From a virus, in IMG/VR virus record IMGVR_UViG_3300010157_000046, positions 1 through 64,000 of that record: a stretch of 64,000 nucleotides of DNA. One strand, 5' to 3'. The position numbers were made by a program, and so were the translations under genes. Position 1 is the first letter of the stretch, and every line of letters begins with the position of its first letter. Below the pieces are notes generated by a model that saw only the letters and a list, made by a program, of their open reading frames with translations, had not been told where the DNA came from and made no database searches. Shown here piece after piece: positions 1 through 64,000 of the stretch.

Positions 1-186
1 ACGATCCAGGGCTTCCACCATCACTTGTTTGTCATGCTCATAGCGTTGTGCAAACTCTTCTCGGAGTTCTGCACGTACCTGTTCACGAGCTTCGTTCAAC
101 TTTGCTTCCCAAGCTTCTGAGATCTGTTGTTGAGCTTCTTCGTTGATAAGGTCGCTATCTAGTAACGGTTTAATAGCATCTAGCAT
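1..186 (-). CDS. 22: Prohead core scaffold protein, gp22-like (partial, C-terminus beyond window)
   Basis: Only the first 62 codons are in the window; the gene runs off the left edge. The start is the ATG at 186-184, two bases after the stop of the protease gene. The visible part begins MLDAIKPLLDSDLINEEAQQ and continues as a charged, Glu/Ala/Arg-rich helix typical of a coiled-coil scaffold. T4 gp22 forms the inner core of the prohead and is degraded by gp21 during maturation. The assignment rests on this N-terminus and on the order portal, small core proteins, protease, then this gene, which is the T4 order 20-67-68-21-22. It should be followed by the major capsid gene outside the window. 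Confidence 0.75.
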   Translation of the reverse strand, partial: MLDAIKPLLDSDLINEEAQQQISEAWEAKLNEAREQVRAELREEFAQRYEHDKQVMVEALDR

Positions 187-187
187 A

Positions 188-832
188 TTATTTCCCTTCA
201 ATCTTGAGACCACGTATCAGACGCATTACTTCGTCTTTGACGTATCTCTGTGCTTTGCCGCTCTTAGCTGGGTCTTTGAACATATCCAACAATCGTTGTC
301 CGCCTTTGTGATTCAAAAGGCCTTCATAAATTGCTGTGGGATATGCATTTGGAGCACTCGGCTGAGCAACCACATCTACAGTGACAATTTCAAAGTCACT
401 GACATGTCCGGTTCTGTCGTCGACATTTCCTGATCCACGACTACTAACCCCTAGTTTTACACCGTTAGTCAACATGGTTTCAACCAGTTTGCCCATCGGT
501 GTAGGTAATATCTTTAACGTGCCCATTCCAGCAGGGCCGTCCATCCACATTTTTTCAATCATGTGGCTCACACGATCCAGGTTAATTTTTAAATCTTCTG
601 GATGATCAACTTCGCCTAAAACTGAATGACCTGTTTTAATTTGTTCGTTAATAGTGTCAACTGCCTTGGCAATTTCATTTACAGGATATACTCGTTCGTT
701 GGCATTTCTAACGCCGCCTTCTATGCAAACACCTTTTAGCTTTAAGGTTTTGCTGCCATCGTGGGCTTCCTCAGACAGGATTTCAAGACCTGCCTGAGTG
801 AAGCTTAGATGTTCTTTTAGATATCGAGCCAT
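188..832 (-). CDS. 21: Prohead core protease, gp21-like
   Basis: A 214-residue protein of the T4 gp21 prohead protease family, a serine protease that cleaves scaffold and capsid proteins inside the prohead. The segment GGVRNANERVYP (residues 39-50) is the typical early motif. The probable catalytic His is H77 in GEVDHPEDL, and the probable nucleophile is in GVSSRGSG (128-135). The following SDFEIVTVDVVAQPSAP stretch is also typical. Length matches T4 gp21 (about 212 residues). It starts at ATG 832 and lies 9 bp downstream of the acidic core-type gene and just upstream of gp22. The basic C-terminal tail after residue 175 may be trimmed during maturation; that is inference. Confidence 0.9.
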   Translation of the reverse strand: MARYLKEHLSFTQAGLEILSEEAHDGSKTLKLKGVCIEGGVRNANERVYPVNEIAKAVDTINEQIKTGHSVLGEVDHPEDLKINLDRVSHMIEKMWMDGPAGMGTLKILPTPMGKLVETMLTNGVKLGVSSRGSGNVDDRTGHVSDFEIVTVDVVAQPSAPNAYPTAIYEGLLNHKGGQRLLDMFKDPAKSGKAQRYVKDEVMRLIRGLKIEGK

Positions 833-841
833 ATCTCTGGA

Positions 842-1684
842 TTACGCTTTACCAACTGGTGATTTTGTATTCACACCACTGGCTTGAGCTGTAGTAGGCT
901 TCGGAGCTGCACTCAACTTGGAGTTGGCGCCGCCTTTGCCTGGTACATTTTTAAACTGGCCTGCTTGTGGCAAGTCACCAGTTTTTGGAGCACTACGGCC
1001 TTGAGCTGTGTCACCAGTCATTTTGACTGGGCTTGCTGCCATGCCTTTAGCACCACTGTTAAAAGCAACTACGCTTTTATTGTTAGCACCATCGTCACCA
1101 TGCTTAGGAGCAGGAACTTTGTCTAACGTTACATTTTCCATCATGCCCATGGTTTCGTCCATGTCGCCAAAGTCAGCTGTGTCTGTGTCGTCCATTTCTA
1201 AAGCGTCGCCGCCGTCAATATCGGATACACTGTCACCGCCTTCATTGCCGCCCATGATAGCTTCAAATTCAGCCATTAATTCGTCTAACTTGTCTTCTAA
1301 ATCAACCACGCGATCTTCGATGTCACCGCTGTCTTCGTCGTGGTCCATTTCCATGTCGTGTGTTAAATCTTCGCCGTCTTCTTCAGCAGCATCATCAAAT
1401 TCTGCATCAGACTCTTCATCTTCTTGCATGCCTTGTTCTTCAGCTTCAACATCGTCGATCAAGTCGTCACTGGCGTCGCCGCCCATCATGTTTTCGTCAA
1501 GTTCTTCTTCAGAATCATCTTCTTCAGATTCGTCTAACTCTTCTTCATCTTGCTCTTCCTCGTTCATCAAATTTTCATAGATTTCACGGGATTTTTCTAC
1601 CACGATGTCGTGGAATAGTTCTTTAGCTTTCGCTTCTTCATCATTGATCACGTATTCGATCAATTGTTCAAATTTATTAGTCAT
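842..1684 (-). CDS. Highly acidic prohead-core-type protein (gp68 position)
   Basis: Unrecognised protein of 280 residues. I place the start at the ATG at 1684, because GGAGG lies 5 nt upstream; a TTG at 1696 is possible but would lie upstream of that site. Residues about 40-190 are extremely rich in Glu and Asp, with runs such as EEEQDEEELDESEEDDSEEE. The last 90 residues are Lys/Ala/Pro/Gly-rich and basic. It sits between the 73-residue gene and gp21, where T4 has gene 68, and small charged T4 core proteins such as gp67 and gp68 are processed by gp21. A role as internal core or scaffold protein is therefore likely from position and composition, not from recognised homology. Confidence 0.6.
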   Translation of the reverse strand: MTNKFEQLIEYVINDEEAKAKELFHDIVVEKSREIYENLMNEEEQDEEELDESEEDDSEEELDENMMGGDASDDLIDDVEAEEQGMQEDEESDAEFDDAAEEDGEDLTHDMEMDHDEDSGDIEDRVVDLEDKLDELMAEFEAIMGGNEGGDSVSDIDGGDALEMDDTDTADFGDMDETMGMMENVTLDKVPAPKHGDDGANNKSVVAFNSGAKGMAASPVKMTGDTAQGRSAPKTGDLPQAGQFKNVPGKGGANSKLSAAPKPTTAQASGVNTKSPVGKA

Positions 1685-1714
1685 ATGTTCCTCCAATGGT
1701 TATGGCTCGTTAGA

Positions 1715-1722
1715 TATTTACA
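1715..1722 (-). promoter_or_regulatory. Candidate late promoter (TGTAAATA) upstream of the acidic core gene
   Basis: On the minus strand TGTAAATA matches six of eight positions of the T4 late element TATAAATA. It lies 30 nt before the ATG at 1684, leaving room for a leader that contains GGAGG. Confidence 0.35.
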
Positions 1723-1790
1723 TCTAACTTATAATATTGGTAGTTTTGAGGTGGAAAAGTGAGTATATTTGACTATTATGTTACAGGTAA

Positions 1791-2012
1791 CTATAGTCCA
1801 GGAGCAGCCGGGGCGGGTGCATATTGTTTCTTAACTTGTTTAAGTTTTTCTTTATACTCGTAACTACGCACATCTTGCATCTGACGTAGTTTGTTAAGCT
1901 GACGCAAAGTCAGACGAGTTTTGCGAAGATTACCCAGTTGTGGTTGACTGTTATCTTGGCCGACATCCTGATAAGCTTCAGGACTTTTTTTGTATATTTC
2001 GTTGAGAATCAT
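1791..2012 (-). CDS. Small basic prohead-core-type protein (gp67 position)
   Basis: A 73-residue unrecognised protein immediately downstream of the portal gene, in the position of T4 gene 67. It is rich in Lys, Arg and Gln, with a predicted helical stretch of residues 30-65 (LTLRQLNKLRQMQDVRSYEY) and an Ala/Pro-rich end. T4 gp67 is also small (80 residues) but acidic, so this is an equivalent by position only. The next downstream gene is strongly acidic, so the two may pair by charge in the prohead core; that is speculation. A perfect TATAAATA element ends 5 nt before the ATG, and there is no Shine-Dalgarno sequence. Confidence 0.6.
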   Translation of the reverse strand: MILNEIYKKSPEAYQDVGQDNSQPQLGNLRKTRLTLRQLNKLRQMQDVRSYEYKEKLKQVKKQYAPAPAAPGL

Positions 2013-2017
2013 GCTAG

Positions 2018-2025
2018 TATTTATA
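2018..2025 (-). promoter_or_regulatory. T4-type late promoter element, perfect TATAAATA
   Basis: The minus-strand sequence is exactly TATAAATA, the T4 late -10 consensus recognised with gp55. It overlaps the portal stop codon and ends 5 nt before the ATG of the 73-residue gene, so a transcript would begin at or near the ATG. Confidence 0.55.
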
Positions 2026-3859
2026 CGCCAGGCACACCACCAGCGGTTGGAGGCGGTGCTCCGGCAGTGCCAGCAGTTCCAGGTGCTGTAGAGGGTGCTC
2101 CAGGCATACCACCCTCTGGTCCACCTGCAGCATCAGCACCGGTTATTTCTTCACCTGTAGCAATGTCACTTTCTAGTCCAGCTGGTGTAATACCAATACT
2201 GCGTAAATCCTGACCTTGTGTAGTTTCTAACTCAGGTTGATCACGCTCTTCTTGCCACATTGTTTCGTTTTCTACAATTTCTTCTTCAGTTAGGCCTAAG
2301 TAACGTTTCATCATAAAACGCTTGCTCATGTATGGCAAAGGTTCAATAGCTGCAAATGACGAAATACGACTGGTGTCTAGTTCGCTTTGACGATAACTGG
2401 CAAAGTTTTGTGGCTCACAAAGGCTAATACTAAAAATTCCTGAATCAATATTAAAGCCTCTCCAATGCAAGAACATTTTGAACTCGTCGTCTAATTTCTG
2501 CATAATCAGGCGTTGTAGGCGCATACAGTATTGATTAAAGCGATATTCTTGGATAAGTGCTGTGCCTACTTTTCCGTCATTCATAGCACGGTCTGAGTCG
2601 TCTGGGCCTGTGGGCAAGTAGCTGGAAGGCACACGCAAACCACGGGCCATTTTGTTATTAAAGTATTTTAAATCGTCAATTTCACCTAGATTAGCACCGC
2701 CGGGCAATGTAGTAACATCACTGCCGCGGCTGTCAGCACTAACTGGAAAGAAGTAATCTTCGTTAATGCTCAACGGATTATAACTGGCATCCATCATGTT
2801 GGCTCCACCACCAGTATTAGTAGGAATACGACGTTGATGCATTTCGTTTTTGACACGTTCCACAAACTGCATGGCCATATGGCTGGGCATATTGCCTACG
2901 TCAATTTTAAAAATTCTACGTTCTGGAGCACGTTGCACACGATAGATCAGGACCGAATCTTCTAGCAGTTCTTTTTGTTTGAATACTTTGAAAATGTTTT
3001 CCAGGATACTTTGTCCAAATGGCCAGAAAAAATCCAGTCCTTCATTAAGGCTAAGATGCACCACATGTCGTGCATCAATACAAGTTTCGTTCATGGCCTG
3101 TGTAAAGCGACTGTTGCCTACTCCGCCGTTGCCAGTACCACCACCTGCGCCGCCGCCGCCAGGAGAGGTATAATTTGATCCGCCGCCAGCTGATCCAGTG
3201 GCACGACTCACATAGTAATCACTGGTAGTCTTTTGTGCTACACTCATGTTTTGAAAGTTAGGGTTAATGTCACGAATAATGTATTGCTCCGGGCGTTTGC
3301 CTTCACTTTCATTTACAATCACACGGGCTACTTTGACCATGTCAACCCACATCATTTCAAATGTTTCTGGATCACGCACAAACACCTGATCGCCATACTT
3401 GATAGTATTGCGGAACAATTTAAAAATTCGTTGATCTAGTTTGTTTAATTTGGTCCACTGCTGTAGCTGTTTTTTAACAATTTCTACTTCGTGATCAGTA
3501 GGCTTGTCTGTAAAATTGATATCAAATGGAGTTTTGTTGTCTTCATTGACCTGTGTTGAAAACTCAGCAATGATATCCAAACAGGCATTGACTTCCGAAT
3601 CGCAGTCCATGTTTTCATATTGATTATAGCGTTCAATTCGGTTAGGATGTCCTGAATATACTTCGGGCAATCTACTAGCATAGTTGCGGAATGCAAAGTC
3701 GTTTGGTGTTCCGCCTGTGTAGTCTCCGCCTGTTTGTCTAGGATATCCGTCTAGACCAAATTGGTTTTGTCCTGAAATTGGACTCAGTTGGCCGCCGGTG
3801 TTTGCTACTTTAAAATACTTTTTCCAACCGGGTTTGCGAGTGTTTTGATTATCTGCCAT
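2021..3859 (-). CDS. 20: Portal vertex protein, gp20-like
   Basis: Portal protein, the dodecameric ring at the capsid vertex through which DNA is packaged and to which the tail attaches. I use the ATG at 3859 (MADNQNTRKPGWKKYFKV), giving 612 residues; an in-frame start at 3907 would overlap the preceding gene. Typical gp20 segments are present: RIERYNQYENMDCDSEVNAC with LDIIAEFSTQ after it, RRIFKIDVGNMPSHMAMQFV, and the stretch around the DSRGSDVTTLPGG motif followed by RVPSSYLP. Length is somewhat above T4 gp20 (524), mainly through a Gly-rich insertion around residues 225-250 and a Pro/Gly/Ala-rich C-terminal tail of about 55 residues. It is followed by core-type genes, as in T4. Confidence 0.93.
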   Translation of the reverse strand: MADNQNTRKPGWKKYFKVANTGGQLSPISGQNQFGLDGYPRQTGGDYTGGTPNDFAFRNYASRLPEVYSGHPNRIERYNQYENMDCDSEVNACLDIIAEFSTQVNEDNKTPFDINFTDKPTDHEVEIVKKQLQQWTKLNKLDQRIFKLFRNTIKYGDQVFVRDPETFEMMWVDMVKVARVIVNESEGKRPEQYIIRDINPNFQNMSVAQKTTSDYYVSRATGSAGGGSNYTSPGGGGAGGGTGNGGVGNSRFTQAMNETCIDARHVVHLSLNEGLDFFWPFGQSILENIFKVFKQKELLEDSVLIYRVQRAPERRIFKIDVGNMPSHMAMQFVERVKNEMHQRRIPTNTGGGANMMDASYNPLSINEDYFFPVSADSRGSDVTTLPGGANLGEIDDLKYFNNKMARGLRVPSSYLPTGPDDSDRAMNDGKVGTALIQEYRFNQYCMRLQRLIMQKLDDEFKMFLHWRGFNIDSGIFSISLCEPQNFASYRQSELDTSRISSFAAIEPLPYMSKRFMMKRYLGLTEEEIVENETMWQEERDQPELETTQGQDLRSIGITPAGLESDIATGEEITGADAAGGPEGGMPGAPSTAPGTAGTAGAPPPTAGGVPGV

Positions 3860-3866
3860 GGTCGTA

Positions 3867-3874
3867 TATTTACC
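3867..3874 (-). promoter_or_regulatory. Candidate late promoter (GGTAAATA) abutting gp20
   Basis: The minus-strand GGTAAATA ends 7 nt before the portal ATG at 3859, with no Shine-Dalgarno sequence between. It lies inside the extreme 3' end of the upstream gene. It matches the TAAATA core shared with other starts in this window. Confidence 0.35.
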
Positions 3875-3875
3875 G

Positions 3876-6230
3876 TTAACCTTGTGCGTAGTGCAACATT
3901 TTGCCACTGCTGTCAGCAGTATTCTTGGTTGCTGACGCTATACTTGATTGCACATCTAAAGTTTCTTCCAACAAAGAAACAATACGTTGATTGGTGCTGG
4001 CCATGGATTCAAACATTTTTATAAAATTTCCACTGTTATTATTAAGTGGTATCACTGCTTCATCACCGTGTAACACAGCAGAATATCCAGATTTTGGACC
4101 AGAAAACGCAGCACCTCCCTCAGCAGTAGCAGCGCCATTTCTCAATAAATCTACCACTGTAGGAGCACGGTTGCCCACTTGACCATACCACTTGCTACTT
4201 TCTAAATTTGCAGCGGCGGCTGCAACATCGTTTGATGCCAACTGCTTTTTTAACATGGGCCATTTGTCAATCCAACTGTTGCCCATGTTAAAAGTCAAGT
4301 CAGTTAACGCAGCTTGTCCTTTGGTGTTTAACTTGTCAAAACTGGGTATTCGTTGTGCTGCCAATCGATGACTAGCATAGTCATCATTAAACATTTTCAT
4401 TATTTCATCGTTGGAAAATTCTCTATTCCATTCTGGTGGTAGCGTTTTGCCGTCACCAATTAAATGTCCGACACCCACTGTCCACAATCCTAAACTGTCT
4501 TGATAGGGTTTGTTACGTATACCTTCGTGCCTGATGATCATCTTTTTAATATCATCATCACTCATTCCGCCAGTTGATGCTTGTTGCATTGATGGAGGTG
4601 CTCCTAGACCTCCGCCTGACCTACTATAAGAACCAGCATCGGCACCTTGCCCCGATGGAGGTGCGCTACTGCTTGACGAGGATGCTCCAGGTGCTGTAGG
4701 TGTACCACTACTGCCACCTCTACTGCCCGGAGCTGCCGGAGCTGCCGGAGCTCCTGTTCCACCACCACCGCCTGCTGGTGCAGAGCCACCACCACCACCT
4801 GATGCGCCACCACCTCTTGACCCAAGTCCAAATATACCACCGGTAGAAGAGCCTGGTATTATACGACTTGTAAACTCTGCTGTATCAGTGGCCCATTTTT
4901 GTATCTTGGTTGCTGCTGGTACAAATATATTGGTAAAGTCTGCTGTTCTTTGTGCTGTTTTAACTTGATTCTCAGCAATAGCGGCCTGACTCTTGGTTGC
5001 ACTATCTAGACCGTCTAGTTGATTTTTTTGTTCTGTTGTTACCTTTTCAGTATCTTCAGTAAGAGTTTTAACACTTTCTTTAAATTCTGTTACTGTTTTT
5101 AAATTTGGTCCAAATGCGCCACCGAGCTTGTTTATGCCTTTGATAGCTTCTACAGTTTCTGGAGTAATAGAATCTCCAAGTGCCTTCATGGATTGAGATG
5201 CAGTTCCACCAGCTTCAAAAAACTCTTTGCTGAATTTCTTCATGCTCTCGCCACCGGTGGCCATCATCATGTCGGTGCCGCCGGTTATAACTCCGTCAAA
5301 TGAACCGGCAAGTTCGGCAGCCATCTTAGGACCAACTTGTACCACTGCTAGTTCGTAGGCTTTTAAGGCCTCTTTTGCAGCTGCTGGATCCATGTCTTGA
5401 AGAGTAGCATAGAACGCTTCAATATTTAGAGCCTGTTGTCGAAGATCTTCTTGTTCCTTGCGATTCAATCCAGTCAGTTTGGTCACTGCATCCAGCTCTT
5501 TGAGATAAGATATTGTGCCTTCAGCTAGTTCTTTGTCAGATTTCCCTCGTAATTTTCCTAGCGCACCTTGCTCACGCATGTAGGCACCCAGTCCCTCGTT
5601 TAGGTCATCGACTGTGAAACCCATTCTTCTCATCGACTCGCGCTGTTCTTCAAAGCCGGCTGCAGCCCGTCCCATGACTCGGCTGCCTTCAAGCGCACTG
5701 CCGTAGAACTTGCCTAGTGTTTTGCTGTTCTCAGTAAGAACTTGATTTAAGTTACCCAGTTGGTCTTGAGTGTAACCAAATTGGCGCATTTTTTCATAGA
5801 CTTCGTCCATGGCTTTGCCACCAACTACACCAACTTGACTTAACTTTTGATATTGATCAAATAATGCTTTACTTTGTGCCAGGGCCGCAGTATTAAGGGC
5901 CGCAATTGATTTGGCCAACAAGCCCATGGCTTTGCCGGCTGGGCCAAATTTTGATGTGTATGAAGCAACTGCATCAGCACCGGACTCAACTGTTTTAGAC
6001 CAGGCCTCTGTAGAATCTCGGCCTTTGGACATGGTGCTAATTGTATCTTTGGTACTAGTACCCAGTTGACCTATACTTTGTTTTAGCTGTGCAGTATAAC
6101 CTCGTATGCCGGCTGCGTGGTCCATTTCTGCTTCGTGCAACTGTTTTGCAGAAATATAGCCAGCTTCATACGATTCTTTTTGTCTGGCTAGCCAGTCATC
6201 TAATTCTTTGAGGGAGTCGTCATTTGCCAT
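3876..6230 (-). CDS. Tail tape measure protein with C-terminal T4-lysozyme (GH24) domain
   Basis: A 784-residue protein that probably sets tail length and is carried in the tail. Residues 1-450 are helical and Ala/Gly/Lys-rich with repeated coiled-coil stretches, as in tape measure proteins. Residues 455-550 are a Gly/Ser/Pro-rich linker. Residues about 555-690 form a T4-lysozyme-like domain with the complete catalytic triad in the canonical spacing: E569 (RHEG), D578 (YQDSLG) and T584 (LWTVGVGH), the E-x8-D-x5-T pattern. After it, VLHGDEAVIPL (about 718-728) is a motif often seen at the end of tape measure proteins. T4 gp29 (590 residues) has no lysozyme; in T4 that activity is in gp5. The gene is divergent from gp26. 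Confidence 0.8.
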   Translation of the reverse strand: MANDDSLKELDDWLARQKESYEAGYISAKQLHEAEMDHAAGIRGYTAQLKQSIGQLGTSTKDTISTMSKGRDSTEAWSKTVESGADAVASYTSKFGPAGKAMGLLAKSIAALNTAALAQSKALFDQYQKLSQVGVVGGKAMDEVYEKMRQFGYTQDQLGNLNQVLTENSKTLGKFYGSALEGSRVMGRAAAGFEEQRESMRRMGFTVDDLNEGLGAYMREQGALGKLRGKSDKELAEGTISYLKELDAVTKLTGLNRKEQEDLRQQALNIEAFYATLQDMDPAAAKEALKAYELAVVQVGPKMAAELAGSFDGVITGGTDMMMATGGESMKKFSKEFFEAGGTASQSMKALGDSITPETVEAIKGINKLGGAFGPNLKTVTEFKESVKTLTEDTEKVTTEQKNQLDGLDSATKSQAAIAENQVKTAQRTADFTNIFVPAATKIQKWATDTAEFTSRIIPGSSTGGIFGLGSRGGGASGGGGGSAPAGGGGGTGAPAAPAAPGSRGGSSGTPTAPGASSSSSSAPPSGQGADAGSYSRSGGGLGAPPSMQQASTGGMSDDDIKKMIIRHEGIRNKPYQDSLGLWTVGVGHLIGDGKTLPPEWNREFSNDEIMKMFNDDYASHRLAAQRIPSFDKLNTKGQAALTDLTFNMGNSWIDKWPMLKKQLASNDVAAAAANLESSKWYGQVGNRAPTVVDLLRNGAATAEGGAAFSGPKSGYSAVLHGDEAVIPLNNNSGNFIKMFESMASTNQRIVSLLEETLDVQSSIASATKNTADSSGKMLHYAQG

Positions 6231-6235
6231 AATTA

Positions 6236-6243
6236 TATTTAGC
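6236..6243 (-). promoter_or_regulatory. Candidate late promoter (GCTAAATA) abutting the tape measure gene
   Basis: The minus-strand GCTAAATA ends 5 nt before the ATG at 6230, and there is no Shine-Dalgarno sequence. It lies in the 23-bp divergent gap between the tape measure and gp26 genes. Confidence 0.35.
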
Positions 6244-6253
6244 GAGGGAATTT

Positions 6254-7093
6254 ATGACATCAAACAACCCATTAAAACAGTATTTTAGACAGCCGTCAAT
6301 TTACATACGGCTACCCAGTAAAGGTAATTTTTATCCACCTGGCACGTTGGATATGCCGCCAAATGGAGAAATTCCTGTGTTGCCCATGACTGCTATCGAC
6401 GAAATCAGCTATCGAACACCAGATGCTTTGTTTAATGGAGCTGCCATGGTTGATGTAATACAAAGCTGTGTGCCAAACATAAAAAATGCCTGGGCAATCC
6501 CAGCAGTAGACGTAGACACCATTTTGGTTGGTATTAGATTGGCCAGTCACGGACATGATTTAGATTCTGGTAGCCAATGTCCTAGTTGCAATCATGAACA
6601 CGAGTTCACAATCGATTTACGAATGATGCTGGACGGCATTCAGGCTCCAGACTACAACAATAGTGTGCGGCACGGCGATTTAGAATTTTTCTTCCGGCCT
6701 ATGACTTATCAAGATCTCAATGCCAACAATCAATTGCAGTTTGAGCAACAAAAAATAATGTCCATGATTCCTGACGCAGAAACTCCAGAAACAGACAAGA
6801 TAAAAAATATCAATGATGCACTGAAACGCTTGACCACAATTACTGTGCAGGCCTTGTGTCAAAGTATTGCCGCAGTTAAAACACCGCAGGCTGTGGTCAC
6901 TGAATCTGAATTTATTTTAGAGCTAATGAACAATTGCGATCGTAAAATATTCACCAGCGTACGAGACCATATTATTGAGCTTAAAAATAAAGCTGAACTG
7001 CAACCCATAGATCTTACATGTCCAGAATGCCAAAACAAATATAAACAAAATATAACTTTGGACATGACAAGTTTTTTCGAATCCGCCTCCTAG
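6254..7093 (+). CDS. 26: Baseplate hub protein, gp26-like
   Basis: A 279-residue protein of the T4 gp26 family, a component or assembly factor of the central baseplate hub. The N-terminus (residues 11-60: YIRLPSKGNFYPPG, then VLPMTAIDEISYRTPDALF) is characteristic. Two CxxC pairs are visible, C109/C112 in CPSCNHEHEF and C256/C259 in CPECQNKY, suggesting a bound zinc. GAGGG lies a few bases upstream of the ATG. It is longer than T4 gp26 (208 residues). The next gene looks like a small hub-assembly factor, and the divergently transcribed neighbour is the tape measure protein that is inserted through this hub. Confidence 0.8.
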   Translation: MTSNNPLKQYFRQPSIYIRLPSKGNFYPPGTLDMPPNGEIPVLPMTAIDEISYRTPDALFNGAAMVDVIQSCVPNIKNAWAIPAVDVDTILVGIRLASHGHDLDSGSQCPSCNHEHEFTIDLRMMLDGIQAPDYNNSVRHGDLEFFFRPMTYQDLNANNQLQFEQQKIMSMIPDAETPETDKIKNINDALKRLTTITVQALCQSIAAVKTPQAVVTESEFILELMNNCDRKIFTSVRDHIIELKNKAELQPIDLTCPECQNKYKQNITLDMTSFFESAS

Positions 7094-7095
7094 CC

Positions 7096-7308
7096 TTGAA
7101 CTCTGACCAGATCTCTGAGATGCTGGAACAGATGGATAAAGAAGTAAGTAATATTCGGCAGGAGGCGTTGAGAATGTCGTGGTACATGCGAGGTGGATTG
7201 ACATACGATCAAGCCATGGCATTGAGTTATGAAGAACGCAATCTGATTAACGATTTAATTAAAGAACATTTAGAAACTACCAAGAAAAGCGGATTGCCTT
7301 TCTTTTAA
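7096..7308 (+). CDS. Small baseplate-hub assembly/chaperone-like protein (gp51 position)
   Basis: A 70-residue protein directly after gp26. The C-terminal half (WYMRGGLTYDQAMALSYEER, then ending KKSGLPFF) resembles small conserved T4-like proteins annotated near gp26/gp51 as hub-assembly factors. It is highly charged and probably helical. The frame is open from a TTG at 7096, two bases after the gp26 stop. ATG codons at 7120 and 7132 are alternative starts, and neither has a clear Shine-Dalgarno sequence, so the start is uncertain. Function is inferred mainly from position and this motif. Confidence 0.6.
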   Translation: MNSDQISEMLEQMDKEVSNIRQEALRMSWYMRGGLTYDQAMALSYEERNLINDLIKEHLETTKKSGLPFF

Positions 7309-7311
7309 CCT

Positions 7312-7821
7312 ATGCTATTAAAATTAGAAGACGTAAAACACAATATAGAACAGTGGATCATGAACTTTGTAGAAGTTCCACATGCTGACCTGGGTGGCTG
7401 GGCTCCTTGTCCGTATGCTAGGAAGGCCCGACTAGATCAAGACTTTGATGTAAGACTAGGACTGGCACCCATTCACGATCTCACACAGATCAGTCGCCGA
7501 GGACTAAACGGTAAGAGTGTGATTATTTTTGCATACGATCCTAAGGATATACCACATGATGAATTGAGCCATGCTGTTGATGTTTGTAATCGAGAATTTT
7601 TAGTGCCAAATAATTTATTAGCCTTGGAAGATCATCCCGACGATGCAGAAATAGTCAACGGTGTGGTCATGAACAACGGAACCTATGCCCTGTTATTGAT
7701 ACAAAGTCTCACAGACTTGAATGAAAAAGCACAACTGGTTGGCCGGAAGGGTTTTTACAACACCTGGCCCGAAGAGTATCTAACGCCCCTGTTCAAACAT
7801 CGTCAGGATCCAAGACTATGA
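7312..7821 (+). CDS. Unknown protein with WAPCPYARKAR motif
   Basis: A 169-residue protein I do not recognise. Features are an N-terminal amphipathic helix, GGWAPCPYARKAR (28-40) with a single Cys, a central alpha/beta-looking region (SVIIFAYDPKDIP), an acidic patch (LEDHPDDAEIVNG) and a C-terminal KGFYNTWPEEYL segment. No signal peptide or membrane segment. It overlaps the next gene by 4 bp (ATGA), so the two are probably translated together. The position between hub genes and a GNAT-like gene gives no firm function. Confidence 0.6.
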   Translation: MLLKLEDVKHNIEQWIMNFVEVPHADLGGWAPCPYARKARLDQDFDVRLGLAPIHDLTQISRRGLNGKSVIIFAYDPKDIPHDELSHAVDVCNREFLVPNNLLALEDHPDDAEIVNGVVMNNGTYALLLIQSLTDLNEKAQLVGRKGFYNTWPEEYLTPLFKHRQDPRL

Positions 7822-8261
7822 CTTATCAATTTGCAAGAATTGACTTAGCCAAAACAAACTATACACCCGCAGTCTCATGGAAGTATATTACCAGTCGCGA
7901 ACCTGATGTGCTGGCTCGGCTGGATGATATATACAGAACCTATTGCATCTACAAGCACTTTGCCAGTGTAATGCCCATATTTCACAGTCGTTACACAGAT
8001 CCAATGGCTGAGATTATTGGGTATTACGACCAAGACCGATTGGTAGCATTTAGTTTGATTCGCAAATTTGATCAGCACAATGCATTATGTGATCAGTTTG
8101 CATGGACATATCACAAACCTAAAATGCGGTTGGGCATTGAAACAATGAAAGCAGAGTGTGCTATCTACCGGGAACGAGGATTCCAATACTTGTATCTTGA
8201 GCAAGCACACTTATACAAATCCGACATGGATGGATTTGAAATACTAGGACCACTGGAGTAA
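7818..8261 (+). CDS. Putative acyltransferase-like protein (GNAT fold suspected)
   Basis: A 147-residue protein. The pattern of an N-terminal helix region, the strand pair AEIIGYYDQDRLVAFSLIRKF (70-90), then a helix MRLGIETMKAECAIYRERGF and a final strand YLYLEQAH is what a GNAT or leucyl/arginyl-transferase fold would give. This is judged by eye, and no clear acetyl-CoA pyrophosphate loop (QxxGxG) is present. It is coupled to the upstream gene by ATGA overlap and separated from the next by 4 bp. Substrate unknown. Confidence 0.55.
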   Translation: MTYQFARIDLAKTNYTPAVSWKYITSREPDVLARLDDIYRTYCIYKHFASVMPIFHSRYTDPMAEIIGYYDQDRLVAFSLIRKFDQHNALCDQFAWTYHKPKMRLGIETMKAECAIYRERGFQYLYLEQAHLYKSDMDGFEILGPLE

Positions 8262-8265
8262 AAAT

Positions 8266-8601
8266 ATGGCAGACTTATATACAATTTGGGCAAACAAAGA
8301 AGGTGACATTTCAGACCTTGATTGGGTCAATGGAATGAAAAGTTTCTTCGATCATTTGATTAGCGAAGGCAAGATGGAGAGCTATAGAATCACCCGTTGC
8401 AAGATGGGATTCCGTAGTATTGCCGACATGCCGGAATGGATGATCCTGATGGAGTTCCGGAATATGGGGCAAATGGATTCGGCATTCCGCCGTGTTGCTC
8501 CATTAGAAGGTGAACTTGAAGTGAAACACAAAAGTTTCAATCAGTTTGTTAGCGGAGACATTCAACATGCCTTGTTTAGAGATTGGCCGGATCAGTTCTA
8601 A
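8266..8601 (+). CDS. Small conserved-looking protein, possible ferredoxin-like dimeric barrel
   Basis: A 111-residue protein. It starts at ATG 8266, with GGAG 8 nt upstream. The arrangement LYTIWANKEG (strand), a helix to residue 45, MESYRITRCKMGF (strand), WMILMEFRNMGQMDSAFRRV (strand and helix) and a C-terminal FRDWPDQF resembles small dimeric alpha/beta-barrel proteins, possibly those described as DUF6614. That link is from memory and is tentative. No catalytic residues can be proposed. Confidence 0.55.
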   Translation: MADLYTIWANKEGDISDLDWVNGMKSFFDHLISEGKMESYRITRCKMGFRSIADMPEWMILMEFRNMGQMDSAFRRVAPLEGELEVKHKSFNQFVSGDIQHALFRDWPDQF

Positions 8602-8603
8602 TC

Positions 8604-9641
8604 ATGTCGCATACAAAAATATGTGTGACCAGTCAAGAACCATTGGGTTGCACATTTATCGATTGGAGTATACACTTTTTAAGTGGGCAGACACGGTTTT
8701 TTAATATTAGCAGCAATCAATGGATAGAGTTGACCAGTAATCCGCTTGATCAAAACAATGCACATAATCATAAAAAAAATCATCCAGCTGGCTACACTGA
8801 AACAAATGAAACTTTAGATCAATTTGATCATCAAAACACCGGTGTGTTTACTGTTTATCCACAACTGTTGAGATTCGACCAAACTGCTAAAAAATTAAAT
8901 TTAATACTCGATAAAAATAACAGTAATCCTGACATAAACAACCAAATACTCGAGTATCAACAAAAAGATTATGCTGATCTTTTTAAATTATGTGCCCAAC
9001 GCAACACAAAAATAATTTATGTAGATTCAAGTCCCGAGATTGATTTGTATCATACCAATTTTCGTCGACGAGGTACTTTTTTATTTGACAACAACCAATC
9101 TGGTTGTCAATCTGAATTGGCCACTGAATTTGAAGAATACTTCTTCAATGAGGCCATTGCTGCTTACAGTAATTTAACAGACGTTTGGGACATAAGAGAA
9201 CGACGAGCACTGAATGTCAGACCTTTTCATCGAAGTCGTGTGCCGTTGGATTTTAGTTTGTCACATCTGTGGATTGATTCTAGATCGTTCTGGACACTTG
9301 GCGAACAATACATGCATAAAATTTTAGCCCATGTAGGTTTACAAATTGACCCAGACAGACTACACCTGTGGAAATCAATATATGCTAAATGGCAGAATAC
9401 ACAATTCAATCATTTAGATTTTTGTCATGTATTACCACACATGATTGAATCGATTGTCAATGGTTGGGATTATGAGCTCGTCGACTTAACATTTGAACAA
9501 GAAATCGTGATACAGCATTGTTTGATTTATCAACACAACTTAAACTTAAAAACTTGGCAATTGGTTAAATTTCCTAACAATACCAAAAATTTACATCTTT
9601 TATTAGAACCAAACATTCATCAAGTTGAATCTATATATTAA
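8604..9641 (+). CDS. Unknown 345-residue protein
   Basis: I do not recognise this protein. The ATG at 8604 (MSHTKICVTSQEPLGCTFID) is preferred over an upstream in-frame TTG that overlaps the preceding gene. The N-terminus has a beta strand followed by EPLGCTF, which could be a P-loop-like turn, but it does not match a Walker A motif. The C-terminal half is helical and Trp/His-rich (WTLGEQYMHKIL, LHLWKSIYAKW). The overall shape recalls small sulfotransferase or kinase-like proteins in phages, but no diagnostic motif supports this. It is the last gene of the plus-strand unit and is followed at once by a hairpin. Confidence 0.55.
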   Translation: MSHTKICVTSQEPLGCTFIDWSIHFLSGQTRFFNISSNQWIELTSNPLDQNNAHNHKKNHPAGYTETNETLDQFDHQNTGVFTVYPQLLRFDQTAKKLNLILDKNNSNPDINNQILEYQQKDYADLFKLCAQRNTKIIYVDSSPEIDLYHTNFRRRGTFLFDNNQSGCQSELATEFEEYFFNEAIAAYSNLTDVWDIRERRALNVRPFHRSRVPLDFSLSHLWIDSRSFWTLGEQYMHKILAHVGLQIDPDRLHLWKSIYAKWQNTQFNHLDFCHVLPHMIESIVNGWDYELVDLTFEQEIVIQHCLIYQHNLNLKTWQLVKFPNNTKNLHLLLEPNIHQVESIY

Positions 9642-9659
9642 GATCTCTATTAGAGATCT
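9641..9659 (+). terminator. Hairpin directly after the 345-residue gene
   Basis: AGATCTC and GAGATCT form a perfect 7-bp stem around a 5-nt loop (TATTA), beginning in the stop codon. A GTTAATTT tail follows, so it may act as a weak terminator for the 6254-9641 unit. It lacks a long T run. Confidence 0.4.
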
Positions 9660-9732
9660 GTTAATTTCGCTATCGCTCATTAACCTATTGTTTCAATTAT
9701 TGTTTTAGCTATTATCCAGATACTGTGGTCAT

Positions 9733-9755
9733 GATTCACCGTGTCACGGTGAATC
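9733..9755. repeat. Perfect inverted repeat (11-bp arms, 1-nt centre)
   Basis: GATTCACCGTG, a central T, then CACGGTGAATC. It can fold as a strong hairpin on either strand. There is no T tract on either side, so a terminator or a protein-binding palindrome are both possible. Confidence 0.6.
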
Positions 9756-10012
9756 GACTTTGCCATTATCCGAGTGACAGCAGTCATCTAATAGTAATGA
9801 GATTGTAGTTTCCTACGCGGAGGCGGTTGACCGGTACCCCCTACTCAAGCTTCACATATCAACGGAACCCTAGTAACCCGATATTAGATCCAAGTCCTAT
9901 AAGCATGGGTCGTATCTTTTTCAACGGAGCCCAAACCATTTGTTGCCTTAAGTTAGCAATTGCCTTTGACGCCCAAGAATCCGGACCGGGTATCTCACCG
10001 TTCCTCAATGGG

Positions 10013-10029
10013 GCTAGTCCGCGACTAGC
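10013..10029. repeat. Small hairpin (6-bp stem)
   Basis: GCTAGT and ACTAGC pair around CCGCG. It lies within the unexplained intergenic segment, downstream of the GIY-YIG gene on the minus strand. Confidence 0.4.
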
Positions 10030-10058
10030 ACAGTGTCTATGAGTTGCCTATCTAAGTT

Positions 10059-10487
10059 TTAAATTTTGTTTTTTATGTGACTACCATGTATTCGGCAAAC
10101 TATTTGTCCGTTGTAGTAGTCGTCTGATTCTAATACTCTATGATTGAATTGTTCTCTAGCTTCTATATAACTGCATTCTGCTTTTGATTTGCAATAAAAT
10201 AATATTTCTCTTGTGAAGTTGGCAGCGCCCAGCGCCTCAAGGTCTTTGTTAAGTTGATCGTTACTTCCATAGTATAGCTGCCAGTCGGAGTCTATTTTGC
10301 TTCTGATACGTTTTTTCTTTTTGTTGCCGTTCTTTAATTTTATTACTCGATATGTTGTTTTGCTAAATTTTGCTAATTTTTTCCCAATATATTTCCTGCC
10401 GGTTATGTTATTTGTAATCAAATAGACAAACCCAACACAGTCTTTGGGCAATGTTTCAATTTGAGCGTTTTCGTACAGCCATACCAT
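10059..10487 (-). CDS. GIY-YIG family endonuclease
   Basis: A 142-residue protein with the GIY-YIG nuclease core. GFVYLITNNITGRKYIGKK (19-37) supplies the FVY and YIG elements. DSDWQLYYGSND follows a basic insertion (KLKNGNKKKKRIRSK), and a probable metal-binding Glu lies in YIEAREQF. In phages such enzymes are usually free-standing or intron-borne homing endonucleases. No extra DNA-binding domain is visible, so the protein is minimal. It is the last gene of the minus-strand gp55-gp46 unit, 16 bp after the preceding gene, and next to the unexplained non-coding region, which could be part of a mobile unit. Confidence 0.75.
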   Translation of the reverse strand: MVWLYENAQIETLPKDCVGFVYLITNNITGRKYIGKKLAKFSKTTYRVIKLKNGNKKKKRIRSKIDSDWQLYYGSNDQLNKDLEALGAANFTREILFYCKSKAECSYIEAREQFNHRVLESDDYYNGQIVCRIHGSHIKNKI

Positions 10488-10503
10488 GGACTAGTAGTTA
10501 TCA

Positions 10504-10998
10504 TCATTTGTAGTTTACCCAGAAAAAGTAGTCACCGTACCCTTGGTTAGCTTTATTTAATAAGTTTAAAGATTTTATCACGGTGAAATTGTTAACATTA
10601 GAAAACCAACGTGAAACCAACGTGTTAACAGATATTTCAACTCGATTATAAATCAAAAACCGGTGAGATACACTCACTATGATCCTTCCGCCAGGTTGCA
10701 AATGTTGTTCAGCAAGTTCTTGCACCCACTCATTGATTTGATCAACTGTTTTATACTTGAACTCTCGGTTGTTGATCAATACTAAATTTTGATATTTTTC
10801 ACTAGGAGTCATGTCAATCATTCCAGTGTAAATTTCCCCAAGACAGTTGTAGCAAAGAGTAGTTCCTGGCATTAAATTTTTTAAAACTATCTGATCTTCT
10901 AGTGCCAGTATTTTGTCTAGACGCTTTTGATTATGTCTCATCACAGTCCATCTGGCCATGTAATGACTTTTTAACAGTCGTATTTTTTCTTTATCCAT
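10504..10998 (-). CDS. Small methyltransferase-like protein, incomplete fold
   Basis: A 164-residue protein. The segment EWVQELAEQHLQPGGRIIVS (109-128) resembles the post-motif part of class I SAM-dependent methyltransferases, where an LxPGGxxxxS turn precedes strand 5. A glycine-rich SAM-binding motif I is not evident, so it may be a shortened or non-catalytic relative. It overlaps the upstream gene by 8 bp and is followed by the GIY-YIG gene. Target unknown. Confidence 0.5.
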   Translation of the reverse strand: MDKEKIRLLKSHYMARWTVMRHNQKRLDKILALEDQIVLKNLMPGTTLCYNCLGEIYTGMIDMTPSEKYQNLVLINNREFKYKTVDQINEWVQELAEQHLQPGGRIIVSVSHRFLIYNRVEISVNTLVSRWFSNVNNFTVIKSLNLLNKANQGYGDYFFWVNYK

Positions 10999-11425
10999 AA
11001 CGTTTAAAAATCATTGTGGTAACCGGATGAACAAAATTTCCCAGCTGTCCAACATCGTCTGGACGGACAACTGAACCGACTAAGTCAAATTTATCATTGA
11101 TTGCAGAATGGCAATATTGAACCAATAGAGAATCCCATTCTGAATTGTTTGCAGTAGGCTCAGAGTCTACTGTAGAATAAATGCAAAATTTGTTTACAGC
11201 TAGGTAAAAATAATCCGAGACACCGTGACTACGCTCAATTATTTTTTTGCGTAATTCTTCTAATGAATAATATTGATGATTAATAATTAATGCATCAGTT
11301 TGGCCATCAGACGTTGAGTCAACAAATTGTTTATAATGCGGCAGATTATTTTTGTCTTTTAGTTTATAAAGATATAAACTTTGACATTGATTAAAGTTTA
11401 TATCTTTAACAATGGTCGCTGTCAT
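10991..11425 (-). CDS. Unknown 144-residue protein coupled to gp46
   Basis: Unrecognised. It starts with an ATG overlapping the gp46 stop (ATGA) and overlaps the next gene by 8 bp. Visible features are a QYYSLEELRKKIIERSHG helix and a C-terminal PVTTMIFKRYG strand. No membrane segment or known motif. Position suggests early expression with the recombination genes. Confidence 0.55.
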   Translation of the reverse strand: MTATIVKDINFNQCQSLYLYKLKDKNNLPHYKQFVDSTSDGQTDALIINHQYYSLEELRKKIIERSHGVSDYFYLAVNKFCIYSTVDSEPTANNSEWDSLLVQYCHSAINDKFDLVGSVVRPDDVGQLGNFVHPVTTMIFKRYG

Positions 11426-13185
11426 GCTATTTCTACATCTGTGTTGTAACTGGTAAAGCCACCTTCTTTGACAACCTTAAGAATATTTTCAACTCTTCCA
11501 GACAACTCATCTCGGTGACTTACTAACCAAATTGATTTGTGTCGCTCTCGGCTCATTTGTTTTAATAATGCCAGGGCATTTTCTACACCTGCAGTATCAA
11601 GCCCATTGTCAATCATTTCGTCTATGAACAACAGATTAATAGGTTGATATAAACTTTCAAACACATCTCGGAATGCCCAACTCATGCTCAGGATTAATCG
11701 ATTGCGTTCGCCACGGCTCAAATTATCAAAGTCTAGTTCACGACCTAATTCTTCGATGCTGACAGTTAAATCATTTTGGAATACCACTGTATGCGGTAAA
11801 CCCACACGATCCAAGTAGTGTGTGAGTCTAGCATTTAGATAGCTGAGATTCTGTTCAATGATTTTTTTACGAATAAATGAATCTTTACTGGTCAACAGTT
11901 TGAGCAAGAAGTCTTGATGTTCTTGCAATCGAGTAAGTTCATTCAGTGTATCGTAAGTGATTTCTTTCAAGGCCTGCTGTTGCATTTCTGTAATTTGTTC
12001 TGCATAAGGATCTGTTTCAACAGCCTTTGTGGCAATCTGTTGTTCTAAGTTGGCCACAGTGGCTTGATGTTGAATAGCATCGGACTCCTTGTCATAGAAC
12101 ATTGTGGGTGGTCTGCCTAGCAGACCCAAGGTGGTGTGGGCAGTCTCTAATTCTGACAAGAGGGTGTTAAATTCTGTGCCACTCTGTTGAGCCATAGCCA
12201 ATTCCGTATGCTTGCCTTCTAAAACTTGTTGGTGCTTAGTGTCGTGGAAGGCCTGTCCGCACGTATGACACTCGTGATTTTTAAGAGTCTCGATTTCTTT
12301 TGATAATTTGGCCGCCAGCTTTTCATCCCTACTGATGTCCATTTTGACACGGGAGATCTGAGTTGATAGTTCATTGATATCCTTTCGCCGTTGATCCCAT
12401 TCTTTGTGATCTTTGTGCGCTTGGATCTCCACTTCAATCTGAATATTCTGTAACGCCTTAAGGGCTTTCTCAAGTTCCTTGATATCTTCGCCATGTTTAG
12501 TTGTCCACAATGTTTGTCTACGTCGTAGACTTTCTATTTGTTCTTCAATACGTTTATTTGCTTCTTGTTCTGCACGAATGCGAAATTCTTCTTGCTGTAT
12601 AGAATCTTTGGTCTGTTTGTTAAGTTCTTTGATACGGTCAGCACGTTCACTTAGTTGTGTAATACCCAATAACTGTTCGATAATTGTGCGTTGATCATTG
12701 GCCTTTAAACTTAGGAATGGTTCAGTGTAAGTGTTTAAGGCCAAGATGTGTCGAAACATATCGTGACTGAGTCCTAACAACTGTTCGATATTTTCTTGGG
12801 TTTCTCTCGAATCACCTTGAGCGTTGTCGGTGATGGCCTGTTCTTCATTGTTGACAAAAAATCTTAACACATTTGGTTTACGCCCACGTTCAATTTTGTA
12901 ATTCTTACCACCCACACCAAAATCAAGACTGACCAACATGTTCTTGCCATTGGTCTTGTTTACTAGATTATCCTTGCGGATGTTGCTGAGTGCTGTGCCA
13001 TATAGAGCATAGCTTAGAGCATTAATGATAGTAGTTTTGCCGGTTCCGTTTCTTGAACCATCTCCGCCAAGATCCAAATTCTCACCTAACACTAACGTAA
13101 GGTCTTTGCGATCAAAATCAATGGCCTGAGTGCTGTTACCAACACTCATGAAGTTCTTAACAGTTAAATTTTTTATATGGATCAT
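11422..13185 (-). CDS. 46: Recombination/replication exonuclease subunit gp46 (Rad50/SbcC-like ATPase)
   Basis: A 587-residue ABC-type ATPase that works with gp47 (Mre11-like) to resect DNA ends for recombination-dependent replication. The Walker A region is GGDGSRNGTGKTT (residues 40-52, K50). The coiled coil carries a zinc hook C306-H-T-C309, the ABC signature is LSRGERN (near 488) and Walker B is LLFIDE (518-523). Length is close to T4 gp46 (560). A sigma-70-like promoter lies just before its ATG, with the -10 only 6 nt upstream and no Shine-Dalgarno sequence. A radical SAM gene separates it from gp47, an unusual interruption. Confidence 0.95.
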   Translation of the reverse strand: MIHIKNLTVKNFMSVGNSTQAIDFDRKDLTLVLGENLDLGGDGSRNGTGKTTIINALSYALYGTALSNIRKDNLVNKTNGKNMLVSLDFGVGGKNYKIERGRKPNVLRFFVNNEEQAITDNAQGDSRETQENIEQLLGLSHDMFRHILALNTYTEPFLSLKANDQRTIIEQLLGITQLSERADRIKELNKQTKDSIQQEEFRIRAEQEANKRIEEQIESLRRRQTLWTTKHGEDIKELEKALKALQNIQIEVEIQAHKDHKEWDQRRKDINELSTQISRVKMDISRDEKLAAKLSKEIETLKNHECHTCGQAFHDTKHQQVLEGKHTELAMAQQSGTEFNTLLSELETAHTTLGLLGRPPTMFYDKESDAIQHQATVANLEQQIATKAVETDPYAEQITEMQQQALKEITYDTLNELTRLQEHQDFLLKLLTSKDSFIRKKIIEQNLSYLNARLTHYLDRVGLPHTVVFQNDLTVSIEELGRELDFDNLSRGERNRLILSMSWAFRDVFESLYQPINLLFIDEMIDNGLDTAGVENALALLKQMSRERHKSIWLVSHRDELSGRVENILKVVKEGGFTSYNTDVEIA

Positions 13186-13191
13186 ATGTAT

Positions 13192-13220
13192 AGTATATAC
13201 TATTTTTTAGTATTATTCAA
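13192..13220 (-). promoter_or_regulatory. Sigma-70-like promoter for gp46
   Basis: Minus strand TTGAAT (13220-13215), 17-nt spacer, TATACT (13197-13192), then 6 nt to the ATG at 13185. Expected initiation is at or next to the A of the ATG. The -10 lies in the palindrome ATAGTATATACTAT (13190-13203), and the -35 overlaps the end of the upstream radical SAM gene. Confidence 0.5.
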
Positions 13221-14772
13221 CCACATGCATAATATCTGCAAACTGTGGTAATATGGTATGAAATGATTCATTTCGATACTGGTCCTGATTACTCATAGTC
13301 CGTTGAAATTCAGGCAAAAGATGCGTACGATCTTCTTTCCACATGTAGTCAATAACCTCTTGCCACCTGTTTGCAAGTTCTTTGGCACTTTGAAAATTCA
13401 ACCAGCTGATGTGATCTTTAATAATCAAAGTCAATCGGCGTTTATGATGAATTGGAGCTGCTTGCACAGAAAAATAGCTATCGTATATTATTTGCGGAAT
13501 TGAAAATTGATCGATTGAAATTAATCCTTGCTCAGTCCAATTGCGTTGTAGTTCTATTAGACTTTCGATGTTTAAAAAGCCCACCGTAGATGTAACTCTA
13601 AATTTTACATGTGGTGCTTTGTTTTGTAATCGTTTGAGATTTGATTCAATTGTAGACCATACCGTTCCGTGTCGCAGATATTCAGCTACTGATCCGTGAG
13701 CATCTAAACTAGCGCCAACTGTGATGTCTGAAAATTCTTTCCACATATCAGTAAAACTAGTTCCTCGAAAATCGAGTTGCATAAAATTGGTATTATAAAA
13801 TATGTTAAGATTAGTATTTTTAATTCGACCCAACTCGGTGATCATAGCAAGGTGTTCTGGTGCCAACAATGGTTCACCACCTGCAAAGTATATGTGTTCG
13901 GAATTAGGTAGCAACAACAACAATTCTGACATTACTAATTTTCGTTGACGATTGTTCAGTGTGGGCCAATCAACATTGTATATTCCTTGAACTTCTTGTG
14001 CAATAGCACTACTAAGGTGCGGACTGCATGATCTACATTTGAGATTGCATACTTTATTAATACGTATGTCAAGAGTAATTGGATTAAAGTTGTCAACCAA
14101 TCCGTCGTTTCTTATCTCTAATACCCGATGATGCTCCAGGTGATTTAGTCTATGAGACTTAAGGCCATTTTTTTCATGGATCCAACAATACTGGCATTCT
14201 TTAGGATGTTTTCCAGTTAATAATCCCTGTCGTAATTTTTGAAATTTTTTATTATTGTAAATGTTTACTAAACTGTCTTGATCGATATTGCCTAACGGAT
14301 AGTTAGTGTCCCCAGCACAACATGGCAACACATCTCCGTTAGGGGCAATATGAAGATGCATCCACGGTAATGGACAAAATGTGTTGCCAAACGTTGGAAA
14401 AATTGGATCATATTTGCCAGGCACTACTACATGATTTATAACATCAGTATCCGTGACTAACGTCAGCTCTCTTGCAATATTTTTATTAGTAGTTAATATA
14501 GTAACAAAACAATTGGTAATATCTACAACCTTTAATGCTTTTTGTATGGCGGTTGTGTGATTGCCTAGTTCGTCGTTGTATTCGTATACATCACCACAGT
14601 CTTGAACAAATACCAATCGTTCATTGGGTTCAAAGTAATCTTTGTGATGTGTGTAGAGCCAATCATATAAGATTTTTTCACCGTTATGCTTGGCAAGCAT
14701 AGAATAATAAAAGGTACCAAGAACGCAATATTCTTTGTTAAGTTGTTCTAATGCTTGGTCTATTTCGGTCAT
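13213..14772 (-). CDS. Radical SAM protein with N-terminal twitch/SPASM-like domain, inserted between gp47 and gp46
   Basis: A 519-residue radical SAM enzyme. The core motif is C242-x3-C246-x2-C249 (CNLKCRSC), and AGGEPLL (297-303) is the SAM-binding GGEP element. Before the core lies a cysteine-rich domain: C133 in FCPLPW, C151-C152 in VLPCC and C193/C196 in CQYCW, which probably holds an auxiliary Fe-S cluster. Residues 1-130 form an extra N-terminal domain absent from the other seven copies in this window. The ATG overlaps the gp47 stop (ATGA), so it is translationally coupled to gp47. Members of this twitch group occur in marine phages; substrate unknown. Confidence 0.85.
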   Translation of the reverse strand: MTEIDQALEQLNKEYCVLGTFYYSMLAKHNGEKILYDWLYTHHKDYFEPNERLVFVQDCGDVYEYNDELGNHTTAIQKALKVVDITNCFVTILTTNKNIARELTLVTDTDVINHVVVPGKYDPIFPTFGNTFCPLPWMHLHIAPNGDVLPCCAGDTNYPLGNIDQDSLVNIYNNKKFQKLRQGLLTGKHPKECQYCWIHEKNGLKSHRLNHLEHHRVLEIRNDGLVDNFNPITLDIRINKVCNLKCRSCSPHLSSAIAQEVQGIYNVDWPTLNNRQRKLVMSELLLLLPNSEHIYFAGGEPLLAPEHLAMITELGRIKNTNLNIFYNTNFMQLDFRGTSFTDMWKEFSDITVGASLDAHGSVAEYLRHGTVWSTIESNLKRLQNKAPHVKFRVTSTVGFLNIESLIELQRNWTEQGLISIDQFSIPQIIYDSYFSVQAAPIHHKRRLTLIIKDHISWLNFQSAKELANRWQEVIDYMWKEDRTHLLPEFQRTMSNQDQYRNESFHTILPQFADIMHVVE

Positions 14773-15785
14773 AAATTTTGATATATTTTTAACAACAATT
14801 TAGTATTGTAGAATTCACTTTCAATATTAGTCAGTTGATCTGTAACAATTTGATCCACACTCTCAAATTTTACTTCTCCTGGCGCCAGGTCGATGTCAAT
14901 ATCCGTACGCTTGCTAGGTATTAATGCCATTTCTCTCAAATTGTAATCCTTGACAAACGTATCTTTGATAAAGTTTGCTTCTTCGTAGCTGATATCGATG
15001 TCTAACTCTACACGAATATGCATATTGGGCTTTAGTATATTTTTACCATTATCAATAGCTTCACTTAACTTCATTACACGATACAACGGTTGTCCGGGCC
15101 AAGCAAAGTATTGATCTTCCTGTCCCCACTCTTTGATCATCATACCTCGTTTATCGTCACCGGCATCGGCAAAGTTATGCGGAAAACAGTTGCCGATGTA
15201 GTTGATATTCTTTTTGTGTTGGCGTAAATGAAAGTGTCCACTGTAGACACTTTCGATACCAGAAAAGTTTTCTACTCGGATTTCACCGTGGTCTGGCATT
15301 TCTACCATGGCATTCATTTTGAAATGTGGCAATTCAAAATGTCCAAACATGTATCGGGCTGTCATTTTAGACAACTTTTTGTGATCGTCGCCAACTAGCC
15401 AGGGTGCAATAATTACATCGCCGTCTTTGAAAAAATCATTGACAATTTGTATGTTAGGAATGTGCTTGGCCCATTCGGTTGAATAGATATCTCTTTTATC
15501 GCGGTAATACAAATCGTGGTTGCCTGGAATAAAATAAAAACGATCAAAGGCCTTGGATAGTTTTTCTAAACTACGCAGGCTATATTGTAAAGTCTGCATG
15601 TTAATGGCCGCACGTTGATGGCTCCAATCACCCAAGAACATGCCGGTTTCGCAACCGTTTGCCTTGGCGGTTTCAATAAACCAATCAATAAAATCACTAC
15701 AGTCTTGATTGTGCTGTTGGCTGTTTGATTTTAACCCAAAATGTATGTCAGTGCAAACAGCTACTTTTTTAAATAGATTTGTCAT
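14769..15785 (-). CDS. 47: Recombination nuclease subunit gp47 (Mre11/SbcD-like)
   Basis: A 338-residue calcineurin-type phosphoesterase, the nuclease partner of gp46. Metal-binding motifs are in order: D13 and H15 (CTDIHFG), D53 (FLGDWSHQR), N89-H90-D91 (IPGNHDLYY) and GHFHL (183-187). Length matches T4 gp47 (339). Its stop overlaps the start of a radical SAM gene. A TATACT -10 element sits 7 nt before the ATG, with a weak -35. Early expression together with gp46 would be expected. Confidence 0.95.
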   Translation of the reverse strand: MTNLFKKVAVCTDIHFGLKSNSQQHNQDCSDFIDWFIETAKANGCETGMFLGDWSHQRAAINMQTLQYSLRSLEKLSKAFDRFYFIPGNHDLYYRDKRDIYSTEWAKHIPNIQIVNDFFKDGDVIIAPWLVGDDHKKLSKMTARYMFGHFELPHFKMNAMVEMPDHGEIRVENFSGIESVYSGHFHLRQHKKNINYIGNCFPHNFADAGDDKRGMMIKEWGQEDQYFAWPGQPLYRVMKLSEAIDNGKNILKPNMHIRVELDIDISYEEANFIKDTFVKDYNLREMALIPSKRTDIDIDLAPGEVKFESVDQIVTDQLTNIESEFYNTKLLLKIYQNL

Positions 15786-15792
15786 AGATTAC

Positions 15793-15821
15793 AGTATACG
15801 CGATAAATTGAATAAAAACAA
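15793..15821 (-). promoter_or_regulatory. Possible sigma-70-like promoter for gp47
   Basis: Minus strand TTGTTT (15821-15816), 17-nt spacer, TATACT (15798-15793), then 7 nt to the ATG at 15785. The -35 is weak and the -10 good. No Shine-Dalgarno sequence follows, so a leaderless start is possible. Confidence 0.4.
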
Positions 15822-15830
15822 GCAAACTGG

Positions 15831-17018
15831 TCAGATAAGATATTGCTTGGTTATTGCAGTTACATCAGGCCAAAGATCTTTAAAAGGAATACTACTCCAT
15901 TGATCATACCAGTTAATTTGTTTTTGAAAATCTTCTAAACCGATTGTTTGTCCACTGCCTTGTTCTAAATGTATCATTATTTGTTCAAATCCTAATATAG
16001 GATATAAATCTTTGTCTTCTGGATGTAACGAATTGACATGAAATTCAATAATTTGATCTAATATTTTCTTAGCTAATAGCCTAATAGGGGTAGGCATAAA
16101 AGAAACATTTATCGAATCGTTTGCGTCCACTGGTAATAAATTAAATTTTTGTATCCCTAGAAATTTGTAGGTCTTTACAATTTCTAATAGCTCAAAAGCA
16201 TTAAAAATACTATAGACCATATTAAGGGTAATGCTATTTTCCCAATGTTGTCGTAAAAATTTAATATTATCTTCAAATTGGGCCCAGTTAGCACCTTGTC
16301 GAACATATTCAAATTGTTGGTGTGTATTTTCTGCACTTATGGTCCACTTAATATTGTCTGCTGGTCGTTTTAATAAATCTGGTAAACAAGGTAAATTTTT
16401 TAAATCATAACTTAAATTAGTAATAATACTGATTTGGCAATCTAGTGGTAACAACTTCAATAATTCGTAATTTTGTTTCATTAATAATGGTTCACCACCA
16501 ACTAACGCAATTTCTTTTACATGTGATGCACGATCTAACACCCAACTTAATAATTCGTCTTGATACGGGTTAACTGGTTTTAAATTGTTTTGTTTTAAAT
16601 TATTATTCCATGCACTACTATTTTGTTTTAATTTAGTATTCCACGTATTACTAAAATGTGGCCCACAATACATACAAGCAAGGTTGCAAGTATTATTCCA
16701 GCGCAGATCTAAATATTTTGGAATAATACAGTTGGAGTCAAAATCTGGATAAAATTTATTAAAATGATTTCGTAATGTAGAAAACCCATCATTTTTTTCT
16801 TGTTTAATGCAGTTGCTACAATTTTCAACGTCCGGCTTGCCAGTTAACATTGTATTACGAATTTCCTGTAGCACTGTTGATTGTTCAATGTTGTTGACGT
16901 CGTCAATTTTTAAATCTACTAAAACTTTACGGCCAACACAACACGTGAGGACTTTTCCATTTTCACGGATATTCAACCCGTTCCACGGAGCGGTGCAGTA
17001 TACAGATTTTTTATCCAT
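15831..17018 (-). CDS. Radical SAM protein with N-terminal twitch/SPASM-like domain, coupled to gp55
   Basis: A 395-residue radical SAM enzyme. The cysteine-rich N-terminal domain has C8 (CTAPW), C26-C27 (LTCC) and C67/C70 (CSNC). The core motif is C111-x3-C115-x2-C118 (CNLACMYC), and GGEP is at 174-177. Residues about 125-148 contain a short repeated Asn/Lys-rich stretch. The start codon shares bases with the gp55 stop (TAATG), so the gene is tightly coupled to the late sigma factor. It seems more A/T-rich than its neighbours, with many AAT and AAA codons. Function unknown; same family as the right-end cluster. Confidence 0.85.
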   Translation of the reverse strand: MDKKSVYCTAPWNGLNIRENGKVLTCCVGRKVLVDLKIDDVNNIEQSTVLQEIRNTMLTGKPDVENCSNCIKQEKNDGFSTLRNHFNKFYPDFDSNCIIPKYLDLRWNNTCNLACMYCGPHFSNTWNTKLKQNSSAWNNNLKQNNLKPVNPYQDELLSWVLDRASHVKEIALVGGEPLLMKQNYELLKLLPLDCQISIITNLSYDLKNLPCLPDLLKRPADNIKWTISAENTHQQFEYVRQGANWAQFEDNIKFLRQHWENSITLNMVYSIFNAFELLEIVKTYKFLGIQKFNLLPVDANDSINVSFMPTPIRLLAKKILDQIIEFHVNSLHPEDKDLYPILGFEQIMIHLEQGSGQTIGLEDFQKQINWYDQWSSIPFKDLWPDVTAITKQYLI

Positions 17019-17935
17019 TAATTTGTATTGTTGTATTCGGCAACGTCAATATTGGTAACCGCAGAACTTAAATTTTGATTTTTCTTGCCAGCATTCTGGC
17101 GTGTCCAACTTGGATTAAGGCCAGCCTGTTCCAACATGTCATCTCGAATGTTTTGATTCTTCTTTTCAAGATTCAAGATACGAGTAAAGCTATTAGTGAT
17201 AGCGGCAGTATAATACGCAAAAGGGTTCTGCGATTTTGATTCATCAAATTGCAGTCCAATTTGACTGAGTTGTAACAGGGCTTGTCCGCGCATTTCTTCA
17301 TTGTAAGTGTATCCTCTCCAGTTTGATCGTGTGGCATAACGCTCGCATAATTTCATATACATAGTAGCCAAGGTGCGTGTGACTTGTCCGTGGTCCTTGC
17401 TGAACTCTCCATTGTCAAAATCGCCGATCCAGTGACTCTTGCCCACTTGGTACGGCTGTTTGTTTTCATCTATTCTGTAGTGATAAAAAGGAGGAAAGTT
17501 TAATCTGACATGTTTGGGATCTAACACAGGAATATCAATCAATTCGGCCAATGGATCATCTTCTTCTGGCAAGTCTAAATCAAATATATCTTCAATTTTT
17601 TTCTTTTTTGTAGCATTTTTAGACACTTTTTTGGGTGCCATGGGTATATGCTCCCAACAGGTAATACGGAATACCAAGTCAGTGTTGGGTATCTTTTTTG
17701 GGTCAATGATCGTACCTTCACGCTTTAAACGGTCTGCACGATTGCGTCTGGCTTCGGCCACTGTGCGTTGATTGATCTTGGCCAAGCTGGGTAAAATAAT
17801 ATCATATTGATGATCTGCAACAGGATCTGTATACGAACAGTATGTGTTTTTGCTAAGGTGTATTTGTTTTAAGATATCTCTGTTGTTGAGATAGTTGGTT
17901 TTTGCCGGGGTTCTTGGAAGCAGTGATGTGGCCAC
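17018..17935 (-). CDS. 55: Late-transcription sigma factor, gp55-like
   Basis: A 305-residue protein homologous to T4 gp55, which directs host RNA polymerase to TATAAATA late promoters. The diagnostic block is in the C-terminal half: YTYNEEMRGQALLQLSQIGL, then NPFAYYTAAITNSFTRILNL and QNIRDDMLEQAGLNPSW. I start it at the GTG at 17935 (VATSLLPRTPAKTNYLNN), because AGGAGA lies 8-9 nt upstream and it follows a good promoter; upstream in-frame codons would lie within that promoter. A Lys-rich and then acidic insertion occupies about residues 105-135. T4 gp55 is shorter (185), so the N-terminal portion is extended. Confidence 0.9.
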   Translation of the reverse strand: MATSLLPRTPAKTNYLNNRDILKQIHLSKNTYCSYTDPVADHQYDIILPSLAKINQRTVAEARRNRADRLKREGTIIDPKKIPNTDLVFRITCWEHIPMAPKKVSKNATKKKKIEDIFDLDLPEEDDPLAELIDIPVLDPKHVRLNFPPFYHYRIDENKQPYQVGKSHWIGDFDNGEFSKDHGQVTRTLATMYMKLCERYATRSNWRGYTYNEEMRGQALLQLSQIGLQFDESKSQNPFAYYTAAITNSFTRILNLEKKNQNIRDDMLEQAGLNPSWTRQNAGKKNQNLSSAVTNIDVAEYNNTN

Positions 17936-17960
17936 AGATGGGTCTCCTAATAATATATTT

Positions 17961-17988
17961 ATTGTAGCACAAAAACCACAGTTGTCAA
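17961..17988 (-). promoter_or_regulatory. Strong sigma-70-like (early) promoter for gp55
   Basis: Minus strand TTGACA (17988-17983), 16-nt spacer, extended -10 TGC-TACAAT (17966-17961). Initiation near 17955 would leave a leader of about 20 nt containing AGGAGA before the GTG start. The -10 merges into ATAAATA, so late polymerase could also use the site. Confidence 0.6.
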
Positions 17989-18019
17989 CCTTTTTATAAA
18001 CTACGCCTATTTTGTTTTG

Positions 18020-18027
18020 GGTAAATA
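18020..18027 (+). promoter_or_regulatory. Candidate late promoter (GGTAAATA) abutting the cupin-like gene
   Basis: GGTAAATA ends 4 nt before the ATG at 18032, with no Shine-Dalgarno sequence. The following bases CAAG are the same as after the element upstream of gp6. Confidence 0.35.
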
Positions 18028-18031
18028 CAAG

Positions 18032-18424
18032 ATGCTGAATACTGATACACAAATGCCATTAGATACAGACCCAGTTGTTGCCGACACGCCGGTTGTAACA
18101 CGGCCTAAGCGCATGAAACTTTTAGATGTAGCCAAAATCAATCATGTATTAAGTGATGGTGTGTATATAAAATTGTTTATGGTGCCCAAAGGATTAAAGT
18201 TATACACCAAACGTTTTCCAGACAATCACATCAGTATTCTTGCTGAAGGCTCGGTTATAATAGACAACGGGCAAGAAAAAACTAAAATATCAGCACCAAT
18301 GCATGTGAAGATTGATGCTATGATTCGTTATCAAATATACACATTAGAGGATTCGGTTTGGTATTGCGTTCATGCTAATCCAACTGACGAAACTGATACC
18401 GCAGTTTTAAGTGAAACATATTAA
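18032..18424 (+). CDS. Cupin-like small protein
   Basis: A 130-residue protein beginning MLNTDTQMPLDTDPVV. I prefer the ATG at 18032 to a TTG at 18017. Residues about 30-120 look like a single small beta barrel: GVYIKLFMVPKGLKLYTKRF, HISILAEGSVIIDNG, APMHVKIDA, DSVWYCVHANPTDE. This is the pattern of cupin proteins that control or bind small molecules. The usual metal-binding His set is incomplete. It lies divergent from gp55 and 11 bp upstream of the gp48-like gene. Similar small cupin-like proteins occur near baseplate genes in marine T4-like phages, to my recollection; role unknown. Confidence 0.6.
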   Translation: MLNTDTQMPLDTDPVVADTPVVTRPKRMKLLDVAKINHVLSDGVYIKLFMVPKGLKLYTKRFPDNHISILAEGSVIIDNGQEKTKISAPMHVKIDAMIRYQIYTLEDSVWYCVHANPTDETDTAVLSETY

Positions 18425-18435
18425 GGATTCAATAA

Positions 18436-20436
18436 ATGGGTATTGAAGATTTTGCAGACATAGTCGAGAATGTAGATGCCGTTCCGGTTGATTCGGTGGT
18501 CGAGGTAAGTCCTGATGCCTTGGATTATGGCGCGGAGAATTTGACATCCAATGTAGGTGACTCATTTGGACAATGGGATCAGGTGGGCGATTTTGCCGGC
18601 GATTCCAACTTTGTTGATGCTACTAATCCGGCATCAATTGTCAATGACCCAACCGCAATTGAAGGATATGGTGTCAATGAAACAGGCGCCACTGCACTCA
18701 ATCCTGGGGCTACTGAAATAGAAGGCTACGGAGTTCCTGAGCAAGGAGCTTTTACACCGCCCAGCACTCTTGAGCAGCTGCAGGCCAAAGCCAGCGACGC
18801 ATTAACTTCAGCTCAAGATGCTATAAAAAAACAACTGGCTCAAATCACTCCGGAGAAAATCAGTAAAACGGTAGAAGGGTATGCTAAACAATTTGTGGGT
18901 CAAACAGCAAAACAAGTAATTGCACAAAATGTTCCGCCAGCCTTGCAACCCTATGCCACTCGTAGTCTCAATGCTGCGGTCAACTCAGTCAAAGCAGGTC
19001 CAGTTACTGATCCTAGTAATCCAGGCTTTGTAGGACCACCGGCTCCGGCCACAACCACTGCATCGGCTGCGCCAAGCACAACAAAGGCCGACGGTGAAAG
19101 TGTAGGTAATATCTATGATGATGGCTTTGGTGGATTTGTCAATGGCGACGGACAACCAGTCGACGCCAATGGTTCATTGATTCCTACTGGTACAGGCCCA
19201 GCTAATCCCAACAATGATCCTAGCGCAATAGCATCGTCACAGAGAACAACCAATGTTCCAGCCGGTCAGGTAGACAGGTCAGCTGGCAATGTTGGTTACA
19301 CCACTGGACAAGATCCAGAAAATGGCACTTACTATGTAAAGAATGAACAAACTGGGCAAATTGTAGCCACTGGATTAACTCAGCAACAGGCCATACTACA
19401 AGCACAGGATCAAACATTTGTTGATGCTGGTGATTCTCCAACTTCAAATGTTACTCAAATAATAAAAACCAACACTCCGGGCACAGTCAACGATCCTAGT
19501 TTGGCCACACCGCCTTTATCGACCGCAGAAGCTCTTGCCGCAGCTGCGAGCTTAATTCCGGGTGGCACAGCAGTCACAACTGCAATTGCTGATGCCGCCG
19601 CAAGAGCTCAAGGACTATTGAGACAAGCGCAGAATCAACAAACAGCCCGAGTCCAAAGCAATACAAATGCGGCCACTGGTGATTGGCGTGTAAGATTGCA
19701 GTTAGCAAACGCATCTGACTATTTGTATAACGCACCTGATTGCGGGCCATTGCTTTGGCCTCTACGAGATACCGACGGAGTAATATTTCCATACACACCA
19801 ACAATAGACACAGCATACCGGGCAAATTATTCTCAGTATGACCTTACACACAGTAACTATCGTGGTTATTTTTATCAGAACAGTTATATAGATGGCATCA
19901 ACATCAAAGCCACATTCACAGCTCAAGATACTGTAGAGGCCAATTATATGCTGGCCTGCATACATTTTTTCAGGTCAGTTACCAAAATGTTCTATGGACA
20001 AGATGCACAACGCGGAACACCTCCACCACTGGTATTTTTAAGTGGTCTAGGAGACTTTCAGTTTAATCGACATCCTTGCTTGGTGTCACAGTTCAACTAC
20101 AACTTGCCCGCAGACGTCAACTATATTCGTGCCCAAAGCACTGTGGTCAATGGTGGTAACCAATTGGCCGCTCGCACTAGACAAACAACTTTAGGGAATC
20201 CAATAAGCAGTACGATTCAACGGCTCTCCAGTCTTGGGCAGAAGATTTTTCCAGGTGCTGTAACAGCACCGTTTGCACCACAAGGCAGCTTGGCCGCCGG
20301 CAACCCTACCTATGTTCCTACCAAGATGGAAATGAGCCTGGTGTTATTGCCAGTGCAGACACGCAGTCAAGTCAGTCAACAATTTAGTCTCAGAGGTTTT
20401 GCCAATGGTAACTTGCTTAAAGGAGGATTCTGGTAA
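18436..20436 (+). CDS. 48: Baseplate tail-tube junction protein, gp48/gp54-like, with long low-complexity N-terminus
   Basis: A 666-residue protein. The C-terminal 255 residues (from WRVRLQLANASDYLYNAP) resemble T4 gp48/gp54, which cap the baseplate and nucleate the tail tube: CGPLLWPLRDTDGVIFPYTP, INIKATFTAQDTVEANYMLA, then FLSGLGDFQFNRHPCLVSQF. The first 410 residues are Ala/Gly/Pro/Thr/Gln-rich, with a short repeat (IEGYGV at 75 and 95), and are much longer than in T4 gp48 (364 residues total). AAGGA precedes the ATG. It ends in a TAATG overlap with the next baseplate gene. Which of 48 or 54 it equals is uncertain. Confidence 0.75.
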   Translation: MGIEDFADIVENVDAVPVDSVVEVSPDALDYGAENLTSNVGDSFGQWDQVGDFAGDSNFVDATNPASIVNDPTAIEGYGVNETGATALNPGATEIEGYGVPEQGAFTPPSTLEQLQAKASDALTSAQDAIKKQLAQITPEKISKTVEGYAKQFVGQTAKQVIAQNVPPALQPYATRSLNAAVNSVKAGPVTDPSNPGFVGPPAPATTTASAAPSTTKADGESVGNIYDDGFGGFVNGDGQPVDANGSLIPTGTGPANPNNDPSAIASSQRTTNVPAGQVDRSAGNVGYTTGQDPENGTYYVKNEQTGQIVATGLTQQQAILQAQDQTFVDAGDSPTSNVTQIIKTNTPGTVNDPSLATPPLSTAEALAAAASLIPGGTAVTTAIADAAARAQGLLRQAQNQQTARVQSNTNAATGDWRVRLQLANASDYLYNAPDCGPLLWPLRDTDGVIFPYTPTIDTAYRANYSQYDLTHSNYRGYFYQNSYIDGINIKATFTAQDTVEANYMLACIHFFRSVTKMFYGQDAQRGTPPPLVFLSGLGDFQFNRHPCLVSQFNYNLPADVNYIRAQSTVVNGGNQLAARTRQTTLGNPISSTIQRLSSLGQKIFPGAVTAPFAPQGSLAAGNPTYVPTKMEMSLVLLPVQTRSQVSQQFSLRGFANGNLLKGGFW

Positions 20437-20738
20437 TGGCCAACACATACGACTCAACCAGTCCTTATTTTACCACGGGCTACACACAGTTCTATCTTAA
20501 CCCAATGGTCAACAGGCCTATACCAAAACTGCCAGACGATCAGCAGATGGTGATAAATTTAACCTATCAATATAGGCCAGATCTATTGGCACTTGACTTG
20601 TATCAAACACCAACCTTGTGGTGGGTATTTTATCAACGCAATCCCAACACGCTACAAGCGCCGCCTTTGGATTTCAAAGCAGGAACTACCATTTATCTTC
20701 CTACCATAAACACACTGCGCGATACATTGGGATTCTAA
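20436..20738 (+). CDS. 53: Baseplate wedge protein, gp53-like (short, LysM-like)
   Basis: A 100-residue protein matching the C-terminal part of T4 gp53. INLTYQYRPDLLALDLYQTP, then LWWVFYQRNPNTLQAPPLDF and AGTTIYLP form a LysM-like fold that locks baseplate wedges together. T4 gp53 has 196 residues, so the N-terminal half is reduced. It overlaps the upstream gene by one base, and AAAGGAGG sits before the start. Position beside gp48-like and gp5-like genes fits a baseplate role. Confidence 0.75.
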   Translation: MANTYDSTSPYFTTGYTQFYLNPMVNRPIPKLPDDQQMVINLTYQYRPDLLALDLYQTPTLWWVFYQRNPNTLQAPPLDFKAGTTIYLPTINTLRDTLGF

Positions 20739-20739
20739 C

Positions 20740-23700
20740 ATGGCCACACAACTTTTGATTGGCGGTGAACTTTATGTACCAGGGCAACCTTTGTCTTTAA
20801 AACAAATGACGGCGATCCAGTTGAGCATTCAACTGGGCAATGACACATATTCTGGGGCTGCTCCTGGAACATTAGAAGCACAGGCCTATGCTCAATTTGT
20901 GGCACAAGGCGGTCAACAATTTATTGCCAATGCCATTACCACAGGCGCACTGTCTACAGCCAGCTCAGGAAACTTGGTCAGGGAAGACCAGTTGGCTACG
21001 GCCACAGGATCGTTACCACAGTCGCCAGATAACCCACAACAAGTCCTGCGACCCGACGGTCGCATAGCCACAGTGCCAGACACTACATCTGGTACCAATG
21101 CTACGCCACCAGGTGATTCTGCCACAGGTGTTCCTAATGTAAATCAAGGACTGGATGCACCAGTTAGACCTCTTAGTCAAACACAGGCCACTGGCGGTCC
21201 CGGTAGATTAACACAAGCACAATTGGCTGCCGCACAACAATTTGCTGGCAGTGGATCAGGTTTACGTGGCAACGGTGTAATTTCATCCCCTGACTTGGCG
21301 GCTCCTCCGGCCAACACACAAATAGGTGCCGGTGCCTCAGGAGAAGATTCTGGCCAAGCACGAACTCCAAATGCAACACAACAAGAAATCAATACAATTT
21401 TCAGTAATTCACCAATAACACCCTTGCCAAATGTGTTGGATCAATACGCCAGTTACACCTATGGTGTTTCTCTTTATCTCACTACTAAAGAAGCCTATAC
21501 AACTATGGTCGCCACTGGGAGAAAAAATCTAACCGGTTGTGCGCTGTTAATGCAAAGTGCAGGCATTCCTACAGGAAGTCGAACACCCTATTTTGGAAAC
21601 GATTATTACATTGAAACAGTTAAACTGCAATCTAAAATAATGGGCAAAGGAACAGGATCAGGCCACAATGTGGTTGATATAGACTTTACCATAACCGAGC
21701 CCACTGGTATCACTCTTATTCCTAACTTGACCAAAGCGGCGCAACAATTTTATCCAGATGTAGCAACTAAAAAAAGTTTGTCCAGTATTGTATATCTAAT
21801 GGTCATACGATTTTATGGCTACGATCAAAATGGCAACTTGGTCAGAGGTGCACCAGGCAACCTCAACAGTGCCAACACAAATACAGATGCCAATGCGTTT
21901 GTAGAAAAATTTTTCCCAATCCAGATCAAAGACATTAAATTTAAAGTAGGTAGCAAATTGGTCGAATATGATGTCAAGGCCGTTGGAGTGCATTACAACA
22001 TCAACGTGGGTTCTAAACGTGGATCTATTCCTTACAATATTGAACTTAACGGCCAATCTGTGAATGATTTAATAAATGGCGGTTTAGATGTTGCAAACAA
22101 TCCAAATCGTCAAGATGAAGAACGAGATCGAGAAGGATCAAGTAATCCTCCAGCTCCAGCCAATGCTGCTGTAATTTCAAGAGGAACTATTCGTCAAGGA
22201 CTAATAACTGCACTAAACAATTATCAACGTGAGTTATCGGGTCCTGGCGCTGACTTTCCATACACCTATCCAGATGTTTATTCTGTGGAGTTTGCCACTG
22301 CAGCATTAAAAAATGCCAAGGTAAAAAAACCAGGGAACATTGATCGAAGTAAAACTAGTAACGCTGTTGGCACAACAGCTGCTGATCAAAAGTTAGGTAG
22401 TAAACAGAGTGTAGACACCAACAGTCGGACGCAGGGCGCAACAGCTGGTATGCAGATTGTGCAACTGCTGGATCAAATTGTTCGTAATAGTTCTTATCTT
22501 GAAGACCAACAGTTGGTTACCTATGATCAAAAAACTGGACAACTATTAAGCAATGGAACAGCCGCAAAAAATGTAGCTTGGTTCAAAATCAATCTTCAGG
22601 CCACACCGCAATTTGACAAGTACGACCCCAAGCGAAATGACTTTGCTTATAATATCAAATACATCATCAGTCCATACCGCATTGCACAACTCAACAGTCA
22701 ATACTTTCCTAAACCAACTTTTACAGGAGTGCAAAAAGAATACAACTATTGGTTTACTGGTAAAAACACTTCGGTATTAAATTACGAAGAAACCTTGAAT
22801 AATCTATATTACCTAACCTTGACTGGCATCAATTTTAACAAAGCAGGTGCAGGGTCAGGCAAGGCGCCTGAGGATCAAATTCAACAAAGTCATCAAACAC
22901 GAAGCACAGAAAGCAGTCAAGGTGCCGATGGCAAAACCAATGAACCTGTGGCCAATGCTGCTGAACAATTGTTTAATCCAGCAGACTTTAAAGAAAGCTC
23001 AATAACCATTGTAGGTGATCCGTCCTGGTTACAACAAGGGGAAGCATTTGTTGGACGCCCAATTGGTAGTTCTGATTATTTTAGTTCTTTTTTAGCTGAT
23101 GGCACAATAAATTTTGATGCTGGACAAATTTTGTATCGTATTGCATTCAACTCAGCTGATGACTATAATCTCAATACTGGATTACAAACAATCACTGGCC
23201 AAGCAGTTTCTTCAACGTCTGGTGCCGGCACTGATGCTACTGCACTGACTGGTCGCGCCGGCGGACCAGCCGCAATTAATAGAACATTTATTGCCAAAGA
23301 ATGTTATAGCACGTTTGCCAAAGGTAAATTTACACAAGAAATCAAAGGCAGTATACTGCTAGAAAAAACCACAGCAGACAATGCCGCAGCTGCAGCTGCT
23401 ACAGAATTTCTTCAACAACAGGCCATTACTGCTTTGAGTTCTGGTAGAGTCGGTGCTTCTGCAACTGCAGCCATTGGCGGATTTGCAATGCCAGCTTGGA
23501 TACCAACCACGGTCAATGGCGCAGTTGGCGCGGCAACAAACGCTGCTGTAAATTTCTTGGCACAAAACGTATTAGGCGGCCAGTCAACAAGGCCATCAGT
23601 TCTTCCAGGGCTACCTACTAGCAGTAATCAAGTAATAGGTATATTAAACAGCTCAATAACCTCGCCATCAAAATTAAACAACACAGTGAATACCGCAGGA

Positions 23701-23994
23701 GCAGCCGCTGTAGTAGATCCATATTATGGATTGACCGCTGAACAACGAGCGGCTTTAGGTAATGCCGACCCTACTGATCCTTATATTCGTGCCAGACTGG
23801 GTATACCACAAATTGCAGACATTGAAAGGCCACCGGTTGTAAACCCGGTAAGTAATCAGACTATGGCAGGCACAGATGATTCAGGTGATTCGGCATCAAC
23901 CAGTGAATATCTGTCTGCCGGAAACAATGAAACACCACGTCTGTTGGATGCTCCACAGAGCACACCAGCAGATTTAAATGATTTTTTCGGATAA
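20740..23994 (+). CDS. Large baseplate hub-region structural protein (gp27 position)
   Basis: A 1084-residue protein without a family I can name firmly. Residues 1-215 and about 990-1084 are low-complexity (Gln/Ala/Gly/Thr/Pro-rich). Folded-looking parts are residues 220-450 (YASYTYGVSLYLTTKEAYTT, HNVVDIDFTITEPTGITLIP, FFPIQIKDIKFKVGSKLVEY) and 480-860, with strand-rich segments such as FDKYDPKRNDFAYNIKYIIS. It lies directly upstream of the gp5-like spike. In T4 the hub protein gp27 pairs with gp5, so an equivalent hub role is plausible by position. No enzymatic motif is evident. Confidence 0.6.
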   Translation: MATQLLIGGELYVPGQPLSLKQMTAIQLSIQLGNDTYSGAAPGTLEAQAYAQFVAQGGQQFIANAITTGALSTASSGNLVREDQLATATGSLPQSPDNPQQVLRPDGRIATVPDTTSGTNATPPGDSATGVPNVNQGLDAPVRPLSQTQATGGPGRLTQAQLAAAQQFAGSGSGLRGNGVISSPDLAAPPANTQIGAGASGEDSGQARTPNATQQEINTIFSNSPITPLPNVLDQYASYTYGVSLYLTTKEAYTTMVATGRKNLTGCALLMQSAGIPTGSRTPYFGNDYYIETVKLQSKIMGKGTGSGHNVVDIDFTITEPTGITLIPNLTKAAQQFYPDVATKKSLSSIVYLMVIRFYGYDQNGNLVRGAPGNLNSANTNTDANAFVEKFFPIQIKDIKFKVGSKLVEYDVKAVGVHYNINVGSKRGSIPYNIELNGQSVNDLINGGLDVANNPNRQDEERDREGSSNPPAPANAAVISRGTIRQGLITALNNYQRELSGPGADFPYTYPDVYSVEFATAALKNAKVKKPGNIDRSKTSNAVGTTAADQKLGSKQSVDTNSRTQGATAGMQIVQLLDQIVRNSSYLEDQQLVTYDQKTGQLLSNGTAAKNVAWFKINLQATPQFDKYDPKRNDFAYNIKYIISPYRIAQLNSQYFPKPTFTGVQKEYNYWFTGKNTSVLNYEETLNNLYYLTLTGINFNKAGAGSGKAPEDQIQQSHQTRSTESSQGADGKTNEPVANAAEQLFNPADFKESSITIVGDPSWLQQGEAFVGRPIGSSDYFSSFLADGTINFDAGQILYRIAFNSADDYNLNTGLQTITGQAVSSTSGAGTDATALTGRAGGPAAINRTFIAKECYSTFAKGKFTQEIKGSILLEKTTADNAAAAAATEFLQQQAITALSSGRVGASATAAIGGFAMPAWIPTTVNGAVGAATNAAVNFLAQNVLGGQSTRPSVLPGLPTSSNQVIGILNSSITSPSKLNNTVNTAGAAAVVDPYYGLTAEQRAALGNADPTDPYIRARLGIPQIADIERPPVVNPVSNQTMAGTDDSGDSASTSEYLSAGNNETPRLLDAPQSTPADLNDFFG

Positions 23995-23997
23995 AGC

Positions 23998-25647
23998 ATG
24001 TCAGAGAATACGCAAAGAAGTCGAGGTCGCCCAGAGAACTACAAATTTGATCGTGGTGGCATGCCTGCGGAAATGGGTCCGTTTATTGGCACAGTGGTCA
24101 ACAATGTAGATACTACCCGTAGTGGACGACTACAAGTGTATATTGATCAATTTGGTGCTACCAATAAAGACGGCACACCTAATCTAGGTGATCCTAGTTT
24201 GTGGCGCACAGTGAGTTATTGTCCGCCTTTTTACGGAGCAACAGCACCGTTAGGAACCAGTGCAGGAGCCGGCACATATCCTGGCAATAGCAACAGCTAT
24301 GGCATGTGGTTTACACCGCCGGACATTGGAGTTCAAGTATTGTGTTTCTTTGTAGGTGGCGATCCTACTAAAGGTTTCTATGTAGGGTGTGTGCCAGTAA
24401 ACGGAATCAATCGTATGATTCCAGCAATTGGTGCAGTAGACACAAAAGAATATGCACTATCAAGCACAGCCAAAGCGTCGGGGCTATTTGGTGATGCTAC
24501 ACAGTTGCCAGTAACAGAAATTAACGAACTGAACGTCGGCATTAATCAGAATCCCAAGTTTTATGATCAACAGAAACCAGTGCAAAGTGTCATTGCTGGC
24601 ACATTTCTACAACAAGGATTAATCACTGATACTGTTCGTGGACCTATCAAAAGCAGTAGTCAACGAGAAAGTCCTAGTTCGGTATATGGAATCAGCACTC
24701 CAGGAAAGCCCATATATCAGGGCGGATTAAAACCAGAAACTATCAAGAAACAGTTAGAAACAGGCGCAGTTAAACCACAAGACATAGTAGTGATTGGTCG
24801 TATGGGTGGCCACACCTTGGTCATGGACGATGGTGACCTAGGTGGCAAAGATACCTTAGTGCGTATACGCACAGCCAAAGGCCATCAGATAACCATGAGC
24901 GACGACGGCAATTGTTTTTATATTTGTCATGCCAATGGACAAAGCTGGATCGAACTAGGACAAAACGGAACTATAGATCTTTACAGCACCAATTCGGTCA
25001 ATGTCAGAACACAAGGCACCTTAAACTTGCATGCCGACAAAGACATCAACATGTATGCCGGCGGAAGTATCAAAGCTAAAGCCAACACTCAGCTCAAGTT
25101 AGAAGGAGTCGCAGGTATTACCATAAGTACCGCCCAGGCAATATCTATGTATGGGCAAACTCGAGTTGGAATTAGAAGTGACGGCGCATTGTCATTACAA
25201 AGTAAATCTGGCAGTTGGAATGCTGGATCAAGTTTAAATCTCAAGGCATCAGTTATTAACTTAAATGGCGGATCTGCCGCGGCAGTCAGTCCAGTGGCCA
25301 GCATGAGCGGATTCAAACTGCCCGACACGCGATGGGTAGCCAATAAAGGTTGGGTGTCTGAGCCCGGAGTATTACCAACTATTGTTACCAGAGCTCCTAC
25401 CCACGAACCGTTCAAAGGACACAACAGTGGAGTTGATGTCACTACCAACTTAAATGATACATCGGCCAATGCCGTTGCCTCGGCTACGTCTACTAGCAGT
25501 GTAACGGTTCCGCGGATAGGAAGTAATACTGAATTGGCCAAAGTAGCGTTTAATAGAATGGCTGCAAGACCAGTGGTATCTCCAGTTAACAAAGCTGAAT
25601 TCCTTGGAACAAAACCATCAACTCAAACGGTACCAACAACAGTATGA
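23998..25647 (+). CDS. 5: Baseplate central spike protein, gp5-like without lysozyme domain
   Basis: A 549-residue protein. Residues 25-145 look like the gp5/VgrG OB-fold: GPFIGTVVNNVDTTRSGRLQ, then GMWFTPPDIGVQVLCFFVGG and GFYVGCVP. From about 260 the sequence changes to short repeated beta-helix strands (GHTLVMDDGDLGGKDTLVRI, GTIDLYSTNSVNVRTQGTLN, KDINMYAGGSIKAKANTQLK), the membrane-piercing spike. T4 gp5 has a lysozyme domain between these parts; here only a short linker is present and no E-x8-D-x5-T motif is seen. The lysozyme in this phage is instead in the tape measure protein. Overlaps the next gene by 4 bp. Confidence 0.85.
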   Translation: MSENTQRSRGRPENYKFDRGGMPAEMGPFIGTVVNNVDTTRSGRLQVYIDQFGATNKDGTPNLGDPSLWRTVSYCPPFYGATAPLGTSAGAGTYPGNSNSYGMWFTPPDIGVQVLCFFVGGDPTKGFYVGCVPVNGINRMIPAIGAVDTKEYALSSTAKASGLFGDATQLPVTEINELNVGINQNPKFYDQQKPVQSVIAGTFLQQGLITDTVRGPIKSSSQRESPSSVYGISTPGKPIYQGGLKPETIKKQLETGAVKPQDIVVIGRMGGHTLVMDDGDLGGKDTLVRIRTAKGHQITMSDDGNCFYICHANGQSWIELGQNGTIDLYSTNSVNVRTQGTLNLHADKDINMYAGGSIKAKANTQLKLEGVAGITISTAQAISMYGQTRVGIRSDGALSLQSKSGSWNAGSSLNLKASVINLNGGSAAAVSPVASMSGFKLPDTRWVANKGWVSEPGVLPTIVTRAPTHEPFKGHNSGVDVTTNLNDTSANAVASATSTSSVTVPRIGSNTELAKVAFNRMAARPVVSPVNKAEFLGTKPSTQTVPTTV

Positions 25648-26492
25648 CCACTATTTTAAACACAGGACAAGTTACAGCACTCATAGCCCAGGCACGTGCC
25701 GCCGCCGCTTATACGTCAGTTGATGCCACTGGAGAATTATTACCAGACTGGTACATTGCCACCAATGGTGAAGCGGTGTATGCCGGCACCGACATCGCCA
25801 CTAGAGGAATAGGTCTCTACGGGCAAACTCCGGCTAATTTGGTTTTGGTTGGACTAATAAAACCTGCGGCATTAGATCTTATAACTGATCCTACTTTGAC
25901 TCTTATTGTATTGAACTCTCCGGCTGCGTGGACCGGAGCATACAGTATCAATAGTTTAACCGACTATCTAGACGCTCCTATCTTGCAAGAACAAGTTCAA
26001 ACGGCACTGTATGATGGAGCATATCAAGGGTTACTTAACTATGAAGTAATCGTCGGCGACGAACCGGCTAGATATATTGCCGCTTTCTTGCAACCTGCGG
26101 TAAGATATGGAGTTGATGCGGTTGTTGATTACTTACAAGGAACAGCAAGTTCTGATTTGTCTGCGGCGATAGAAATTGCCGCCAGACAAGGAATTTATGC
26201 CATGGATTTTGTTGCTACCTACGGTGATGAATTACTGTTGGCTCCAACTGCTCCAAGTTCCGACAACACAGTAGTTAGAACACAAATTGACCAAGCGGTT
26301 GCAGATACCATTGACAATCCTAAAATACCTACATTAGAATATGCTAATATTGCGGCTATAGAAGCCGATATTGTTGCATCAGTTGCTGCAGCTGAGTTAA
26401 TAGCCAATGTTGGAAATATAAACATAACTGTATTGCCGAACAACAACGATGATGGCACTTTCCGCTTTTCACGCGGATCAAGACAAGGTTAA
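25644..26492 (+). CDS. Unknown structural-type protein in the baseplate operon
   Basis: A 282-residue protein coupled by ATGA to the gp5-like gene and followed by gp25. It is rich in Ala, Ile, Val and Asp and predicted mostly helical. Segments include LLPDWYIATNGEAVYAGTDI and ARYIAAFLQPAVRYGVDAVV. No signal peptide and no recognised domain. Its place between spike and wedge genes suggests a virion or baseplate-assembly protein. Confidence 0.55.
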   Translation: MTTILNTGQVTALIAQARAAAAYTSVDATGELLPDWYIATNGEAVYAGTDIATRGIGLYGQTPANLVLVGLIKPAALDLITDPTLTLIVLNSPAAWTGAYSINSLTDYLDAPILQEQVQTALYDGAYQGLLNYEVIVGDEPARYIAAFLQPAVRYGVDAVVDYLQGTASSDLSAAIEIAARQGIYAMDFVATYGDELLLAPTAPSSDNTVVRTQIDQAVADTIDNPKIPTLEYANIAAIEADIVASVAAAELIANVGNINITVLPNNNDDGTFRFSRGSRQG

Positions 26493-26495
26493 ATA
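26488..26495 (+). promoter_or_regulatory. Candidate late promoter (GTTAAATA) abutting gp25
   Basis: GTTAAATA ends 7 nt before the gp25 ATG at 26503. No Shine-Dalgarno sequence is present in the 7-nt gap. It overlaps the end of the preceding gene. Confidence 0.35.
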
Positions 26496-26502
26496 CTAAA
26501 CT

Positions 26503-26877
26503 ATGCCGACATTTATTGGATTTAACACTCAAGATCAATATAAAAAGTTTACATTATTAGATGAAGACTTGGTCAAACGTGACTTGTTAAACGGATTAAA
26601 CATTAGACAAGGACAACTGCCAGGCCGCCCACAATTTGGCACTACATTGTGGGAAAATCTATTTGAAAACCAATCACCTGCACTAGTTACTGCAATAGAA
26701 AATGAAATTCAACGTGTTGCTGGATATGATCCACGCATACAAATAGCGGACACACAGGTTTTCCCACAGGAAAACGGAATATTAATACAGGTACAACTGG
26801 CCATAGTTCCCAACACTACTGCACAACAATTGAGCATATTTTTTAATCAGCAACAACGCCGAGCTAGTTACGTTTAA
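26503..26877 (+). CDS. 25: Baseplate wedge protein gp25
   Basis: A 124-residue member of the GPW/gp25 family, the wedge component that primes sheath polymerisation. The family pattern is clear: DLVKRDLLNGLNIRQGQLPG, then FGTTLWENLFENQSPALVTA and EIQRVAGYDPRIQI. Length is close to T4 gp25 (132). It is followed, after a 45-bp gap carrying a CATAAATA element, by gp6, its binding partner in the wedge. Confidence 0.92.
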   Translation: MPTFIGFNTQDQYKKFTLLDEDLVKRDLLNGLNIRQGQLPGRPQFGTTLWENLFENQSPALVTAIENEIQRVAGYDPRIQIADTQVFPQENGILIQVQLAIVPNTTAQQLSIFFNQQQRRASYV

Positions 26878-26896
26878 CTGCGCCGTTTTTGATTTC

Positions 26897-26904
26897 CATA
26901 AATA
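26897..26904 (+). promoter_or_regulatory. Candidate late promoter (CATAAATA) upstream of gp6
   Basis: CATAAATA matches seven of eight bases of the T4 late consensus. It lies 18 nt before the gp6 ATG, and AGGA lies between them. Confidence 0.5.
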
Positions 26905-26922
26905 CAAGAACACAGGATCATT

Positions 26923-29900
26923 ATGGCATCTACTACAAGACAAACAGTAATTTTTGGCGTTGAAGATTGGAAAAGAATCTATCAAACGTACCAAGAGGCT
27001 GACTTTCAAAGCTATGATTTTGAAACCTTACGCAAGAGTTTTGTAGATTACTTACGTTTGTATTATCCAGAAACATTCAATGACTACATTGAAAGTTCAG
27101 AATTTATTGCCTTGCTGGACGTTATGGCCTTTATGGGTCAAAGTTTAGCATTCCGCACTGATTTAAACACACGCGAAAATTATATTGATTCGGCTGAACG
27201 TAGAGACAGTGTGGTTCGCTTGGCCAACTTGGTCAGCTATACTCCCAAACGCAATATAGAAGCAAGTGGTTATCTCAAAGTATTTTCAGTATCAACCACA
27301 GAAGATGTAACTGACGTCAACGGAATTGACCTAGCCAATGTAACAGTTAACTGGGCTGACCCTACAAACTTTTCGTGGCAAGAACAGTTCACAGCAATTA
27401 TAAATGCTGCCCTAATTGATGCACAACGAGTAGGCGTTCCTGGAGCAAGAGCAACAATTCTTGGAGTCGACACAGCTGAATACAGTATTAATCTTGTGCC
27501 AGGCTACTTGCCCGTGGTACCGTACACTGCCACAGTGGATGGCATTAATATGCCATTTGAAGCAGTTACTTCTACAATTGTTGGACAAAATTATGTTTAT
27601 GAGCCTAGTCCAAAGCCCAGCGGAAGATTTAATATTCTATTCCGCAATGACCAGCTAGGATTTGCCGCCGCCAATACTGGATATTTTTTCTTGTTCAAAC
27701 AAGGCACACTACAAAATCAAGATTTTAATTTGGCTGACCGTGTGAGCAATCGCACGGTGGATATCAACATCGAAGGTGTCAACAACACTGATGTTTGGTT
27801 ATATCAATTAGACAATGTTGGTAGTATTACCAAAGAATGGACCTATGTCCCCAGTGTGTATGGAGCAGCTGCAGAACAAACTGCTCCAGGTAGTCGCCCC
27901 TTGTTCAGTGTGACCAGTAGAACCAATGACCAGATAACATTGACCTTTGGTGATGGAGTGTTCAGTGATATTCCAGTAGGAACTTTCCGTAACTATGTTC
28001 GTGCATCAAATGGATTGCAATATATTATCAATCCACAAGAAATGCAAAGCATTGCCATACCCATCAGCTATGTGAGTCGTACTGGACAATTGCAAACTTT
28101 GACATTTACTTGCGGTATTACAACACCAGTATCAAACGCACAACCACGCGAGACTCTTGCACAAATTAAAAACAATGCTCCTGCAAGATACTATACACAG
28201 AATCGCATGGTCAATGGTGAAGATTACAACAACTTCCCACACACAGCCTACAACTCAATTTTAAAAAGCAAAGCACTAAATCGTTCCAGCATTGGCGTGA
28301 GTCGCTATCTTGATTTGGTAGACAACACTGGAAAATATTCCAGTACCAACACCTTCAGTAGCGACGGCGCTTTGTATCAAAACTATAGTTTGCCCACTTT
28401 TCAGTTCATTACACAAACTACTAACGAAACCAACAGTGTTATTTTAAACGAAGTTCAACCGTTACTAGCCAAAAGTCAAGCACAACAATTTTATTATGCA
28501 CAATTTCCCCGTGCGCCATTGACTAGTTTGTCTATGAGTTGGCACCTCAGCACCAGCCAAGCTGGCAGTGCCACTGGATATTTTGTAAACAGCCTAGGAA
28601 ACCCTGTGCCAATTAACGGCACTTCGTCGTCCAACGCTCAATTTATCACTGTGGGCAGCCTTGTAAAATTTGCTGCACCTGCTGGTTATTATTTTGATGC
28701 CAACAATCGGTTACAAGTTGGTTCGCCAACATTAGCTGATGAAAAACTTATCATTTGGGCCAGTCCTTTAGAAATATATCTTGATGGAACAAATCAAGGC
28801 CAAGGTAATCTTCCTAGCGGTCTAGGTCCTGTTGTATTAAACCAGTATGTGCCCACAGATGCAATAGCTGTCCAGGTTATACCTATTTTTGTTAAAGAAT
28901 TGCCAACTAGCCTGCAGACCAGTATGGCCGAACAAATTGCGCTGAAAAGAAATTTTGGTTTAGGTTATGATAGTTTAGGAAACATTACTGGCACTGCTGG
29001 TACATGGTACCTAATAACCACAACAAATTTAAACGTTGATGCTGCTTGGAGCCAGGCCTATGCCGGCAATACATCTGGTGCAGGATTAGACGCAAGTTGG
29101 TTTGTTGAATTTGTGTTCAACAGCGGATTTTATACTGTTAGTTTCCGTGCGCTTGATTATTATTTTGGAAGTGTGGTTCAGACTAGGTTCTTCTTCAGTG
29201 GTGACCAGTTGGTATATGACAGCAGAACTGGCACAACTATTAGCGACTTTATAAATGTGTTAAAAACCAATAGTCAGCCTACCTCGGCAGCACCACTAGG
29301 GTCAGACATTATAACCAAAATAGTAGGACAACCTATACAAATTGACGGCCTAGTCGATGATTATCAAGTGTTGGTCTCGTTCTCTGACAGAAACAATGAT
29401 GGTGTTCCTGATAATCCAGACTTCTTCTCTGAGATCATTGGACCTGTACCCAATCCTGCATCAGCCGGTAGCCCATGGGTATTTTTAAAACGCATTGTGG
29501 ATTTTGATAATTTGCAAAGATATGTGTTGATTGATTCAGGAATAGTCAACAGCCAGTATGCCACAGAAAATGATGTGTTAGTAGTCATGGCTGAATATAC
29601 GCCTGGACAAGTGTTCTATACCTACACCGATCAAGTATTTTATATATTGGTAGCAGATGTCGCAACAGGCGTCCGTTCGTTAGCAGCAACCGATGAATAC
29701 ATTGCTCAAACTGGCCGCCAGAACTTGTTTTTCCAATACAGACACAATAGTCCGTTGACCAACAGAATTGATCCTGGTACTACCAATATCATTGATGTGT
29801 ATGTTGTAACCAACGAATATTATATTGCTTATACAAATTACATACAAGATACCACAGGAACAGTGACTGAGCCGCAACCACCAACTCTTGATTTTTTAAA

Positions 29901-30357
29901 TACAGCCTATGCTGGATTAAACAATTATAAAATGCTGTCTGACACAATGATCTTGAACAGTGTGCAATTCCAACCATTGTTTGGAGCCAAGGCCTTGCCC
30001 GAACTTCAAGCAACAATCAAAGTGATCCGTGCCGCACAAAGTGTGGCCAGCACTAGTGAAATTCAGAACTTGGTAGTTCAATATCTCAATCAATATTTTA
30101 GTTTAGATCTGTGGGACTTTGGTGACACATTTTACTTCTCAGAACTGTCGGGTTTCTTGCATGACAAGTTGTCCGGCATTGTCAGTAGTGTAGTTTTGGT
30201 GCCGCTTAATCAGGATAAGTATTTTGGAAGTTTATATGAAATTCGTTGCGCCCCCAATCAGATATTTGTAAATGGAGCCACTGTGCAAAACGTCGAAGTA
30301 ATTACTGCATTAACTAGTACGAATATACGAACTGCTCCTGGCAGTGGAGTAATTTAA
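26923..30357 (+). CDS. 6: Baseplate wedge protein, gp6-like
   Basis: An 1144-residue wedge protein. The N-terminus is typical of gp6: SFVDYLRLYYPETFNDYIES, then EFIALLDVMAFMGQSLAFRT and NTRENYIDSAERRDSVVRLA (residues 37-107), which is the gpJ/gp6 baseplate core. The region after residue 330 (QITLTFGDGVFSDIPVGTFR, then NGEDYNNFPHTAYNSILKSK) also fits. T4 gp6 has 660 residues, so this is much larger, with beta-rich insertions between about 480 and 1000. It overlaps the next gene by one base (TAATG). gp6 dimers form the inner ring linking wedges around the hub. Confidence 0.88.
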   Translation: MASTTRQTVIFGVEDWKRIYQTYQEADFQSYDFETLRKSFVDYLRLYYPETFNDYIESSEFIALLDVMAFMGQSLAFRTDLNTRENYIDSAERRDSVVRLANLVSYTPKRNIEASGYLKVFSVSTTEDVTDVNGIDLANVTVNWADPTNFSWQEQFTAIINAALIDAQRVGVPGARATILGVDTAEYSINLVPGYLPVVPYTATVDGINMPFEAVTSTIVGQNYVYEPSPKPSGRFNILFRNDQLGFAAANTGYFFLFKQGTLQNQDFNLADRVSNRTVDINIEGVNNTDVWLYQLDNVGSITKEWTYVPSVYGAAAEQTAPGSRPLFSVTSRTNDQITLTFGDGVFSDIPVGTFRNYVRASNGLQYIINPQEMQSIAIPISYVSRTGQLQTLTFTCGITTPVSNAQPRETLAQIKNNAPARYYTQNRMVNGEDYNNFPHTAYNSILKSKALNRSSIGVSRYLDLVDNTGKYSSTNTFSSDGALYQNYSLPTFQFITQTTNETNSVILNEVQPLLAKSQAQQFYYAQFPRAPLTSLSMSWHLSTSQAGSATGYFVNSLGNPVPINGTSSSNAQFITVGSLVKFAAPAGYYFDANNRLQVGSPTLADEKLIIWASPLEIYLDGTNQGQGNLPSGLGPVVLNQYVPTDAIAVQVIPIFVKELPTSLQTSMAEQIALKRNFGLGYDSLGNITGTAGTWYLITTTNLNVDAAWSQAYAGNTSGAGLDASWFVEFVFNSGFYTVSFRALDYYFGSVVQTRFFFSGDQLVYDSRTGTTISDFINVLKTNSQPTSAAPLGSDIITKIVGQPIQIDGLVDDYQVLVSFSDRNNDGVPDNPDFFSEIIGPVPNPASAGSPWVFLKRIVDFDNLQRYVLIDSGIVNSQYATENDVLVVMAEYTPGQVFYTYTDQVFYILVADVATGVRSLAATDEYIAQTGRQNLFFQYRHNSPLTNRIDPGTTNIIDVYVVTNEYYIAYTNYIQDTTGTVTEPQPPTLDFLNTAYAGLNNYKMLSDTMILNSVQFQPLFGAKALPELQATIKVIRAAQSVASTSEIQNLVVQYLNQYFSLDLWDFGDTFYFSELSGFLHDKLSGIVSSVVLVPLNQDKYFGSLYEIRCAPNQIFVNGATVQNVEVITALTSTNIRTAPGSGVI

Positions 30358-33300
30358 TGGCCCGCACTAGATCGGTAGATTTCTTACCAGAAATCTTTCA
30401 GACCTCTACCAATAGACAAGTATTAGCCGCCACACTGGATCAGTTGATCCAAGAACCTCAGCTGAAACAAATACAAGGATTTGTAGGACGCCGTGTTGGT
30501 CCTGGAGTCATTCCGGGAGATTATTATGTCACAGAACCCACAGCAACTCGAACCAATTATCAACTCGAGCCAGGCGTAGTTCAGATCGATCCAACCAACA
30601 GTAAGAAGGTAGTTGATGCTATAACATATCCTGGCATAACTGATGCGTTGAATCTGCAAGGCGCTGTTACTCAAAATGCTGATCAACTTTATACCAGCGA
30701 ATATTATGCTTGGGATCCTTTTGTAGATTTTGACAAGTATGTCAATTATGCACAGTATTACTGGTTACCAGGTGGCCCAAATGCAGTTGATGTGTTTACT
30801 GGAGCCGTGCCGCTTACTGACAATTTTGTAGTTACTAGAGACAACGGTGCTTATACATTCACAGGTGTATCTGGTGAGAATCCTACACTGACATTGGTTC
30901 GTGGTGGAAGTTATACTTTCCAAGTGGCACAAAATGAAACAAGTAGTGTCAATTTCCGTGTTTCAAACCAAGGCACCAGTGCCTGGGTAATTGATTACGA
31001 CATCAATCCTACCTTGACCTTGGTGCGTGGGAACACCTACACATTTACACTGGTATCTACGCCAGCATTGCCGTTTTATATCAAGACACAACAAACACTG
31101 GGCATTAACAATTTGTTCACCGAAGGTGTTATCAACAATGGTGCTGCCACAGGAACAATTACTTTTACAGTGCCGCAAAATGCTCCGGATACCCTATACT
31201 ACAATAATTCTACACAGATGAACATGCAAGGCGTGTTTACTATTGTAGACGCTACTCCTGGTACAGGTCCTGATTTCTGGATTCAAACAGACCCTGGAGT
31301 AAACGGTCGCATACCCAGCACTCCAAATATCAGTAGCCGTCTTGGACCAGTCAATGGAGTAACCAACAACGGTATTGATCTTGGCACAATAACTTTTGAT
31401 GTCCCTTTCAGTAACGCCCAAGATTTTTATTATGATCTTCCTTACATTGACACCAACGGCGGTCAAGTAGGTCTCATAACTAATTTGCAATTTGATCAAC
31501 TTAATAATGTGTTTGTTGATCAGTTCTTAGCTGAAAATCCTACCGGAATTGACGGTATTACAAACTTGGAAGGCCGCACGATTGTATTCACAGAACCTGA
31601 TCCTGATCCTTCAGCCGGCGGCTGGCTAATCAAATCACAGTTTGACCCATTGGTTAGAACAGCACCGCCTGAAGATCCTGTGTTGGCAGGACCAGGTTCG
31701 TTTGACAGCTTGGACTTTGATCAAACCACACCAATTGCGGATGTAGCAATTCAGCGTAGTGTTTGGCAAATACAATACATAACCGCCGAAGGTGGCGGCC
31801 AGTATATGCGTTTGACCAGTGTATACGACATACCGGACTTGTATAAATTTAACATACAATTTGGCACAGTATATTCCAATACCAGTTGGTATAAAGATGA
31901 ACTTGGCGCTTTCCAACAAATTCCATTGTTGGCCGCAACAAGAAATAGACTATATTATCAGGATGGTATTGATCCTGGTATCTTTGGTGAAATAAATCTC
32001 ATCAATCAAAGTGCCGCTGATGCATTAGATATTTTAGATATACTTGGCAAGAAAAATTACACCAGTCCCAATGGGGTGATTTTTACCAATGGTCTTAAAG
32101 TTCAATTCATTGGATCTGTTGTTCCGGCCAGTTACCAAGGAAATAGTTATTATGTTGAAGGTGTAGGCACAGCCATACAGTTGTTGTTGGTTACAGACTT
32201 TGTAACGCCCGAGACCTACACACAAAGTAGCTCTGTACCATACGACAGCACTCTTTATGATTTTGGCAACTATGATGCCAGTTTAAATCAACCAGCAGTG
32301 CCAGACTATTTGACAATCAATCGTGCAAGCCCAGATTTAAACCCGTGGACCAGAAGCAACCGTTGGTTCCATATTAGTGTAATTGAACAATCAGCTGCAT
32401 ACAATAACAGTGTGCTGGTTGTAGATAATGCTTTACGAGCCCGCCGTCCTATACTAGAATTTCGAAGTGGAACTCGATTATTTGATTTTGGTACAAAAAG
32501 CAAACAACCAGTAGATATTATTGACTTTTCAAATACAGATGCGCTCAGCACAGTCAACGGAGCCACTGGGTATGGTGTTGATGGCTACAATTTAATAAAC
32601 GGTAGTCGTATTATATTTGCAGTAGATGACGATCCGGATGTGCGTGATAAAATATATGTAGTGGAATTTATCACACCTGACACTGTGCCTCCGTTGCTGG
32701 CCGAACCAGTGATCAATTTGGTACCAGCCACCAATGGTAACATAGTAGTTGATAATAGTGTAGTATGTCTCAGTGGACTTACATTACAAGGTAAAAGTTT
32801 TTGGTTCAACGGAGTTAGTTGGATCGCCGCTCAGCAAAAAACTTCAACTAACCAAGCACCTCTGTTCAATATATATGACGCCAACGGTGTAAGTTTTTCT
32901 GATCCTGTTGTGTATCCCAGTAGCAATTTTAGAGGATCTAAGTTATTTTCCTATGCTCCGTCTAGCAACGGCAAAGATCCTGTATTGGGATTTGCCATCA
33001 AGTATCTAAGCCTATCAAACATTGGCGACATAGTGTTTGACAACAACTTATATACCGACACTTTTAACTATACTATAGATAGTGTAGGGTATACTAAAAA
33101 TATCAGTTTGGGTTTTGTTCGAGAATATCTGGATCGACTTGCTTATAAGCGTGAATTAGGATGGCAAACAGCAGCGGTTCCAAGTCGCGCAAGACAGCAG
33201 TTTCAGTTTAGCTATGATGGGCGCCCGTTGCAACTCGATGTTGCCGCTTTGCCAGATACTACAGTTCCGGGCATTCAATTATATGTAAGCAGTGAATTCC

Positions 33301-36300
33301 AAGAATCCTACAAATATTCAGTAGCGACAACAGACAACAGTACCACAATAACCTGGGTAGACGCAAAATACAACAATGGCACAGTATTTGCCGCCGGCGA
33401 CGTTGTCGAAGTTCTTGTGCTGAGTGATCAATCGAGCAAAGTGGCATTCTATCAAGTTCCTATTAACCTTGAAAATAATCCACTCAATGTTAATAGTCCA
33501 TACTTTACTGTAGGCACTGCAAGAACACACTACGAATCAATTTGTGAAAACTTGTTGGGATTAGTTGGCCCAATCAATGGAAATAATAATACTCGAGACC
33601 TAGGTAATATCATACCTTACGGCACCAACATTATACAAAATAGTTCGCCAATGACATTGGCTGGTTATTTCATGAGGTCAAAGCAATATAATATTTTTGA
33701 TTCATTGGCCTACAGCAGTAGAGAATATGAACAGTATAAAGCACAATTGCTAAATGCGGCTGTGACTACGGATTATACAAATTATACAGTTCCAGCAATG
33801 TTGACAGCTATTGTTACGCAGCTGGTTGCTGGACGCACCCAAACGAATCCGTTCTATTGGACAGATATGTTGCCGGCTAATCCGGTGTATACTACAACCA
33901 CTACAACTTATTCACAGATTTCAACACCGACATTTAATCTTAATACCACCTACAACTTTACCAGTTCAAATTATCAGAGTGTATTGGTCTATGTCAATGA
34001 TGTTCTTTTACAGTCTGGCTATGACTATGTTGTCAGCACCGACACTCCTACATTGACTATAACCGTGCCACTGTCAGCAGGCGATGTGATTGTTATTCAG
34101 GAATATGCCACTACCTATGGAACATTCGTTCCTAATACTCCTACCAAGTTAGGACTGTATCCTGCGTTCCAACCCAAGATATATTATGATACAACTTATG
34201 TTAATCCCGCCTGGGTAATTCAGGGACACGACGGAAGTTTAACATTGGCATTTGGTGATTTTAGAGATCAACTGCTGTTGGAGTTTGAAACTAGAATTTT
34301 CAACAACTTAAAAATTAAATCTGAAATACCATTGACCATAACTGATGTCACTCCTGGACAGTTTAGATCTACTGGATATAGTCTTGCTGAAATTAATCAA
34401 ATACTAGCACCTAGCTTTTTAAACTGGCTGGGCTGGAATAAGCTGACCTATTCAGAACAAACTTACAATTCCGCAAATCAATTTACATGGAATTACAGTG
34501 CCGCAGGCAACAAGCTCACAGGGTCAACTACTAGTAGCGAATCGCCTATGCCGGTTGGCGCCTGGCGTGGCATCTATCAATATTTCTACGACACACCAAC
34601 TCCACAGGCCACACCATGGGAAATGCTAGGCTTCAGTCAAGAGCCTACCTGGTGGACTGAAGTGTATGGTCCTGCTCCTTATACCTCGGGCAACTTGGTG
34701 TTATGGGATGACCTAGCTGCTGGAAAAGTCGCAGATCCTGCAGGCACATACTACAGACCTAAATATGCTCGCCCGGGCTTGGCCCAAGTAATTCCCGTTG
34801 ACAGTGAAGGCCAATTATTAAGTCCGTTTATCAGTGTAGTAGGACAATATGATTCAAGTCAATGGCAAAAGAGCTGGGTGTTTGGTGATGAAGGCCCGGT
34901 TGAATACAGCTGGCGCACCAGTTCTGCATTTCCGTTTGCGGTCATGCGATTGTTGGCACTTACACGCCCTGCTAAATTCTTTAGTTTATTTGCTGACAGA
35001 GACCTTTACAAGTATGATGCAGATCTTGAACAATTCTTATATAATCAACGTTATAGACTAGATGCCAATGGTGTAGAGGTATACGGCAACGGACTCAGTA
35101 AAGCCAGCTATATTGATTGGATTGTTGACTATAACCGTCAGTTGGGCATAAACTCCACTGACAAACTAACAGCAGATCTGTCTTTGCTTGATGTAAGACT
35201 GTGCTACAGAATGGGCACGTTTACAGACAAACAATATCTTGAGATTGTCGCAGAAACTGCCAGCCCTGACAGCACAAATAGTAGTCTATTGATACCAGAC
35301 AACAGTTACAATCTATTGGTATACAAGAACCAACCATTCAGTCAGACTTTATACAGTGCTGTTATTGTTCAAGTGGTTGCGGGCGGCTGGTCAGTTACTG
35401 GGTATAGTTTAACCAACCCATACTTTGAAATATTAGCCAGTCGTACTGGAGGACCAACACGGGTTATTACCGCTGGTGGCACTCGAGTTACGGTGCCAAC
35501 TACATACAGTCAAAACATTGTGCAGGTGCCGTATGGATATGTGTTTACCAATCAAACGGTTGTGGCTGACTTCTTGTTGAGCTACGGAGCCTTATTAGAA
35601 AGTCAAGGACTAGTGTTTGATGCTAGAGAGAACGGTAAAACCTTGGACTGGAATCAAATGGTTCAAGAATACTTGTATTGGGCTAACCAAGGATGGATGA
35701 CCGGCAGTGTGATCAGTTTAAATCCTACAGCTCAACAGTTGACCTTGGTTACCGCTGAAGCAGTGGTTGATTCGATTGTTACACAAACTCCAGAAAATTT
35801 AATTCTAGATCAAAACAGAACTACAATTCCTACAGCTCAGTTGGTGATAGATCGTTATGAAAACACGTTTAGAGTAAACAGTTTAAATGAACAAACTATA
35901 AGTTATATTGCGCTACGTCAAACCAGTTACGAGAGCTTGGTCATATTAGACAATGTCAGTGTGTTTGGTGATCTATTGTATGATCCTGCCACAGGTGCAA
36001 GACAAAGTCGTGTCACGGTCATAGCAACAGTTGCTGCTGACTGGAACGGCCAGCTAGATGCACAAGGATTTATAAACAACAATACACAAACAGTAAAAGA
36101 ATGGCAACCTTTGCAGAAATACACCAAAGGCGAAATTGTTATTTACAAAAATAACTATTGGCAAGCCCTTGACATTGTGCAACCTTCTGCCCAATGGAAT
36201 CAATCTCTTTGGTCGCAGAGCAATTACACCAAAATACAAGGCGGCCTATTACAAAATATTCCATTGTTGTCCAACCAATTGGCCAACAGTTACGATGTCA

Positions 36301-39300
36301 ATCAAGCCAATCTACAACTTGAACAAGATTTGTTTGCCTTTGGCTTGATTGGATTCAGGCCACGTCAGTATATGGTTGATTTGAACCTAGGCGATATAAG
36401 TCAAGTCAACTTGTATCAACAGTTGATTCAGGACAAAGGCACGCTCAACAGTGTGCGTTTGTTGACCAATGCTAATCTTAACAAAGAAACTGCACAGTAT
36501 CAGATATACGAAAACTGGGGAATCCAGCGTGGTATATATGGTGCCAATGCCAACCGTCGGTTTGTTGAGATGCGACTCAACGAAGCATTGTTGACTGCAA
36601 ACCCAGGAACGGTGCAAATCATTGCTCCTCAAGAATCTAGTATAGCTGATCAGACTATACTGTATGCAGACTTGTGGAGAGAAAGCTACAATGTAACCAG
36701 TCCAGATATCTTTCCGACTGCCGTTATGCCAGTGGCAGATTCTGCATTGCCCAGCGCAGGATATGTAAATTTACAAGATGTAGATATAACAGTATTTGAT
36801 CTTGAGGGTCAACTGGGCTTGGCCACTGGCGTTTTAAACACAATTGGTATTGGGACCACAGTCTGGGCAGCAAAAAGCAATGCCTACGATTGGAATGTTT
36901 ATAGATGCACCGAAGTACCTGGGTATATAAGTTCTGCTACGCCGAACCTCAATGGTACCACAATCGTAACATTTACACGCCCACCTGGATTGGTGGTAGG
37001 TGACATAGTTATAATCAGATTCTTAGACACCACAGTTGATGGTGTATATCGTGTGCTGGCATTGCCAGGGTTAACGTCAGTAGCTATCGCATTAACTATA
37101 ACAAATGCTGTAACTGGTTCTGGTCTAGGATTTAGTCTGCAAACCATGCGTGTAAGTCAGGCCAGCGATGTGATAACGCTTCCTTATGCGGATGCACTGG
37201 TACCGGGTGCTAAAGTTTGGGTAGATAATAACGGATCTGGACTTTGGGAAGTTTTAGAAAAGACTGACCCTTTTACTGATGCTGGAGCAATAACACCAAA
37301 AGTTCCGGTAGTTAATTCAGGTTATGGCAGCTCTGTCGCACAAGGATATCAAAATATTATTGCTATGATAGGAGCCCCAACAGGAGGCGACGATGCTACC
37401 GGTGCCATCTATACCTATGTTAAAGATGTCAACGACAACTATTCTGAAAATTCTATCTTATCATTGAGCGCTGCTGACACACTCGGCTTCGGTAATGCTA
37501 TGCAGATAGGATACCAAAACTGGGCAGTAGTCGGTGCCAGTGCAAGCAATGGTAATCAAGGTTATGCTGTGGCAATATATCGAGCCACAGGCAGCACAGC
37601 ATTTGAAGAACGTCAATTATTAACTTCGCCTGATGGTGATTTTAGCAATGCTGAATTTGGATATAGTGTAACCATAAGTCAGGACGAGCAATGGATGTAT
37701 GTGTCGGCTCCGGGTCAAAACAAAGTATATCCATATGGTCGTATCACAATACCACGTCAACAAGCAGAATTTATTACTCCGGGTGTTTACCAAGTTTATA
37801 ATGTGGGTGGTATAATTGAATTTGACAACGAATTACAGTTAGCAGTGGTGCTAAACAACAATCTGTTGACCATTGGTGTCGATTATACTGTAGGCGGCAC
37901 TGTAATTAACCTGGCAGGAATACCGCCAGCTAACGAAAAATTATTTGTAACTCGTAAAGTCCAACAAGATTATGTTGGTGACGGAGTTGAAACTGTGTTT
38001 GATCTAGGACCGTATCTATACACTGCTGACAATATCTATAGTTTTATTGTGTATGTCAATGACGTGATACAAGTTCCAGATGTTGATTATACATTCTCTA
38101 CCTCGGGCAATAGCCCAATAACATTTGCAACCGCTCCAGATCTTGACAGTGCAATTAAAATAATATCTGGAACTTATTGGCAACCAATGGCGGCCATTGA
38201 AGGTCCTGCAAGCGCAAGATTTGGCTCTAGCATTCATACCACAACAGATGGTCGTCAAATTATCATTGGTGCCAACAACGACTCATCTGCACCTGTTGCA
38301 CATTGTGGAGCCGTGTATGTATTTGATCGCAGCGTAACACGTTACATCATAAGCGATACCTCACAACTCACCTATACATTACCAGCGGGCTACCAAGATC
38401 CTGTGGCAGTAGTTTTAAATAATGTATACTTGACCAATAGTGCTCAATATATCAATGGGCAATTTGCAGTAACCGGTGGCGATGTAGTATTAGATGTGGT
38501 GTTGAATGTAGGCGATATATTAGAAATTGAAAGCAATATCTTTACTCAAGTGCAAAAGATAGTACCTGATACGCCGTATGACGAATCCGCATTTGGCACC
38601 GCAGTTGATGTTTGCCCAAACAATTGTAGTATCTATACAGGTGCCCCAGTAGACGGAACAATTCTTGTAGCAGCTGGTTCGGTGCAACGAAATGTTAACC
38701 AGGCTCGTGTTTATGGAACAACAACGTCTACTAATAGCAATCCTACATTGACCGCAGGCAACACTATACGTGTCAATAATATGCCGGTGGCAGTTCCTGC
38801 CGGTCCAGACAATACTGTCGAAGGCTTGGCGCAAGCTATCATTGATGCGGCTATACCCAATGTTACAGCCTCTGCGTCTAATGGATTGTTGACTATCAGC
38901 ATAGTTAATGTTGCGGCCGCCGACGCCTATAATAGATTAACAGTGTGGCCAGGTATTACTGGTACAGCATTTGCTGATCTTGGATTTAACTCGTACGCCT
39001 ATACCCAGACTATAACCAGTCCAAATCCTACTGCCAGTGCAAACTTTGGTGCCGCATTAAACATTGATACAACAGCATTGACATTGGTTGTTGGTGCACC
39101 ACGTGGTGATTTATACGAAGCTGTAATTTTTGACAACGGAACTACATATTTTGATGACCGTAGCACTACATTCTTTAACGGTATTGTAGAAAGTGGTGTA
39201 GTATATACTTTTGATTACTTGCCCAGTGCCACTGACTCAGTAACAAATCCTGGAAATTTTGTCTTTGGTCAACAAATATACGATAGCTTGACAGACCCAC

Positions 39301-42300
39301 TAGACCAATGGGGCTCAGCTGTTAATTATACCACAGGTAAACTACTGATAGGAAGTCCAACTGGCGCAGACAACTACGGCCGGGTTGGACAATTTGTTAA
39401 CTTAGATCGATTGCCTGCTTGGAAAATATTGCGTCAACAACAACCAGTGGTCGATGTTGAGTTGTTGAACAGTGTATACATGTATAACAAGTTACAAAGT
39501 CAAGAAACTTATTTCTTTGATTTCATTGATCCGTTGCAAGGTAAAATATTAGGAGTTGCTAGACAAAATATTGATTTTATCAGTCAAGTAAATCCAGCTC
39601 AATATAATTTTGGGCCAATCAACAATATTGGTAACTTCTGGGGATCCGAACGTGTGGGAACAATTTGGTGGGATACAACAAATGCACGATTTATTGATCC
39701 CAATCAAGATGATATTGTGTATGCTAGCCGTCGCTGGGGACAGTTATTTCCTGGCAGCACAGTAGACATTTATCAATGGGTTGCTAGCTCAACACCGCCA
39801 GCTGGTTACGCCAGCGAAGGTCAACCATTAAACACTACCAGCTATTCAGTAAGAGCACATTTAAACGCCACTGGCACATTTGAAACTGTTTATTATTTCT
39901 GGGTTTCAGGAATCACAACCATTGCTGTCAACGAAGGGAAAACTCTCAGCACAACTGGTATTGCCAGATACGTCGAAGAGCCACGCAGTAGTGGTATACC
40001 TTATATTGCGGCGCTTGATGCCAGCACAGTGGCAATCTATAATGGGTCGCAATATCTTTCGGCTTCTGACACTATCCTGCATGTAGATTTTTCACAAGAA
40101 TTATCAGATGCCAATATTCATACTGAATTCCAATTGATTGCTGATGGTGATCCAACCAGTTTCCTTGCCGATAATCTTTATCAAAAGTTACAAGACAGTT
40201 TCTGTGGATACAATCAAAATGGTGCACAGGTTCCAGATCCATTCTTGAGTCCTCCTGAACAGTATGGGGTAGCATTTAGTCCTCGTCAAAGTTTGTTTGT
40301 TGATCGCTTAATGGCATTAGAAAACTATTTGACAAGAACCAACGAAATACTAAAGTATTTGCCCATTGTCGAACAACGCAGATTTATATTGTTAAATTCT
40401 AGCGAACCTATTCCAGCCGCTGGCAGTGAACAATACAACAAAGTATTGGACAATATTGAACAGTTGAGTTACCAAAACTTCTATCAAGTTCCATTGGGAT
40501 ACAAGTATTTGATTTTGTCGGACAGCACCTACAATGGCGCTTGGACAATTTATGAGGTTGTGTTGGAATCCAATGCTTCGGCAGCACCTAGAGTTCCGCA
40601 GTTGGTTAGAATTCAGAATTTCAATACAAAAAATTACTGGAATTACATTGACTGGTACAAACTAGGTTATAACTCATCGACCGTACCGGTTGCTCAAGTT
40701 CCAAATTATTCTAGTCTTGTAACACTTGATGTGTCTGTAGGAGCCAGTGTCAAAGTCACAGCTAATGCACAAAATAAATGGGAAATTTATGTTAAGACCG
40801 CCACCGGATGGGAGCGTGTTGGGCTACAAGACGGTACCATTGCTTTTGATAACACATTGTGGGATTATGCTGCAGGACGTTATGGGTTTGATGCAGAAGT
40901 ATATGACGCTCAATACTATGACCAAGAACCAGCAATAGAAACACGCAATATCATACAAGCAATCAACACTGAATTGTTTATAAATGATCTAGCCATCTTT
41001 AAGAATCAACTGTTGATTCTCATGTTCAAATTTATATTGACTGAAGAACAAGCGCCAGATTGGCTAATGAAGACCAGCTTTATTAATGTTCGTCACGACA
41101 TTAGATCATTGTTGCCGTTTCCGACCTATCGTCGAGACAATCAAGACTTTGTGTCTGATTACTTGCAAGAAGTCAAGCCATACCATGTGCAGGTCAAACA
41201 GTTTAATCTAGTGTATAAAGGACAAGATGACTATCCGGGATTTGCTACTGACTTTGACAACCCATCTTATTACGATACTGCACTGGAAATACCGCAGTTT
41301 GTCAGTCCAATTTTATTACCGTATACCAAGAGCACTGCAACAGGAACTGGCAAGGCCAGCGACATTGCAGACACTCCGGCGGATGCAGAAATTTGGGCAA
41401 CAACACCTTGGCAAGAATGGTTTAACAATTATTTGTTGAGTTTAATGTCAGTTAGTGTTACTGCAACCGGATCAGGTTATGCTACAGAACCAGAAGTGGT
41501 GATTGGAACCAAGTGGACAGCTGATACAGCATACACCGTGGGCCAACAGGTATTTTACGGATCTAATTTATATTCAGTGACCATATCTGGAACTTCTGCT
41601 GATATCCCGCCAGAATTTACAACAGGTAGTCAACTGGTCGGAACAGCTACTTTGGCCTATGTTGGAACACCAGCTACCGCAGTGGCAGTTATTAATTCTT
41701 CATTACAAGTAATAGCAGTCAATGTCGTCAATGAAGGTTCTGGGTATACTACAAACCCTGTGATAACATTTGTAAGTGATACTGGCATAGGGGCACAAGC
41801 CCGAGCAAACATGGGCAATCCGCTTGTGCGCGAATTCAACATGACTATTAAGTATGACCGCTATGAATACTTGAGCACCATCACTGACTGGGACTATTTG
41901 GTAGCTAGTTATCCTGCCAACACTCAAGTTCGATTTGCAAATACTGTGTGGCAAGCAATTGATACAGTAACTAATACACCAATTGTGCTTGATTCAATAG
42001 GAACGGCCGTAGCATACACATTAACTGTGCCGTCGACTACAGGATTGACCACAGGTATGATCGTAACCGGCCTTGGAATACCAGCAGACACAACTGTTAC
42101 TTTAATCAACGATGTTGACAACGTTGTAACAATTAGTCGTGCAGTATTACAGTCGATCAACTTGGAACCTGTGAATTTCTACAACCCATTTATCATTGAA
42201 GAATGGAACAGAGTGTCGGCCAGCACGTTGAGTGGTATCGACCGAACACAAGGTTTTTATCTGCCCACAGTTAACCAGCCTGGTCGTAGTTTGCCATTGT

Positions 42301-44810
42301 TAATAGATGGTCTTAACTACCCAGGTGTTCAAGTGTATGCCTTGGACTTTTCATACAACACTGGATATGATGTGGGCAATTATGATATCAATCCTTTTGA
42401 TAATATCAGCATTAGCCCAGAAGGTTTTCCAACCTATGATCCTGCCCTGTTAGATGCTGCCTATTCAAGTTCGTTTGATGACGTATTCTTAGGAACTAGA
42501 CCCACTGATATCAATGTCGATGGTGGTGGATACATTGATGTATTCAGCAGTTACGCACCAGAAGAGTTGGTTCCGGGCAGTGAGTTTGACACTTTAGATT
42601 TCCGTGTTTACACCGCTCCAGGATTTGATAACACTGGTCTTGGACACGGGTTCCCAGCCGTTTCTCAGAGATATGTATACAATTCAGCAGCCCCTGTATC
42701 GAGCTTTGCTGGATTATTAGAGTACCCATTTACAGTTGTTGTGTTTAACACAACGCTGGGCTTGGCCATTCAACCAGTTAATTTTGATTGGGTCAACTAT
42801 GAAGTCACACTAGGCCTAACTGAAACTGACGGTGATATTATAGATCTTTATGTGACCGGAGTTGGCGGTGGCAACCAACTGTACCTCAACACATATAATC
42901 AAGAGATGCTTGATGAAGTGACAGTGCCGTTTGCAGTGGCATCTGCTTACAATATTGCCACAACATACGTTCAAGGTGATGTGGTTTCTTATGGTGATGA
43001 TTTTTATCGTGCTACCGCAGTGACCACTGGTAATCTTCCAGTTAATTTAGTTGGATGGACATTGATATCAAAAGGTGCCGTCATCTATACAACTATAGTC
43101 AATGACGTTATGACTTACCCTGGGATATTGATTTACAACGGCGAGAATCAATTGATTGTAGGAACTGATTATACTGTTACCAGCAGTGGTGGGTCAACTA
43201 CTATCACGTTTGCTACTACATACGATAATACAGCTCGTATTAACTTGGCTGTGCTTGGGTATGCCGTTGATGGTATAACTCATAGTTGGAGCCTGCCCGT
43301 GGATCAAAGTTTTATATCCGATGGCAATACTACCACTGTTGATTTGATCAACAGTATGCAAGGAACCAATCAAGTTAATCTTGTTGTATCGTTTAACGGC
43401 AATAGAATGAACCCTTATCAAGGCAGTGAATACCTAGGCGACGGAGTTACAGATGTATATCAGTTGCCCAACAGCTATGGATACAATCCTGCACTAGTGT
43501 CTGATAACGACGTACTCGTATTTGTTGATAATATTAAATTAATTCAAGATACAGATTATGTTGTTGATGCGTACGATGGGATCTCTAATTACAGAACCAT
43601 AACATTTACTACTGCTCCAGTAACTGGATCTAAAATATTATTGTCAGTTGCAACTGATTGTGGATATCGAGTATACAACAATTCGTTAACATTCTTACCT
43701 GGCAGCATACCAGCTGATGGTGACAGTATTGACATAATAACTTGGAACGACACTGCTGAACAAGACCTGTTGACCGAAGTATTTGTAGGCCCTGGCTCAA
43801 TCAACAATAATACATTTGATATCGGACGTGAAATTACCAACCCAGCACGAATGTTAGTGACACTAAATGGTTACTACTTGTTCAACGGAATCGACTACAT
43901 ACTGAACGGCACTAGTATAACTATTTCAGGACAGACTATTATATCAACAGATGTGCTGGCCATTACACTGTTTACCAATAGGGTAGTACCAAATCCAACT
44001 GCTTTCCGCATATTCCAAGACATGCGTCAAGTTCAAGCCACCTACAGAATAACACCCAGCACTACGACCACTTTAGTTCAATCAGTTGCAGTTCTTGATG
44101 ACATTATCTATGTAGAGGATGCAACCGCATTGGGCGACCCAAATCTTGCCACAGCTTACAACAATAACATTTCTTATGTCGTTGGTGATGTGGTCATGTA
44201 TGGTGATGGTTTTTACCAAGCCATTGAGCCTACTGTTGGCCACTTGCCAACCGACACTGATTACTGGATCGTAACTGACGGAGCTGCAAACATCTGGGGA
44301 ATTCTTACCATCAACGGTGAACGGATCATGTATCGTCATAGAGACACTGTGGCCAACACAGTCAGCGGATTATTACGCGGAACAGCAGGAACAGCAATCA
44401 CTATCCATACAGCGGGCACAGCGGTTTACAACATGGGACGTGAAAACTTAATGCCACTTACTTGCCAGAATTATATTGTATCAAACATAACCAACCCGCT
44501 AGAGTCTGGTGTAAACCTAGGTGACGGAACAACTGTTGAATTTACCGCTGACATTGACATCAGTCAAGAGCCCAGTGCAACACGTGATGAGTCAGTAGAA
44601 GTATACATAGGTGGAACCAGAATTCCTGATACTGACTACACGATCACTGCTGATAATCCTGTTACTGTGGAGTTTAACACAGCACCACCTACTGGTTACG
44701 AGGTAGCTATTTTAGTTAAACGAGCACACACTTGGTATAATTTAGCAACACCAGACTTGCCACTCAATGAAACTGACACTATATGTGCAAGGTTTTTACA
44801 GGGACGATAA
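30357..44810 (+). CDS. Giant 4817-residue baseplate/virion protein (gp7 position)
   Basis: The largest gene here, encoding a protein of roughly 530 kDa. The N-terminus (ARTRSVDFLPEIFQTSTNRQ) is the type seen in very large baseplate proteins of marine T4-like phages, in the gp7 position after gp6. Visible modules are: two cupredoxin-like beta domains (about 160-320, each beginning NPTLTLVRG); an FG-GAP-like propeller region (about 2320-3015, with blades such as FGYSVTIS and FGAALNI followed by VGAP); several copies of a beta unit with a VYVND...DYT...F..AP pattern (near 1210, 2550, 4250, 4390, 4500, 4750); and four CBM5/12-like modules (about 1915, 3720, 4195, 4600). These imply a sugar-binding, fibre-like periphery. 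Confidence 0.7.
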   Translation: MARTRSVDFLPEIFQTSTNRQVLAATLDQLIQEPQLKQIQGFVGRRVGPGVIPGDYYVTEPTATRTNYQLEPGVVQIDPTNSKKVVDAITYPGITDALNLQGAVTQNADQLYTSEYYAWDPFVDFDKYVNYAQYYWLPGGPNAVDVFTGAVPLTDNFVVTRDNGAYTFTGVSGENPTLTLVRGGSYTFQVAQNETSSVNFRVSNQGTSAWVIDYDINPTLTLVRGNTYTFTLVSTPALPFYIKTQQTLGINNLFTEGVINNGAATGTITFTVPQNAPDTLYYNNSTQMNMQGVFTIVDATPGTGPDFWIQTDPGVNGRIPSTPNISSRLGPVNGVTNNGIDLGTITFDVPFSNAQDFYYDLPYIDTNGGQVGLITNLQFDQLNNVFVDQFLAENPTGIDGITNLEGRTIVFTEPDPDPSAGGWLIKSQFDPLVRTAPPEDPVLAGPGSFDSLDFDQTTPIADVAIQRSVWQIQYITAEGGGQYMRLTSVYDIPDLYKFNIQFGTVYSNTSWYKDELGAFQQIPLLAATRNRLYYQDGIDPGIFGEINLINQSAADALDILDILGKKNYTSPNGVIFTNGLKVQFIGSVVPASYQGNSYYVEGVGTAIQLLLVTDFVTPETYTQSSSVPYDSTLYDFGNYDASLNQPAVPDYLTINRASPDLNPWTRSNRWFHISVIEQSAAYNNSVLVVDNALRARRPILEFRSGTRLFDFGTKSKQPVDIIDFSNTDALSTVNGATGYGVDGYNLINGSRIIFAVDDDPDVRDKIYVVEFITPDTVPPLLAEPVINLVPATNGNIVVDNSVVCLSGLTLQGKSFWFNGVSWIAAQQKTSTNQAPLFNIYDANGVSFSDPVVYPSSNFRGSKLFSYAPSSNGKDPVLGFAIKYLSLSNIGDIVFDNNLYTDTFNYTIDSVGYTKNISLGFVREYLDRLAYKRELGWQTAAVPSRARQQFQFSYDGRPLQLDVAALPDTTVPGIQLYVSSEFQESYKYSVATTDNSTTITWVDAKYNNGTVFAAGDVVEVLVLSDQSSKVAFYQVPINLENNPLNVNSPYFTVGTARTHYESICENLLGLVGPINGNNNTRDLGNIIPYGTNIIQNSSPMTLAGYFMRSKQYNIFDSLAYSSREYEQYKAQLLNAAVTTDYTNYTVPAMLTAIVTQLVAGRTQTNPFYWTDMLPANPVYTTTTTTYSQISTPTFNLNTTYNFTSSNYQSVLVYVNDVLLQSGYDYVVSTDTPTLTITVPLSAGDVIVIQEYATTYGTFVPNTPTKLGLYPAFQPKIYYDTTYVNPAWVIQGHDGSLTLAFGDFRDQLLLEFETRIFNNLKIKSEIPLTITDVTPGQFRSTGYSLAEINQILAPSFLNWLGWNKLTYSEQTYNSANQFTWNYSAAGNKLTGSTTSSESPMPVGAWRGIYQYFYDTPTPQATPWEMLGFSQEPTWWTEVYGPAPYTSGNLVLWDDLAAGKVADPAGTYYRPKYARPGLAQVIPVDSEGQLLSPFISVVGQYDSSQWQKSWVFGDEGPVEYSWRTSSAFPFAVMRLLALTRPAKFFSLFADRDLYKYDADLEQFLYNQRYRLDANGVEVYGNGLSKASYIDWIVDYNRQLGINSTDKLTADLSLLDVRLCYRMGTFTDKQYLEIVAETASPDSTNSSLLIPDNSYNLLVYKNQPFSQTLYSAVIVQVVAGGWSVTGYSLTNPYFEILASRTGGPTRVITAGGTRVTVPTTYSQNIVQVPYGYVFTNQTVVADFLLSYGALLESQGLVFDARENGKTLDWNQMVQEYLYWANQGWMTGSVISLNPTAQQLTLVTAEAVVDSIVTQTPENLILDQNRTTIPTAQLVIDRYENTFRVNSLNEQTISYIALRQTSYESLVILDNVSVFGDLLYDPATGARQSRVTVIATVAADWNGQLDAQGFINNNTQTVKEWQPLQKYTKGEIVIYKNNYWQALDIVQPSAQWNQSLWSQSNYTKIQGGLLQNIPLLSNQLANSYDVNQANLQLEQDLFAFGLIGFRPRQYMVDLNLGDISQVNLYQQLIQDKGTLNSVRLLTNANLNKETAQYQIYENWGIQRGIYGANANRRFVEMRLNEALLTANPGTVQIIAPQESSIADQTILYADLWRESYNVTSPDIFPTAVMPVADSALPSAGYVNLQDVDITVFDLEGQLGLATGVLNTIGIGTTVWAAKSNAYDWNVYRCTEVPGYISSATPNLNGTTIVTFTRPPGLVVGDIVIIRFLDTTVDGVYRVLALPGLTSVAIALTITNAVTGSGLGFSLQTMRVSQASDVITLPYADALVPGAKVWVDNNGSGLWEVLEKTDPFTDAGAITPKVPVVNSGYGSSVAQGYQNIIAMIGAPTGGDDATGAIYTYVKDVNDNYSENSILSLSAADTLGFGNAMQIGYQNWAVVGASASNGNQGYAVAIYRATGSTAFEERQLLTSPDGDFSNAEFGYSVTISQDEQWMYVSAPGQNKVYPYGRITIPRQQAEFITPGVYQVYNVGGIIEFDNELQLAVVLNNNLLTIGVDYTVGGTVINLAGIPPANEKLFVTRKVQQDYVGDGVETVFDLGPYLYTADNIYSFIVYVNDVIQVPDVDYTFSTSGNSPITFATAPDLDSAIKIISGTYWQPMAAIEGPASARFGSSIHTTTDGRQIIIGANNDSSAPVAHCGAVYVFDRSVTRYIISDTSQLTYTLPAGYQDPVAVVLNNVYLTNSAQYINGQFAVTGGDVVLDVVLNVGDILEIESNIFTQVQKIVPDTPYDESAFGTAVDVCPNNCSIYTGAPVDGTILVAAGSVQRNVNQARVYGTTTSTNSNPTLTAGNTIRVNNMPVAVPAGPDNTVEGLAQAIIDAAIPNVTASASNGLLTISIVNVAAADAYNRLTVWPGITGTAFADLGFNSYAYTQTITSPNPTASANFGAALNIDTTALTLVVGAPRGDLYEAVIFDNGTTYFDDRSTTFFNGIVESGVVYTFDYLPSATDSVTNPGNFVFGQQIYDSLTDPLDQWGSAVNYTTGKLLIGSPTGADNYGRVGQFVNLDRLPAWKILRQQQPVVDVELLNSVYMYNKLQSQETYFFDFIDPLQGKILGVARQNIDFISQVNPAQYNFGPINNIGNFWGSERVGTIWWDTTNARFIDPNQDDIVYASRRWGQLFPGSTVDIYQWVASSTPPAGYASEGQPLNTTSYSVRAHLNATGTFETVYYFWVSGITTIAVNEGKTLSTTGIARYVEEPRSSGIPYIAALDASTVAIYNGSQYLSASDTILHVDFSQELSDANIHTEFQLIADGDPTSFLADNLYQKLQDSFCGYNQNGAQVPDPFLSPPEQYGVAFSPRQSLFVDRLMALENYLTRTNEILKYLPIVEQRRFILLNSSEPIPAAGSEQYNKVLDNIEQLSYQNFYQVPLGYKYLILSDSTYNGAWTIYEVVLESNASAAPRVPQLVRIQNFNTKNYWNYIDWYKLGYNSSTVPVAQVPNYSSLVTLDVSVGASVKVTANAQNKWEIYVKTATGWERVGLQDGTIAFDNTLWDYAAGRYGFDAEVYDAQYYDQEPAIETRNIIQAINTELFINDLAIFKNQLLILMFKFILTEEQAPDWLMKTSFINVRHDIRSLLPFPTYRRDNQDFVSDYLQEVKPYHVQVKQFNLVYKGQDDYPGFATDFDNPSYYDTALEIPQFVSPILLPYTKSTATGTGKASDIADTPADAEIWATTPWQEWFNNYLLSLMSVSVTATGSGYATEPEVVIGTKWTADTAYTVGQQVFYGSNLYSVTISGTSADIPPEFTTGSQLVGTATLAYVGTPATAVAVINSSLQVIAVNVVNEGSGYTTNPVITFVSDTGIGAQARANMGNPLVREFNMTIKYDRYEYLSTITDWDYLVASYPANTQVRFANTVWQAIDTVTNTPIVLDSIGTAVAYTLTVPSTTGLTTGMIVTGLGIPADTTVTLINDVDNVVTISRAVLQSINLEPVNFYNPFIIEEWNRVSASTLSGIDRTQGFYLPTVNQPGRSLPLLIDGLNYPGVQVYALDFSYNTGYDVGNYDINPFDNISISPEGFPTYDPALLDAAYSSSFDDVFLGTRPTDINVDGGGYIDVFSSYAPEELVPGSEFDTLDFRVYTAPGFDNTGLGHGFPAVSQRYVYNSAAPVSSFAGLLEYPFTVVVFNTTLGLAIQPVNFDWVNYEVTLGLTETDGDIIDLYVTGVGGGNQLYLNTYNQEMLDEVTVPFAVASAYNIATTYVQGDVVSYGDDFYRATAVTTGNLPVNLVGWTLISKGAVIYTTIVNDVMTYPGILIYNGENQLIVGTDYTVTSSGGSTTITFATTYDNTARINLAVLGYAVDGITHSWSLPVDQSFISDGNTTTVDLINSMQGTNQVNLVVSFNGNRMNPYQGSEYLGDGVTDVYQLPNSYGYNPALVSDNDVLVFVDNIKLIQDTDYVVDAYDGISNYRTITFTTAPVTGSKILLSVATDCGYRVYNNSLTFLPGSIPADGDSIDIITWNDTAEQDLLTEVFVGPGSINNNTFDIGREITNPARMLVTLNGYYLFNGIDYILNGTSITISGQTIISTDVLAITLFTNRVVPNPTAFRIFQDMRQVQATYRITPSTTTTLVQSVAVLDDIIYVEDATALGDPNLATAYNNNISYVVGDVVMYGDGFYQAIEPTVGHLPTDTDYWIVTDGAANIWGILTINGERIMYRHRDTVANTVSGLLRGTAGTAITIHTAGTAVYNMGRENLMPLTCQNYIVSNITNPLESGVNLGDGTTVEFTADIDISQEPSATRDESVEVYIGGTRIPDTDYTITADNPVTVEFNTAPPTGYEVAILVKRAHTWYNLATPDLPLNETDTICARFLQGR

Positions 44811-44815
44811 TTCAA

Positions 44816-44823
44816 GGTAAATA
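44816..44823 (+). promoter_or_regulatory. Candidate late promoter (GGTAAATA) abutting the 49-residue gene
   Basis: GGTAAATA ends 6 nt before the ATG at 44830, with no Shine-Dalgarno sequence. It sits just after the stop of the giant gene. Confidence 0.35.
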
Positions 44824-44829
44824 ATATAC

Positions 44830-44979
44830 ATGGAAAAAAATACCCAACAATCCGCACAACAAAAGCCGACGGCTACTAAGCCCAAACGGCCCAACGAAAC
44901 CAGTGCCATATCAGTCGAAGGGTTTGTAAAAATATTTGATCCTAAAACCAAAGAGACATTTGTGGAGAAACGAGCATGA
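44830..44979 (+). CDS. Small 49-residue protein resembling the N-terminus of its downstream neighbour
   Basis: A short gene from ATG 44830 to TGA 44979. It encodes a Gln/Lys/Pro/Thr-rich start (MEKNTQQSAQQKPTATKPKR) followed by VEGFVKIFDPKTKETFVEKR. The latter parallels IEGFVKITDPNSGEVLVDKK at residues 9-28 of the next protein. Its stop overlaps the next ATG (ATGA). It could be a free copy of an interaction segment, or an old N-terminal extension separated from the downstream gene by start/stop changes. The coding call rests on the coupling, the shared motif and an upstream TAAATA element. Confidence 0.6.
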   Translation: MEKNTQQSAQQKPTATKPKRPNETSAISVEGFVKIFDPKTKETFVEKRA

Positions 44980-45593
44980 TTCAACCAGGCCTGGCCAAAA
45001 TTGAAGGTTTTGTCAAAATAACTGACCCTAACTCCGGCGAAGTTCTAGTAGATAAAAAGAACGCAATTCATTACGAGAATATCAGTATTGCAATGGCTCA
45101 GACTTTGAGCAACCGCACCAGTGCCCAAGGTGGCGGCTGGATTTACGAAATGGCATTTGGCAATGGTGGATCAAGCGTGGATCCAACTGGCGTAATTACA
45201 TATTTGCCGCCCAACATAACTGGCCAAAATGCCGACTTATATAACGAAACTTATGCCAAAGTTGTAGACGACAACAGCGCAGCAGATGTAGATCCTGCAA
45301 ACAACTATATGACAGTAATTCATACCACTGGCATGCCCTATACAGATATTTTAGTGACTTGTTTGTTAGATTACGGCGAACCTGCTGGACAACAAGCATT
45401 TGACAACAGTACGAATTTTAATGGCGAATACGTATTTGATGAGCTGGGACTCAAGAGTTGGGCCGGTAGTGCAACTGATTTAATGTTGATTACTCATGTG
45501 ATTTTTCATCCTGTGCAAAAGAGTTTAAATCGCCAGATTCAAATTGAATATACCCTACGTATTCAGACACTTACTAACCTAAGTGCTGCATAA
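44976..45593 (+). CDS. Virion structural protein (tail/baseplate attachment type)
   Basis: A 205-residue protein. N-terminal LAKIEGFVKITDPNSGEVLV is followed by NAIHYENISIAMAQTLSNR and a beta-rich body (FGNGGSSVDPTGVITYLPP, YVFDELGLKSW, then LMLITHVIFHPVQKSLNRQI). This looks like a conserved virion protein of marine T4-like phages, found between the giant baseplate gene and fibre genes, possibly a fibre connector. No enzymatic motif. It is coupled by ATGA to the 49-residue gene. Confidence 0.6.
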   Translation: MIQPGLAKIEGFVKITDPNSGEVLVDKKNAIHYENISIAMAQTLSNRTSAQGGGWIYEMAFGNGGSSVDPTGVITYLPPNITGQNADLYNETYAKVVDDNSAADVDPANNYMTVIHTTGMPYTDILVTCLLDYGEPAGQQAFDNSTNFNGEYVFDELGLKSWAGSATDLMLITHVIFHPVQKSLNRQIQIEYTLRIQTLTNLSAA

Positions 45594-45596
45594 ATA
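45589..45596 (+). promoter_or_regulatory. Candidate late promoter, first of a CATAAATA pair
   Basis: CATAAATA overlaps the stop of the preceding gene and lies 25 nt before an identical element at 45614. Together they precede the fibre-like gene at 45645. Confidence 0.4.
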
Positions 45597-45613
45597 TGAG
45601 TATATTAAGGTCG

Positions 45614-45621
45614 CATAAATA
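45614..45621 (+). promoter_or_regulatory. Candidate late promoter, second of a CATAAATA pair
   Basis: CATAAATA lies 23 nt before the ATG at 45645, with GGACGGAG (a Shine-Dalgarno sequence) between. This spacing fits an ordinary leadered late transcript. Confidence 0.5.
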
Positions 45622-45644
45622 AGAATAGGACGGAGTGAACAAGA

Positions 45645-46934
45645 ATGTCATACATAATTAACTTAACAAATGGATCAGTATTAACCACCATTGCAGATGG
45701 TACTCTTAATACTACCGCTTGTAGCATGGCTTTACCGGGTAAAAACTACGCCGGTTATGGCATATATTTAGATGACAATTTTGTCCATCTATTAGAAAAC
45801 AGTTCCAACAGCACAGCGCCAACAACACCATTGATTGGTCAGTTGTGGTGGAATAGTACGAACAAAATAATGAGTGTGTGGAACGGCACAGTTTGGAAAA
45901 CAATCAGTTCAGCAACATCCAGTGCTTCTGCACCTAGTTCAAATGTCCAAGGCGACTTGTGGTATGATACCACTAACCAACAATTAAATGTTTATTCTGG
46001 TACAACATGGATCTTGGTCGGTCCGGCTTTCACCAATGCACAAGGCACTACTGGTGCTATTCCTGCCACAGTAACAGATAACAGTGCTGTTGCACATACT
46101 ATTTTACAACTTTATGTTGGCGGTGTTTTGATGGGTATCATGAGCAAAGACACCACTGCATTTACTCCTAGTCCTGCTATCGCTGGATTTGCTACCATTA
46201 AACCTGGCTTACAACTCAGCACAGTCAGCGCGGCCTACGTATTCCAAGGCTCAATTACCAATGCTGATACTCTAGGACCTTCTAGCCTTGCTGCCACTAG
46301 CTTTATGCGAGCAGATGCTGCCGCAACTACCACTGGTAAAATAACTACCACCAACAACCAAGGATTATCAGTAGGATCAAACGGTGACTTTACTGTTGCA
46401 GTCGCAGGATCCGATATAAACATCAGCAATAATGACACCAATGGCAACATCAACTTTGGCGCGAACATTGCCGGAACACCTACCACAGTGTTGACTATCA
46501 GTGGCGCCAGTGGAATTGTTAGTAGCGCAACTGGAATCAATGCCAATTATGCTGACTTGGCAGAACGGTTTGCGTCAGATACAGAATTGAGTCCAGGCAC
46601 AGTGGTCGAACTGGGCGGCTCAGCAGAAATCACACAAGTCGACTCGGATCTAAGCGAAAATGTGTTTGGAGTCATAAGTACCAGAGCGGCATATATGATG
46701 AATGGTGCTGCCGGAACAAATGCCACACATCCTCCAGTAGCAATGACTGGACGAGTTCCTGTTAGGACCATTGGTCAAGTGCGTAAAGGCGATAGACTAG
46801 TGAGTGCAGGTAACGGCCTGGCCAGAGCAGCAAAGTCCGGTGAAGCCACTGCATTCAACGTGATTGGCCGTGCGTTACGAGACAAAATAGACGAAGGCGA
46901 AGCCTACGTCGAAGCTATTGTTACAATTAAATAA
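45645..46934 (+). CDS. Tail fibre-like structural protein
   Basis: A 429-residue protein. Residues 1-140 hold short repeats of the form GQLWWNSTNKIMSVWNG and GDLWYDTTNQQLNVYSG, typical of trimeric phage fibres. The middle is beta-rich and Thr/Ser/Ala-rich. The end (from ADLAERFASDTELSPGTVVE, then VFGVISTRAAYMMN and KGDRLVSAGNGLARAA) is a compact domain found at the tip of several T4-like structural proteins. It lacks the catalytic pattern I would need to call an autoproteolytic S74 chaperone. Preceded by GGACGGAG and paired CATAAATA elements. Confidence 0.7.
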   Translation: MSYIINLTNGSVLTTIADGTLNTTACSMALPGKNYAGYGIYLDDNFVHLLENSSNSTAPTTPLIGQLWWNSTNKIMSVWNGTVWKTISSATSSASAPSSNVQGDLWYDTTNQQLNVYSGTTWILVGPAFTNAQGTTGAIPATVTDNSAVAHTILQLYVGGVLMGIMSKDTTAFTPSPAIAGFATIKPGLQLSTVSAAYVFQGSITNADTLGPSSLAATSFMRADAAATTTGKITTTNNQGLSVGSNGDFTVAVAGSDINISNNDTNGNINFGANIAGTPTTVLTISGASGIVSSATGINANYADLAERFASDTELSPGTVVELGGSAEITQVDSDLSENVFGVISTRAAYMMNGAAGTNATHPPVAMTGRVPVRTIGQVRKGDRLVSAGNGLARAAKSGEATAFNVIGRALRDKIDEGEAYVEAIVTIK

Positions 46935-46937
46935 ATA
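46930..46937 (+). promoter_or_regulatory. Possible late promoter (AATAAATA)
   Basis: AATAAATA overlaps the stop of the fibre-like gene and lies 86 nt before the next ATG. It is one mismatch from consensus and in an A/T-rich place, so support is modest. Confidence 0.3.
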
Positions 46938-47023
46938 TGCACGACAGGATTAAAATCACCCAGCGATTATTGACAATAATTGCGTTGAAATTGATCAACT
47001 AATACAAAGGGAAACAAAATAAA

Positions 47024-48001
47024 ATGACTTATTCAGTAGGTGGATTAATACAGGCAACAGACTACAACGGGTTTGTTAGCACAACAGTAGGCGCTAATAT
47101 CAATGCCACTTGGAGTAGCACATACGGACAAACTGCATTGTCAACTGTGTCTACAGGCGGCACAGTTACTGCCACACAGTGGGCCTCACTGAATAATACC
47201 TTGACCAGCTTGGGTAATCATCAAGCCACTGCTCTTACCAGCCGTACCAGTCCCAGTGCTGGTAATACCATCGCTATTTTAAGTAATCTTAACACAGATA
47301 TTACTTCGTGCTATACCAATCGTTATTATGCTTATGCTAGCGGTTCACAATACACAGGTTGGACTGGAACAGCTAGCCAAACTGGCGCAACTGGACATAC
47401 CAATACTGCCTGGACAATTACATTCACTGACACTGTGACTTTCCCTAATGCCACTGCAGCCACAAACTTCTGGGGTGGTGGTGGTTACATGAAAATCCAA
47501 TTTAGCAAAACCAGCACCGGATCAGACGCAGACCCAGACTGGAACAACTTTATTAACACTGTATGTGGCACGGTGTATTTTACATCTGATGCTAGTAGTA
47601 AAGTTATTGCCAACGTTACATATTTAGGCACTAAGGTAGTCGGCGGGTCAGGCACACCAACCACAGTAGCAACAGGCACAGGTTGGAATCAATTAACCGG
47701 TAGCCCAACAACCATTTATCAACAATTTGATACTGGATATACCTATACCGGTGACTATGTCCAGGTCACAGCAACAAAAACATCAAGCACTGTGTTGACC
47801 TTGGTCACCACTTGGTTCTCTGCGGCTCGTGCCACGTCTGGATCAAGTCGCTACATCAGTGGAGGAACTGCTACAACGGGCATTACATTTGGAACAGCAC
47901 CAACTACAGTAGTCACGTACTTCCCACCAGAATCAACTTATCTAACCAATACTTGGGGCACACCTACCGTTGCTAGTAGCGTAAGCTCACCTGGATATTA
48001 A
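47024..48001 (+). CDS. Fibre-like virion protein, Thr/Ser/Gly-rich
   Basis: A 325-residue protein beginning MTYSVGGLIQATDYNGFVST. Residues 5-75 look helical with VGANINATWSSTYGQTALST and WASLNNTLTSLGNHQATALT. The rest is strongly beta, with aromatic and Gly/Thr-rich repeats (WTGTASQTGATGHTNTAWTI, FWGGGGYMKIQFSKTSTGSD). This composition fits a tail fibre or other exposed virion protein. AAAGGGA lies upstream of the ATG. It is followed within 25 bp by a strong hairpin terminator, so it closes the structural unit. Confidence 0.6.
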   Translation: MTYSVGGLIQATDYNGFVSTTVGANINATWSSTYGQTALSTVSTGGTVTATQWASLNNTLTSLGNHQATALTSRTSPSAGNTIAILSNLNTDITSCYTNRYYAYASGSQYTGWTGTASQTGATGHTNTAWTITFTDTVTFPNATAATNFWGGGGYMKIQFSKTSTGSDADPDWNNFINTVCGTVYFTSDASSKVIANVTYLGTKVVGGSGTPTTVATGTGWNQLTGSPTTIYQQFDTGYTYTGDYVQVTATKTSSTVLTLVTTWFSAARATSGSSRYISGGTATTGITFGTAPTTVVTYFPPESTYLTNTWGTPTVASSVSSPGY

Positions 48002-48023
48002 TTAACAACATTCAGTCTTACCA

Positions 48024-48043
48024 AAAGGGGCGTTGGCCCCTTT
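48024..48043 (+). terminator. Rho-independent-type terminator after the structural genes
   Basis: AAAGGGGC and GCCCCTTT form an 8-bp stem with a GTTG loop; the downstream arm ends in TTT. It separates the virion unit from the right-hand cluster. The 3' end of the stem overlaps the -35 of the next promoter. Confidence 0.75.
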
Positions 48044-48069
48044 ACCTTATCTGCTTTTTGTAGTATAAT
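48041..48069 (+). promoter_or_regulatory. Sigma-70-like promoter for the 18-gene right-hand cluster
   Basis: TTTACC (48041-48046), 17-nt spacer, perfect TATAAT (48064-48069), then 6 nt to the ATG at 48076. The expected start point is at or near the ATG, and no Shine-Dalgarno sequence is present. It is the only promoter I can see before 17 coupled downstream genes. Confidence 0.55.
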
Positions 48070-48075
48070 AAATCT

Positions 48076-48381
48076 ATGAATACCGATGAACTTATTTCCC
48101 ACAGCCGTGCTCGCTTTGACCATCACCAAGCTCGCATTACCCTCAAAGAAAAATATCAAGCCAAATTAACTTTTACTTATGCTGGTGGCATGTGGCGAGC
48201 AGGACCAGAATTACAAAATACATTATTGACCTGCCCTGGCATAGAAGCAGTATTGCTAGACTTATATGAAACCCCTGTTAAAGTTGATACTAGAGAACTA
48301 ATGACATTAAGTCAACAACGCTGGCAAGAACAGATGAATGCTTGGTTAGTAGAATATGAAGAGTTGAATCAAAAAAGATGA
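48076..48381 (+). CDS. Small conserved-type protein heading the right-hand cluster
   Basis: A 101-residue protein: MNTDELISHSRARFDHHQAR, then a Lys-rich helix, TYAGGMWRAGPELQNTLL and a C-terminal helix (LSQQRWQEQMNAWLVEYEEL). It looks like a small conserved unknown of marine T4-like phages. A TATAAT element ends 6 nt before the ATG. It overlaps the next gene by 4 bp (ATGA). No known function. Confidence 0.6.
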   Translation: MNTDELISHSRARFDHHQARITLKEKYQAKLTFTYAGGMWRAGPELQNTLLTCPGIEAVLLDLYETPVKVDTRELMTLSQQRWQEQMNAWLVEYEELNQKR

Positions 48382-49187
48382 CTCGTGGTGTAACAATATT
48401 TGCGTTTAATAATGAGCGGATTGATTATCTGGCCATGGCCGCTTGGTCAGCTAGTAATATTCGCAGGCATTTAGATTTGCCAGTTTGCGTAATTACCGAC
48501 GTAACAGATACTGCCCGCACCGCTGATTTTGACCAGGTTGTTTTAACCGAACCTCAACTGACACAGCAACATAGATATTTTTACGATTATAAAGTCAGTG
48601 CCACTTGGCATAATACAAATAGATCCAGTGTGCATGACCTAAGCCCATGGGATCATACATTGGTGCTAGACGCTGACTTTGTTGTTGCATCCGATCAGTT
48701 AAAAAGATTATTTGATATTAATCAAGATTTTATTGCACATCGTATAGCATATGATGTCACTGGGTTTACTGCGTTTCACGATAACAATTGGTTTGGCACA
48801 TACAAGATGCCAATGAGTTGGGCCACAGTCATGTGTTTTCGTCGAAGTAAAAAAGCCCAAATGATATTTGATACCATGCAAATGATTAGAGATAATTGGA
48901 CACATTACAGACAATTATACAGTGTGAGTGAAAATACATTCCGTAATGATTTTGCATTAAGTATTGCTATGAATATTGTTGACGGTCATACATTAAGCAC
49001 ACCATCTATTCCATGGAATTTGGCCAGTATTACGGCCAACGCTACGTTGACTCAGCTTGGACCAGACACATATAAAATACAATATATCACTGGCGACGAT
49101 AAACCTAGATGGATTGTGTTAAAACAGCAAGACTTTCATGCCATGGGCAAACAAGCATTAGGAGCAATAGTTGCCAATCCTTGCTGA
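48378..49187 (+). CDS. Glycosyltransferase-like protein (GT-A fold, DAD motif)
   Basis: A 269-residue protein. The N-terminus GVTIFAFNNERIDYLAMAAW, then LPVCVITDV, and TLVLDADFVV with D98-A-D100, fit a GT-A nucleotide-sugar transferase whose DxD holds a metal and the sugar nucleotide. TAFHDNNWFGTYKMPMSWAT, with a later NDFALSIAMNI, resembles acceptor-site segments of small phage glycosyltransferases. It is coupled by ATGA to the gene before and overlaps the next by 17 bp. Sugar donor and acceptor cannot be told. Confidence 0.65.
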   Translation: MTRGVTIFAFNNERIDYLAMAAWSASNIRRHLDLPVCVITDVTDTARTADFDQVVLTEPQLTQQHRYFYDYKVSATWHNTNRSSVHDLSPWDHTLVLDADFVVASDQLKRLFDINQDFIAHRIAYDVTGFTAFHDNNWFGTYKMPMSWATVMCFRRSKKAQMIFDTMQMIRDNWTHYRQLYSVSENTFRNDFALSIAMNIVDGHTLSTPSIPWNLASITANATLTQLGPDTYKIQYITGDDKPRWIVLKQQDFHAMGKQALGAIVANPC

Positions 49188-49944
49188 ACGCGGTTATCTG
49201 ATACCGGCCATTGATACAGAATCAGTGGACTATTTGGCTTGTGCTCGACAACTTGCCGGGTCAATTCGCCAGTGGCATCCTGATGCCAATATTGCTGTGA
49301 TTACAGTCAAGCGATGCGACGATCCAGTGTTTGATCATGTAGTTCCTTTGCCACATGGTGACCTAGGTGGCTTTGCCAACGACTGGCAATGTTTTGCCGC
49401 TAGTCCATATAGGCAAACTATTAAATTAGAAGCTGATATGTTGGTGGCCACGCCTATAGACCATTGGTGGACCTTGTTTGAAAAACGTGATGTTGTGATT
49501 AGTCAAGGATGTAAAGATTTAACCAATCAGCCCAGTGATAATAGAACCTATCGTAAACTATTTGATGTCAATGCTTTACCAGATGTGTATAACGCTGTTA
49601 CATATTGGAGACTCAGTGCCCGTGCCAAAGAGTTTTTTGATTTAGTAAGAAACATATTTGAAAATTGGAATCTGTTTAAAACCTTACTAAAATTTCCAGA
49701 CGAGCAGGCAACAACAGATGTGGTCTATGCCATGGCTGCAACGATCATTGGCGTAGAAAACGTTACGCTACCCAAAGGAATGGGCCCCATGATTACTCAT
49801 ATGAAAAGATATATTATACCTACTCTAACAGAAGATTGGACTCAAGAACTAGTTTGGGAAGCAACTGATCCAGGGCTTAGGATACATACTGTAGCACAAT
49901 CAGGATTTGTCCATTATCACATTAAGGATTGGAGGATAGCATGA
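49171..49944 (+). CDS. Glycosyltransferase-like protein (GT-A fold, EAD motif), TTG start
   Basis: A 257-residue relative of the preceding protein: ESVDYLACARQLAGSIRQWH, IAVITVKR and TIKLEADMLVATPIDHWW with E87-A-D89 in the DxD place. I choose the TTG at 49171 because AGGAG lies 6 nt upstream, inside the previous gene. Replacement of the first Asp by Glu is unusual for a metal-binding DxD but known in some families. Its stop overlaps the next ATG. Likely a tandem duplication of the neighbour with divergence. Confidence 0.6.
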   Translation: MPILAERGYLIPAIDTESVDYLACARQLAGSIRQWHPDANIAVITVKRCDDPVFDHVVPLPHGDLGGFANDWQCFAASPYRQTIKLEADMLVATPIDHWWTLFEKRDVVISQGCKDLTNQPSDNRTYRKLFDVNALPDVYNAVTYWRLSARAKEFFDLVRNIFENWNLFKTLLKFPDEQATTDVVYAMAATIIGVENVTLPKGMGPMITHMKRYIIPTLTEDWTQELVWEATDPGLRIHTVAQSGFVHYHIKDWRIA

Positions 49945-50216
49945 GCCGAGACGAAGATAAAATCAAACATAGCAAACGGTTATTAAAAGATGAAAACGCT
50001 ATAAAAAAACAAATTAAAATAGCCAAGGCACACGGACTCACAAAAAACGATCCTATAGTAGCAGAACCACACCGTCTGGCCAAACATCACGCAATGGATT
50101 GTGGTAATCCTGAATGTTACCTATGTGGAAACCCTCGTAAGACACATAAAGATAAGTTAACTATTCAAGAAAAACGTAACAATCAAAAGGTCGATGATGA
50201 CAACCCCAATGACTGA
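49941..50216 (+). CDS. Small basic protein with C-x4-C-x2-C zinc-type motif
   Basis: A 91-residue protein from the ATG at 49941, chosen because GGAGG precedes it by 5 nt. It is Lys/Arg-rich (KHSKRLLKDENAIKKQIKIA) with DCGNPECYLCGNPRK near residues 53-67. The Cys spacing and the flanking Asn-Pro turns suggest a small metal-binding knuckle. The C-terminal tail is hydrophilic. Possibly a nucleic-acid or ribosome-binding small protein; function not known. Confidence 0.6.
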   Translation: MSRDEDKIKHSKRLLKDENAIKKQIKIAKAHGLTKNDPIVAEPHRLAKHHAMDCGNPECYLCGNPRKTHKDKLTIQEKRNNQKVDDDNPND

Positions 50217-50565
50217 AGAGGAATTTTTCAGTATATGGCAAAGCCAAGTGTCTGCTGTTCACGGTGCTCCGGAGTATCGATTATACTATGATGAAAACGG
50301 ATTTCCGTTATTTTTCAGTATGGAGCAGTTGCCTGGTAATTACATAGTTGTTGATCAAGAAACATACCTTAACAGTCCTAAACACATCAGAGTATTGAAT
50401 GGAAAATTGGTAGTATATCAAACCAATTTTGCCAAAAAAATAGTGCCTGTGGGATACGGACAGGCCTGCGATCCTAGGAATGTTTGTGTAGTAGTGGACA
50501 CGGATCAGCCGCACACCAAATGGAGTTTAAAACATCAGGACCCACCACATGACCAAACAAATTGA
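50194..50565 (+). CDS. Unknown 123-residue protein
   Basis: An unrecognised protein starting at ATG 50194 or 50197, with AAAAGG just upstream. It overlaps the previous gene by about 20 bp. Body: EEFFSIWQSQVSAVHGAPEY, FSMEQLPGNYIVVDQETYLN, then VYQTNFAKKIVPVGYGQACD. It looks like a small beta-rich globular protein. Similar small genes lie beside glycosyltransferase genes in related phages as far as I recall; this is not proof of a link. Confidence 0.5.
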   Translation: MMTTPMTEEEFFSIWQSQVSAVHGAPEYRLYYDENGFPLFFSMEQLPGNYIVVDQETYLNSPKHIRVLNGKLVVYQTNFAKKIVPVGYGQACDPRNVCVVVDTDQPHTKWSLKHQDPPHDQTN

Positions 50566-51481
50566 TATAGCAGATTTAGACTGCATTTACTTGACATATG
50601 ACGAACCGCAAAAGGAAGAATTTTGGGTAAAGATACGCAATATGATTCCTTGGGCCAAACGAGTAGACGGAGTTAAAGGGTCGGACGCCGCACACAAGGC
50701 CGCAGCTGCTGCCAGTGACACTGAACGCTTTATCCTAATCGACGGCGACAATATGCCAGATGCAAAATTCTTTAACCTCACAATGCAGTTTCCTGACAGT
50801 GAATGGGAAAATGCCGTATTCCGCTGGCGAGCACGTAATCATGTCAATGGCTTGATGTATGGCAACGGAGGACTTAGTAGCTGGACTCGTGCATTTGTAA
50901 ACAATATGAAAACGCACGAAGCCACCAACGGCTCAGCAGAAACCGAAGTGGAGTTTTGTTTTGATCCCTTATATTGGCCCATGTATGACTGCTATTCAAC
51001 CACATACCCCAATGGGTCAGCATTCCATGCCTGGCGTGCCGGATTCCGAGAAGGAGTCAAGATGTGTTTGAATCGTGGCACTAGACCCACTGTGAGTGAA
51101 TTCCGTGACCGTGTGCATCAACGCAACCTTGATCACTTGACCATATGGCATAACGTTGGCCGCGATGTTGAACACGGTATCTGGGCCATAGCCGGCAGCC
51201 GTATGGGCACCTACATGACCATGATTACTCCCACATGGGATCATCGTGTGGTGCAAGACTTTGCTGAACTAGAACAACTCTGGAACACAGTAAAAGATTC
51301 AGATCCAGAGCTGTTAGCCGGCCGTGTTGCAGAAGACCTGATCGCACAATTAGACCTGCCCGTTAATATGATGCAAGAAAACGAAAGTGCATTTTTCAAA
51401 CAACACTATCGTAGTAACTGGCACAATCGCGGAGTCATGACCCGCGAAATGGATGTAATCAGACAGCAAGAAGGTTGGTAA
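50549..51481 (+). CDS. Glycosyltransferase-like protein (DGDN motif)
   Basis: A 310-residue protein. Residues 10-70 read LDCIYLTYDEPQKEEFWVKI, then WAKRVDGVKGSDAAHKAAAA and FILIDGDNMPD with D65-G-D67, the pattern of a GT-A glycosyltransferase DxD following a long helix. C-terminal segments include WHNVGRDVEHGIWAIAGSRM. It overlaps the previous gene by 17 bp and the next through TAATG. Distinct from the DAD/EAD pair, so a second glycosyltransferase subfamily. Substrate unknown. Confidence 0.65.
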   Translation: MTKQIDIADLDCIYLTYDEPQKEEFWVKIRNMIPWAKRVDGVKGSDAAHKAAAAASDTERFILIDGDNMPDAKFFNLTMQFPDSEWENAVFRWRARNHVNGLMYGNGGLSSWTRAFVNNMKTHEATNGSAETEVEFCFDPLYWPMYDCYSTTYPNGSAFHAWRAGFREGVKMCLNRGTRPTVSEFRDRVHQRNLDHLTIWHNVGRDVEHGIWAIAGSRMGTYMTMITPTWDHRVVQDFAELEQLWNTVKDSDPELLAGRVAEDLIAQLDLPVNMMQENESAFFKQHYRSNWHNRGVMTREMDVIRQQEGW

Positions 51482-52161
51482 TGTTTTACAGTTTTCCTGG
51501 AAGTATTGTATTATCTTATCTCGGAGGAACATTCGGAAACGCTTTAGCGTCAGCGATTGAGTCGTCGAGGACCGGTCGTGTCAAATTGCCAAAAAACAAT
51601 ACGTTTCATGTGGTCAATTGGCCACTGGAGAGTATCGATTGCACAATAACTAAAAATAATCCCATTAAGTTCACAAAAGAAATAACGCCAAGCGACATTA
51701 TACAATTGCATTGTTTAAACTCGGAATTAATCTCATATAAATTTCCTGATAGTCAATGTATCATGTTAGATTGTAATCCTGCCGATGAATATTATGGAAT
51801 ACAAAGACAATGGTTAGTAAATAATACAAACACAACAGAAATTTCAATTGCTAGTATTTTATCGGCATGGGATTGGATTGATTATAACCTAAACTATTAT
51901 ACTGAGTCTGGTAGAAATAATCAGCACTGTAATGTATTGTGTTTAGATTTTAAGTCTGTAATTGACAATTTTAAATTAATCGAAGATTATCTAAAAATAA
52001 AATTTTTACAAGAAGCTAAAGAAGTGTATACAATTCATTATCAAAAACACATGCAAAACTTTTATATTAAAAATGCCAACTTTGAGTTTGCCTGGAACAT
52101 GTTCAACGACGTTGGTCCGAATGCTCCTATTGTCGACTTGGCAAGTGAGTTTGTGTCGTGA
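51481..52161 (+). CDS. Unknown protein with possible sulfotransferase-like N-terminus
   Basis: A 226-residue protein. The ATG at 51481 overlaps the previous stop (TAATG). The start MFYSFPGSIVLSYLGGTFGN could be a strand and phosphate-binding turn (GGTFGN), as in P-loop or sulfotransferase proteins, but the standard 5'-PAPS loop is not exact. It seems more A/T-rich than the neighbouring glycosyltransferase genes. The rest is helical and Asn-rich. I do not recognise the family. It sits immediately upstream of the first radical SAM gene of the cluster. Confidence 0.5.
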   Translation: MFYSFPGSIVLSYLGGTFGNALASAIESSRTGRVKLPKNNTFHVVNWPLESIDCTITKNNPIKFTKEITPSDIIQLHCLNSELISYKFPDSQCIMLDCNPADEYYGIQRQWLVNNTNTTEISIASILSAWDWIDYNLNYYTESGRNNQHCNVLCLDFKSVIDNFKLIEDYLKIKFLQEAKEVYTIHYQKHMQNFYIKNANFEFAWNMFNDVGPNAPIVDLASEFVS

Positions 52162-53258
52162 CCTGGACTTGTGCGGCAATTGATCACGGAGTAACCGTTT
52201 TCCCCAATGGGAAAATTGGTCCTTGTTGTCAAATTGACAGCAGTTACTCCAAGCCCATATCTGAATTATCAAATCCAAACAGATTCGTAGATTTAAAAAC
52301 TCAAGACTGCCCACCAGACCACCCGTGTAATAAATGTGCAGTGGCAGAATACCATGGATTATCCAGCTATAGAAATGGATTTAATAAAAAAGTAACAGCA
52401 GCTCCGGGCTTACAATTTGTTGACATTAGGAATACCAATCTTTGCAATTTAAAATGTAGGTATTGCGGGCCACATTTTAGCAGCCAATGGGCTGAAGAGC
52501 TTGGTAGATTTCCTATTATAGAAAATCAAGATCTGGCCAATTACAAAGACATACTATTCACTGGCTCCTTGCAATGGATGTATTTTACCGGCGGCGAACC
52601 ATTGATCAATAGCGAACACTGGGCATTGCTCGACGAACTGGTTGACAGCGGACAAGCCAGCAAGATAGAACTAATGTATAACACCAATCTAACTACAATA
52701 AAATATAAAGATAAAAATATCATTGATCTCTGGAAAAAATTTAAACAAGTTAATATACAGTGCAGTATAGATGCTGTTGGCGAGCCATTGGAATATATTC
52801 GATCTGGAACCAATTGGGAGAAAATAAACTCAAATTTACAAAAGTTATTGACAATCACACACGACTCAAATATTAACGTTACTCTCAGTCCGGTATTAAG
52901 TATTTTAAATATTTGGTTTATCAACGACTTGTACGATTATGCCAAATTAAATAATATCTCTATCAATTTGATTATACTGACAGGGCCAGATTATCTGGCG
53001 TTGGATGTAATACCTGAATCATTGAAATCATTGGCCTTGGATAAAGTTGATCAACTTGAACACAATCATAACATTGACAATAATACAATATTGCACATCA
53101 GAAATTTGATTAGCAACAATATTAATCAAGTTTTGTTTCAACAGACCATTGCACACATATTGCTGTTGGATAATTTACGAGGCGAAAAATTATTTAAATT
53201 ATTGCCGTTTAAATCTTTTGCCATTGACAACATTTTACGAAATCACGAATATGAATAA
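52158..53258 (+). CDS. Radical SAM protein (twitch-type), GTG start
   Basis: A 366-residue radical SAM enzyme. The GTG at 52158 overlaps the previous stop (GTGA). N-terminal cysteine-rich domain: C5, C23-C24 (GPCC) and C57/C60 (CNKC). Core C96-x3-C100-x2-C103 (CNLKCRYC), GGEP at 145-148, then the IQCSIDAVGEPLEYIRSG stretch common to these proteins. It is the shortest complete copy in the window, with little C-terminal extension. Codons are A/T-rich. Substrate unknown. Confidence 0.85.
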   Translation: MTWTCAAIDHGVTVFPNGKIGPCCQIDSSYSKPISELSNPNRFVDLKTQDCPPDHPCNKCAVAEYHGLSSYRNGFNKKVTAAPGLQFVDIRNTNLCNLKCRYCGPHFSSQWAEELGRFPIIENQDLANYKDILFTGSLQWMYFTGGEPLINSEHWALLDELVDSGQASKIELMYNTNLTTIKYKDKNIIDLWKKFKQVNIQCSIDAVGEPLEYIRSGTNWEKINSNLQKLLTITHDSNINVTLSPVLSILNIWFINDLYDYAKLNNISINLIILTGPDYLALDVIPESLKSLALDKVDQLEHNHNIDNNTILHIRNLISNNINQVLFQQTIAHILLLDNLRGEKLFKLLPFKSFAIDNILRNHEYE

Positions 53259-54663
53259 CAAAGGCGATGAAGTTGCAATCGACTTTAAATCAAAGTTCCT
53301 AGGCGATGCAGAGTTCATGAAGGCAAATCTTGGTACTGCACTTTGCTTGGCCAAGTGGAAACAAGTTAGTCTACACTTGCCTACAGGACTGAACAACAGT
53401 TGTTACCATCCGCCCTTACATGCAATACCAGCAGAACTATTAACGGACAATCCGTCAGCATTACATAATACTCCTTACAAGAAAGAACAACGTAAGATTA
53501 TGTTAAAGCAAGAACGTCCTAGCGAGTGTAGCTATTGCTGGACCATGGAAGACAATAATAAGTTAAGCGACCGTCACTATCGTTCGGGCGAACCTTGGGC
53601 CGCCAAAGACTTTGATGTTGTAGTAAATTCAAATGGAGATGAAGATGTTATTCCTAGCTATGTTGAAGTTAATTTTAATCACGCTTGTAATCTTGTGTGT
53701 TCCTACTGTAGTCCGCAATTTAGTAGCAGTTGGCAAGCGGAAACCGAGAGATTTGGAGCTTACCCTACCTCATCTCCTCATAACGATCCTAGTCATTTTG
53801 TTGGCCGTAATAGGCCTATACCAGTTCGTGAAGACAACCCTTATGTAGATGCTTTCTGGGAGTGGTGGCCAACCCTGTATCTAGAACTACAACACTTCCG
53901 CATGACCGGCGGTGAGCCCTTGTTAGACAAGAACACCTATCGTGTATTTGACTATGTGTTGGCCAATCCCAAACCCGACTTACATCTAAATGTAACGTCA
54001 AACTTCAGTGTAGATGAAAAAAGTTGGCAGAAGTATAAGGGCTATGTTAAAGAATTATGTGAAGGCGAAAAGATTGAACACTTCATGCAATTTGTTAGTT
54101 TAGATTCGTGGATGGAACAGGCTGAATACATCAGACATGGGTTAGATTTTGGTTTACTGTGGGATCGTGTTAATCAATTTCTAACAGATATTCCTGGACG
54201 TAATTCAATTACCTTTATTGTTACCATGAATAATCTCAGTGTAACAGGGCTAGGCAAACTGTTCAGTGGTATCTTGGGACTTAGAAAAATCTACAGCACG
54301 ACATATCAACGCATATGGTTTGATACTCCGGTATTGCGTCAACCCACATGGCAAAGCCTACAACTATTGCCAGAAAGTTATGTAGACCAACTCGAACTGG
54401 TCTGGGCATTCATGATGAAGAACATTGAAACAGAAGAGACAAGATTTCAAGGTTTTAAGGATTATGAAATTGCCAGACTGGATAGAGACATTGCATGGAT
54501 GCGCGACGGGCAACGGTTGGATCCTGCACATATCAATCGTAACAAAGCAGACTTTTATCGCTTCTTTGCTGAAGCGGATCGTAGACACGGAACTGATTTT
54601 TTAAAGACATTTCCTGAGATGACAGCTTGGTGGGCAGAATGTCGCTATTGGAGCCAGCAATGA
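53251..54663 (+). CDS. Radical SAM protein, HPP subtype
   Basis: A 470-residue radical SAM enzyme from the ATG at 53251, overlapping the previous gene by 8 bp. Its N-terminal domain differs from the PCC subtype: C32 in LCLAKW, C51 followed by YHPP, then C93/C96 in CSYCW. Core C146-x3-C150-x2-C153 (CNLVCSYC) and GGEP at 220-223. SSSWQAETERFGAYP follows the core. It is clearly paralogous to the protein at 58119-59450, sharing the HPP motif, HNTP and a YCW-x-x-ED segment. Auxiliary cluster ligation may differ from the PCC type. Confidence 0.85.
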   Translation: MNNKGDEVAIDFKSKFLGDAEFMKANLGTALCLAKWKQVSLHLPTGLNNSCYHPPLHAIPAELLTDNPSALHNTPYKKEQRKIMLKQERPSECSYCWTMEDNNKLSDRHYRSGEPWAAKDFDVVVNSNGDEDVIPSYVEVNFNHACNLVCSYCSPQFSSSWQAETERFGAYPTSSPHNDPSHFVGRNRPIPVREDNPYVDAFWEWWPTLYLELQHFRMTGGEPLLDKNTYRVFDYVLANPKPDLHLNVTSNFSVDEKSWQKYKGYVKELCEGEKIEHFMQFVSLDSWMEQAEYIRHGLDFGLLWDRVNQFLTDIPGRNSITFIVTMNNLSVTGLGKLFSGILGLRKIYSTTYQRIWFDTPVLRQPTWQSLQLLPESYVDQLELVWAFMMKNIETEETRFQGFKDYEIARLDRDIAWMRDGQRLDPAHINRNKADFYRFFAEADRRHGTDFLKTFPEMTAWWAECRYWSQQ

Positions 54664-55583
54664 AAATATTAGTTACTGGTGGTAGCGGGTTTATTGGAAG
54701 TCATTTATGCCGTGAACTATTAGCAATGGACCATACTGTTTATTGTTTAGATAATTTACTATCAAGCAGTCTTGACAATATTAAATTACTGCGCGACCAT
54801 CCTAGATTTGATTTCATTAAACACGATGTAAAAGAACCCATAACACTTGCTGTAGATCAAATTTATAATTTGGCCTGCCCGGCAAGCCCAAAGTGGTATC
54901 AAAAAGATCCAGTTAATACAATCCAGACGTGTGTGTTAGGTGCAATTAATATGTTAAAATTGGCACACAACACCGGAGCTCGCATATTACAAACCAGCAC
55001 CTCCGAAGTTTATGGAGATCCACTGGTATCGCCCCAAACAGAGGATTATTGGGGAAATGTAAATCCTTTAGGAATAAGGAGCTGTTATGACGAGGGCAAA
55101 CGTTGTGCTGAAAGTCTTTTTATAAACTATCACAAAGAACACCACGTTGATATTAAAATTGCTAGGATATTCAATACATTTGGTCCACACTTGTCAAAGA
55201 ATGATGGCCGAGTAATTAGTAATTTTATTATGCAAGCATTGACCAATCAGGACTTAACTGTTTATGGCAAAGGATTGCAAACTCGTTCATTTTGCTATGT
55301 GTCTGACACTGTGAGAGGACTAATAGCTCTAATGAACTCAGGAGAAATAGGTCCGGTCAATATTGGCAACCCTAGTGAATACACAATGATTGATATGGCT
55401 AAAAAAATAATCAAGTTAACAGAATCCTTGAGTAGCATAATACATTTGCCGCCTATCGCAGATGATCCTAAACAACGCCGGCCAGACATTAATTTAGCCA
55501 ACACTTTATTGGGTTGGCGCCCAGAGATTGATCTCGACCAAGGGCTACTCAAAACCATTAATTATTTCAAAGAACAATTATAA
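54660..55583 (+). CDS. NAD-dependent nucleotide-sugar enzyme, UDP-glucuronate decarboxylase (UDP-xylose synthase)-like
   Basis: A 307-residue extended short-chain dehydrogenase, from the ATG at 54660 that overlaps the previous stop. The NAD loop is GGSGFIG (7-13). TSTSEVYGDP (112-121), YWGNVNPLGIRSCYDEGKRC (130-149; Y143 and K147) and RIFNTFGP are the pattern of UDP-xylose synthase, which turns UDP-glucuronate into UDP-xylose. The arginine in SCYDEGKR is typical of this group. Length matches the soluble enzyme (about 310). It would supply a sugar donor for the neighbouring glycosyltransferases. A related dTDP-glucose dehydratase or epimerase is less likely. Confidence 0.8.
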   Translation: MKILVTGGSGFIGSHLCRELLAMDHTVYCLDNLLSSSLDNIKLLRDHPRFDFIKHDVKEPITLAVDQIYNLACPASPKWYQKDPVNTIQTCVLGAINMLKLAHNTGARILQTSTSEVYGDPLVSPQTEDYWGNVNPLGIRSCYDEGKRCAESLFINYHKEHHVDIKIARIFNTFGPHLSKNDGRVISNFIMQALTNQDLTVYGKGLQTRSFCYVSDTVRGLIALMNSGEIGPVNIGNPSEYTMIDMAKKIIKLTESLSSIIHLPPIADDPKQRRPDINLANTLLGWRPEIDLDQGLLKTINYFKEQL

Positions 55584-56768
55584 ATGCTAGGAAATCATAA
55601 ACTTATATTAGACACACACAGCGAAGTATATAGAGAATTATTACCTTGGGCCGACGGTGAGTTTTGGGATATCAAGCAACATAAAATAGTTCCAGGTGCT
55701 GTGTATGTCATGTGCAGAGAACAGGTCAATAACTATAATTATGAAATACAAGAGCTAGCTCGCACAGGACAAGTGACAGTGATATTAGACAATGCTGCAG
55801 AAGGAAGTGAAACACTGGTCACTTGGTGCTTTGTCAAAGGACTAATCAATCTGATTGAAGAAGGTCGAATACTGTTAATCGGTGGCGGCGCCATGGATCC
55901 TGAAAAATGGCCCTACATGAGTTATGAATATTTTTTACCTAAGATATTTGACTTTGACGAAAATGTTGAGGCAGGCAACCGTATAGATGAATATTTTGCA
56001 ATTACCAATAAGCCATACAAGTTCTTGTTTCTAAATGGCCGTATGCGTAGCCATAGAAAATATCTGTTGGAAAGATTCCAAGTAAACAACTTGTTAGACC
56101 AAAGTCTATGGACAAACCTTGACACTGATCTTAGATTAGTAACAACTTTGCCGCAGGCACGTTGGCAGAATTTTAACAACATGAACGTGATCAAATTGAC
56201 GTTTGACCAAGATGGTACAGATCGCATGGAACGGCCAATTGATCTACACTTGTTACCCAAACAGTATGAAACACCTGCATTTAGAAACAACATAGATCAT
56301 TTGCCCTCTGCTGGTACTGTTAAATTTAACTTGTTTAACAATACTTGGGGCGATGCTGTAGTTGATGGCTCGGCATATAGAGATACTTACTTTAGTCTGG
56401 TAACCGAAACAGTGTTCAATTACCCATACAGTTTTAGAACAGAAAAGATTTGGAAACCCATTGCTGTAGGACATCCATTTATAGCTGTGGCCAATCGTGG
56501 TTTTTATCGAGATATACAGAATCTAGGATTTCGAACATTTGGTCATGTGGTAGACGAATCGTTTGATCTAATAGATAGTAGTCAAGATCGAATTGAACGT
56601 ATAGCCAAAGTGGTTGAAGACTTGTGTCAACAAGACCTTGCAAGTTTCTACAAAGAGTGTTATAATGTATGTAAATACAACCAAGCATTGTATACCGAAA
56701 TGCGGCACCAAGTTCCTAGAGAGTTACCCAATCAGTTCCACAAATTTATCAATCAATATATCAAATGA
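55584..56768 (+). CDS. Glycosyltransferase-like protein, first of a paralogous pair
   Basis: A 394-residue protein abutting the previous stop codon. The C-terminal half contains TYFSLVTETVFNYPYSFRTE, then KIWKPIAVGHPFIAVANRGF and FGHVVDESFD. This Glu-x-Lys...Lys-Pro...His-Pro-Phe arrangement is the nucleotide-sugar-binding half of GT-B type enzymes such as fucosyltransferase-like families. The N-terminal half has LFLNGRMRSHRKYLLERF, another typical segment of these proteins. The protein at 62001-62921 shares the same C-terminal pattern. Donor might be the UDP-pentose from the upstream enzyme; that is inference. Confidence 0.65.
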   Translation: MLGNHKLILDTHSEVYRELLPWADGEFWDIKQHKIVPGAVYVMCREQVNNYNYEIQELARTGQVTVILDNAAEGSETLVTWCFVKGLINLIEEGRILLIGGGAMDPEKWPYMSYEYFLPKIFDFDENVEAGNRIDEYFAITNKPYKFLFLNGRMRSHRKYLLERFQVNNLLDQSLWTNLDTDLRLVTTLPQARWQNFNNMNVIKLTFDQDGTDRMERPIDLHLLPKQYETPAFRNNIDHLPSAGTVKFNLFNNTWGDAVVDGSAYRDTYFSLVTETVFNYPYSFRTEKIWKPIAVGHPFIAVANRGFYRDIQNLGFRTFGHVVDESFDLIDSSQDRIERIAKVVEDLCQQDLASFYKECYNVCKYNQALYTEMRHQVPRELPNQFHKFINQYIK

Positions 56769-57364
56769 ACGACTTTAAGATAACACTTACCAACCACGAG
56801 TTTGAAATTCCAGGCAACTGGAGTATAGTGTTAATGGCCAATTACCGAACTGGCAGCACCGCCTTTGGAAACCTGTTGAGTAAAATTACTGGATTGCCTT
56901 TTTTAGGAGAAGTGTTTCATTACAATCACTCGTCAAGGCCGCATGTATATGATTCTGCTCAGCAGAGCATAGTAAAAATTATGCCAAATCATATGCCTCC
57001 AGAAGACCAATGGGATTCTTTGTTTAATAACTCTTATATAATTGGATTGTATCGAGAAGATATTGCGGCTCAAGCATTGAGTTACGCTATATCGTATCGT
57101 TTAGGAAAATGGCAGCAGGATAGAAATGCCGATTCTGTATTCGCCAGCCGTGATTTTGCGTTGCAGTTGACCAATGGGCAATTATTACCATTTGTTCAAA
57201 CTGTGCGCGAAACTCTGGCTGTGTGGAATGACTGCAAAGAATATTTTGACACTACCTTGTCTTACGAAAAAATTGAACCAGATTTAAGTGGATCTGATAT
57301 TGATCGCTTTCCTAAAATTACAGCATACGATGAAGTATTATCTCGTCTAAGGGAAATAATATGA
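56765..57364 (+). CDS. Sulfotransferase-like protein
   Basis: A 199-residue protein. IVLMANYRTGSTAFGNLLSK (21-40) is a strand, phosphate loop and helix resembling the 5'-phosphosulfate-binding loop of sulfotransferases (for example Stf0-type). IIGLYREDIAAQALSYAI (91-108) fits the 3'-phosphate-binding Arg/Ser region. The C-terminal part of larger sulfotransferases is absent, so this is a short form. Coupled by ATGA on both sides. It may sulfate a sugar or another product of the cluster; no substrate can be deduced. Confidence 0.65.
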   Translation: MNDFKITLTNHEFEIPGNWSIVLMANYRTGSTAFGNLLSKITGLPFLGEVFHYNHSSRPHVYDSAQQSIVKIMPNHMPPEDQWDSLFNNSYIIGLYREDIAAQALSYAISYRLGKWQQDRNADSVFASRDFALQLTNGQLLPFVQTVRETLAVWNDCKEYFDTTLSYEKIEPDLSGSDIDRFPKITAYDEVLSRLREII

Positions 57365-58122
57365 ATAGTTTAGAGTTTAAACAAAATTTTCCTAAAACAA
57401 AAAAAGTTTTGGTCAACGGTTGTAGTTTTACTGCCTCAGAGGGCAATGCACAATCCAGTCATAAAAATTGGCCTGAACATTTACCTTCCGATTGGAAAGT
57501 AACAAACATAGCCAGTTTTGCTGCAGGTAACCAGTGGATATGTGATTCAACCATAGTAAACACCATAAAGTTTGATTATGATTTGGTGTTGATCATGTGG
57601 AGTGGCTTGACCAGGATTGATATGGCAATCAATGAGATGACCTGGGGACAATTTTGGAAGTTTAAAAATCGTAATGAATTAGACGTGTATTATGGACACT
57701 GCGGTATTGGAGATAATCCTAAATTTCCAATGTCGGACATAGCCAAACCGATTATAAAATTTGGTGGAATAAGAGAGCTGGTGTTTCAGTCGCTGTTGAA
57801 CATGTTGAAACTACAGTCATGGTTGGAATCAAAAAATATCAATTATAGATTTATGAGTTTTATGAACTATTGGAACGATAGTTATTTTGAAAATGGATTT
57901 GAATATCCAAGTGTTAAAAATTTAGAATTAGATGTATTGATAGATAAAATTAATTTTGACAAATTTACATTCACTGACGCTGCAAAAAATGGAATTTTTG
58001 AACTTGCAAAAGATCGAAATTTATACAGGAGCGACAATATACACCCTGATGCTCGAGCAGGAAAATTATGGGCAGATATTGTTGTTAAAGAAATAGAAAA
58101 TACTGAGACTTACGCACAATGA
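57361..58122 (+). CDS. SGNH/GDSL-like hydrolase
   Basis: A 253-residue protein. NGCSFTASEG (19-28) corresponds to the GDSx block with S22 as likely nucleophile. ASFAAGNQWI (51-60) gives the Gly and Asn of blocks II-III, and DNIHPDARAGKLW gives D225 and H228 of the C-terminal DxxH. This is the complete pattern of SGNH esterases or acetyltransferase-like hydrolases, often acting on sugar acetyl groups. Coupled by ATGA to both neighbours. Lacks a signal peptide, so probably acts inside the infected cell. Confidence 0.7.
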   Translation: MNSLEFKQNFPKTKKVLVNGCSFTASEGNAQSSHKNWPEHLPSDWKVTNIASFAAGNQWICDSTIVNTIKFDYDLVLIMWSGLTRIDMAINEMTWGQFWKFKNRNELDVYYGHCGIGDNPKFPMSDIAKPIIKFGGIRELVFQSLLNMLKLQSWLESKNINYRFMSFMNYWNDSYFENGFEYPSVKNLELDVLIDKINFDKFTFTDAAKNGIFELAKDRNLYRSDNIHPDARAGKLWADIVVKEIENTETYAQ

Positions 58123-59450
58123 ATGATCTAGAGTTTCGTCAACAAGTTCTTGACACTAAAAGTGCCAGCTTTTGCGCGGCCAAATGGTACAACGCTACTA
58201 TATGGTTGGGCTCAGGACAGAGTACCAGTTGTCATCACCCTCCAGCACACGCAATAGATCGAGAAGCATTAAAAACAAATCCTCGAGCCATACACAATAC
58301 TCCAACTAAAAAATTGGATCGTGCTATGATGCAGGCTGGTAATCGTCCCGCAGGTTGTGAATACTGTTGGAAGATTGAAGACATGGGCGTAGATGCCGTC
58401 AGCGACCGTGTATACAAAAGTAAAATTTATCCATTGGAGTCATTAAATGAAGCATACAACACACCCAGTCAAGAAGATGTCAATCTTCGAACGCTTGAAA
58501 TCGCATTCGACCGCACTTGCCAATTTGCTTGTAGCTATTGTAACCCTGCTTTCAGCAGCACATGGGTTAACGATATCAAGCGAAACGGCCCTTATGAGCG
58601 CCTGGTGTCTGATGGGCGTAACCACTTTACTCACAGCCACGATAGTGCTCAACTATACCGGTTTGGTGAGACAAATCCGTATGTTGAAGCGTTCTTTAAG
58701 TGGTGGGAATCCGACCTCCATCAAACACTCCAAGAGCTAAGAATCACCGGCGGTGAGCCACTCATGTCGGGCGAGACTTGGAAACTGCTGGATTGGTTTA
58801 AAAACAATCAAGGCAAGAGCACAACACGCCTGGCTATCAACAGCAACTTAGGTGTAGACGTAGATGTAGACCGCTTGTTAGACAGCATCACGGGTTTAGA
58901 AGTAGATATCTATACATCCATGGAAGCTGTTGACGATCAAGCCGAGTATATTCGAGATGGGCTGGACTACCCTGCTTGGTTACAGAACGTAGAGAAATTA
59001 CTCGAGTCTGACTGTATTCGTGCGGTGCATTGTATGTGTACCATCAATGCACTGTGTCTCAACAGTCTAGATACCCTGTTAGACAAACTGGTTGAACTGA
59101 AGAAAATGTACGGACGCGAGCGTGTGAGTTTTACTCTTAATATTCTGCGTTTCCCTAGTTTTCAAAGCCCATTGGTTCTACCAGAACACCTGTTGCTGTA
59201 TTATCGCAATCGATTGATCATGTGGGTAACCCAACACCAGGATCAATTATATATGCACGAACATGAAATCAATCATCTCAGCAGACTGATTGAGTATTTG
59301 GATCGTGTTAAAACCCCGCACAGCGACACATTTGAAATGCCCAAACTACACAACGACTTTAAACAGTTTCATCAACAATACGATCAACGACGTGGTAAAA
59401 ATTTTGTTGAAACCTTTCCTGTATTAAAAACCTGGTATGATACACTATGA
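58119..59450 (+). CDS. Radical SAM protein, HPP subtype (second copy)
   Basis: A 443-residue radical SAM enzyme, paralogous to that at 53251-54663. N-terminal domain: C19 (FCAAKW), C38 followed by HHPP, C80/C83 (CEYCW). Core C134-x3-C138-x2-C141, with CQFACSYC replacing the usual CNLxC, and TGGEPLM later. DQAEYIRDGLDYPAWLQNVE corresponds to the conserved mid-core block. A second open frame with two hydrophobic stretches overlaps it at 58447-58740. Substrate unknown. Confidence 0.85.
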   Translation: MNDLEFRQQVLDTKSASFCAAKWYNATIWLGSGQSTSCHHPPAHAIDREALKTNPRAIHNTPTKKLDRAMMQAGNRPAGCEYCWKIEDMGVDAVSDRVYKSKIYPLESLNEAYNTPSQEDVNLRTLEIAFDRTCQFACSYCNPAFSSTWVNDIKRNGPYERLVSDGRNHFTHSHDSAQLYRFGETNPYVEAFFKWWESDLHQTLQELRITGGEPLMSGETWKLLDWFKNNQGKSTTRLAINSNLGVDVDVDRLLDSITGLEVDIYTSMEAVDDQAEYIRDGLDYPAWLQNVEKLLESDCIRAVHCMCTINALCLNSLDTLLDKLVELKKMYGRERVSFTLNILRFPSFQSPLVLPEHLLLYYRNRLIMWVTQHQDQLYMHEHEINHLSRLIEYLDRVKTPHSDTFEMPKLHNDFKQFHQQYDQRRGKNFVETFPVLKTWYDTL

Positions 59451-60775
59451 CTGATAAAATTATAGGCAAATACAATTGGAAAGATCGCATACCTAATTAT
59501 ATCAAATTAGAAGAGCTAACTGAAGAACAACGTTACCGGTTAATGGAGTCTGAAAACTTCTGTATGTTACCTTGGATACATTTACATGCTTGGCCGGATG
59601 GTAGGGCTTATCCGTGCTGTTTGGGTCGAGCTAAACATCCGGTGGGTAACTTTAAAGAAAAGAGTATGCGTGAAATATGGAATGATGATCCTATGCGGTT
59701 GATGCGTCAAAACATGCTGGAGGACAAACCTTGCTTAGAGTGTGGAGACTGTTACGAACAAGAAGCCGCTGGCTTTACCAGTATGCGCAACAACAGCAAC
59801 AAGAGTTTCGGTCACCATGTTGCAGAAATTAACAATACTTTGCCTGATGGTAGTTTGCCCGATATGCGGTTACACTATTGGGATGTGCGCTTCAGTAATA
59901 TATGCAATCTCAAATGTCGCAGTTGTGGCAGCATATTCTCAAGCCGGTGGTACGACGATGATGTTCGACTGTGGGGTAAGGAACTGCGCCCACGTGTGCA
60001 ATTTGCTGGGCGTCACGAAGAAGATGTTTGGGAACAAATGCAAGAGCATGTGCCACATCTGGATCAAATATACTTTGCCGGCGGCGAACCCTTGATCATG
60101 GAAGAACACAATCGCATACTTAAATTGCTGATTAAAAAAGGCAACACTCGTGTGCGTTTGGTCTACAACACCAATTTGACTGAACTTAAATTTAAAAAAC
60201 AAAATGTGTTGGACTTGTGGAAGCATTTTCCTACTATCTGTGTAGCAGCCAGTTTGGATGACATGGGCGACCGTGCAGCTATTATACGCTCGGGCACTGA
60301 TTGGGCGCAGGTAGAACAAAACATACGAGACCTCAAACGCGAATGCCCGCACATTGACTTTATGATTAGTCCCACACTCAGCATAATGAACATTTGGAAT
60401 TTTACACGATTCCATCGTTACATGGTGGAGTCTGGCTTTATTCAGGCCAAAGATTTTAATCTAAACATCTTGCAAGGACCAGATAATTATAGAATTGATC
60501 TGTTGCCTATGCCTATTAAATTGCAATTTAAACAGGAGTTTGAACAGCATATTGCGTGGTTACAAGACAAAGATCCTATACACCGAGCTATCGGCGGTTT
60601 TGAAGGTGCAATTGCCTTTATGATGGCCACAGACAACAGTCATTTGTTGCCGCGCTTTTGGGAAACTGTCAATGATTTAGATTGGAGCCGCTCAGAAAGT
60701 TTATTGAGTGTAGTTCCAGAACTGGCAGCCATTGCGGAATATCGACCCCGAGACACAAGGATACCGCTTAGATGA
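59447..60775 (+). CDS. Radical SAM protein, PCC subtype
   Basis: A 442-residue radical SAM enzyme. The N-terminal domain has C39 (FCMLPWIHLHAWPDG), C57-C58 (YPCC), then C96, C99 and C102 (CLECGDC), one Cys more than other copies. Core C153-x3-C157-x2-C160 (CNLKCRSC), then YFAGGEPLI. The DVRFSNICNLKCRSCGSIFS stretch is close to the same place in the gp47-linked copy. Coupled on both sides by ATGA. It has a C-terminal helical extension of about 90 residues. Confidence 0.85.
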   Translation: MTDKIIGKYNWKDRIPNYIKLEELTEEQRYRLMESENFCMLPWIHLHAWPDGRAYPCCLGRAKHPVGNFKEKSMREIWNDDPMRLMRQNMLEDKPCLECGDCYEQEAAGFTSMRNNSNKSFGHHVAEINNTLPDGSLPDMRLHYWDVRFSNICNLKCRSCGSIFSSRWYDDDVRLWGKELRPRVQFAGRHEEDVWEQMQEHVPHLDQIYFAGGEPLIMEEHNRILKLLIKKGNTRVRLVYNTNLTELKFKKQNVLDLWKHFPTICVAASLDDMGDRAAIIRSGTDWAQVEQNIRDLKRECPHIDFMISPTLSIMNIWNFTRFHRYMVESGFIQAKDFNLNILQGPDNYRIDLLPMPIKLQFKQEFEQHIAWLQDKDPIHRAIGGFEGAIAFMMATDNSHLLPRFWETVNDLDWSRSESLLSVVPELAAIAEYRPRDTRIPLR

Positions 60776-62004
60776 AAATACCACACGATAAATTTTGCGT
60801 ATTACCTTGGGTCAGTTTAGAAGCCAGTCCTATTGGTACTGTGCGTCCTTGTTGTTTAGCCGACGATGAATTGGTAGATGATGCTGGCGACAAGTTTAAT
60901 TTGGCCACTGCTGATTTTAAAGCAATACAAAACAGTGCCAACATGCGAGCACTGCGTCAGGAATTTGTTGATGGCAAACAACCCAACACATGTCGCAAGT
61001 GTTGGAAGGAAGAACGTGCTGGCCGCACCAGCAAACGTATGCACACATTAGATCGTCTTAAACACATGTTGCCCGATCAAGATTGGACTGCGGATGCAAA
61101 ACCCTTGATGTTTGTTGATCTTAAATTGGGTAATATTTGCAATCTTAAATGTCGCATCTGCGGCTCGTGGAGTTCCAGCACGTATGCTGCTGAAGAACTA
61201 CAGCATCTAATGCGTAATGAAGATAGAAAAGATAATCATCATTATCATATGCTGCGTCAAGGCGCTTGGCCCAGAGAAAATCAAAAGTTTTGGAACGAAA
61301 TAGCCGGCATATCGGATCAAATACAGTATATAGAGTTTACCGGCGGCGAACCTTTTATGATCCAAGAGCATTTTAACATGTTACAAGGCCTGGTTGATCG
61401 TGGATTGGCTGGCAATATAGAAATACATTACAACACCAACGGTACTCAGTGGCCCGACAACGCCGAAGAGATTTGGCGGCATTTTAAGATAGTAGAAATA
61501 GCATTCAGTATCGACGATGTAGGTGAACGCTTTGAATATCAAAGATCAAATGCAGTATGGATCGAAGTGGTCAACAACGTTGCTCGGTTCCGTGAGCTAC
61601 GTGGCCAACACAAGAATATTCGTTTACAAATTTGTTGCACTATAAATGTGTTTAACGTTTACTATTTAGAAACTGTAGCACTGTGGATTTTAGAACAACA
61701 GATGGATTTTATCTACTGGAATATGATGCACGATGCATACTTCTTTAGTATCAGTAGCCTGCCAGAACATGCTAAACAAGTGATTACCGAACGACTTCTT
61801 GCAGCTGATGTTCCAAACCACGTTCAAGAAGAATTTCGACGTGTGGCAGATTTTATGAATCGTGGAGCCAGTCTAGATGGCGAACAATTACGTAGAGAAG
61901 TTGGCAACTTAGATCGTAGACGCAGCCAAAACTTGGTCGCAGTTCAGCCCGAGTTTGCTAAATTGATTGGTTATATCAGCCCAGAGAACCCACACGGGCA
62001 ATGA
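60772..62004 (+). CDS. Radical SAM protein, PCC subtype
   Basis: A 410-residue radical SAM enzyme. N-terminal domain: C9 (FCVLPW), C27-C28 (RPCC), C74/C77 (CRKCW). Core C123-x3-C127-x2-C130 (CNLKCRIC), then FTGGEPFM. The mid-core block reads FSIDDVGERFEYQRSN. C-terminal extension similar to the preceding copy. Its stop overlaps the next ATG. Function unknown. Confidence 0.85.
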   Translation: MKIPHDKFCVLPWVSLEASPIGTVRPCCLADDELVDDAGDKFNLATADFKAIQNSANMRALRQEFVDGKQPNTCRKCWKEERAGRTSKRMHTLDRLKHMLPDQDWTADAKPLMFVDLKLGNICNLKCRICGSWSSSTYAAEELQHLMRNEDRKDNHHYHMLRQGAWPRENQKFWNEIAGISDQIQYIEFTGGEPFMIQEHFNMLQGLVDRGLAGNIEIHYNTNGTQWPDNAEEIWRHFKIVEIAFSIDDVGERFEYQRSNAVWIEVVNNVARFRELRGQHKNIRLQICCTINVFNVYYLETVALWILEQQMDFIYWNMMHDAYFFSISSLPEHAKQVITERLLAADVPNHVQEEFRRVADFMNRGASLDGEQLRREVGNLDRRRSQNLVAVQPEFAKLIGYISPENPHGQ

Positions 62005-62921
62005 CAATGAATCGTGTAAAACTAGTCACGCATCCATCGTTTCGGCGCTCGATATGGCCAAACTACATACAACCGTTGTTTGAAACGTATTTTCAGACTT
62101 GTAGATTCAATGGCGTAGAAGATCTAAATGACATTTACGTAATCGATGTTGTGGATTTAAACAACACAACTATTCGGCAATGGGCACAACAATTATCTAA
62201 ATCTGGACACCGGGTAGTGATCAATAATCTTTGGGAAAGAGTGGATACTGATTACGACTGGGCCTATTGCTTGTTAAACACCAACTGGTTTTGGTATAAT
62301 GAGTCGTTGTGGTACGACCAACTGGGCTATCGAAACTACCAACCCGATAGAACATATCAACACCTGGCATTTATGCCTATTAACAGACCCAATGACTGTA
62401 GAGATCGAGTGATCGAACAGATGACACCTGACCTACACAGTATTCTCTACAGTTACCGAAACAAGATATTGCCCAATGATCTTCCACGCAATCATATACA
62501 TTGGCAAAGATATTTTTGTCCAGACTGGTACAACTCAACTTATTTTAGTCTAGTGGTCGAAACAACAGAAGAATTGCCGGCCAGCGGCATACCATTTGTA
62601 ACTGAAAAGTCATTTAAACCCATGGCCTTTCAACACCCATTTCAGATACAAGGTGCACCTGGTACCTTGCAGTATATACAAGCGCAGGGATTCGTAACTT
62701 ACAATAACATGTTTGATGAATCGTATGACCTATTGGCCGGTGCCGATCGTTTACTAAAGATACAACAGAATTTGCGTGAGTTTGCACAAGAACCGTATAC
62801 AGCTGAAACTTTGGAACGTATTGAACACAATCGTGCTAGATTTTTTGACAGCACATTAGTTTGTCAACGCATACAAGAAGAAATTATCAACCCTTTATTA
62901 GCGTATGCAGAAACCAGATAA
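62001..62921 (+). CDS. Glycosyltransferase-like protein, second of a paralogous pair
   Basis: A 306-residue protein. The C-terminal half has STYFSLVVETTEELPASGIP, then FVTEKSFKPMAFQHPFQI and YNNMFDESYDLLAG. This matches the TYFSLVTET...KIWKPIAVGHPF...VVDESFD pattern of the protein at 55584-56768, so the two are paralogs, probably GT-B type sugar transferases. The N-terminal portion is shorter here. It overlaps the next radical SAM gene by 17 bp. Confidence 0.65.
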   Translation: MTMNRVKLVTHPSFRRSIWPNYIQPLFETYFQTCRFNGVEDLNDIYVIDVVDLNNTTIRQWAQQLSKSGHRVVINNLWERVDTDYDWAYCLLNTNWFWYNESLWYDQLGYRNYQPDRTYQHLAFMPINRPNDCRDRVIEQMTPDLHSILYSYRNKILPNDLPRNHIHWQRYFCPDWYNSTYFSLVVETTEELPASGIPFVTEKSFKPMAFQHPFQIQGAPGTLQYIQAQGFVTYNNMFDESYDLLAGADRLLKIQQNLREFAQEPYTAETLERIEHNRARFFDSTLVCQRIQEEIINPLLAYAETR

Positions 62922-64000
62922 CCTATGCATGGCGCCATGGACGCATACCTATCTCTCCCCACAGACCGAGCGTAGAATGTGCTGTGCTAGCCGTGAGCCT
63001 GCACAAAGTTTTGAACAGTATATAGATACCAGTTCCGGAACTGGTAAGTATAATCCAGTTTCGCTGGACCAACATTGGAACAGTGAACACATGAAAAGTG
63101 TTCGACGTAGAATGATGGCTGGAGAAACATTACCAGAATGTGACGTATGTAACAACAAGCTGTTGAACACAGATGTTTACCGTAGTTACTTTAATCGACT
63201 ATTTGCACACAAGTATGCGGATGCAATGGCAAATACTGCAGCAGATGGCTCAACTACTGTCAAGCCAGTTAGTTGGGATTATCGCTTTAGTAATTTATGT
63301 AACTTTAAATGTCGCACCTGCGGGGATATGCTGAGTAGTAGTTGGGAATCAGAGCAACGTGCCAACAACATGATCAACTGGGCTAATCCCAAAAACAACT
63401 GGATGCGACCTGCAGTCCGAGAAGAAATAAGTCAGTTCCAAGACACACAAATTGAAGCAGAATTTGCCCAAGCAGTGGCAGAACATCGCGTAGAAGAAAT
63501 ATACTGGGTAGGTGGAGAGCCGCTAATGTTTGAACAGCATTGGCGCTACATGAAACAAATAGTAGATCAAGGTGATGGTCGGCGTGTCTATGCAAGATAC
63601 AATACTAATCTCAGCAGGGTTGATTATCGAGGTGTTAATCTTTATCGTGACATCTTGGCGCATTTGCGGGACTGGCAAGTTTGTGCCAGTCTGGATGGCA
63701 CAGGCGCTGTAGGCGAGTATATTCGAACTGGGCTCAACTACCAACAATGGCAAGAGAATTTCCGTCAAGGTGTAGCTGTTGCCACCAATCGTAGACAAAT
63801 GCGTATAGACTTTACACTTACGTTGCCTGGACTATTTGAAGTGGCCAACATACAAGCATTGGCTCACGAGCTTGGTGTAGACGTATTGGCCAAAGTTGTA
63901 TTTGGGTTTACTCCGGACATTATAATGAGTCCGTTGGCCCTGCCTAGACAATTGCTAGATAAAAAGGTCGATGCTCTGGTAGCCAACTTAAATACAGGTG
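62905..64000 (+). CDS. Radical SAM protein (partial, C-terminus beyond window)
   Basis: Open from ATG 62905 to the right edge (365 codons visible). N-terminal domain: C8 (LCMAPWTHTYLSP), C26-C27 (RMCC) and C79/C82 (CDVC). Core C132-x3-C136-x2-C139 (CNFKCRTC), then WVGGEPLM and VCASLDGTGAVGEYIRTG. It begins 17 bp inside the previous gene; an ATG at 62929 is an alternative but would remove C8. It continues the run of radical SAM genes, so the cluster extends past this window. Confidence 0.85.
   Translation, partial: MQKPDNLCMAPWTHTYLSPQTERRMCCASREPAQSFEQYIDTSSGTGKYNPVSLDQHWNSEHMKSVRRRMMAGETLPECDVCNNKLLNTDVYRSYFNRLFAHKYADAMANTAADGSTTVKPVSWDYRFSNLCNFKCRTCGDMLSSSWESEQRANNMINWANPKNNWMRPAVREEISQFQDTQIEAEFAQAVAEHRVEEIYWVGGEPLMFEQHWRYMKQIVDQGDGRRVYARYNTNLSRVDYRGVNLYRDILAHLRDWQVCASLDGTGAVGEYIRTGLNYQQWQENFRQGVAVATNRRQMRIDFTLTLPGLFEVANIQALAHELGVDVLAKVVFGFTPDIIMSPLALPRQLLDKKVDALVANLNTG

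Follow-up and report, generated by a model that had tools for sequence, protein, structure and literature searches.

The window analysed here, a stretch of 64,000 nucleotides, belongs to a virus record of 91 kb, and all genes of the locus under study lie on its minus strand. A gene for a gp55-type late sigma factor (17018..18052; PHROG 12791, 1.5e-74) is followed by a first radical SAM gene, rSAM-2 (15831..17018), by gp47, the SbcD/Mre11-like nuclease subunit (14769..15785; PHROG 100, 2.4e-51), by a second radical SAM gene, rSAM-1 (13213..14772), and by gp46, the SbcC/Rad50-like subunit (11422..13185; PHROG 77, 1.6e-103). Both orthologues of the SbcCD-like T4 gp46/gp47 complex are present and intact. 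In the following, the gp47-gp46 junction is called slot A and the interval between the sigma gene and gp47 slot B. The occupant of slot A is an intact ORF of 519 amino acids whose ATG overlaps the TGA of gp47 (ATGA) and whose stop lies 27 bp from the ATG of gp46 at 13185. With a score of 337.6 bits against the NF033640 profile, this gene is indeed the radical SAM insertion between the two nuclease subunits that an earlier note had reported.

Residues 130-514 of rSAM-1 cover positions 2-397 of the 398 of NF033640 (N_Twi_rSAM), far over the cut-off of 170 bits. They contain an N-terminal twitch/SPASM-like Fe-S region (residues 130-199, CPLPW..PCC...CQYC; 14176..14385, minus strand), matched by the Pfam SPASM domain PF13186 at residues 133-197 (3.4e-14), and the radical SAM core (13597..14058, minus strand), which carries CNLKCRSC at residues 242-249. 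Taken alone, the PF04055 match to this core stays under its cut-off (24.3 vs 29.5). Cysteines C133, C151, C152, C193 and C196 of the twitch region and C242, C246 and C249 of the core are invariant in 13 homologues, and score, coverage of the family length, CxxxCxxC motif and twitch cysteines all place the protein in N_Twi_rSAM. Binding of SAM and Fe-S clusters and radical activity are predicted from these features. The AlphaFold2 model (pLDDT 84.8) finds its PDB fold matches among enzymes acting on sugars or nucleosides (BlsE, AprD4) as well as on peptides (anSME, SuiB). Since identical copies occur in two further contigs, one of them 197 kb long, and copies of 84% and about 43% identity in others, always before gp46, rSAM-1 is no chance ORF. 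The 91 kb record holds ten NF033640 genes; in the 197 kb record, where the locus is identical, 12 matches occur, 11 of them above the cut-off. Where rSAM-1 departs from the family is in an additional front domain, N1; bacterial members align from about residue 129 only, and the few exceptions still do not cover N1.

The gp47-gp46 junction was compared across 80 gp47 loci (68-95% identical) gathered blind to the neighbours of gp47. The relatives are environmental contigs throughout, many of them short, and after dereplication 72 loci had a readable junction. Slot A is empty in 28 of the 72 and filled in 44. In the empty state gp46 starts in the stop codon of gp47 with nothing between them, and in the filled state 0.5-3.9 kb lie precisely there, amounting in many relatives to one to five genes; such exact joints recur in more than 80 loci. 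The order sigma-gp47-gp46 without inserts, in which the gp47 stop contains the start of gp46, looks ancestral. In 33 of 50 loci the start of the first cargo ORF lies on or overlaps the stop of gp47, the place that gp46 takes when the slot is empty, and the ATGA overlap of gp47 is taken by unrelated cargo as well.

With the reservation that the labels of several cargo families rest on motifs or weak matches, the 44 filled slots hold eight radical SAM proteins with N1, four with a different front domain (N2), three other radical SAM proteins, six glycosyltransferase-like proteins with N1, and 23 inserts with neither a radical SAM protein nor N1. This last group includes AMP-binding proteins with TctC, a sulfotransferase, a methyltransferase, SGNH/DUF6071 and GIY-YIG-like proteins and unknowns; the Fic-like protein, TctC receptor and HEG found among the slot cargo are not related to glycans. 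The earlier note had set a preference for radical SAM genes against random genes at this site, and the comparison falls in between: the genes are diverse and most filled slots hold something else, yet radical SAM is the commonest single class (15/44), with N1 proteins of either kind making up 14/44. Two further cargo types deserve mention. N2 ('LGNNTEDTD...CHGLLSEL') is unrelated to N1 and sits on a monophyletic group of radical SAM proteins, found in slot A of L025, L031, L034, L067, L075 and L190 and elsewhere in L100 (8396-9913) and L199. In L036 (3761-4975) and L047, slot A carries a protein of about 405 residues, which in L036 is without any Pfam match.

The content of slot A changes quickly. 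Among the closest relatives of the window, two with gp47 95% identical (L009, L010) have an empty slot, one at 93% (L011) carries an AMP-ligase with TctC, and one at 92% (L012) a GIY-YIG-like gene; content therefore turns over faster than the flanks diverge. When 82 rows are placed on a gp47 tree, the 13 loci with an N1 radical SAM gene need 13 changes, against a mean of 12.3 for shuffled labels, and at least nine are forced by supported branches. Slot A shows the marks of a cassette-exchange or hypervariable junction: conserved flanks, content decoupled from flank phylogeny, and empty alleles. Slot A of L013 further contains a chimeric remnant (5820-6341) in which gp46 residues 1-42 are joined to gp47 residues 207-338; each part is about 65% like its counterpart in the window, and the chimera sits between two cargo blocks. 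Such a scar would be the expected leftover if cargo blocks were stacked through recombination within the genes on either side. This clade of large aquatic phages thus has a precise swap-site, and the coexistence of empty and filled alleles among close relatives offers ready-made comparisons.

Despite this decoupling from the gp47 tree, each cargo subfamily keeps to its own slot. Viral contigs were queried by protein alone, with no positional input and with a reach down to about 27-45% identity. All matches to rSAM-1 that include the N-terminal domain adjoin gp47 and/or gp46, those of the window type being in slot A in 7/7 cases; matches beginning at residue 120-131 are not beside gp47 or gp46. 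A protein of the L022 type gave 12/12 matches in slot A. Two control queries, the cargo family cl1 (19/19) and the SGNH cargo (5/5), also returned slot A only, and the query with rSAM-2 returned 4/4 matches in slot B. It is thus the slots in general, and not N1, that are responsible for the lock, and these controls led us to reject as main reading our first impression of N1 as a slot-specific domain linked to gp46 and gp47. Allelic cassette exchange through the conserved flanks is the simplest reading of the positional lock.

N1 (residues 1 to about 125; 14398..14772, minus strand) is modelled by AlphaFold2 with good confidence as an alpha/beta domain of the order H-E-H-E-H-E-H-E. The earlier note had called these first 130 residues unique, which does not hold: N1 occurs on two lineages of radical SAM proteins and on GT-B-like glycosyltransferases of the same slot. 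An HMM of four N1 domains of the radical SAM type matches the glycosyltransferase-like slot proteins of L056, L080, L037, L030, L063 and L079 (E 1.3e-14 to 8e-6). In return, an HMM built from those six alone matches the radical SAM type (5e-14 to 2e-5, weaker for a few), and profile-profile comparison of the two types with hhalign gives 99.0%. A search with degenerate patterns gave no usable match, N1 having no conserved stretches, and a genome-wide profile search was used instead. The glycosyltransferase-like family has no Pfam and no PHROG match. Its member from L080 was modelled with pLDDT 83.0 and pTM 0.83, and the top PDB matches of the model are nearly all GT-B enzymes aligned over its full length, at weak levels (best E 2.3e-4, TM about 0.37). 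By this weak match, N1 would correspond to the N-terminal Rossmann half of a GT-B enzyme, on the acceptor side.

In a tree of radical SAM cores, N1 is found on at least two separated lineages, which are sisters of two adjacent paralogues elsewhere in the window (59447-60775 and 60772-62004). The tree of N1 itself groups largely by fusion partner; each fusion therefore arose on few occasions and afterwards travelled as one complete gene. Tentatively, N1 could be the acceptor-recognition half of a GT-B enzyme re-used as a portable front domain and joined in this slot either to the catalytic half of a glycosyltransferase or to one of two radical SAM lineages, so that a swap in the slot would switch between adding a sugar to an acceptor and radical editing of that same acceptor. 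A domain common to glycosyltransferases and radical SAM enzymes predicts a common acceptor, and would give a handle on the role that the numerous radical SAM genes carried by aquatic phages play. In three separate phages a break at a similar position divides the N1 glycosyltransferase between two ORFs that overlap (L056 9018-10140, L063 3534-4624, L079 9014-10100), as a natural two-chain enzyme, a programmed frameshift or decay would each produce. Another added front domain is seen in L105 (1091-3040), where a P-loop-like domain, recognised by inspection, is fused to a cluster-type radical SAM protein in a product of 649 residues.

Slot B behaves as a second site of insertion. In the window it holds rSAM-2, which the earlier note did not mention, an N_Twi_rSAM protein of 395 residues without N1 (NF033640, 217.1 bits). 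Among relatives this slot is empty in 52 loci and holds radical SAM genes in five, GIY-YIG genes in five and other genes in seven, while in two more loci an intein-like element interrupts the sigma gene. What looks like a slot-B insertion in L064, L067 and L072 proves to include an intein-like element within the gp55-type sigma gene; L074 and L078 are probably similar. GIY-YIG genes of relatives lie in slot A of L012 and L028 and in slot B of L015, L066, L071, L072, L080 and L146. No homing endonuclease was found in the window's own slots A and B, which in this respect do not qualify as insertion sites driven by homing. A SegE-like GIY-YIG endonuclease gene (PF19835, 4e-32) is present at 10059-10487 (minus strand), a few genes beyond gp46.

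Promoter-like boxes accompany the two nuclease genes. A TATACT box lies 6 nt before the ATG of gp46 (13192..13197, minus strand), together with a weak -35-like TTGAAT, and another lies 7 nt before the ATG of gp47 (15793..15798, minus strand); a box 4-9 nt before the start is found for 3/45 ORFs of the window, including these two. Among relatives, 16 of 50 filled slots have TATA[AC]T at a distance of 4-12 nt from the gp46 ATG, against none of 28 empty ones (about one expected; Fisher p 3e-4), and 35 of 56 loci with an empty slot B have it before gp47. It follows from these counts that gp47 normally has a box, and that roughly one filled slot in three provides gp46 with one. The claim that gp46 has its own promoter overlapping the insertion thus receives modest support: the enrichment of the box speaks for it, whereas the -35 element is weak and scanning the region for sigma-70 promoters in general gives little more than shuffled sequence does (32 vs 24.9, sd 5.0). 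The box may act as a promoter.

The nearest relatives of the slot enzymes point to another part of the genome. At 48378..64000 on the plus strand, the window contains a core cluster of six N_Twi_rSAM genes, the last running past the window end, with NDP-sugar epimerase/dehydratase, glycosyltransferase-like and SGNH genes. In the record this cluster continues to 64137, spans 16 kb and also includes P-loop and sulfotransferase-like genes. It is conserved in longer relatives, about ten of which have a comparable cluster of about five radical SAM genes; in G056 (L212) a run of radical SAM genes stands almost head to tail. By the core tree, the nearest radical SAM relatives of the slot enzymes are the paralogues of this cluster, and both slot radical SAM proteins and N1 glycosyltransferases have their closest kinds there. 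The SGNH genes of the slot are homologous to the SGNH gene of the cluster (hhalign 94.2 and 98.8%); homology to core-cluster genes was sought and not found for cl1, the largest cargo family without radical SAM. Outside the slots, an N1 radical SAM gene of G001 lies beside DegT-like aminotransferase, NDP-sugar epimerase and cytidylyltransferase-like genes, as judged by sequence inspection.

The explanation that best accounts for the whole, and which we hold to be more likely than not, is that rSAM-1 represents one among several alleles at a slot of cassette exchange and is an exchangeable tailoring enzyme of the cluster pathway. Whole cassettes would be exchanged by recombination in the conserved flanks sigma, gp47 and gp46, possibly assisted by GIY-YIG homing endonucleases such as those in the slots of relatives, and in some filled slots promoter-like boxes would bring the expression of gp46 back. 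Somewhat less certainly, rSAM-1 would tailor a product in the pathway of the radical SAM, sugar-nucleotide and glycosyltransferase-like genes at 48-64 kb, N1 would present the same acceptor to a glycosyltransferase or a radical SAM enzyme, and a swap of cassettes would alter how a glycan of the surface or the virion is decorated. That rSAM-1 acts with this cluster as an exchangeable tailoring enzyme is probable. A sugar or glycan substrate is favoured because of the sugar genes of the cluster, the kinship of SGNH, radical SAM and N1 glycosyltransferase genes between slot and cluster, the neighbours in G001, and the islands of pelagimyophages, where glycosyltransferases occur with radical SAM cassettes and which are read as means of host-surface modification (PMC7029224).

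A peptide substrate is the main rival, with fold matches covering both kinds of enzyme. As an exchangeable maturase of the RiPP or anSME type, rSAM-1 would act on a virion protein or a toxin-like peptide, for example, and the slot would stand unchanged; we give this a real though minor chance. The best PDB matches include anSME with a peptide and SuiB with a precursor peptide, NCBIfam matches under threshold are mostly to peptide maturases, and the surveyed neighbourhoods of bacterial N_Twi_rSAM genes show no glycan enrichment, their neighbours being further N_Twi_rSAM, TPR and PhyH proteins. Neither slot, however, has an obvious precursor peptide beside the gene, and both the sharing of N1 with glycosyltransferases and the NDP-sugar and glycosyltransferase-like genes of the core cluster speak for glycan tailoring instead.

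An enzyme of recombination or replication co-expressed with gp47 and gp46 appears very unlikely, and we rejected a radical SAM recombination factor on account of the 28 empty slots and the unrelated cargo. The ATGA overlap suggestive of translational coupling and the slot preference across diverged phages would fit such a role, but 39% of relatives have nothing in the slot, over half of the filled slots (23/44) have neither radical SAM nor N1, unrelated cargo takes the same overlap and is equally locked, and further paralogues lie elsewhere in the record. Between the two options of the earlier note, an accessory gene in a permissive gap is therefore the one retained, as a recurrent slot of fast turnover, over a gene needed early along with recombination. 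Placement between gp47 and gp46 is no evidence of a role in recombination.

DNA glycosylation is known from phages, and the glycosyltransferase-like and radical SAM enzymes found together here could accordingly be imagined to act on hypermodified bases of the phage's own DNA rather than on surface glycans. We regard this as very unlikely, as the regions examined revealed no enzyme of base hypermodification and the epimerase/dehydratase of the core cluster is of the polysaccharide type. Least likely of all is that N1 docks onto the gp46/gp47 complex or onto DNA ends and thereby confines its proteins to the locus: N1 is on 10/17 slot radical SAM proteins vs 3/124 others (Fisher p about 8e-9, in a hand-made tally whose sample was partly found through N1 radical SAM queries), but cargo without N1 is equally slot-locked and N1 also occurs in the core radical SAM cluster and near sugar genes.

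Several known systems share features with these slots. The sites of free-standing homing endonucleases in T4 (PMC2988022) likewise have inserts between conserved genes in the same orientation, with promoters for the gene that follows located inside the insert or close to it, and GIY-YIG genes recur in the slots of relatives; they differ in that the cargo here is mostly metabolic (radical SAM, glycosyltransferase, SGNH, AMP-ligase) and the window's slot is without an endonuclease. The hypervariable host-recognition island of pelagimyophages (PMC7029224) shows the same variable radical SAM cassettes and glycosyltransferases in T4-like aquatic phages, but lies in the structural region, whereas the slot described here stands between recombination genes and takes one or a few genes. 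About a dozen radical SAM genes in one phage genome are also known from the T4-like environmental genome TARA_ERS488813_N000010, with 12 such genes in a context of Fe-S metabolism (PMC5332604); the passages of that source considered here describe no gp47-gp46 slot and no common N-terminal domain.

Cultured phages give further points of comparison. Pseudomonas phage PA5oct (NC_071039) has the same sigma-gp47-gp46 order, with proteins about 50% identical and gp46 overlapping gp47, and differs from the window in that both slots are empty. Two cultured jumbo phages also have genes at the slot positions: in Sinorhizobium phage Phosso (L318, 1053-4285) a glycosyltransferase gene lies upstream of gp47, and the gp47-gp46 junction contains two small ORFs; Agrobacterium phage Atu_ph07 (L319, 3006-3245) has one small ORF at these positions.
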